From a virus: a DNA stretch of 29,455 bases. Shown here piece by piece: positions 1-29,455 of this stretch. The DNA is taken from IMG/VR virus record IMGVR_UViG_3300025594_000040, positions 1-29,455 of that record, one strand, 5' to 3'. The notes under the pieces are model-generated. The model was not told the origin of the DNA, did no database searches, and saw only the letters and a list, made by a program, of their open reading frames with translations. The translations under genes were made by a program, and so were the position numbers. Position 1 is the stretch's first letter; each line of letters opens with the position of its first letter.

Positions 1-52
1 CATTGGCCGGTCAAGCTATCAAGGGGTGCACCACCACGGTAATAAATTAGTT

Positions 53-87
53 AAAGAGATCCAAACGGGTTAGGTATGGATCCCTTT
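53..87 (-). terminator. hairpin, possible terminator
   Basis: On the minus strand AAAGGGATCC pairs with GGATCTCTTT (10 bp with one G-U wobble) around a 15-nt loop. It lies just downstream of the small membrane-protein gene and is followed by an A/T-rich stretch without a clean T run. It probably ends or attenuates minus-strand transcription. The first 50 bases of the window hold nothing else I can support, except that bases 1-3 read as ATG on the minus strand and might start a gene outside the window. Confidence 0.4.
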
Positions 88-97
88 AGTTTATCAA

Positions 98-292
98 TCA
101 CTCGTCGTCATCGGGTTTATCGAAGTCCTTAGAAACGAACCACATTAGCCACAGTCCCGTGAAAACTGCACCTATTACGGTTAGTATAGAAAGGATAATT
201 CCAATAATTGTCGAAGCAACAAGTATGCCGATTGATAGGATAAAGAAGGAGATCGTGTAAACAACCGCCTTCAATTTCGTAAGTATATTCAT
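98..292 (-). CDS. small membrane protein, 64 aa
   Basis: Unrecognised small phage membrane protein. A short polar N-terminus is followed by about 45 hydrophobic residues, enough for two membrane-spanning helices, and an acidic tail ending KPDDDE. It would sit in the host inner membrane; holin-like size and topology are possible, but no lysis genes are nearby, so I do not call it a holin. I chose the ATG at 292 because GGAGAT lies just upstream; an in-frame start further up has no ribosome site. The leader carries the motif CTTTTTTGGTT that also precedes three genes at 19-21 kb. Confidence 0.65.
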   Translation of the reverse strand: MNILTKLKAVVYTISFFILSIGILVASTIIGIILSILTVIGAVFTGLWLMWFVSKDFDKPDDDE

Positions 293-339
293 AGTCTTAT
301 CTCCATATCTCAGGAAAACCAAAAAAGAGAGATTAGACC

Positions 340-1239
340 TTATGTGTCAAAAATCGAAGATTTCTTCACAGGTTTAGGGGTCTCTGCTTCAGCTTTTTCC
401 TCAACTTTAGAGGATGCCTCTTGGGATTCCCCGAAAAGGTTTTTTGCCTTGCTACCCTCCGCTTTGTCGACGGGGGTATCGACACTTTTGGTATCTTCTT
501 GCTTTGGTTCAGGCTCTTTATCTGGTGTTCCAGTGCTTCCTGTGCCATCGCTATCAGGGCTGCTTTTATCAGTGTCTGCCACATCAGGAGTTGGCTCCTT
601 CGGGGCAGGTTTTGTTCTAGGGCGTCCACCCTTATTCTTTGGTTTCGCTTTAGGTTTAGCAATTGCTGCACCCATCAATACTTCTGCTGTGATGTTGCCA
701 TCTGCATCAGCAATAAGTTCAACACCTGTAGCACCAGTAATGTGAAGTGTTTCAACATAGTTTTCTAATGCTGTTTGGATGTCAGTGTCATCTAGTAAGA
801 TACGCATAGGTATATCACTCCTTGGTTCAATTTCAGTTATCGTCACGAGGACATGTTCTTCAGGTTGTATGCGACCGTATTCAAATGAGATGTACACAAC
901 ATGCTTATAGTCATCATCTGGTATAATACCGTAGGTGACTAATGAATCTGAGAAGAACTTATCTACTATGGATCCAACATTCATTGTATCTAATCTGGTT
1001 TTGGTTCTGGAATTAACCACATAATGTAGCTTAACCTGTTCCATTTTTGGAATGCCCTTTAACAAAGGATCCATCAATTCATGAAATTGTGTTTTCATGA
1101 GATTGTTTTGGAAGAAGTGGAGGTTACGATAGACATTGAGATTTAACGCCTTCTGATCCTTCTTGTTAACAAAAAGTCTCATTGGGAGTTTTAAGCTCCA
1201 TGATCTATTCGTAACCTTCCTCGGTTCTTCACCAATCAA
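340..1239 (-). CDS. RusA-like Holliday-junction resolvase with long disordered tail
   Basis: Probable RusA-type endonuclease that cuts branched DNA. The N-terminal half (about residues 15-140) has family features: KLPMRLFVNKKD, LNLNVYRN, RLDTMNV, and the acidic VDKFFSDSLVTYGIIPDDDYKHV with the catalytic-type aspartates. From about residue 195 it turns into a low-complexity tail rich in K, P, E and D, including an AT-hook-like KGGRPRTKP, and ends KKSSIFDT. That ending nearly matches the end of the upstream ssDNA-binding protein (KKSSLFD). RusA proteins are usually about 120-140 residues, so the tail is an addition. The start is uncertain: TTG at 1239 follows the SSB stop closely, and the internal ATG at MRLFVNKK is an alternative. 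Confidence 0.72.
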   Translation of the reverse strand: MIGEEPRKVTNRSWSLKLPMRLFVNKKDQKALNLNVYRNLHFFQNNLMKTQFHELMDPLLKGIPKMEQVKLHYVVNSRTKTRLDTMNVGSIVDKFFSDSLVTYGIIPDDDYKHVVYISFEYGRIQPEEHVLVTITEIEPRSDIPMRILLDDTDIQTALENYVETLHITGATGVELIADADGNITAEVLMGAAIAKPKAKPKNKGGRPRTKPAPKEPTPDVADTDKSSPDSDGTGSTGTPDKEPEPKQEDTKSVDTPVDKAEGSKAKNLFGESQEASSKVEEKAEAETPKPVKKSSIFDT

Positions 1240-1248
1240 CTAGGGAAC

Positions 1249-2076
1249 CTAGTCGAACAAGCTTGATTTCTTAGCAGCTGACGCTGCGCCATCTCCACCA
1301 GAGCTTGCTGATTTCCCTGCAAATGCCTTACCACCACCAGATTTTTTACCGGTAGACTTGTCATACACTTGGCCTTTGTTTTTTTCCAACCATGTGTTTG
1401 CATATGCACCTGCGTCTTCATCCATTTTAGCAATAGCTTTCAGTAGATGTCCACTTGCGATCACATTATCAAGGGTTTCACCCATGCTTGTAATGTAGTG
1501 TGAAACTTCAGAGATTGTTACCAAATTATCTTTTGGGAAGAATTTGATGACTTCGTTTACTTCACGAGTTTCACCAGTGGGATCATACTCACCTGTAGTT
1601 TCATTTTTGGCAGTTTTATCAACAACTTGCTTTTGAATTGCCAATTGGCATTTTTCACCATGCAGCTCAGAGAAACACATAACAGCAGTTGGGATCTCTT
1701 TTTTAGATTCAAAGTCATACAGTTTTACTGTAAGTTCTTCTGCTTCCAAATCGCCAAGTTCTTTACCAGCCAATAACAAAGCTAGTGAGTTCATTTGAGA
1801 GAAGCCTGGTAAGTTCTTTGGTTCACCAGTTTTCTTATCTTTATAGGTTACTTCACCAGTACGGTTTGAGACCCATGTTTGAGAACGGACTTCCTGTCCG
1901 TTGACATCAATCAACAATACAACACTTTGCGCTTCTGATCTTGCTGATTTTTGGATGTACGCAGTTTTGATCTGACCTTCATAGATGTCTGTGTCTAGGA
2001 CACCTCCACCACCAATAAAGTCTTCTTCTACGTTGTCGCCTTTGGCTGCGGTTTTGCCCGCGAATATATTTGACAT
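1249..2076 (-). CDS. phage single-stranded DNA-binding protein
   Basis: Likely the phage SSB that coats ssDNA during replication and recombination. The 275-residue protein has a beta-rich core (about residues 25-215) with the pattern of phage SSBs, including GFSQMNSLALLLAGKELGDLE and VMCFSELHGEKCQLAIQKQ. A flexible Gly/Ser/Lys tail ends KKSSLFD. No zinc-binding cluster is seen. Context supports the call: it lies between a Sak4-like ATPase and a RusA-like resolvase. The start follows a leader with the recurring ACCAAAG motif and a weak AAAGAA site. The call rests on overall pattern and context, not on a catalytic motif. Confidence 0.72.
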   Translation of the reverse strand: MSNIFAGKTAAKGDNVEEDFIGGGGVLDTDIYEGQIKTAYIQKSARSEAQSVVLLIDVNGQEVRSQTWVSNRTGEVTYKDKKTGEPKNLPGFSQMNSLALLLAGKELGDLEAEELTVKLYDFESKKEIPTAVMCFSELHGEKCQLAIQKQVVDKTAKNETTGEYDPTGETREVNEVIKFFPKDNLVTISEVSHYITSMGETLDNVIASGHLLKAIAKMDEDAGAYANTWLEKNKGQVYDKSTGKKSGGGKAFAGKSASSGGDGAASAAKKSSLFD

Positions 2077-2137
2077 ATGGTATTCTTTCGTTTGTTAAAA
2101 AAAGGAGTATTCTTTGGTTAGGTTTTTGGGTGTTTAG

Positions 2138-2875
2138 TTATGCCGTGTAGTAACCAGTTAGTCGATCCATAATTACCTGTGCATCATTATCTACATAAGT
2201 CTCAGGAGTAGTGAACAAACCCATAGGAGAGCGAATGCGGTCACCTACAGTATGTTTTGTTGTCTTGGTTTGGAATACGTGCTTGAAGCCAAGTGCGCGT
2301 TCTTCATCCGTGATAACTAACAATTTGTTGTCGTCTTCATACGTAACAAGATCTTTGACACGTATTTTTTTAGTATTGATGACTGTTGTGAAATAGGCTT
2401 CCAGCCCATTCTTTTTCAACGCACCTTTGACTGGTACAGTATATTGGATCTGACCTGTGTTTTCGTCTAACAACCCGTCAAGGTGGCCCAAACATATAAC
2501 ATACGCATCAACTTTTGCAACATAATCATACATTAATGTCTTAAAGAATTGTCCGTATGCACCCCATTGTTGCATGGTATTTGCTGAACCAATAACGTGA
2601 ACTGCTTCGAAACGTTCCATCATGAATGAGATTGTATCAATTACAACCGTATGGTAACGGCCAGTGTTATCGTCGATCAACATTTGAAGATATTCAAAGA
2701 TCTCATAAGGATCATCAATTGTCACCTTCTTAAAGTTGTTCTTGAATGGGAGTGGTTTGCCTGCTTCACAATTAATGTAAAGCACGCCTTCTTGACCACG
2801 AATATTGATTAGTGAGGCTGATTTACCCATACCGGATTCACCGGAAATGAGTAGGGATTTTGGATGATCTGACAT
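2138..2875 (-). CDS. Sak4-like RecA-fold ATPase
   Basis: P-loop ATPase of the phage Sak4/AAA_24 type, a RecA-fold protein that promotes single-strand annealing or strand exchange with phage SSB. Walker A is GESGMGKS at about residues 12-19; Walker B is HTVVIDTISFM at about 75-85; CLGHLDG near 130 fits the sensor strand. Its 245 residues match the single-domain family size. Next comes the SSB gene, the usual partner. The start is firm: AAAGGAAA lies 7 nt before the ATG. Upstream is a 482-nt structured non-coding stretch. DnaB-like helicase is less likely because of the size and the very short N-terminus. Confidence 0.8.
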   Translation of the reverse strand: MSDHPKSLLISGESGMGKSASLINIRGQEGVLYINCEAGKPLPFKNNFKKVTIDDPYEIFEYLQMLIDDNTGRYHTVVIDTISFMMERFEAVHVIGSANTMQQWGAYGQFFKTLMYDYVAKVDAYVICLGHLDGLLDENTGQIQYTVPVKGALKKNGLEAYFTTVINTKKIRVKDLVTYEDDNKLLVITDEERALGFKHVFQTKTTKHTVGDRIRSPMGLFTTPETYVDNDAQVIMDRLTGYYTA

Positions 2876-3357
2876 ACAGTTTCCTTTGGTTAGAAATTTT
2901 GAGAGCCTTTATTACGACACAGACTTGTATATATTGCACTGCCCTTTTGCTCAAGTCGAACACGTTTTACCTCGGTGTGTTACTCCTCTGAGGGTTAAGG
3001 TTTTCCAGTCACCACATGCTTAATAATTTGGACTCTTCAAAGGTCGCTTCGACCACCACCGATCTGGGATGCATGTTAACCGTCTGCCTATTATCCCTTA
3101 CGGGAATTTGCAGGACATATTTGCAGCATATCCAGGCTGTAGTCTGAGTGATATGGAGGGTTTTTCAGGCCCTGAAGTCTACCTCGCTTTGCCATGCCTG
3201 ACATTGCACCTGGGTATCCTCATGTCCGTTGCTTTTCACTCATTAAGTTTAAATAGAACCATGTACATCGGTACACGTTTTCATAAGACCCTGCTTTACT
3301 AGGTTGTTCCCTGATGTGTGATACAGGACAACCCTTGCCATGGTTCTATCTAACTTG
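2876..3357 (-). other. structured non-coding region
   Basis: No credible gene fits these 482 nt on either strand. Several inverted repeats are visible. An 11-bp perfect stem ATAGAACCATG/CATGGTTCTAT (3339-3349 with 3253-3263) encloses a hairpin in which GGTTGT+CCTG pairs with CAGG+ACAACC (3302-3333). Others are GGTCG/CGACC with a 3-nt loop (3042-3054), TCCC-GTAA-GGGA with a GNRA-type loop on the minus strand (3094-3105), TTCAG/CTGAA (3164-3176) and GACAT/ATGTC (3200-3226). Position between the primase and Sak4 genes suits a long structured leader, a small RNA or a replication origin. Two short strings resemble group I intron P7 strands, but no exons fit. Confidence 0.55.
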
Positions 3358-5520
3358 TTAAGCCTGGGCGTATTTCTGCGCCACAGACCTTAATACTGTT
3401 GAGGTCACTTCATCCTTTTTCAAGGGTGAGGGTGATCTACTATTCAATCCAAAGACTTTATCTTCCAGTTCGTTGTAAGTCGCACCGGCATCAAAGAGCA
3501 TCATAGCAAAATTCAACAGATTATTGTTCCGTGAACCTACATCCATGTTTTGAAGGAACCAACGTTCAAGATTATCTAGCCGTCCTAGATCCGCAACAGC
3601 AGTAACATATTCTTTGTTCTGCTTGGTTTTAGGAATGAAGGGTAAGACATCAACAACAGATGGTGCTTTGTGTACATACACTTGGCTATTCTCACCTGTC
3701 ATCCATTTCTTAGATCTTTGGTTTGCTGATTGATCTGATTCGAAAGGCAGCCAGAGAAGAAAACTATTCATGAATTCACGATAGTCCGATTTATCTAAAT
3801 CTAAGATATAGTTGGTCGGCATGATTAGACGGAAACGGTTCTCTTCTTCAGTATGTCGCTTTGTGGTTGATGTAATGAAGGTGTAGTCCTTCAGAAGCTC
3901 ATGACAAGCATCTAAAGATATCCCACCATCAACGTCCACAACTAACATATTAAAGCCTTGGATCACGTTGTCTTCGGATCTATGCTCATTTTCAAAGCTG
4001 TGATTACACCAATGCATACCCGGAGCAGACAATAGTTTTGGAAGGTTATCCAAAGGTTGAACTGTAGACGAGTAATCAGAAGCAAAGTGATCAGATAAAC
4101 TGAAAGTCAACTTTGCAAGATCTGTCTCCCGTAGTGTAGATCCCGAAAAGAAATCTACGCCACTGATGACATTACGTTTAATAATGACATGGTTACCAAT
4201 CCCCCATGCAGTAGCCAGATCCATTATCTCCCTACGTGGCCCAGAGGCTGCAGGGTAATATGGAAGATCTTCGACTAGATCTGCATGGGTTAGATTGTCT
4301 GGAGAAGACGCAATGTACTTTGCCAGGCGAACGAAGTTACGTTCACGTTTCAACAAAGTCTGGAAACTGTCTCCACTTTCTTCAGCAACTTTAATAGCTT
4401 GCCTCAGATTTGTAGATGTGATTACTGGACTTTCGTCTAGAAATGCATACACACCTGCAAGTTTTAGAGCTTTGAAATACCTATGGCTTAATTCAGCCTT
4501 ACGGATAACTTCATGCTCTGGGATTACATTTGCCAAAACTTCACAGTGTAGACGATATGAGATCAATTCGACCCCTACATCTTTCTGAATGTCAATTTTT
4601 TGACCGTAGTATTTGTCATCTGCAAATTTTCCCAATTCAGCACGCCAGCGAACTAACGCCTGTGATCGGGCTTTTGAAACTAAGCTGTCATAGACATCTT
4701 CTGGATTCACAGTGTGTGAAAAAGTCTCAGGTTTACCCATACCAAAAAAGCAACGTCGAGCATATCCTGTTTCCAGGAAGCTGTAGAATTCTTCTTCAGT
4801 TTTGGATCCGTCGAACAACTTTGAGGTTGTACCAAACATTAATACATTTGCAGGTGTATCACCTACGATATCAATGCCCCGTTCATTATCAGCTGTGTTC
4901 TTAATTAGCTTGGTTTTAATACGACCAAGGTCATATAATTCCAGTAATACGTTCAGAACTTCACTGTTTGATACTAGGTTTGAACCAATCTCATCCATCT
5001 GGAAGTTAATTGATCCTGCACGAGCCAGTAATAGTTTGTAACGCAGCTGTTTAACCGCTGGAGCTGTACCACTATCAAAAATGAATGGGGCGTGCCCCTG
5101 ACGCTTAAAATCAGCTTTTAGTTCGTCAAGTTCTTTGTCTTCATCAGTACCCTTAGTAGCTGCTATATTTACAGCCATATTAAATAAAGATTCTTCTGCA
5201 ATAGTTGGAAATACAGTAGAAGCAAAATCCTTACGGAATGTCCCAATAATATCTTCCATTAAACTTACAGAGTGTCCTTTACCAAAGCCTGATGTTGCTA
5301 ATGCGATTGAGTAAATATTAATTGGGAGTTCACCCCGTTCAGGACTTACAATAGATGCACGCATTGTACTTGGAATTAAACCAAGAAAATAAGCTACCTC
5401 TGCTTGGAAGAATTCACGGTTCACGTTTCCTGTACGATGGCACAGGAGATCCACCAATTCCTGCATTGCAGGGTGGTGGCTAGAAGATTTAACATCTTCC
5501 AAGTTAAATAGGTTAGACAC
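3358..5520 (-). CDS. helicase-like/AEP primase fusion, 720 aa
   Basis: Replicative protein with two enzyme-like halves. The N-terminal half resembles DUF3987-type helicase-like ATPases: P-loop ATSGFGKGHS at about residues 75-84 and FQMDEIGSNL near 173-182. The C-terminal half looks like an archaeo-eukaryotic primase: VVDVDGG at about 527-533, STTKRH ending near 556, RFRLIMP near 562-568, then a helical PriCT-like end. Usual phage PrimPols have the primase first, so the order is inverted. The P-loop lysine is followed by Gly rather than Ser/Thr. I chose GTG at 5520: AAAGGA lies upstream and GTGTCTAA overlaps the nuclease stop, as at other junctions here. An ATG at 5586 would extend it 22 residues inside the nuclease gene. 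Confidence 0.72.
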   Translation of the reverse strand: MSNLFNLEDVKSSSHHPAMQELVDLLCHRTGNVNREFFQAEVAYFLGLIPSTMRASIVSPERGELPINIYSIALATSGFGKGHSVSLMEDIIGTFRKDFASTVFPTIAEESLFNMAVNIAATKGTDEDKELDELKADFKRQGHAPFIFDSGTAPAVKQLRYKLLLARAGSINFQMDEIGSNLVSNSEVLNVLLELYDLGRIKTKLIKNTADNERGIDIVGDTPANVLMFGTTSKLFDGSKTEEEFYSFLETGYARRCFFGMGKPETFSHTVNPEDVYDSLVSKARSQALVRWRAELGKFADDKYYGQKIDIQKDVGVELISYRLHCEVLANVIPEHEVIRKAELSHRYFKALKLAGVYAFLDESPVITSTNLRQAIKVAEESGDSFQTLLKRERNFVRLAKYIASSPDNLTHADLVEDLPYYPAASGPRREIMDLATAWGIGNHVIIKRNVISGVDFFSGSTLRETDLAKLTFSLSDHFASDYSSTVQPLDNLPKLLSAPGMHWCNHSFENEHRSEDNVIQGFNMLVVDVDGGISLDACHELLKDYTFITSTTKRHTEEENRFRLIMPTNYILDLDKSDYREFMNSFLLWLPFESDQSANQRSKKWMTGENSQVYVHKAPSVVDVLPFIPKTKQNKEYVTAVADLGRLDNLERWFLQNMDVGSRNNNLLNFAMMLFDAGATYNELEDKVFGLNSRSPSPLKKDEVTSTVLRSVAQKYAQA

Positions 5521-6499
5521 TGAAGTATTCCTTTCGCTGTTCACAACCAGAAAAGGCAGGACAGTATTCACAAGCCTTAACTTCACCGGGAACTTTAACT
5601 ACTACACCCTTACCTTTAGACTTTTTCCATAGTTCTGCGTCTGTTGGTGAGGTGAATCGTTTGGTACATTTACCGCCAAGCTTTGCTTTTTCTGGATCTG
5701 CATAGTATTTGTATACGTCATCAGATCTCCACAATTCTTTATCAGTACAACGAACCATTGTTTCTTGGTTCTTGCCTGCATTAGCACGGATATCTGCTAA
5801 TTTATCGGACATCCACTCTTCTGTTTCTTTTAGAGATAGTAGGGTAAACTCTTTGTGGGTTACCCGTGTTTGTGGGTAATTTGGATTCTGTTTGGACATA
5901 AATTTTTGCCAATCAGTAAAGATAAACTCAATACGCATTGTGTCTTCTTTAATAATGTCCTGCATGATCCAACGATACATAGAACCTTGGAGCATGTAAT
6001 CCATGTCTTTTGAACCAGACATATAAGAGAATACTGATGTAGATTTGAAGTCTCGATATGCGGCGCCAACACAGAAGTCCAATTGACCTGTGAGCACGAT
6101 ATCTTCAAATTTACGAAAGCCACGTTTCTCTAAATAAATTGGGATCTCGTCTTCCTTTAGTGTTCCATCTTTTGGATTGATTCGTATCCGATCAATGATT
6201 TCTTGAGGATAATGAAGTGTACGCATGGCTTGCTGCCAATTACCTTCAGTCCATGCACGTTCAATTGAGTCATGTAATCCATGTCCCATTCGAGATGCTA
6301 TCATATCCGACACGTCGTAATCTTCATCTGATCTGTCGGTTTTACGACCCAGAATCAACTGTCGAGTTGGCTTTAGTAATGTAGTCACGGAGATCAGCTC
6401 CCCTTCGGGGGCATCCTTTGCTCCACTGTTGTACCCATCCTGAAGTAACCAAACTGCCATAGGCAAGTCGATCATGTGTTTGTTGGTTATGTTGACCAT
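5513..6499 (-). CDS. PD-(D/E)XK nuclease, RecB/Cas4-like
   Basis: Exonuclease-like protein of the PD-(D/E)XK superfamily, likely processing DNA ends for replication or recombination. Visible motifs: GHGLHD (His 73/76), LTGQLDF (Asp 141), RDFKSTS (Asp 150, Lys 152) and LQGSMYRW (Gln 171, Tyr 175). The C-terminus has three cysteines (CEYCPAFSGC), which together with an upstream cysteine could hold an iron-sulphur cluster as in Cas4/AddB-type nucleases. The cluster is inference. It overlaps the primase start by a GTGTCTAA junction. There is no CRISPR array nearby, so it should not be read as a CRISPR gene. Confidence 0.75.
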   Translation of the reverse strand: MVNITNKHMIDLPMAVWLLQDGYNSGAKDAPEGELISVTTLLKPTRQLILGRKTDRSDEDYDVSDMIASRMGHGLHDSIERAWTEGNWQQAMRTLHYPQEIIDRIRINPKDGTLKEDEIPIYLEKRGFRKFEDIVLTGQLDFCVGAAYRDFKSTSVFSYMSGSKDMDYMLQGSMYRWIMQDIIKEDTMRIEFIFTDWQKFMSKQNPNYPQTRVTHKEFTLLSLKETEEWMSDKLADIRANAGKNQETMVRCTDKELWRSDDVYKYYADPEKAKLGGKCTKRFTSPTDAELWKKSKGKGVVVKVPGEVKACEYCPAFSGCEQRKEYFSV

Positions 6500-6893
6500 A
6501 TCGTTTTTCTTTCGTTCTTTGGTTTATATTCTTGGTGAGTTCAGATAACTGCTCTCTTGCACGTAATACAGGAATAGATGTCATTTTGGGATCAAAGATG
6601 TAATGGTCGTAGATAACATGAACATTATGAATACTACGAACCTTATGAATATCACTATTTAGAGGGTGGAATTTTATGTACTGATTATAGTACTCTATCT
6701 TATCTTTTTTAATCAAAGTTGAAGGATCAGGGTTATAGATACTAGCCATTAAATTTCTGGTGTAATCCCTTTCACGATAATCCAAGACAATGAACAATAC
6801 ATTTATCCCATCCAGTAGAAAGTCATCATGTGCACATACTAATTGAGCAGTTGTTCTACCACTACCACGATCAGGATCAGGATCTATCATCAT
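6342..6893 (-). CDS. small P-loop-like protein with overlapping C-terminus
   Basis: Hypothetical protein with a P-loop-like start (DRGSGRTT, about residues 8-15) and a hydrophobic strand NVLFIVLDY, followed later by HVIYDHY. It may be a small nucleotide-binding protein of the kind seen beside phage replication genes. Its start overlaps the polymerase C-part stop as ATGATGA. The last 50 or so residues overlap the nuclease gene in another frame and are low in hydrophobic pattern. A stop codon exists one frame away at the position where the gene would be expected to end, just before the nuclease ribosome site, so the overlap may come from a one-base slip or stop loss. Confidence 0.5.
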   Translation of the reverse strand: MMIDPDPDRGSGRTTAQLVCAHDDFLLDGINVLFIVLDYRERDYTRNLMASIYNPDPSTLIKKDKIEYYNQYIKFHPLNSDIHKVRSIHNVHVIYDHYIFDPKMTSIPVLRAREQLSELTKNINQRTKEKRYGQHNQQTHDRLAYGSLVTSGWVQQWSKGCPRRGADLRDYITKANSTVDSGS

Positions 6894-7648
6894 ACTATTC
6901 CTTCTTCTTTCAAGTAGCTCAAATGTTTTTTAATACATTCGTTGATTTCATCTTCCGTGGTGGCATTAGGTATGTCGAATTCAGCCCCCCAATGAGGGTG
7001 AAAGATTGCCAGTTTACCTGACATTGAGATGTGTTCATTTTGGATTGCAGGATCCTCTTGCCAACTCACAGCTTTAGAAAGATGCGTGTTGGTGTACATA
7101 AGTGTTTCCATATTATCCCGGATCAGGAAGTAACCTGCATCATGTATTTGTGAGCATGGTTTAATATCCAGACGGTATTTTTCCTTACGGACTTTTAATA
7201 GAAATTCAGATCCAGCACGGCTATTTAGCATACACCAGGACTGTCCCAACGCATTACCGGCTGTTCTGCCTTCGGCAGCAGCCTCAAATGGCGTCTTGGA
7301 TGTCCCTAGTACCACCTGCTTTAGTAGGGGAGTACGGAGCCTCAAGCCAAAGGCAAGAGTAACGTATCCATCCTTACAGGCTTGATCTAAACGATCAGCA
7401 ACCCATGTGTCTGATACCACATAAAGTTTGTGGTAACTGCTCTCAACTGATAGTGCCAGTTTCCTAGCAAATCCACAGTTGGTCATCAGTGTCATATAGG
7501 TTCCCTGGTATGTCAGAGCAAATGTAGGTGCTTTACTTTTCTGTCTTAAAGGTTTGTATTTCATGGAAATAGAGTTAACTCGGCTCACATTATGAACCGA
7601 GTTAACTACAATAGACACCCGTGCAATTGGGGTGTCTATTTTAAGCAT
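6890..7648 (-). CDS. DNA polymerase A, C-terminal part (motifs B and C)
   Basis: Carries the finger and palm motifs missing from the upstream polymerase gene: motif B LRQKSKAPTFALTYQG (about residues 34-49; Phe at the position of E. coli Phe762) and motif C QIHDAGYFLI (His169-Asp170, with Ala where Glu is usual). The matched homology seems to begin near VNSISMKYKPLRQ. The first 25 codons come from two perfect hairpins and read as a palindromic peptide, so they may not be native. Two starts are possible: ATG at 7648, overlapping the stop of the 54-aa gene, or ATG at 7564 (MKYKPLRQ), neither with a strong ribosome site. With the N-part it would form a two-subunit family A polymerase. Confidence 0.85.
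   Translation of the reverse strand: MLKIDTPIARVSIVVNSVHNVSRVNSISMKYKPLRQKSKAPTFALTYQGTYMTLMTNCGFARKLALSVESSYHKLYVVSDTWVADRLDQACKDGYVTLAFGLRLRTPLLKQVVLGTSKTPFEAAAEGRTAGNALGQSWCMLNSRAGSEFLLKVRKEKYRLDIKPCSQIHDAGYFLIRDNMETLMYTNTHLSKAVSWQEDPAIQNEHISMSGKLAIFHPHWGAEFDIPNATTEDEINECIKKHLSYLKEEGIV
7573..7607 (-). repeat. perfect 11-bp inverted repeat (hairpin 2)
   Basis: AGTTAACTCGG (7573-7583) pairs perfectly with CCGAGTTAACT (7597-7607) around a 13-nt loop. Its arm nearer the polymerase C-part encodes residues that look like native polymerase (RVNSIS); the other arm repeats the same bases inverted. It lies 2 nt from hairpin 1. No T run follows, so it is not a standard terminator. Confidence 0.8.
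7610..7640 (-). repeat. perfect 11-bp inverted repeat (hairpin 1)
   Basis: AATAGACACCC (7610-7620) pairs perfectly with GGGTGTCTATT (7630-7640) around a 9-nt loop. On the RNA it begins directly after the TAA of the 54-aa gene, overlapping the start region of the polymerase C-part. Possible roles are control of translation of the C-part, mRNA processing or protection, or the trace of a mobile insertion. Confidence 0.8.
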
Positions 7649-7805
7649 CGGTCATCTTTGACAACTGATACCATTCTTTGGCAGTTTTCAACTGACCTTT
7701 AAAACGAACAACCACATCAGCTCCGCTGATAGTAGCTTTATTGTTCTTACTTATGACAGTGAATGTTCCGTCTTCATTTTTGGTAATTTTAGGAGTTAAA
7801 TTCAT
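7641..7805 (-). CDS. hypothetical protein, 54 aa, in polymerase gap
   Basis: Small unrecognised protein with alternating polar and hydrophobic residues (FTVISKNNKATISGADVVV) that suggest a beta-sheet fold, then a short helix ending KEWYQLSKMTDA. The start overlaps the previous gene as ATGA and the stop overlaps the possible polymerase C-part start as ATGCTTAA, so translation is probably coupled along the cassette. No function can be assigned. Confidence 0.6.
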   Translation of the reverse strand: MNLTPKITKNEDGTFTVISKNNKATISGADVVVRFKGQLKTAKEWYQLSKMTDA

Positions 7806-8251
7806 GCATCACCTACCACTTGGGCTTTAACTGCCCACATGGAAGCATCTTCAAGCTTGGTAAGTGCAATACTGCGACGACGACCTGCAGGCAGGCTACC
7901 AATTAAGGAAGCCATGTCATTTGCTGCCGTTTTAAGATCGGAGATCATTGTGTCTCCTGATGGGTTAAATCCCACATCAGTTACAGTTGTTTTACTTCCC
8001 TTCACCTCTTCGTAGGTGGCTTTGAAGATCTCTGGTTTGCAAGGATAAAATTCCCCTGCAACACCTCTGATGATTATATCACCTGCGGAAGCAAGCATGT
8101 TACCTTCTTTGGTTGGTATGATGACACCATCATCGACACCTTTCCAACCTTTTTGTAGAACCAACTCCTTAAGCTCCTCACTCGACTCTTCACCTTGCAG
8201 TGGTACTTGCCATGCTGTAATGACAACAGGTAATTTGCGATATAGTTTCAT
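7802..8251 (-). CDS. PGDYG-like domain fused to Acb2/Tad1-type hairpin domain
   Basis: 149-residue protein with two parts. Residues 1 to about 85 resemble the common phage PGDYG-type protein: MKLYRKLPVVITAW, EGNMLASAGDIIIRG and GEFYPCKPEIFKATYEEV. The C-terminal 45 residues (DMASLIGSLPAGRRRSIA, LTKLEDASMWAVKA) match the pattern of the helical hairpin in Acb2 and Tad1, phage proteins that bind cyclic nucleotide signals and block CBASS or Thoeris defence. That function is inferred from family resemblance only. The ATG at 8251 directly follows the previous stop (TAACATG) and has AAAGAG upstream; an upstream ATG at 8275 lies inside the previous gene. It sits between the two polymerase parts. Confidence 0.6.
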   Translation of the reverse strand: MKLYRKLPVVITAWQVPLQGEESSEELKELVLQKGWKGVDDGVIIPTKEGNMLASAGDIIIRGVAGEFYPCKPEIFKATYEEVKGSKTTVTDVGFNPSGDTMISDLKTAANDMASLIGSLPAGRRRSIALTKLEDASMWAVKAQVVGDA

Positions 8252-8252
8252 G

Positions 8253-8459
8253 TTATACTCTTTTGAATCGTGCAATACGACTCTCTAAGATTTCGTGATA
8301 CCGGCTCATCGTAGCATGTTGTTGCTTCAAATGGGTTTTATCAATAGTTTCCAAATCATGATAAATGGTGCCACCTATAAATTTTTTTAGAGCTACCACT
8401 TTAACAAGCAGTTCTACTGCTTCTTGGACAACTCGAATTTCATGATCGTTTAAGTTCAT
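8253..8459 (-). CDS. small helical phage protein (crAss001_48-type)
   Basis: 68-residue, almost wholly helical protein. The pattern RVVQEAVELLVKVVALKKFI, then LKQQHATMSRYHEILESRI, fits the widespread small phage family annotated as crAss001_48-related, whose role is not settled. Start is firm: AAAGGAA lies 5 nt before the ATG, which overlaps the polymerase N-part stop as ATGA. So it is translationally coupled to that polymerase part. Confidence 0.6.
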   Translation of the reverse strand: MNLNDHEIRVVQEAVELLVKVVALKKFIGGTIYHDLETIDKTHLKQQHATMSRYHEILESRIARFKRV

Positions 8460-10546
8460 GACGTTCCTTTCTGTATTAGTAAATACAAATCTTTCCCCAA
8501 CATTTCAGTGCCGAGGTAATCAATTATTTCTTCCGAGTGGAAGTAAATGTGACCGTTTCCGATTATAGCTTCATACGATATTCCTCCTTCTGGTGTCATT
8601 TTAATATCTTCCATTTCGTCACCAAAATAAGCCAATGCCCGTAGGCAGTGACCATCATATCCATCAGAATACACTTTAATTTTCTGTGGATCGTTTGTTG
8701 TTACAGCTGAGATCTTGTCTTCTAGGGAGTCGAAATCCAGCCCAACAAATAACCATCCGGGAGGAGCTTCAAAGCATTCCTTGATGAGTTTTGCAAGTCT
8801 TTGTTTTACCTTGCTTGAACCTGCAGATGGAATATTCTGCAGGTTGGGGTTGTTGGAAGATAATCTACCAGATGCTGTGCCTCCAAGCCTAAAGTTTCCG
8901 AATAAATAATGCCAACCATCGCTACCTTTTTTGGCCAATAAGAAGGCCGGAAGGAATGTGGATAGGATTATTGCCGAAGCTTTGTGCTCGATTAATACAT
9001 CAAGGAAGACAAGTACCTCTGGATCCTCAGTATGATTTTTGAGTTTATCCAGAGTTTCTGCACCCGTTGCAGGCTGCTTAGTATCTGTATAATCTAAGAC
9101 AGGTAAACCAAGGAAATCTTCTGAGTACAATAGACGTTGTAACTGTTTCGGAGATCCAGGGTTGAAGTCTATCATCGTATCTTTAGTTTTACCTAAATCT
9201 GCTCTAGTAATTTGCTTGGTTTTGAGCTTCTCATTTTTCTTAATGACTAACTCATCTTTTAGCGTATCCATAAAGCTTTCAACAATATTCATATGGTTCA
9301 TACGGTTTTCAAGAACTGTGGCTTCACCTTGAAGAAGTTTCTCCAAAGCAACAACCTTATCCATGTTGATGGGCATACCTGTGAGCTGCATCTGTATGAT
9401 GTCAATCACCGCTGGCCTGAAGATCGCAGCATAGAATTCCATCTGATCATCAGCTATCGCTATTGGTAGATTTTTTTCATAAACATACCAAGTAGATAGT
9501 CCATCAATGAGGTTGTATTTTAAGAGTTCATCCATAGGAATTTTGCGAATATCTTTAATGTCTTCGACAGCATAGTTTCCCGCAAACTCTTGAGCTTGGA
9601 TCTTCAGACCTAGCTCGTTGCCTGCACATGAATTGGTGGCTAGATATGTAATCAATTGAGAGCAATCCCAATTGCGTAACATAACTTCCAATCCTGTAAG
9701 TAAACCTTCTTGATCCAGAATGTCTTCCATAAACAACTGGTAAACCAACACATAAACATCATAGCAGATGTTATGGTAGATCATCTTATTTTGGAAAGCC
9801 TCAAAGAATGTCTTCAGAGCTTTTCGTATGACAGGATTAGTTACCTGTTTGCCATAATGACCTGTATCTACGTCATAAAAGATGGACTTATAATCTATTG
9901 GAAATGCAACACCGTGGTGCTGATCCCAACAAAATGTGATGGTTCCGATCCCTGCATCATAATGCTTGAGTGAGAACCCTTCGATGTCACATGTAAGATC
10001 ACAGTCCATCTCGTATAGTTTATCTAACCAATCAAGAATTTCTTGATCAGTTTGTGGATATGCACAGAATTTGATGATATTAGATCCCACCTTCATGTCG
10101 TCACCTTGTTCATGTTTTACTAAGGTTTCTAGTGAAAGTTTAATCTTTGCATTCATCTTATCTGGATCATAAAATACTCGTGCATAGTTAGGGCAGTATG
10201 TTGCCTTTAAACCTGGAACAACTGTGTCCATGATATCACCGATACGAGCATCAGTTTTAGTTTGTTTGGTTAGAATCTTAAAGTAATCTGGTTGAGTAAC
10301 CACAAGCATATTAATACCTGCATCCAACAAATACGGAATGAGGTCATTTAGGTACTCTTTTATATCAGCTGCAGATGTTTTCTTCTTGGTTGGATCCTTA
10401 TATAGATCGCAGACCATCACATTAGTACGAAGATCCTTTAAATAGGGATCGTAATAGTGCTTCTGGATCTCTGTGACTTGGATTCGAGGACAGAGTATAG
10501 CTATCTCTGGCTCAGTTTCGTAGATACCTACAATCTCGTAACCCAT
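8456..10546 (-). CDS. DNA polymerase A, N-terminal part (exonuclease and motif A)
   Basis: Family A DNA polymerase lacking its last third. The 3'-5' exonuclease motifs are intact: Exo I CDIEGF (Asp187, Glu189), Exo II YHNICYD (Asp263), Exo III YNLID (Tyr344, Asp348). The polymerase part shows TASGRLSSNNPNLQNIP (about 557-573), motif A GLDFDSLEDK (Asp604) and DGHCLRALAYFGDEMEDI. Homology appears to stop near residue 648. The last 48 residues (starting MTPEGG) are probably a small gene fused in frame. Motifs B and C are encoded about 1 kb downstream. Proofreading could work alone; synthesis would need the second piece. GAGGAG precedes the start. Confidence 0.88.
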   Translation of the reverse strand: MGYEIVGIYETEPEIAILCPRIQVTEIQKHYYDPYLKDLRTNVMVCDLYKDPTKKKTSAADIKEYLNDLIPYLLDAGINMLVVTQPDYFKILTKQTKTDARIGDIMDTVVPGLKATYCPNYARVFYDPDKMNAKIKLSLETLVKHEQGDDMKVGSNIIKFCAYPQTDQEILDWLDKLYEMDCDLTCDIEGFSLKHYDAGIGTITFCWDQHHGVAFPIDYKSIFYDVDTGHYGKQVTNPVIRKALKTFFEAFQNKMIYHNICYDVYVLVYQLFMEDILDQEGLLTGLEVMLRNWDCSQLITYLATNSCAGNELGLKIQAQEFAGNYAVEDIKDIRKIPMDELLKYNLIDGLSTWYVYEKNLPIAIADDQMEFYAAIFRPAVIDIIQMQLTGMPINMDKVVALEKLLQGEATVLENRMNHMNIVESFMDTLKDELVIKKNEKLKTKQITRADLGKTKDTMIDFNPGSPKQLQRLLYSEDFLGLPVLDYTDTKQPATGAETLDKLKNHTEDPEVLVFLDVLIEHKASAIILSTFLPAFLLAKKGSDGWHYLFGNFRLGGTASGRLSSNNPNLQNIPSAGSSKVKQRLAKLIKECFEAPPGWLFVGLDFDSLEDKISAVTTNDPQKIKVYSDGYDGHCLRALAYFGDEMEDIKMTPEGGISYEAIIGNGHIYFHSEEIIDYLGTEMLGKDLYLLIQKGTS

Positions 10547-10549
10547 AGA

Positions 10550-10669
10550 TTACTCCTCTGCTGCTTGTTCTTCTCTCAACATCTTTAGTAGGATCTTTGC
10601 ATCCCCATCTCCACATTCACTCATACCTATGAGATAGTTGTGGATCATGGTTTCTAGTCCACTTCCCAT
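10550..10669 (-). CDS. hypothetical small protein, 39 aa
   Basis: Short open frame filling the gap between the helicase-side gene and the polymerase. It is helical and acidic at the end (LLKMLREEQAAEE), with its stop just before the polymerase start; the polymerase ribosome site GAGGAG lies inside it. No clear ribosome site precedes its ATG. It could be a real coupled gene or a spacer. Confidence 0.4.
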   Translation of the reverse strand: MGSGLETMIHNYLIGMSECGDGDAKILLKMLREEQAAEE

Positions 10670-10675
10670 GATTAA

Positions 10676-10756
10676 TCAAAACTCATCAGTATCATCTGGT
10701 ACGATGTCTTTGTCTGATTTCTTAAATTTGCCATAAAATAATTCCATACTGCTCAT
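10676..10756 (-). CDS. hypothetical small protein, 26 aa
   Basis: Very short frame that begins as ATGA on the helicase stop codon and ends 6 nt before the next small frame. It is Lys-rich in the middle and acidic at the end (PDDTDEF). The overlap geometry, typical of real genes in this genome, is the only support. Confidence 0.35.
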   Translation of the reverse strand: MSSMELFYGKFKKSDKDIVPDDTDEF

Positions 10757-12027
10757 TCGAAATACCTTTTTGGTAGTTCTCCACGGATGTAGAGACGTTT
10801 CTTTGGACGTGACAATGCAACGTATTGCATACGAGCTGTCTGTCCTTTGTTGGTTGATTTGCCAATGTCTGTTAGATCCACGATCACAGATTCATAGGTA
10901 GAACCTTGAGCCTTGTGAGTTGTAGACGCTGCTACAGAACGAAGATCCGGGAAAGAATTCTTTACTTTAAAGTACTTATCCCAACGTTTGTTGTTGGCAT
11001 AGAACTTAATTGTGTCCACACGTTCTTCAGGATCTGCAAAACAATTGATGGTGTAAGTAGAACCTGTGGTTATATCTGCAACAACCATTTCTATCATGGC
11101 AATATCGTATCCAACTACTACTTCAGAATCAAAGTATGAACGTACTAAGCTTTCAACTTTAACTACCTGATCAGTGTACATACGCTGCTTATCTGGAAGT
11201 TCTACTGAGGAGTTGTTTACAAGGATCTCACCTTCAACAAAAGGTTCAGTGTATCCACGCATTTCTCGTATAAATGTATTATACTCCATCACACGTTTGT
11301 TGGTGTATGATAGAATTCGACGCATAGGATTCTCAGAATGGTATTCACGTTCAAGGATCCCACGTAAGGTATTTCCGTCAACGTAGTCTATCACACCAGG
11401 TACTGGGATGATCGGTGTAAAGATACCCGTCTCCACAGTCAACTTAGCTTGCTCACACAACTCCATTAGGGCTGGTTGTTCAGCATTACGTACAGGCTGT
11501 GTTAGATAGGCTGTGCGATAGTTATTTGCGTAGATAGGAGAGATCATTTCTTTGATCGGAGCCAATTGATTCTTATCACCTACAAATAGAACTTTACAAG
11601 ATGAATCTAGACCTTTGTCTAGGTAGTTCATTAGTTCTCGGTTCACCATTGAACACTCGTCAATGACTAGAAAGATCCCAGAATGAACAACCCATTTTGC
11701 AGTAGGAACACATTTAACTTCACCTGTGCGGAAGTTTTCACTTACCCGAAGGTTCATGAATGAGTAAATTGTTTTGATTTCTGAATGGTGGTTTGGCATT
11801 GCTTCTGCGATCACAGCTGCAGCCTTGTTTGTTGTGGCTGTCACTTCAACTGTGTGTAGTCCACTCTCAGCAGCTGCATGGCGTATAATGCTCTCTGCTA
11901 CTTTACTGATAAAAAAGGTTTTGCCTGTGCCAGCACCCCCCGATAGTGCCATGTATTTTTCATTTGGGGCGTTGGTAAAGTTGATCAATTCAATGAATGC
12001 ACTTTGCTGCCCGGCGTTTAGTCCCAT
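10753..12027 (-). CDS. Dda/RecD-like superfamily 1 helicase
   Basis: DNA helicase of the SF1B type (T4 Dda or RecD2-like), moving 5'-3' on ssDNA in replication, recombination or origin unwinding. Motifs: Q-like NAGQQSAF near the start, motif I SGGAGTGKT (about 29-37), motif II VIDECSM (about 120-126), motif III FVGDKNQLAP, then STTHKAQGSTYE and motif VI YVALSRPKKRLYI near the end. 424 residues match Dda size. It precedes the polymerase gene in transcription order. Confidence 0.88.
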   Translation of the reverse strand: MGLNAGQQSAFIELINFTNAPNEKYMALSGGAGTGKTFFISKVAESIIRHAAAESGLHTVEVTATTNKAAAVIAEAMPNHHSEIKTIYSFMNLRVSENFRTGEVKCVPTAKWVVHSGIFLVIDECSMVNRELMNYLDKGLDSSCKVLFVGDKNQLAPIKEMISPIYANNYRTAYLTQPVRNAEQPALMELCEQAKLTVETGIFTPIIPVPGVIDYVDGNTLRGILEREYHSENPMRRILSYTNKRVMEYNTFIREMRGYTEPFVEGEILVNNSSVELPDKQRMYTDQVVKVESLVRSYFDSEVVVGYDIAMIEMVVADITTGSTYTINCFADPEERVDTIKFYANNKRWDKYFKVKNSFPDLRSVAASTTHKAQGSTYESVIVDLTDIGKSTNKGQTARMQYVALSRPKKRLYIRGELPKRYFE

Positions 12028-12053
12028 GGAGTAATCCTTATTATTAAATTTGA

Positions 12054-12076
12054 TCCCCTACCATTACAGTAGGGGA
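12054..12076 (-). terminator. hairpin between nrdJ and helicase
   Basis: Perfect 8-bp stem TCCCCTAC/GTAGGGGA with a 7-nt loop, 27 nt before the helicase start. The following minus-strand bases (TCAAATTTAAT) are A/T-rich but lack a T run, so termination is possible but weak; it may also protect the mRNA end. Confidence 0.45.
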
Positions 12077-12099
12077 GTTTTGTGCGGCTCTCATCGGTG

Positions 12100-12134
12100 A
12101 ATTCCGTATCAGGCACAGTGCCTGTATTGGAGTT
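12100..12134 (-). repeat. extended hairpin after nrdJ stop
   Basis: CAGGCA/TGCCTG (6 bp, 3-nt loop) is flanked by a second stem AACTCC/GGAATT on the minus strand across a 4x4 internal loop, with one mismatch or wobble. It lies 7 nt after the nrdJ stop. No T run follows. Confidence 0.5.
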
Positions 12135-12140
12135 CAGTTG

Positions 12141-14576
12141 TTACCCGCACTTGGAGTGGCCACAGTCTTTACAGGTTGGGCAGCCACTATCATTAACTAT
12201 ATTAAACCCATTACAGTTTGGACATTGTTTTGGGGTTGGTTGAGATTTTTGGTCTTCTATAAGCTCTTCAAATGTTTGAGTTTCTTCTACCTTCAAAGAC
12301 TGATCCAGTTTAATGTACCCAATGTTCTTGAGATGTGTCTCAACGACATCACCGAGAAGAGCGATGAACGATGGGATATATCCCTTTCCTGCTACGAATT
12401 GACCTCCATTTGGATCCATCACAGACTTCAATTCTTCCACTACGAAGTTTATATTACCACCTCTACGAAATACTGCTGAAATCATACGTGTAAGTGCTAC
12501 AGTCCACTGGAAATGTTCCATATTTTTTGCGTTTATGAAGATTTCAAATGGTATAGTCTTACTGTTGCTATCTACAGTGTCATTGATAGTGACATAGGTA
12601 GCCTGACCTTCCCAGCGGATCTTGTAAGAACTGCCAGATAGGGTATCAGGACGGGCCATTACATTATTATCTACATCAACTGGTTCAGGTGCACCAATAA
12701 AGTTTGGAAATGGAGTGTCTTCAACTTTATCTTCGATAGATAGGACTGATCCTGTAATATCGTTGGGTCGGTAAGTGGTGCAACCTTTACACCCCATCTT
12801 CCAAGCAGCCATGTATACATCCTGAAATTCATCAAATGATATATCTTCAGGGCAATTAATGGTCTTGGATATTGAGCTGTCTACCCATTTTTGTAGAGCA
12901 GCCTGCATGACAAGGTGATCATGTGGTGATAGTGTTTGAGCTGTGACCAAACATTCAGCACCTTCTCCAGTAAGATTTGGATCTTTATCCTGCCCTTGAG
13001 TATCACGAAACTCATGATACTTTTGGATTGCGTAATCCATCACCTTCTCTTCACGTTTGGTTCCATCACCATTAAGAACCTTGCGTGTGTACTCAGGAGC
13101 GAAAATAGGCTCACCACCAGAAGAAACATTACCTGCATACAAACTGATTGTACCTGTTGGAGCAATTGAAGTCAGCAATGCATTACGGATACCGTTATCG
13201 TAAATGTCACGTTTGATGTAATCGGGCATCTTTTTCATGAAACCAGAATGGATAAACTTTGTACGTTTAGTAATAGTACTTGTAGCTGGACAGGGGCCAA
13301 ATCGTTTAGCCAAATTAATTGACTCTTCGTAGGCCGCAATTGTGATCATCTCCATCACACGTTCAGTTTCTCTAATTGCATCATTACTGCCGTATTTAAA
13401 GCCCATCATAAACAACATGTCAGCGAGACCTGTCACACCAATACCCATACGACGTTTCTCTTTTGCTTCAGCTTCCTGTTGTGGAAGTGGAAAGATTGAG
13501 ATGTCAATAACACCATCCAACATTTGTACTGCAGCTTTCACAGTTCTGATTAGTTCTTCATCATTTATAAGTACATTTGATTGGAATGCATTTTGTACAA
13601 ACTTAGGTAAGTTTATTGAACCAAGTAAACAAGCACCATATGGAGGTAATGGCTGCTCACCGCAAGGGTTGGTAGAGCGAATGTCTTCCATGTACCACAG
13701 GTTGTTCTGCTTATTGATTGTGTCGATGAATATAATACCTGGTTCAGCTTGGTTGTACGTTGAGTGCATGATAGTTTCCCACAGCTCTCGTGCACGTATT
13801 ACTTCGTAAACATACTCCCCATTGATTTGATTGTGTCCTTTATATGTGACACGTTTTGTAGGTTTGATTTTGTGTTTTAATACCCACTCTTCATCATTTT
13901 CTACAGCTCGCATGAAATCATCTGAAGCCAGGACAGAAACATTGAACATCCGTAAACGTAGAGGGTCTTTCTTTACTTCTACAAACTTCATTACATCTGG
14001 GTGTGTGCAATCCATTGTCGCCATCATCGCTCCTCGGCGTGAACCTGCAGACATGATAGTTTTACACATGGTATCCCAAACATCCATAAATGTAAGTGGG
14101 CCTGAAGCATCAGCATCAACACCTTTAACTGGTGCGCCTTGTGGTCGTAAAGGACTGAAGTCATAACCTATACCCCCACCTTGTTGCATTGTGAGTGCTG
14201 CTTCTTTTAGCATGTCAAATATGCCTGCTAAATCATCTGGAATCGTACCCATGACGTAACAGTTGAATAGTGTAACCTGACGACCAGATCCTGCGCCTGC
14301 AGTAATACGACCAGCAGGTAAAAATTTGAAGTCTTCAAGTGCATCATAGAACTTAGATTCTAATTTGTGCTTACATTTAACACCCTGTACAGATGAACTT
14401 TTTGGAGGGTTACCATATATGGTTTTGTTGGCATAAGCACATGCTGCTGCAATACGTTTCCATGTATCTTCAACTGTTGTATCATTTGCTATTTCAGGAT
14501 TAGGGGTAGTGAGTTTATATTTTCCGTCCCATATCTGCTCTGAGATTGGTTGGGAAAATGAAGAATTATCTGTCAT
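12141..14576 (-). CDS. nrdJ: class II (adenosylcobalamin) ribonucleotide reductase
   Basis: Reduces ribonucleotides to deoxyribonucleotides using a B12-derived radical, so needs no separate radical subunit. Key residues: FNCYV (Cys106) and the finger loop NPCGEQPLPPYGACLLG (Asn303, radical Cys305, Glu307, partner Cys316). MQQGGGIGYDFS and SAGSRRGAMM are typical of class II enzymes, and no NrdB-like gene is present. The C-terminus (about 680-811) has a TSCPD-like domain and ends with a cysteine-rich CPNCNGF...CPTCKDCGHSKCG segment that can relay reducing power or bind zinc. The ATG at 14576 has AAGGAAA upstream; an ATG at 14621 has none. No cobalamin riboswitch motif is seen in its leader. Confidence 0.93.
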   Translation of the reverse strand: MTDNSSFSQPISEQIWDGKYKLTTPNPEIANDTTVEDTWKRIAAACAYANKTIYGNPPKSSSVQGVKCKHKLESKFYDALEDFKFLPAGRITAGAGSGRQVTLFNCYVMGTIPDDLAGIFDMLKEAALTMQQGGGIGYDFSPLRPQGAPVKGVDADASGPLTFMDVWDTMCKTIMSAGSRRGAMMATMDCTHPDVMKFVEVKKDPLRLRMFNVSVLASDDFMRAVENDEEWVLKHKIKPTKRVTYKGHNQINGEYVYEVIRARELWETIMHSTYNQAEPGIIFIDTINKQNNLWYMEDIRSTNPCGEQPLPPYGACLLGSINLPKFVQNAFQSNVLINDEELIRTVKAAVQMLDGVIDISIFPLPQQEAEAKEKRRMGIGVTGLADMLFMMGFKYGSNDAIRETERVMEMITIAAYEESINLAKRFGPCPATSTITKRTKFIHSGFMKKMPDYIKRDIYDNGIRNALLTSIAPTGTISLYAGNVSSGGEPIFAPEYTRKVLNGDGTKREEKVMDYAIQKYHEFRDTQGQDKDPNLTGEGAECLVTAQTLSPHDHLVMQAALQKWVDSSISKTINCPEDISFDEFQDVYMAAWKMGCKGCTTYRPNDITGSVLSIEDKVEDTPFPNFIGAPEPVDVDNNVMARPDTLSGSSYKIRWEGQATYVTINDTVDSNSKTIPFEIFINAKNMEHFQWTVALTRMISAVFRRGGNINFVVEELKSVMDPNGGQFVAGKGYIPSFIALLGDVVETHLKNIGYIKLDQSLKVEETQTFEELIEDQKSQPTPKQCPNCNGFNIVNDSGCPTCKDCGHSKCG

Positions 14577-14644
14577 GAGATTTCCTTGGTTTGTGTTTTG
14601 TAGAGTTGGGGATCCAGTCATATATGTATAACTGATTTTAGTAA

Positions 14645-14690
14645 TTAAAAAAGAACCCGCAAAGCAGGACAGACTTCACGGGTTCTTCGG
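14645..14690 (-). terminator. rho-independent terminator upstream of nrdJ
   Basis: Minus-strand stem AAGAACCCG/CGGGTTCTT (9 bp) followed by an unbroken run of T residues. It separates the 104-aa gene from nrdJ, so nrdJ likely has its own promoter in the 70 nt that follow, or depends on read-through. Confidence 0.8.
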
Positions 14691-14728
14691 TGCGTGCAGG
14701 ATTAAGGGGAGGAGAAATCCGCACTGCT

Positions 14729-14768
14729 ATTTGACCTCAGTTCTTAGGGGGAGTAACATCGGTCAAAT
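14729..14768 (-). repeat. 8-bp inverted repeat after the 104-aa gene
   Basis: ATTTGACC (14729-14736) pairs with GGTCAAAT (14761-14768) over a 24-nt loop containing a C-rich run on the minus strand. It starts 3 nt after the stop of the 104-aa gene and precedes the nrdJ terminator. Function unknown. Confidence 0.45.
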
Positions 14769-14771
14769 TCT

Positions 14772-15086
14772 TTAGTTCATTTTAGATTTATAGTCTTCGT
14801 CCATTGGGTTGATACCAGCTAAACTAGCCATATGATTTAGTCCTGTCAAGAAAGCGTTACACTCATCTGGTGTATTGAAAGTAAACTCATCACTTTTACC
14901 ATCAGTGGTTTGTACTACCATAGTCAGATTTTCATCTAAATCTGGCTGAGTGACTGTTGTGTACTCTACCAGTTCCTTTAATAATTTATCTGCCAATGGT
15001 GATTGCTCTACCTCTGCACAACCAACATTATTACATAATATTAGTAAATTCTCAGCCAATTTACGTGGCATGGATATATTAGACAT
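14772..15086 (-). CDS. hypothetical protein, 104 aa
   Basis: Unrecognised. The N-terminal third is helical (PRKLAENLLILCNNVGCAEVE), the middle has a beta-like stretch LTMVVQTTDGKSDEFTF, and the end is a helix around NAFLTGLNHMASLAGI. The start overlaps the stop of the broken zinc-ribbon frame as TAATG. No function is proposed. Confidence 0.65.
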   Translation of the reverse strand: MSNISMPRKLAENLLILCNNVGCAEVEQSPLADKLLKELVEYTTVTQPDLDENLTMVVQTTDGKSDEFTFNTPDECNAFLTGLNHMASLAGINPMDEDYKSKMN

Positions 15087-15300
15087 TATTTACACCTTTC
15101 ACATGTACTCACGTATTGTGATTTTGAGTTATGTTTATCACCACACTTACTACAATGTACTTCATAGTTAGAGTGTACTCCGAGATCTACTAGTAAAGTA
15201 TCAGTCTCCATTACACCACAACCATAAGCATGGTTTTCTTTTCTGGCACAGATGGGACGTAGGTCAAAACCCTCTTGCAGTCAGCAACATCGTGTTTCAT
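15086..15300 (-). pseudogene. small zinc-ribbon protein with apparent frameshift
   Basis: A good ribosome site (AAAGGAAACC) precedes ATG at 15300, but that frame (MKHDVADCKRVLTYV...) ends after 29 codons. From about 15280 another frame reads LQEGFDLRPICARK, then a CxxC...CxxC pattern (HCSKCG, TCERCK), ending TAA just at the next start. Joining them with one extra A near CTGCAAGAG gives MKHDVADCKEGFDLRPIC..., a plausible four-cysteine-pair zinc ribbon. This may be a mutation, a sequencing error or programmed slippage. A shorter start at 15211 (41 aa) has no ribosome site. Confidence 0.5.
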
Positions 15301-15347
15301 TTGGTTTCCTTTGGTCGAGTAGGTTCATCGGTAACAGTAATCAAAGC

Positions 15348-15488
15348 TTAAGGCGGGTTCCATCGACGTAAAGTACCTAGATTATCTTGGCAGAAAAAAA
15401 CATGCCCCTGCATTTCCAATATGCGGCGTTCATAGTTTTTTACCTTTAGTTCCAAAATTTACTGATTGTTTAAGGTTTTATTCTCCAT
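15348..15488 (-). pseudogene. small coiled-coil-like gene with in-frame stop
   Basis: ATG at 15488 overlaps the previous stop as TGATG and opens MENKTLNNQ, then TAA, then in the same frame ILELKVKNYERRILEMQGHV...RRWNPP before a second TAA. The downstream part looks like normal helical protein. A CAA-to-TAA change would explain the break. Expression could also resume at a non-ATG start, so loss of function is not proven. Confidence 0.4.
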
Positions 15489-16351
15489 CACTTCACCCCC
15501 ATACTGTCATAGAGGGCTTGGAAATGGGCTTGGGCTGCGGCTTTTGCTTTTCCCAAGCAATCACCGTCATAAATCACAGTGCCGTTATTTAGCGTGGTCT
15601 TGAATGTATAACTATCGGACGCCCACCCCTGTTCGATTGTGTAGTTTGAATTATTACAGCATCTAAACCAACCTATTGGTGCTTCGACCCACTCCAGCGC
15701 CTTAGCCTTGAGGTTAGCGGCGGCGTAACCTGCGTTGTAGGCGTCATTTAAACAATTAGTATGATGTTTCCATACAACAGACGGACACCCCAAAGGTTCC
15801 TTAACATGTGCATTAAACCATTCATCAAACCCCTGTGGTTCAGGATTGGTTAGGTGCGGCAGTAGTGCGTTAATGACAGCTTCCGCACAATCCCATGTGC
15901 CAGTATTCGCAGGATCGAAAGCTATGGTCTTTTCTATTGTTGCCTGAGCAATCCCTATCAAAGCTTTCCTGTCAGGTGGTGTGGGCTGTTTACACTCGAT
16001 ACGTGGCGGTTTATCGAACAACGCTTCAACCGCCCTATAAGCAGTTTCTTGGCCGTTTACTTCAGCGCTACGCAGATTAAGGTCTGCATTTAGTTCATCG
16101 TCCCATTTGCGTTTTGCTACAGGTGGTAAATCCGCAATGGCCTGTAATGCGTCCTTAGCGGTGGGATCGGGCGCGGGGCGGGTGTTCCATATGGCGATGT
16201 AATCGCGGTCTGTATAGCGTGACGATGCCCCACAATTATCGCACACTATGCGGTGAGATGGTCTTAAAATCGTCCCTTTGTGGTGTTCAACCATTAAACT
16301 GTTATCATCACCACAAAACGGGCAGGGCTTCAACTCTGGTTTATCGGTCAT
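15488..16351 (-). CDS. Lar-like zinc-finger protein with long C-terminal extension
   Basis: The first 60 residues match the Lar (restriction alleviation) type zinc ribbon: LKPCPFCG, then VCDNCGAS, then AIWNTR. Lar proteins of lambdoid prophages moderate host EcoKI restriction, but many phage proteins carry this ribbon, so anti-restriction is only a possibility. The remaining 220 residues contain QGFDEWFNAHV and a C-terminal segment (GWFRCC...GDCLGKAKAAAQAHF) seen in phage accessory proteins. I start at ATG 16351 (MTDKPELKPCP) because GGAGAG lies upstream and it overlaps a short frame as ATGA. GC content is visibly higher than in the replication genes. Confidence 0.6.
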   Translation of the reverse strand: MTDKPELKPCPFCGDDNSLMVEHHKGTILRPSHRIVCDNCGASSRYTDRDYIAIWNTRPAPDPTAKDALQAIADLPPVAKRKWDDELNADLNLRSAEVNGQETAYRAVEALFDKPPRIECKQPTPPDRKALIGIAQATIEKTIAFDPANTGTWDCAEAVINALLPHLTNPEPQGFDEWFNAHVKEPLGCPSVVWKHHTNCLNDAYNAGYAAANLKAKALEWVEAPIGWFRCCNNSNYTIEQGWASDSYTFKTTLNNGTVIYDGDCLGKAKAAAQAHFQALYDSMGVK

Positions 16352-16379
16352 TGCGTCTCTCCATTGGCTTTTGTATGTG

Positions 16380-16451
16380 TCATAGTTGCAACTCCCCAAT
16401 ATGGCGTCGAAACACCGCGTTTAAAATGTATTCTATCTGTTCATGTGTCAT
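16380..16451 (-). CDS. hypothetical small protein, 23 aa
   Basis: Short frame with a good ribosome site (AGGAAAG) before its ATG. Its stop overlaps the next ATG as ATGA, leading through an 11-codon frame into the Lar-like gene. It may be a leader peptide that couples translation to that gene. The 16452-16662 stretch upstream holds no gene; it has only a weak inverted repeat (AAGGTGT with ACACC near 16571-16597). Confidence 0.45.
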   Translation of the reverse strand: MTHEQIEYILNAVFRRHIGELQL

Positions 16452-16662
16452 TATGTTTCTTTCCTGTATAGGGTCAAGGGTTCTGCACACTATGTTGTGT
16501 GAACTGGTTGCATTGCACCTTAGATATTCCGTTCATTTTTAATCAAATCGAAGTCCACAGAAACCAACCCAAGGTGTAACATCGAGTAGAAACACCCCTT
16601 ATGATACGATAACTTAGCCCCTATTTGGAGGCATTTAGGATGGTATCTAATATCAAAAAATG

Positions 16663-17004
16663 TCAGCATTCTTCACACTCCTCTATTAAATTTTTGATGA
16701 TGCAGATTAAAAGGGCACGTGCGGGGTTTTCTTCGCACCACGCTTCAGCATAATACTGCCTTTCCCGACTAATCCCGTCAGGCCACCAGCACACCGAAAC
16801 CTTTATGCACGTTGGGTCAGTAACGATTGAATATTGGCTCATTCCCACAAGAACCGCATCTTTAAGCGCAATGGCGGCGTCTAGTGAGCCTTGAAATGCA
16901 CCAATGAGGTCAAGAACATCAAGGCCGCAGTGGGGCATAGACATTTCAAACTCACCCGCTTCAACCTTTGCCAGTAGCGTTTCTAAGTCCTGTTTATTGC
17001 TCAT
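16663..17004 (-). CDS. phage ABA-sandwich-type protein
   Basis: 113 residues. The pattern of an N-terminal helix, ALKDAVLVG, a tryptophan-rich strand VSVCWWPDG, and the ending ARALLICIIKNLIEE resembles the small phage ABA-sandwich family, common in accessory regions and of unknown role. It overlaps the previous gene as ATGA (17001-17004). Confidence 0.55.
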   Translation of the reverse strand: MSNKQDLETLLAKVEAGEFEMSMPHCGLDVLDLIGAFQGSLDAAIALKDAVLVGMSQYSIVTDPTCIKVSVCWWPDGISRERQYYAEAWCEENPARALLICIIKNLIEECEEC

Positions 17005-17420
17005 TCCTCACACTCCTGTTTTGTGATAGCGTTCTCAGCCAGCTTTTTAGACGTGGCAATAAGCGGGTTTACTACATCAAGCGGAATATTAAAATCGCGG
17101 CCCTTGTCGATCAACTTGGCAAGGTCGCCTTGAAACTCGGCTAGTTGTATTTCCGCTACACTTGGTAGGCCGTTTATGTATTCCCAAGCCTTTGCAAATA
17201 CTTCTTCAGGTGAACCGCCTTTAATTCGATTGACGCCACTCTGAAAGTCCACCTTTGGGCAATCCCATAGCACAACAATAAAAGCATCTTGATCTTTAGG
17301 CTCAATTTTAAAATAAGGCGCAATGCACTGCTTCCCTAGCTTTTCGTTTTGTGCGGTGTGCAGCTTTATCCTTTTGAACAAGAACTTCCCTCTTATATTT
17401 GAAGGCACGTTCCTCAGCAT
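17001..17420 (-). CDS. hypothetical protein, start uncertain
   Basis: Unrecognised. The reliable part begins around CIAPYFKIEPKD and includes FIVVLWDCPK, a beta-rich stretch, then GGSPEEVFAKAWEYINGLP and a helical end. The first 38 codons from ATG at 17420 overlap the 98-aa gene in another frame. Alternative in-frame TTG or GTG starts lie between 17381 and 17265; AAGAGGG precedes the TTG at 17381. Length is therefore 139 residues at most. Confidence 0.5.
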   Translation of the reverse strand: MLRNVPSNIRGKFLFKRIKLHTAQNEKLGKQCIAPYFKIEPKDQDAFIVVLWDCPKVDFQSGVNRIKGGSPEEVFAKAWEYINGLPSVAEIQLAEFQGDLAKLIDKGRDFNIPLDVVNPLIATSKKLAENAITKQECEE

Positions 17421-17604
17421 TCATACACTCTGCTACAGAAAGACGTACATCATTCTCTAAGCCTTTAATTCGGCAGAATGCTGACTCTTTGCTTGCCAGT
17501 ACCCGATTGGATTGCAGGGTCACACGGTTAAGCTCATGTTTTGTTTCTGCCAACTCAACTCGTAAAGCTTTAAGTTTTTCAGACATTGTTCTTGGTTTAG
17601 CCAT
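17308..17604 (-). CDS. coiled-coil protein, 98 aa
   Basis: Highly charged helical protein: SEKLKALRVELAETKHELNRV followed by basic helices and KRKAREAVHCALF. Predicted coiled coil; it could be a scaffold or DNA-associated protein, but nothing more specific is visible. ATG at 17604 has GGAGAA upstream and overlaps the previous stop as ATGGCTAA. Confidence 0.6.
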   Translation of the reverse strand: MAKPRTMSEKLKALRVELAETKHELNRVTLQSNRVLASKESAFCRIKGLENDVRLSVAECMNAEERAFKYKREVLVQKDKAAHRTKRKAREAVHCALF

Positions 17605-17803
17605 CAGAGAATTCTCCTGGTTTAACCGGACGGTAGTAATAATTCTGAGGCCGGTTGTTTTCGAGTTCATGTTGATTAAGATCATCAACATCCTTTTGGG
17701 CCGTACCTCGTGATGAACTGGACTGTGTTACAGTTTCAATGCCATTATTATCGATATGGCAGACCATAAATTTATGAGTGGGGTCTAATCTTGGTGGACA
17801 CAT
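17597..17803 (-). CDS. hypothetical protein, 68 aa
   Basis: Unrecognised. A compact N-terminus (PTHKFMVCHIDNNGIE) is followed by a polar Ser/Gln/Asn-rich, probably disordered segment with a YYYRPVKPGE end. The start follows the previous stop (TAGTAATG) and AAGGAAG lies upstream. Confidence 0.6.
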   Translation of the reverse strand: MCPPRLDPTHKFMVCHIDNNGIETVTQSSSSRGTAQKDVDDLNQHELENNRPQNYYYRPVKPGEFSDG

Positions 17804-17805
17804 TA

Positions 17806-18072
17806 CTACATTCTTCCTTGGGCTAAATTAATTTCTCTTTGTTTTGGTGGATTATTCCATCCAGTTGAAAGTATTGGAGAATCACCACCACTCTCACCAC
17901 AATGAATAAACCATTCACATAACATCTCTTCACCGCATGAACATATAATTGCATCTGTAAACTCATTGGTTTCTCCACCAATTTGCCTAGCAAGATGAGT
18001 ACGGGTGTCAGATTCATAACCATCAATACATTCACCACAACTACATCTGTGGCCGTGCATAAGCTCTATCAT
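17806..18072 (-). CDS. cysteine/histidine-rich hypothetical protein
   Basis: 88 residues with seven cysteines and several histidines (HGHRCSCGEC, ICSCGEEMLC, HCGES), suggesting one or two zinc-binding knuckles. A GWNNP segment recalls the end of Lar-type ribbons, but the spacing differs. It directly follows the stop of the 227-aa gene. Confidence 0.6.
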   Translation of the reverse strand: MIELMHGHRCSCGECIDGYESDTRTHLARQIGGETNEFTDAIICSCGEEMLCEWFIHCGESGGDSPILSTGWNNPPKQREINLAQGRM

Positions 18073-18756
18073 TTAATATTCCTCATAATTGTGGACTTCG
18101 TACATTCGTGCTCTACCATGACAATACTGTAGGCGAAACTGTTGACCTTCGAAATCAATATTTTTGGTAATTTGGCTGGCTGCTTCTTCGATAGCCCAGA
18201 ATGTGTCATGTGCGACGTGACCTGAACCAAAGCGACGTACTGCTAGTTTTACACCGTGCAGCATGTAGGTTCGGCAATCTTCCAGGTAACTGTCACGGGC
18301 TAAGTTTAGAGGACAATCCTCTTCATCACCTTCCCAGTATTTACGGAAGTCTTCACGAGCACATTCAATGACATCATCCACTAAACCAGACTCATCATCA
18401 CCTCTGGATTTAACCAGTTTTTGGCGAAATGGGACATGATTTTCAAAGTACAGACGACCCATATTATGGATGTCAGATGCTATTGATTGAGCTGGAGTAT
18501 AAACATACATCCCGTCATTTCTAGTCATGGATCCCCATTGAGCACGAGTATAACAGACCCCACCAAGGGCTACCATTTCATCTCCGATGGAGCCTATTTT
18601 GGCAGTACCTTGTTGATGCTCAACCACATCATGTGCAACGATTAAACCATCTTTGGCTGTAAACATACCATTGCAGAAATTCTTTTGATCTTTGAATTTA
18701 AGGCCGATGCCTCCTAATTCCTGATCTTCTACCGCTATCATCGTCTTGTAACGCAT
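18073..18756 (-). CDS. hypothetical protein, 227 aa
   Basis: Unrecognised soluble protein. Notable stretches: DGLIVAHDVVEHQ, IGDEMVALGGVCYTRAQWG and an acidic middle YWEGDEEDCP. AAAAGGAAA precedes the start. Its first 59 nt overlap the end of the 63-aa gene. No family can be named. Confidence 0.65.
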   Translation of the reverse strand: MRYKTMIAVEDQELGGIGLKFKDQKNFCNGMFTAKDGLIVAHDVVEHQQGTAKIGSIGDEMVALGGVCYTRAQWGSMTRNDGMYVYTPAQSIASDIHNMGRLYFENHVPFRQKLVKSRGDDESGLVDDVIECAREDFRKYWEGDEEDCPLNLARDSYLEDCRTYMLHGVKLAVRRFGSGHVAHDTFWAIEEAASQITKNIDFEGQQFRLQYCHGRARMYEVHNYEEY

Positions 18757-18889
18757 GACGCATTTCCTTTTCAGTTCTGAGTTGGATCATATCTTTTGGA
18801 TCCCTGAAGAACGGATATAGTCTAGTCTTCGCAATGCGATACATTATGGCTAACCGTTCATCAGAGTATTTAGAGAAGCGTAAATTCAT
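18698..18889 (-). CDS. hypothetical basic protein, 63 aa
   Basis: Short basic helical protein (MNLRFSKYSDERLAIMYRIAK) ending in an Arg-rich tail SGRRSGIRRHRP. The start overlaps the HNH stop as ATGA. The C-terminal 19 residues lie inside the start of the next gene, so the natural end may have been shifted. Confidence 0.5.
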   Translation of the reverse strand: MNLRFSKYSDERLAIMYRIAKTRLYPFFRDPKDMIQLRTEKEMRHALQDDDSGRRSGIRRHRP

Positions 18890-19212
18890 CGTTTCGTCTT
18901 TCTCTTTTGGTTCTGTCTATGGGTTACCATCTCAAGGTGAAGTTCATTAACACACATACGATTTTCGCATAAGTGGTCGATCTGTTTTTTACCCGGTATA
19001 TAGCCGTTCTCGTTCGTCCACATAACACGATGTGCAGCAGCTGTGTGACCATCAATAGATATTCGGGCATAACCGCCTCCACGTCCATTACCTGACGTTC
19101 CTCCCTGCCATTCATGACAAGGTGATGGTACACCGTCGATTTCGTAACCACGATTTACGATCAGTACGTTTGCTTGGATCCTTTCTCGGATCTGAGTTCG
19201 ACGTCTGCCCAC
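18886..19212 (-). CDS. free-standing HNH homing endonuclease
   Basis: 108-residue DNA endonuclease of the HNH type found as free-standing homing enzymes in phages. Motifs: CHEWQGG, GGGYARISIDG, AAHRVMW, then the HNH core IDHLCENRMCVNELHLEMV with His80, Asn89 and His98 and a cysteine pair (82, 87). It lies in a run of small accessory genes, not inside an intron or intein that I can see. It could spread this region among related phages. Confidence 0.85.
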   Translation of the reverse strand: MGRRRTQIRERIQANVLIVNRGYEIDGVPSPCHEWQGGTSGNGRGGGYARISIDGHTAAAHRVMWTNENGYIPGKKQIDHLCENRMCVNELHLEMVTHRQNQKRKTKR

Positions 19213-19213
19213 G

Positions 19214-19801
19214 CTACAATTCTTTGGTAATCAAGCGCTTACCGCTGAACTGAGCCTTTGGGGAGTGATTGTTTGTATTGACTGCTGTCACAATGTAAAC
19301 ATTGCCAGAATTAGATAACAGAGCATCACCTATTTCAACAGACACACCTGGAGCCAAAGTGTAATGGCAGCGGTATGTGTTGTGGTTGCTGCCAGGTACT
19401 TTGACAGCAAAGGTGTACGGAACATCTTGAACAACATCGTTAACATTAAATTCTTTGAAGCCTTGGTTATTATCAAGACGAATTACAACAGTTTTGTTGT
19501 TTGTATGAGATACCAATTCACCAGCAAAGAATTCATGGCCTGGGCGGGTTTTGTAACGTAGAATCATTGGAGTATATACCTTAAATTTGAGGGGTGCGCC
19601 ATCCCATTTGACAAAGCCATTTTGAGGGCGGCAGTAATCAGAAAAGTACGCAGGATTGTGGTAATACTCTTTGGTTACTGGATTGTATTCGTAGTGGCAG
19701 TATGCTGCCTGAACCGTGCCGTAATCGGTAACACCGAGTACAACCATGGGAGTCCATCCCCGTTTTAGTCGGACTATATCGCCAATAATATGAGGCTTCA
19801 T
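19214..19801 (-). CDS. hypothetical beta-rich protein, 195 aa
   Basis: Unrecognised, beta-strand-rich protein: VLGVTDYGTVQAAY, KTVVIRLDNNQG, GNVYIVTAVN. These resemble short KOW/SH3-like strands, but no family can be named. AAAAGGACAAAA precedes the ATG. Its leader (19830-19860) carries the CTTTTTTGGT motif. Confidence 0.6.
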   Translation of the reverse strand: MKPHIIGDIVRLKRGWTPMVVLGVTDYGTVQAAYCHYEYNPVTKEYYHNPAYFSDYCRPQNGFVKWDGAPLKFKVYTPMILRYKTRPGHEFFAGELVSHTNNKTVVIRLDNNQGFKEFNVNDVVQDVPYTFAVKVPGSNHNTYRCHYTLAPGVSVEIGDALLSNSGNVYIVTAVNTNNHSPKAQFSGKRLITKEL

Positions 19802-19884
19802 AGCTTTTGTCCTTTTGTTTAGACTGCATCATTACAGACCAAAAAAGAAAGATCCCGCCAGGATTAACCGATGAGGTCTATTTA

Positions 19885-20808
19885 TTAGTTTGCTGAAACT
19901 GCAGCAGGGACAGAAGCACCAGTTACAATTGTAATATTTGGGTTTCCATTTTCTACAGCATTTAAAAATGCATCAGCAGATGTTTTGGCAGCGTTAGCCT
20001 GGATCATTTGAGCCATTTCAGCGACAGTGAAGCCTGAAGGTAACTCTTCCATCATTTTGGCAATACCGGATCCTTCGTTACCACGGCGATTTGCTTCTTC
20101 TTCAGCAATCAATGTCAGAGTTTCCTGACGACGTAGATCAATCTTAGAAGCTTGCTCTGTGGCAATGGCGGCTAGTATGCGTGTTTGTTTTGGTTTGACA
20201 CCACGTACAATAGCGGTTGGGAATGTAAATGCACCTTTTGCCTGTGCTTCAGTGAAGCCAGCCTGGATTAACTCAACAATTACTGCCTTATTCATACGAG
20301 TTGGGATACATTCTGCAATTCGGGTACGACCCTCATCACTGACTGCAGTTTCCCATGGAACTTGAGCAGTACATGAACGGATCACTGACCGGCTGATAGG
20401 TTGTATCAGGTTCCAGTTATCTGTGCCGTAGAATTCCTCCATCAGAGGAGCTGCTTTGGCATTCATGATCCAAGGGATAGTTGTATCCACCTGCATGACC
20501 ACACGATCACTCGTGAGAGCTTCTGCAGTAGATTCGCCTGAGTAGCTCAGAGACTGACGTTGAGTGGATAGGGATCGTGTTACAGCGATTGGACTAATGA
20601 AATGTAACCCTGGCTCAAATAGATCATGTGATAAGTCCCCGAAAGTTTTTTTATACATGATATGTCCAGGCTGTACGACAGTCATCCCGAAGAATAACGT
20701 AACTACTACACTCGCAACTAAAGCTACAAATGCGCCAAAAAGTTCTTGAGTGAGTAAACATATTAACAGAACTATAACAGCAACTGCAATTAAGATTAGA
20801 AATAACAT
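19885..20808 (-). CDS. SPFH/Band-7 membrane protein
   Basis: Prohibitin/HflK-like protein anchored in the host inner membrane. Two hydrophobic stretches at about residues 1-18 and 20-38 are followed by a Band-7 domain (VVQPGHIMYKKTFG, LFEPGLHFI, TSDRVVMQVDTTIPW) and a helical region (EQASKIDLRRQETL, EEEANRR) that mediates ring assembly in this family. Host HflK/C and prohibitins control the FtsH protease, so a phage copy might modify membrane proteolysis; that is inference. GGAG before ATG 20808 decides the start. Confidence 0.8.
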   Translation of the reverse strand: MLFLILIAVAVIVLLICLLTQELFGAFVALVASVVVTLFFGMTVVQPGHIMYKKTFGDLSHDLFEPGLHFISPIAVTRSLSTQRQSLSYSGESTAEALTSDRVVMQVDTTIPWIMNAKAAPLMEEFYGTDNWNLIQPISRSVIRSCTAQVPWETAVSDEGRTRIAECIPTRMNKAVIVELIQAGFTEAQAKGAFTFPTAIVRGVKPKQTRILAAIATEQASKIDLRRQETLTLIAEEEANRRGNEGSGIAKMMEELPSGFTVAEMAQMIQANAAKTSADAFLNAVENGNPNITIVTGASVPAAVSAN

Positions 20809-20835
20809 AACGGTCTCCTTTGTTGAATAAATAAC

Positions 20836-20878
20836 CAAAAAAGAAACCCTAGACCTACTGCTAGATCTAGGGTTTCTG
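20836..20878 (-). terminator. rho-independent terminator before the SPFH gene
   Basis: Perfect 12-bp stem AGAAACCCTAGA/TCTAGGGTTTCT with a 12-nt loop, followed on the minus strand by a T run. It ends transcription of the 104-aa gene upstream; the SPFH gene starts about 30 nt later and may have its own promoter. Confidence 0.85.
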
Positions 20879-20899
20879 TAATACTAGGAGGATTATGCC

Positions 20900-21214
20900 C
20901 TACCCCCAATGTCTAGGCTGTTTGGCCAAGAATATTTGAGTATCGCGTCCTTCTTGTATCTTTTTGACTTGAAATTCTGACAAGCCCAGAGCAATGAAAC
21001 TATTCTTCTTCAACTTTTTAAAAACATACATTGCGGTAAGGTGAGTATCCTTATCGGTGTCTGCTCGTATCCAGTTGAAGTAGAGTTGTCTCATCTGACT
21101 TCGTGAAGTTTGCTTGATAGAGGGCAACACTGCTGATGGTACCTCTATGTCGCTTGCAACAGTCGGTGTAGGTCTAGTTAAAGTAAAGAAACGGTCAATT
21201 AAATACGTAAACAT
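20900..21214 (-). CDS. hypothetical protein, 104 aa
   Basis: Unrecognised. A hydrophobic start (MFTYLIDRFFTL) is followed by a helical basic body with QMRQLYFNWIRAD and YVFKKLKKNSFIALGLSEFQVKKIQEG. CTGGAGA precedes the ATG. The leader carries the CTTTTGTGGTT variant of the recurring motif. It is closed by a strong terminator. Confidence 0.6.
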   Translation of the reverse strand: MFTYLIDRFFTLTRPTPTVASDIEVPSAVLPSIKQTSRSQMRQLYFNWIRADTDKDTHLTAMYVFKKLKKNSFIALGLSEFQVKKIQEGRDTQIFLAKQPRHWG

Positions 21215-21254
21215 GTGATGTCTCCAGTAAATTTAAAACCACAAAAGAAAGCTT

Positions 21255-21794
21255 TTATAAGTCTTTAGCTAATAACCATGCAGCTGCCATATTATCATAT
21301 GATACATCAACATTCTCTGGGATTAACGGAGCTACCGCTTCTGATCCAATAAAGGCAAACATTGCAGCAAAATGATATTGACTACGGTCTTCAATTTCAG
21401 CCGAATACAATCCCCATGCATCTTCATCATTATATTCAAAATAAGCCAAAACAGCATTAACTGCCAAATAAAACTTATTTGTAGAACCTCTATAGAATCG
21501 TTTGAATTGGTAGGGGGTTAGTATATAATCATTTGGGTCAGTTGATACAATAATATCAGCCGCTACATACTGTTGAGTATAAACACCGTCTACCATTTCA
21601 ATTTCTAAAGGTACTATTCGCTGACCTTCAGTAAGTGCAGGCTTGTCTTTAACGTCAACAACATAAAAATCATATTCAGTGTGGTAGTCACGGCCCACAA
21701 CAAGATCAACTGGAAAACTCGTATCAGGGTATTCCTTCTTAATCTGTTTAAGTGAAATTTGGGTCACTACACCATCTATTACTCGTACTATCAT
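21255..21794 (-). CDS. putative tail-fibre assembly or accessory protein
   Basis: 179 residues, placed directly after the fibre genes. The segment PALTEGQRIVPLEIEMVDGVYTQQYVAAD resembles the core of phage tail-fibre assembly (DUF4376-like) proteins, which help fibres trimerise. The C-terminal half (NAVLAYFEYNDEDAW...) is helical and unassigned. Confidence 0.5.
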   Translation of the reverse strand: MIVRVIDGVVTQISLKQIKKEYPDTSFPVDLVVGRDYHTEYDFYVVDVKDKPALTEGQRIVPLEIEMVDGVYTQQYVAADIIVSTDPNDYILTPYQFKRFYRGSTNKFYLAVNAVLAYFEYNDEDAWGLYSAEIEDRSQYHFAAMFAFIGSEAVAPLIPENVDVSYDNMAAAWLLAKDL

Positions 21795-21804
21795 CGTATC
21801 ATCC

Positions 21805-23523
21805 TTAATTTGTTGTTACTGTCCAGCCTTTTGTAATCAAAGCAGCTTTTGCGGTTGCCCCTGCGCCCGTTGGTGCTGCACTTGTACCGCCGTCTAGGTC
21901 TAATGTGCCATTGCTTTGACCCGCCGCATCAATGCTTATTAGAATATTATTCACGCTGGTGGCGGTTAAAGCGCAACCACTGAATGCGTCTGTGAAATTT
22001 GTATTCAAGGTGTTGTCAAACATGTTGGCTGGAAATGTTGCTAGGTTAGTGCAATTATTCCAAGTTAAATCCATGCGGGTAGCCGCATCAAAGACACAGG
22101 CAGGGAACGCCGTTAAACTCGAGCAACTTCTCCAAGTCTGTATGAAGCTCAGTCCTGCTGAAGTATCTACCAATGGGAAAGTTGTCAGGCTAGAACACCC
22201 ATTCCAAGTTTCTTGAAAATCTGAGCATGAACTTGTATTGATTAAAGGGAAACTTGTTAATCCTGAACACTCCCTCCAGCAATATCTAAGGTAGGTATAC
22301 CCAGTAAAATCTATTAAAGGAAATGATGTAAGACCTGTACAGGTTTCCCACGTACCCTGCGCTCTGTCACCCCCAAGAACAAGCAACGGGAAGGATGTTA
22401 AGCCTGTGCAGTCTCGCCAAGTATAATTTGTACTATGATCTGTTAAGCCTGAGCAATCAATCAACGGGAATGATGTTAAACCTGAACACCCATCCCATGT
22501 TTGGCTTAATCTAGCTTCACCTGATACATCAATTATAGGAAAGGAGGTTAAGCCTGTACATCTGCGCCAAGCACTGTCAAAGTTACTAACGTTTGAGAAA
22601 TCAATTAAAGGAAAAGATGTTAGTCCAGTGCAATCCTCCCAAGCTTGTCTAACACTAGTTAAACTAGAAGTACTTGTTAGTAACGGGAAAGATGTTAATC
22701 CAGTGCAATCCTGCCAACAAGTATACCAACTAGTACAACTACCAAAATCTATCGCAGGGAAAGAAGTCAGACCTGAGCAGGCACCCCAAGTATTACCTAA
22801 GTTACCTGTTAGATGAGAAAAATCAATCGCAGGGAAAGTAGTTAAACCAGAACACCCAAACCATGTGCTGTCAAATATTTGACAAGAACTTACATCTAAA
22901 ACAGGAAAACTGGTTAAGCCTGTACAAGATCGCCAAGCCCCTGACATTTTAGTAACAACGGGTATAACTATAAGCGGGAAGCTAGTTAAGCCTGTACAAG
23001 TATTCCATGCGCCTTCCCCCCAGCTTGAACCCAACTGTGTTGCACTAGAAAAGTCTAAGTTTGGGAAGGATGTTAATGAATGACACTGTTTAAATGCCGC
23101 GCTCCATTCGGCAATATTACTAGTGTCAAAATCCGCTGATATACTAGTTAAGTTGTTAGCATCTTCAAAAGCTTCCTTTAGTGTAGTGAGTGGGTTAGCA
23201 TAGCCAACTGGTGTTTCAAGGATTGCAGTAAGAGAGTCAGCATTTACTGAATTATGGTAACGCATCCAATTGAAGTCACCAGTGATCTCAAGGTCATAAG
23301 ATCCAATCGCCGCGTAGGTGTGTGATAGATCAGCGTCATTGTATGTTGTGATTACGCTATCTGGATCAGCATCGTCCCATATTATTTCAGCGTCATAAAC
23401 ACCGTCATCCCCCACAATCAGAGTGACGACCTCACTAAGTCCCGTTGTGGTGACGGTCAGTTTTAGACTCTTAGGTAACGGTGGGGTTTTGCTTGATATA
23501 AGTGCTTTGTGTGCTGTAATCAT
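21805..23523 (-). CDS. BspA-type (DUF285) repeat protein, likely receptor-binding
   Basis: 572 residues. Residues 25-90 form a PKD-like segment (LSHTYAAIGSYDLEITGD). Then come about 15 repeats of roughly 22-26 residues with consensus W..C(T/S)GLTSFPLIDFS. A typical BspA/DUF285 ending follows (AFSGCALTATSVNNIL, AGQSNGTLDLDGG, GATAKAALITKGWTVTTN). Such repeats form extended surfaces used for binding; here a tail or fibre role is implied by neighbours. It overlaps the end of the collagen-like fibre gene. Confidence 0.75.
   Translation of the reverse strand: MITAHKALISSKTPPLPKSLKLTVTTTGLSEVVTLIVGDDGVYDAEIIWDDADPDSVITTYNDADLSHTYAAIGSYDLEITGDFNWMRYHNSVNADSLTAILETPVGYANPLTTLKEAFEDANNLTSISADFDTSNIAEWSAAFKQCHSLTSFPNLDFSSATQLGSSWGEGAWNTCTGLTSFPLIVIPVVTKMSGAWRSCTGLTSFPVLDVSSCQIFDSTWFGCSGLTTFPAIDFSHLTGNLGNTWGACSGLTSFPAIDFGSCTSWYTCWQDCTGLTSFPLLTSTSSLTSVRQAWEDCTGLTSFPLIDFSNVSNFDSAWRRCTGLTSFPIIDVSGEARLSQTWDGCSGLTSFPLIDCSGLTDHSTNYTWRDCTGLTSFPLLVLGGDRAQGTWETCTGLTSFPLIDFTGYTYLRYCWRECSGLTSFPLINTSSCSDFQETWNGCSSLTTFPLVDTSAGLSFIQTWRSCSSLTAFPACVFDAATRMDLTWNNCTNLATFPANMFDNTLNTNFTDAFSGCALTATSVNNILISIDAAGQSNGTLDLDGGTSAAPTGAGATAKAALITKGWTVTTN
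22030..23090 (-). repeat. about 15 tandem LTSFP-type coding repeats
   Basis: Imperfect DNA repeats that encode the BspA-type units. Units keep the protein pattern C(T/S)GLTSFP while the DNA varies, so the array is old or selected at protein level. The end copies diverge (SSLTAFP, TNLATFP), while the middle copies are most alike. Confidence 0.75.
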
Positions 23524-25838
23524 TATGAGTTAACCTTTGCGCCATAAAGAACAGCGTTCATGTGCCAGATAACTATAAACGTATATCCTGTTGTTTCCAG
23601 TGTTGGTGCTGTTGCTGCGTCAGTTACCCAAGTAATTGTTGGCCAAGTAATCGTATATGCTGTGCCATCGTCGATAGCCAGCAATATGCTTTCACCATCC
23701 GCTAATGCCTCGGTAAATGTTGTATTTGATGCAAGTGTTTTATATTGAACCGTTCCGTTTGCAGGTTCAAGGACAGTACCAGTTAGCGAATATTGATCTT
23801 CTGTTACACCACCAGTTAGAGTAATGTTATCTAAAGAGTGGTTGGTTTCACCTTCGTATGCCGTTTTAATTTGTGCGCCTGTTTGATCTGCCGTGGCCCC
23901 ATCTTCAACATTTAGAAGTGCTAATGTAGTGGCTTTAGAAAGAACTTCAGGAACTCCTGTTCCAGCCGTATTTCTACCCATAAGAGAGGCTGTGGCCATA
24001 TTTGCCATTTTAGCTAAGGTTACTGCGCTGGTGGCGATAGTTAACGCACCAGAACCAGTCACATCGCCTGTGTGGGTGGCGTTAGTAACCAAACCACTGT
24101 AGAGAGTATTAACTGCGTTATTATCTGAATTATCCGTGCCAACTGGGTCAAAATCAACACCCGAAGCAGGAATTGTTTGATCACCTGTATTTGTTCCAGA
24201 TAAATTACCAATATCTATTAGATCTTGGGCTGGCAGTTGAGACTGTTTACCATTAACCAAAGTGGTTAGAGCACTATCATCATATATTGTATCATTATCA
24301 GTAAATACAGCACCAAGAGGTACAGCAGTTTCTACTAACGGGTGGACTACGTTTGAGACTTTAGCTGTATTGTTTGATATTGCAGTACGTTCTGCATTTG
24401 TTAGTATCTTAGTGAGAGTGCCTTCTACCATATTATCCATAGAGAATGCATCACCATTAACTGTGTTAGGATCATATGTAGAAATGAGCATGTCACCTGT
24501 ACCAGCTCCCGTTGGGCCAACTTCACCTTGTATTCCCTGGATTCCTTGTGGGCCTATTAATGATGTAGCAGATCCCCAGGAACCACCAGACTTAGGGCCA
24601 TATATCTCTGAAGTGTCTGTACGTATGAAGAAATCCCCATTCACGCCTTGAGATACAGGTACTACAGTACCATTTAGAACTGTAAATCCTGCAATACCTT
24701 GTATCCCCTGATCTCCAGTTAAACCTATAATTCCTTGGATACCTTGATCACCAGTATCCCCTTTGGCTCCACGTAGATCACCTGTAACGAAACCTAACCC
24801 ATCACTAGATGTAAACGTAACTATACCAGTACCAACACCATAAGATCCCCCTGTGAAGCCGTTACCTGTCACACCGATGACCCCCTGGATCCCTTGTATA
24901 CCTTGGACTCCCTGATCACCTTGAATACCCTGTATACCTTGAGCACCACGTAAGTCTCCAGTAACAAATTCTAATCCGTCATTAGAAGTAAAGGTTATAA
25001 TTCCTGTTCCAGCCTCATAGGAACCACCAGTGAATCCATCACCGGTTACACCTATGTTACCTTGAATACCTTGAATACCTTGTATTCCTTGTATTCCTTG
25101 AATGCCCTGCTCTCCACGAAGATCTCCAGTGACAAAACCAAGACCATCTCCAGATGTGAATGTCACAATTCCTGTTACACCTGAGTATGTACCTCCAGTG
25201 AAACCTGCACCTGTATTCCCTTGTACCCCTTGACTTCCTGTAGCTCCTCGCAAATCACTTGTCGAAAATCCGATACCATCATCTGAAGTGAAAGTTATAA
25301 TTCCCGTACCAGGTGTGTAAGAGCCTCCAGTAAACCCATCACCCGTAGCTCCAACATTTCCCTGGATCCCTTGATCTCCAGTGTCACCTTTCACACCTTG
25401 TATACCTTGTATCCCTTGAGGGCCAGCAACTACACTATCTGCACCGGTATCCCCAGTATCGCCCTTATCTCCTTGAACCCCCTGAATTCCCTGAATACCA
25501 GTACTTCCAATATCACCTTTTGATACTACAAGATCCCATTTAAGAGCTAAGAGATCTGTAGCAAATACTCCTGCTGTATGGTCTAAAATACACGTATAAG
25601 AGCTACCATTAATCTCTATAGTCTGTCCTACAGTATAAGCTGTAGCTGTAATCCATGCACCTACCCATTCAGACCCAGATGGGCCTTGTATACCTTGAAT
25701 TCCTTGAGGCCCTTGAGGGCCGATACCTGTTTCGGTACGAGCACCAACACCAATGGAAAATCCTAGTTTGTTTGGTTCAGTTACTTCTATTGTGTAACGA
25801 GGCCCAAGCTGTAATGTAATATCAAGTAAATTAGACAT
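23523..25838 (-). CDS. collagen-like tail fibre
   Basis: 771-residue structural fibre. The N-terminus (MSNLLDITLQLGPRYTIEV) probably attaches to the virion. Gly-X-Y runs (GPQGIQGIQG, GDKGDTGDTGAD) form collagen-like rods and are interrupted by four copies of a module GFTGGSY..GTGI(I/V)TFTS.DGLGFVTGDLRG. Near residue 60 is a chitin-binding-type segment (WITATAYTVGQTIEINGSSYTC). The C-terminal part has a common fibre ending (YTFIVIWHMNAVLYGAKVNS). ATG at 25838 overlaps the previous stop as ATGTCTAA and has GAAGGA upstream. Confidence 0.85.
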   Translation of the reverse strand: MSNLLDITLQLGPRYTIEVTEPNKLGFSIGVGARTETGIGPQGPQGIQGIQGPSGSEWVGAWITATAYTVGQTIEINGSSYTCILDHTAGVFATDLLALKWDLVVSKGDIGSTGIQGIQGVQGDKGDTGDTGADSVVAGPQGIQGIQGVKGDTGDQGIQGNVGATGDGFTGGSYTPGTGIITFTSDDGIGFSTSDLRGATGSQGVQGNTGAGFTGGTYSGVTGIVTFTSGDGLGFVTGDLRGEQGIQGIQGIQGIQGIQGNIGVTGDGFTGGSYEAGTGIITFTSNDGLEFVTGDLRGAQGIQGIQGDQGVQGIQGIQGVIGVTGNGFTGGSYGVGTGIVTFTSSDGLGFVTGDLRGAKGDTGDQGIQGIIGLTGDQGIQGIAGFTVLNGTVVPVSQGVNGDFFIRTDTSEIYGPKSGGSWGSATSLIGPQGIQGIQGEVGPTGAGTGDMLISTYDPNTVNGDAFSMDNMVEGTLTKILTNAERTAISNNTAKVSNVVHPLVETAVPLGAVFTDNDTIYDDSALTTLVNGKQSQLPAQDLIDIGNLSGTNTGDQTIPASGVDFDPVGTDNSDNNAVNTLYSGLVTNATHTGDVTGSGALTIATSAVTLAKMANMATASLMGRNTAGTGVPEVLSKATTLALLNVEDGATADQTGAQIKTAYEGETNHSLDNITLTGGVTEDQYSLTGTVLEPANGTVQYKTLASNTTFTEALADGESILLAIDDGTAYTITWPTITWVTDAATAPTLETTGYTFIVIWHMNAVLYGAKVNS
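24520..25735 (-). repeat. collagen-like Gly-X-Y coding repeats
   Basis: Short repeats such as GGIATTCAAGG-type units encoding GIQGIQ, mixed with GDTGDQ. The longest uninterrupted run is about six units near 25055-25110. Such repeats change length readily by slippage. They are separated by four longer modules of about 40 residues. Confidence 0.8.
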
Positions 25839-26265
25839 ATGATTGATCCTTCTCAACTTTAATTATAAAAGTTTCAGATGATATTTTACCAGCTCCAATG
25901 CCAGGTATAAATTCAATGTCACATGCGTAGTCACGAGGCTCCCAATTCTCAGTCTGTTCCGATGTAGCGTTTATTGACAAAACGCCTGTTGCTGCATTTG
26001 CAATAACTACAGATAGGGTAGTAATAAGTTTACCTCTCCAACGTACCTGAGAAGTGATTGTCCAGTTTGTAATGTCCACGATTATAGCAGCATCATAGGC
26101 AGCCTGTGCATTCGATATATCCAATGGTACTTGAGGTTCAGCAGCATTAGCTGTATCCAACACCACTTTAGCTGCAACAGCAGTTTCGTTCAATTTATCA
26201 GTTACAGTCAAATCTAATTTGAAAGTATCACCACGTTTAAAAGTAATGAAGGGAAGTTTCGCCAT
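25831..26265 (-). CDS. BppU-like structural protein, 144 aa
   Basis: Beta-sandwich-type protein: KRGDTFKLDLTVTD, TNWTITSQVRWRGKLI, LSINATSEQTENW and DIEFIPGIGAGKISSETFIIKVEKD. This order matches small phage proteins related to the N-terminal domain of baseplate protein BppU, often placed just before fibre genes. It probably links or supports the fibre. Confidence 0.6.
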   Translation of the reverse strand: MAKLPFITFKRGDTFKLDLTVTDKLNETAVAAKVVLDTANAAEPQVPLDISNAQAAYDAAIIVDITNWTITSQVRWRGKLITTLSVVIANAATGVLSINATSEQTENWEPRDYACDIEFIPGIGAGKISSETFIIKVEKDQSYV

Positions 26266-26318
26266 ACTGATTTCTCCTGAAAGTCAATGTTTAATAGGCT
26301 TTTACACATAAACAGAAA

Positions 26319-26366
26319 AATAAAAAGCCCTATAGATAAATGAATATCTATAGGGCTTTAGTTTTT
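26319..26366. terminator. bidirectional 15-bp hairpin terminator
   Basis: Perfect stem AAAGCCCTATAGATA/TATCTATAGGGCTTT with a 6-nt loop. T-rich runs follow on both strands (TTTTTATTTTT on minus, GTTTTTTAG on plus). On the minus strand it closes the dNMP kinase/ThyX operon right after the stop and separates it from the fibre block. Confidence 0.9.
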
Positions 26367-27823
26367 TAGTCGAGTGCAGACACAATGATAGGTACACCAT
26401 AATCGCCTTCGACTGATTTTGTGGTCATAGTATCAAAGATCTCAGGAGCTAGATTTTGAGCCTTAACCAGCAAAGCAATCGCCAAACGTCGTATTTCTAA
26501 ATCTGCTCCAAGGCCACCACGTAACCACAAGAAGTGTTGTAGAATGCGCATGTTGGTAGTCCAAAGGAACCGAGTTTCAGTGCAGTTTGGTAAGTGAGCA
26601 CGAGCCGCTTCATTAGCACGCTTTTTGAATACAGTTGCAGCTTTTACATCTTCAAGTCCACTATCTGCAATCATTTGATTGGTAATAGCTTTCTGTAGTT
26701 GAGTATAATTTACAACAGCATCTAGGCTTGTTTGATGAAAGTTATAAAGAACTCCTTGATCACCTGGTTTTTCATTTTTTGCCATATTGACTACTGCAGG
26801 TGGTACTACGAAATTAATCTCAGAAGCATCAACATACCGTTGAGATTCTTGAGAAAGGGCAATTCCAACCCGATGACGTGCAAGCTCTAGGGATAGTGAG
26901 CGAGAAACTCCCTGAATACCCCAGTTGATTGTTGCATGTTCCATTACAGAACCATGCTCCATAGCCATGATATTTCGGATATAAGACACACGATCACGTC
27001 CTTGATTCCAAGCACGATAACAGTGACGCCCACCGAATTCGATCATACGAGCAATACTATCCTTCTCGTTCATCTCATCCCATAGTTTACCTAATGGGGT
27101 TGCTGTGTCCAAGGACATTTCACCTAACCCATTGTAGTCAATCCAGTTTTCAAACTCTTCAGTATTGAATGTGGTTTTACCAATTGCAAATACCTTTGGC
27201 TCAAATACAAGTGCATTCTTTGCAGCACCTAAATCAAGATCTTCATTTTTAGCAGCAACAATGTTTGCAGCAACTGCAACATTTACAGGCTCTTTGTAAT
27301 TTACATCAAAACCTTCTGCATGTAGCATTTTTTGAAGATTTAGAACTAAAGGTTCTACAGCAGATTCAGGCCCATTGTTGTTTAACACAAGATCTGCATC
27401 TGCTTTTGTTATAGTCATCCCCATTTCAGGTGGAATACGATCAGCAGCATCAATCCAGATTACATGATCAAACAGACCTTCATTCACTGCAGCAACCAGT
27501 TGCCCTTTATGACGTAAACCAACATACATATCATTGGTTTGCATTACATTACGAGCTTGTCGTGCCAAATCTGGAGTACAATAGGCTTCCATAAGGTTTT
27601 GCCAAATTGGAATGTGATTGTGACGATCTTCAAAGAATTGTCTGGTATTCTCATACCGTTCTCGTCCCCACTGATCCCAAAGGTACTCGTTAACTGCCCA
27701 CATGGTTGTAGACTCATAATGTAAACCCAATATCTTGCAGATAAGGGTTGCTACAATATCTTTTCCGGATTCAGAATGACCAACGATTAGGAGTTTAGGC
27801 TTCCCGCCTGTACGTTTAACCAT
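26366..27823 (-). CDS. thyX: dNMP kinase-like / ThyX fusion
   Basis: 485 residues with two parts. Residues 10 to about 190 resemble phage dNMP kinases: Walker-A-like GHSESGKD (15-22), VIWIDAADRIPPE (121-133) and ITKADADLVLNNNG. From about 210 it is flavin-dependent thymidylate synthase, which makes dTMP from dUMP using methylene-tetrahydrofolate and FAD. The ThyX signature region is ELARHRVGIALSQESQRYV, with RHR at 316-318 and Ser327; the usual pattern is RHR-x7-S, and here there are eight residues between. Fusion would pass dTMP to the next kinase step. It overlaps the preceding gene as ATGGTTAA. Confidence 0.85.
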   Translation of the reverse strand: MVKRTGGKPKLLIVGHSESGKDIVATLICKILGLHYESTTMWAVNEYLWDQWGRERYENTRQFFEDRHNHIPIWQNLMEAYCTPDLARQARNVMQTNDMYVGLRHKGQLVAAVNEGLFDHVIWIDAADRIPPEMGMTITKADADLVLNNNGPESAVEPLVLNLQKMLHAEGFDVNYKEPVNVAVAANIVAAKNEDLDLGAAKNALVFEPKVFAIGKTTFNTEEFENWIDYNGLGEMSLDTATPLGKLWDEMNEKDSIARMIEFGGRHCYRAWNQGRDRVSYIRNIMAMEHGSVMEHATINWGIQGVSRSLSLELARHRVGIALSQESQRYVDASEINFVVPPAVVNMAKNEKPGDQGVLYNFHQTSLDAVVNYTQLQKAITNQMIADSGLEDVKAATVFKKRANEAARAHLPNCTETRFLWTTNMRILQHFLWLRGGLGADLEIRRLAIALLVKAQNLAPEIFDTMTTKSVEGDYGVPIIVSALD

Positions 27824-28325
27824 GGTAGATGTCTTTCATTTGAGGTACTGGAACATTCAAAGTAGCTTTCAATGTAACCATTGCAGCATCATTTGTATGC
27901 TCTAATTGACCAATACGTTCTGCCAATTCTGCATTTAGATCATTGAGTTCTTCCCAACGTTCATCCATCATTGCGATGTTCTTGTCACGAGATTTGATCA
28001 CAGCTGTTAGAGATGCAACTTCATTGCGATAATCTGCAATCATACGGCGCATGTGAGTCAAGTGGCGGAAAGTTTCTGCTGTCTGTTTAGAAGTATCAGC
28101 ACGCATAGACTCGATAATACCGGAAGCTTTGGTGTGCTTATCCATCTCAGTTTCTAACAGATCTTGCAACGCAATGATTGTGCGTTTTTTGTCTGCAATA
28201 GTTGTTGGATACTGGCTCAGATCAGAGATCTGTTTACCTTTTGGGTTACGGCCTGACATGAATGCTTTCACATAGGCACGCACACGAAGCATGGCTTTAC
28301 GTGGATCTTCGTTTGTTTTGGTCAT
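27816..28325 (-). CDS. coiled-coil hypothetical protein, 169 aa
   Basis: Basic N-terminus (RKAMLRVRAYVKAFMSGRNPKGK), then long heptad-rich helices (DKKRTIIALQDLLETEM, EELNDLNAELAERIGQLEH), so an extended coiled coil. The overlap with the kinase/ThyX gene suggests joint expression. Role unknown. Confidence 0.6.
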   Translation of the reverse strand: MTKTNEDPRKAMLRVRAYVKAFMSGRNPKGKQISDLSQYPTTIADKKRTIIALQDLLETEMDKHTKASGIIESMRADTSKQTAETFRHLTHMRRMIADYRNEVASLTAVIKSRDKNIAMMDERWEELNDLNAELAERIGQLEHTNDAAMVTLKATLNVPVPQMKDIYHG

Positions 28326-28336
28326 ATTAAATCTTT

Positions 28337-28615
28337 CTATTTGAGTTGTTTGATGAGCATATCTGCCGCACCAATTACTGGGCCTGGAAAGTCCCGACGA
28401 AGAAGAGTACCGGCTGACAGATCATCTAGGGTGATCATGTATTTATGATGGTGCTCAATGATATCCCAATTGTTTGCCATGTGGATGGCAAGATTGTCGA
28501 ATGTATTATCCGTAATGATGTTTTCATCCCGCACATAATAAGCATATGATGCCATGAGATACCAAGGGACTGTGAGATTGATGTTTTTCTGTATTAGCTC
28601 AATGATATTCATCAT
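28337..28615 (-). CDS. small phage protein with ligase-Ia-like motif
   Basis: 92 residues. YLMASYAYYVRDENIITD and TFDNLAIHM resemble domain Ia of NAD-dependent DNA ligases (Y..D....D..FD.L), which binds the nicotinamide part of NAD. No adenylation domain is present, so it is not a ligase. Small stand-alone proteins of this look occur in phages, function unknown. The start overlaps the Cys-rich gene as ATGATGA. Confidence 0.5.
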   Translation of the reverse strand: MMNIIELIQKNINLTVPWYLMASYAYYVRDENIITDNTFDNLAIHMANNWDIIEHHHKYMITLDDLSAGTLLRRDFPGPVIGAADMLIKQLK

Positions 28616-28758
28616 CTGTCAGCTTCTCTTTTGTCCTCACACGAGACACAATCACAGTCTGTTTCTGTGCAGTTGCAACATTCTTGACAACAAGCACAGC
28701 CTTCACAGAAGGGCACATCATCTTCTGTATTTATACAGGCTTCACATTGGAATGCCAT
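28612..28758 (-). CDS. cysteine-rich mini-protein, 48 aa with 12 Cys
   Basis: Twelve of 48 residues are cysteine (positions 5, 8, 18, 21, 23, 24, 27, 28, 30, 35, 37, 40), mixed with Asp/Glu and no aromatic core apart from two Phe. It looks like a metal-binding, metallothionein-like or multi-zinc-knuckle protein. Start overlaps the previous stop as TAATG; stop overlaps the next start. Both overlaps and the unbiased cysteine spacing support a real gene. Confidence 0.6.
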   Translation of the reverse strand: MAFQCEACINTEDDVPFCEGCACCQECCNCTETDCDCVSCEDKREADR

Positions 28759-29168
28759 TATTTACGCCTCCGTGCTTTGGTTGGCTGATTTTGGAACCGC
28801 ATATGATTAGGGTTCTTTTCAGTTGGATGACCACCATGTTGACACTCAGAAGCTGTCTTAGTTGGTTCAAAATCAATATTGAATCGTTTATGTAAGTCAT
28901 ACTTTAGATATTCATTCATCATACAAGATTTACCAGATCCACGAAAAGCTTCTGGCCAAATAGGAGATTTGAGATCATGAGGTATACTGTTAATCAATAT
29001 ATCATAACTAGGTAACATTGAATGCTCATCAACAACCACAATATCAGCATGTTTACCTAATGTTTGAACCAATTCACGACTGACACTATTTTTGGTACTA
29101 AGGTAAGTACAATCTTTACTTGTCAATTCATCAATTATCCCACGAGGTCTTAAAGGTTCTTTGGGCAT
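28758..29168 (-). CDS. hypothetical protein with P-loop-like elements, 136 aa
   Basis: Unrecognised. HADIVVVDEHSM (40-51) looks like a Walker B strand, and FRGSGKSCMMNEYL (75-88) looks like a Walker A, so the order is reversed relative to ordinary P-loop proteins; the A motif also lacks its first glycine. The tail holds CQHGGH and ends KARRRK. It could be a rearranged ATPase fragment or chance. GGAG 9 nt before the ATG supports the start. Confidence 0.5.
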   Translation of the reverse strand: MPKEPLRPRGIIDELTSKDCTYLSTKNSVSRELVQTLGKHADIVVVDEHSMLPSYDILINSIPHDLKSPIWPEAFRGSGKSCMMNEYLKYDLHKRFNIDFEPTKTASECQHGGHPTEKNPNHMRFQNQPTKARRRK

Positions 29169-29455
29169 TAAAATTCTCCATGAATAGATTTATTGATGTG
29201 CTACTAGATCCACTCGATGTACTCTGTTGTTCAGAGCCTCTAGTCGTATCAAAGAGTAGCACATACGGAAATCAATCCAGTAATGTTCGGACTCACCTTA
29301 ACCAACTTGGGTTCGGATTATTGTCACGCATATTAGCGTTTTTCAGCTGTAGCAGGGTATTATCGCACTCCACATGTGGTGGAGTAATATTGCGATTGAG
29401 GTAGTCGGGTATCTTACAGCATTGTCTTGCTCCTAAATTATTTCCGGCACTTGGC
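29169..29455 (-). other. structured non-coding leader
   Basis: No gene supported in these 287 nt. Nested stems are visible: ATGTGCTACT/AGTAGCACAT (29196-29205 with 29255-29264, perfect 10 bp), inside it ACTAGA/TCTAGT (29203-29208 with 29239-29244) and CTCTG/CAGAG (29222-29236); ACTCCAC/GTGGAGT (about 29368-29386) flanked by ATCGC/GCGAT; and GCTGTA/TACAGC (29346-29351 with 29415-29420) around that. It lies just upstream of the 136-aa gene, so a 5' leader RNA, small RNA or intron fragment is possible. The left part of the structure may continue past the window end. Confidence 0.5.

Follow-up and report, generated by a model that had tools for sequence, protein, structure and literature searches.

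The region at the end of the window holds a stable hairpin, stem-loop 1, which sits just before the likely ribosome-binding site of a 136-aa gene and is not followed by a U-tract. With a probability of roughly 0.4, stem-loop 1 belongs to a polycistronic minus-strand mRNA of an N4-like roseophage as an ordinary hairpin between cistrons, where it may act as a processing site or as a 3'-end/stability element. The window is the whole 29,455-base virus record IMGVR_UViG_3300025594_000040, and the record stops at the 287-base region in question (29169-29455). In the original prediction this region was taken as a single structured leader of 287 nt, a view that was not supported: the second stem is unexceptional on the transcribed strand and may belong to the C-terminus of an upstream gene. 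The features discussed below are as follows.

28758-29168, minus strand: 136-aa gene, codon use in the normal range, no known family.
29169-29292, minus strand: gap of 124 nt that follows the TGA of the edge frame and precedes the 136-aa gene.
29176-29179, minus strand: GGAG, likely ribosome-binding site of the 136-aa gene as read from the sequence, 7 nt before the ATG.
29181-29279, minus strand: possible weak outward extension of stem-loop 1, with 25-nt arms that are 76% complementary.
29196-29264, minus strand: stem-loop 1, a perfect 10-bp outer stem with an inner CTCTG/CAGAG hairpin (29222-29236).
29293-29454, minus strand: 53-codon frame open at the contig edge (edge frame), containing stem 2, with poor codon statistics.
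29346-29420, minus strand: stem 2 of the original prediction, of unremarkable absolute stability on the transcribed strand.

Judged by sequence similarity, the window is an unfinished contig from a marine phage of the N4-like Schitoviridae, close to the roseophages of the Rhodovirinae. The primase of the window had matches in 462 records of the phage collection, and the best matches listed were N4-like roseophages of 72-76 kb with 66-71% protein identity. Schitoviridae and Rhodovirinae were the classification given in three opened records among the primase relatives. Positions 1-15586 of the window were identical to part of a 48,940-base IMG/VR record, from which the 287-base region is absent. 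All open reading frames of more than 160 aa in the window lie on the minus strand, and this strand was therefore treated as the RNA. Transcription of the minus strand across the hairpin is likely.

The outer arms of stem 1 (29196-29205 and 29255-29264) form a perfect 10-bp inverted repeat with a spacer of 49 nt, within which CTCTG-TTGTT-CAGAG makes a hairpin with a 5-bp stem. Of the three nested stems originally proposed for 29196-29264, the outer and the inner were recovered; the middle one, CTAGA/TCTAG, overlaps bases of the outer stem, and the inner pairs of the minus-strand minimum-energy fold differ from those proposed. The outward extension was lost once the fold took in the gene start. 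The 80 nt at 29190-29269 folded at -26.1 kcal/mol on the minus strand (z = -3.2, an energy matched by 1 of 200 shuffles) and at -23.1 kcal/mol on the plus strand (z = -2.54). In the context 29100-29455 the outer ten pairs had ensemble probabilities of 0.72-1.00. The leader of the 136-aa gene, taken as the 100 nt ending 12 nt before its start, gave z = -4.53 against 100 shuffles and ranked third among 25 gene leaders listed by hand from the table of open reading frames. For comparison, z values of -3 or lower occurred in 4% of 150 random minus-strand windows. By these measures stem 1 is more stable than expected by chance.

A serious, if doubtful, rival is that stem 1 has no function, being either a fortuitous fold in the short gap between genes or what is left of a terminator that has decayed. 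Taken alone, perfect 10-bp repeats within 60 nt are no rarity: about two are expected per window by chance (mean 2.1 in 8 shuffles), and six perfect repeats of at least 10 bp within 60 nt were counted in the window. The site of stem 1 was also only 14th by energy among non-overlapping 75-nt minus-strand windows, and the collections searched yielded no relative that could show conservation. Against a functionless fold stand the z value of the leader, third of 25, and the position of stem 1 immediately before the ribosome-binding site.

The absence of known RNA classes agreed with the original prediction. The tRNA search found none, and Rfam gave no match at gathering score in the window, in keeping with the claim that no known riboswitch was present. 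When matches with E up to 10 were admitted over the region, the best covariance-model hit had an E of 4.6 and 15.5 bits, compared with a cut-off of 43. The claim that no terminator fits was likewise borne out, as no terminator-like site was detected in 28700-29455. A Rho-independent terminator was defined by a G+C-rich stem with a T-run at once after it; after stem 1 the minus strand reads CAATAAATC, without a U-tract. The Rho-independent terminators of the contig (within 14622-14771, 20839-20899 and 26266-26365) resemble stem-loop 1 in being stable minus-strand hairpins in gaps, but they have a short loop and a T-run, whereas the arms of stem-loop 1 are 49 nt apart, enclose an inner hairpin and are not followed by a T-run. 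One promoter was found against a mean of 2.3 in shuffles, and none was above chance.

The virion RNA polymerase of the phage could in principle use stem 1 as a hairpin promoter, in the manner of N4, and this is the least probable of the readings considered, a very improbable one. The likeness consists of a hairpin in a phage of the same family: according to PMC3715699, the virion RNA polymerase of the N4-like group uses hairpin promoters. Those described there for LUZ7 and LIT1 have a stem of 4-5 nt and a 3-nt loop, whereas stems 1 and 2 have 5-nt loops and their stem size also misfits. In addition, the relatives carry the ThyX region roughly 5-20 kb inside their records, which also speaks against such a promoter.

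It had further been suggested that the region might regulate an operon. It is unlikely that translation of the 136-aa, Cys-rich, 92-aa, 169-aa and ThyX genes is under the control of a cis-regulatory leader here, whether of riboswitch type or bound by a protein. Structured sequence does precede the gene, and the region of the ribosome-binding site was partly paired in the ensemble (values taken at 29177-29174), a modelled pairing that may leave room for a translational effect. However, the stable part of stem 1 ends about 17 nt before the ribosome-binding site, leaving it unhidden, the leader has no Rfam match, and the genes ahead of the 169-aa gene were not kept in relatives at the loci examined.

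Hairpins were also seen at other junctions of the contig. Three other leaders had z values below -4, those upstream of 14621, 26265 and 12027, each with a terminator-shaped hairpin. A T-run followed the hairpins upstream of 14621 and 26265; none followed the one upstream of 12027. At the junction corresponding to the 12027 gene, the hairpin of relative L013 is followed by a T-run and that of relative L026 is not, from which it follows that junction hairpins vary in this group. Relative L007 has a 9-nt gap and no hairpin at this junction, a result that depends on the gene start chosen.

Polycistronic phage mRNAs contain intercistronic hairpins for processing or stability, for example the RNase III sites of T7. 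Stem-loop 1 is like the T7-type sites in form: its hairpin is irregular, lies between genes, comes shortly ahead of a ribosome-binding site and lacks a U-tract. Stem 1 has the form of an RNase III-type site, a long irregular duplex between cistrons, and its upstream cistron depends on the edge frame being coding. A search for literature on RNase III hairpins in Schitoviridae found none.

Since stem 1 has no U-tract, since no terminator-like site and no promoter beyond chance level was detected, since the early hairpin promoters of N4 do not fit, and since junction hairpins vary in the group, a processing or end-protection hairpin is the most economical reading. Stem-loop 1 would then mark the place where an upstream gene gives way to the 136-aa gene. 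It could be a processing site for a host double-strand RNase, leaving a protected end, or it could serve the upstream message as a 3'-end/stability hairpin. Stem 2 probably does not belong to this element. In favour of a junction hairpin are the z value of the leader, the probabilities of the outer pairs, the hairpins in the other leaders of low z and the minus-strand orientation of the long genes. Against it are the number of perfect 10-bp repeats expected by chance, the absence of any relative among the sequences searched and the L007 junction, which has no hairpin. If it is a processing or stability hairpin, stem-loop 1 adds one more candidate site in the transcripts of marine N4-like phages.

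The three-level stem proposed at 29346-29420 can be drawn, with pairs at 29346-29351/29415-29420, 29362-29366/29392-29396 and 29367-29373/29379-29385, but its energy is a common one. The 75 nt folded at -17.7 kcal/mol on the minus strand, a value equalled by 15% of 75-nt windows when both strands were counted. Compared with shuffles, the 80-nt fold had z = -3.28 on the minus strand; the plus-strand value was -2.73. Both stems had been placed directly before the 136-aa gene. This is correct for stem 1 only. On the minus strand no stop is met from the contig edge across stem 2 until the TGA at 29295-29293.

Of 131 true 53-codon chunks, only the lowest 3% had codon scores like that of the edge frame, which fell close to the middle when ranked among 101 wrong-frame open chunks. 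In agreement, a second codon model placed it at 2.9% among 170 true chunks and at 35% among 124 wrong-frame chunks. The frame looks protein-like at first sight, an impression without backing from these statistics. A 53-codon frame open to the edge in one of three frames arose in 9% of base shuffles. Since genes are tightly packed in phage genomes, there is a weak lean towards the edge frame as protein-coding. If it codes, the intergenic part is only the 124 nt at 29169-29292, and stem 2 may lie within the C-terminal end of the upstream gene. The original prediction had named a coding gene spanning the stretch as evidence against itself, and a coding edge frame may be such a gene for the half that holds stem 2.

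No match to the edge peptide was found in PHROGs, Pfam, the phage collection, IMG/VR or 34 related records. In relatives, a large gene that encodes an N4 gp25-like protein lies upstream of the ThyX side. The edge frame was rejected as the C-terminus of this protein, as the gp25-like C-termini of the relatives end differently and the best local alignments scored 46 against a shuffled maximum of 48 (20 shuffles). A small DNPNP family found before gp24 was rejected as well; the edge frame had no resemblance to the eight members compared. Inside the edge region, at 29420-29434 on the minus strand, AGGAG is followed after 7 nt by ATG CTG TAA, which resembles a ribosome-binding site with a two-codon open reading frame.

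The same codon statistics bear on the suggestion that a longer structured non-coding RNA ends in the 287 bases, stem 2 included, which is improbable. Consistent with it are the poor codon statistics of the edge frame, within the lowest 3% of true chunks, a z of -2.45 for the 287-nt minus-strand fold, and other gaps of 263-482 nt in the contig. Unfavourable to it are the 9% chance of so long an open frame, a similarity to the other gaps of the contig that is not beyond chance, and the lack of an Rfam match. Its more specific form is slightly less probable again: here the edge frame would be open by accident, and the 287 bases would make up the 3' part of a phage non-coding RNA of a new kind, whose last domains would be stems 1 and 2. 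Greater importance would attach to the region only if the flanking sequence revealed a long non-coding RNA, and the present evidence is unfavourable. As the collections searched gave no relative, operon regulation and the end of a longer non-coding RNA, both put forward originally, were left without positive support.

DNA searches with 27800-29455 and 29169-29455 found no relative in the phage collection, and 29169-29455 had none among plasmids. DNA patterns for stem 1 and the edge gave nothing in IMG/VR or GTDB genomes. A comparison of 28200-29455 with 34 of the 63 records found through the primase gave one 20-base match, in G023 (E 0.009), which was taken as chance. As these collections yielded no relative of the region, no alignment was available for covariation. 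In 12 comparisons the edge region resembled other gaps of the contig no more than expected by chance; one of them, with the opposite strand of 2876-3357, was equalled by only 1 of 100 shuffles.

The 136-aa protein had no relative in IMG/VR or GTDB genomes and none in 45 of the 73 viral records holding the 92-aa neighbour. Two weak matches (E 0.4 and 2) were obtained in the phage collection, and the best match among solved structures, to designed TIM barrels (E 0.054), was taken as chance. The protein contains the stretches VVVDEHSML and GSGKS, which we take to recall Walker B and Walker A motifs, with their order reversed. An AAA_14 match was sub-threshold (E 0.17). A relationship to the N4 gp24-like ATPases was rejected, with scores of 47, 47 and 41 against a shuffled maximum of 55. 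The 92-aa protein (28337-28615) is a stand-alone N-terminal NAD+-binding domain of DNA ligase (PF22745, E 3e-8), and its 73 relatives are in IMG/VR contigs, some above 100 kb.

The order gp24-like ATPase, gp25-like protein, deaminase, 169-aa-like, ThyX and 144-aa-like recurs in part in relatives, and the 169-aa, ThyX and 144-aa genes of the window are consistent with it. At the corresponding place, the loci examined held no relatives of the 136-aa and 92-aa genes. By these comparisons the neighbourhood of the hairpin appears to be specific to this phage within the collections searched. The ThyX gene (26366-27823, 485 aa) has a two-part appearance: residues ~5-190 match N4-like relatives (9 of 34 records, 37-45%), and residues 203-483 have their best match in a siphophage ThyX of Dinoroseobacter (63.5%).

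Two other sites of the window were recorded. About 480 nt at 2876-3357, after the primase, carry no minus-strand gene. Much of this stretch is kept in relative L003, and a longer version is present in L004 and L005, with a 136-aa open reading frame in L004. The best Rfam E was 1.7, and the stretch may represent either a variable locus or a structured RNA that is conserved. On both strands, the 75-nt fold of greatest stability in the window lies at 7571-7645 (-39.1 kcal/mol on the minus strand) and contains two adjacent 11-bp inverted repeats, at 7573-7607 and 7610-7640. It is located at the listed start of a 252-aa open reading frame, the reading of which may extend upstream.
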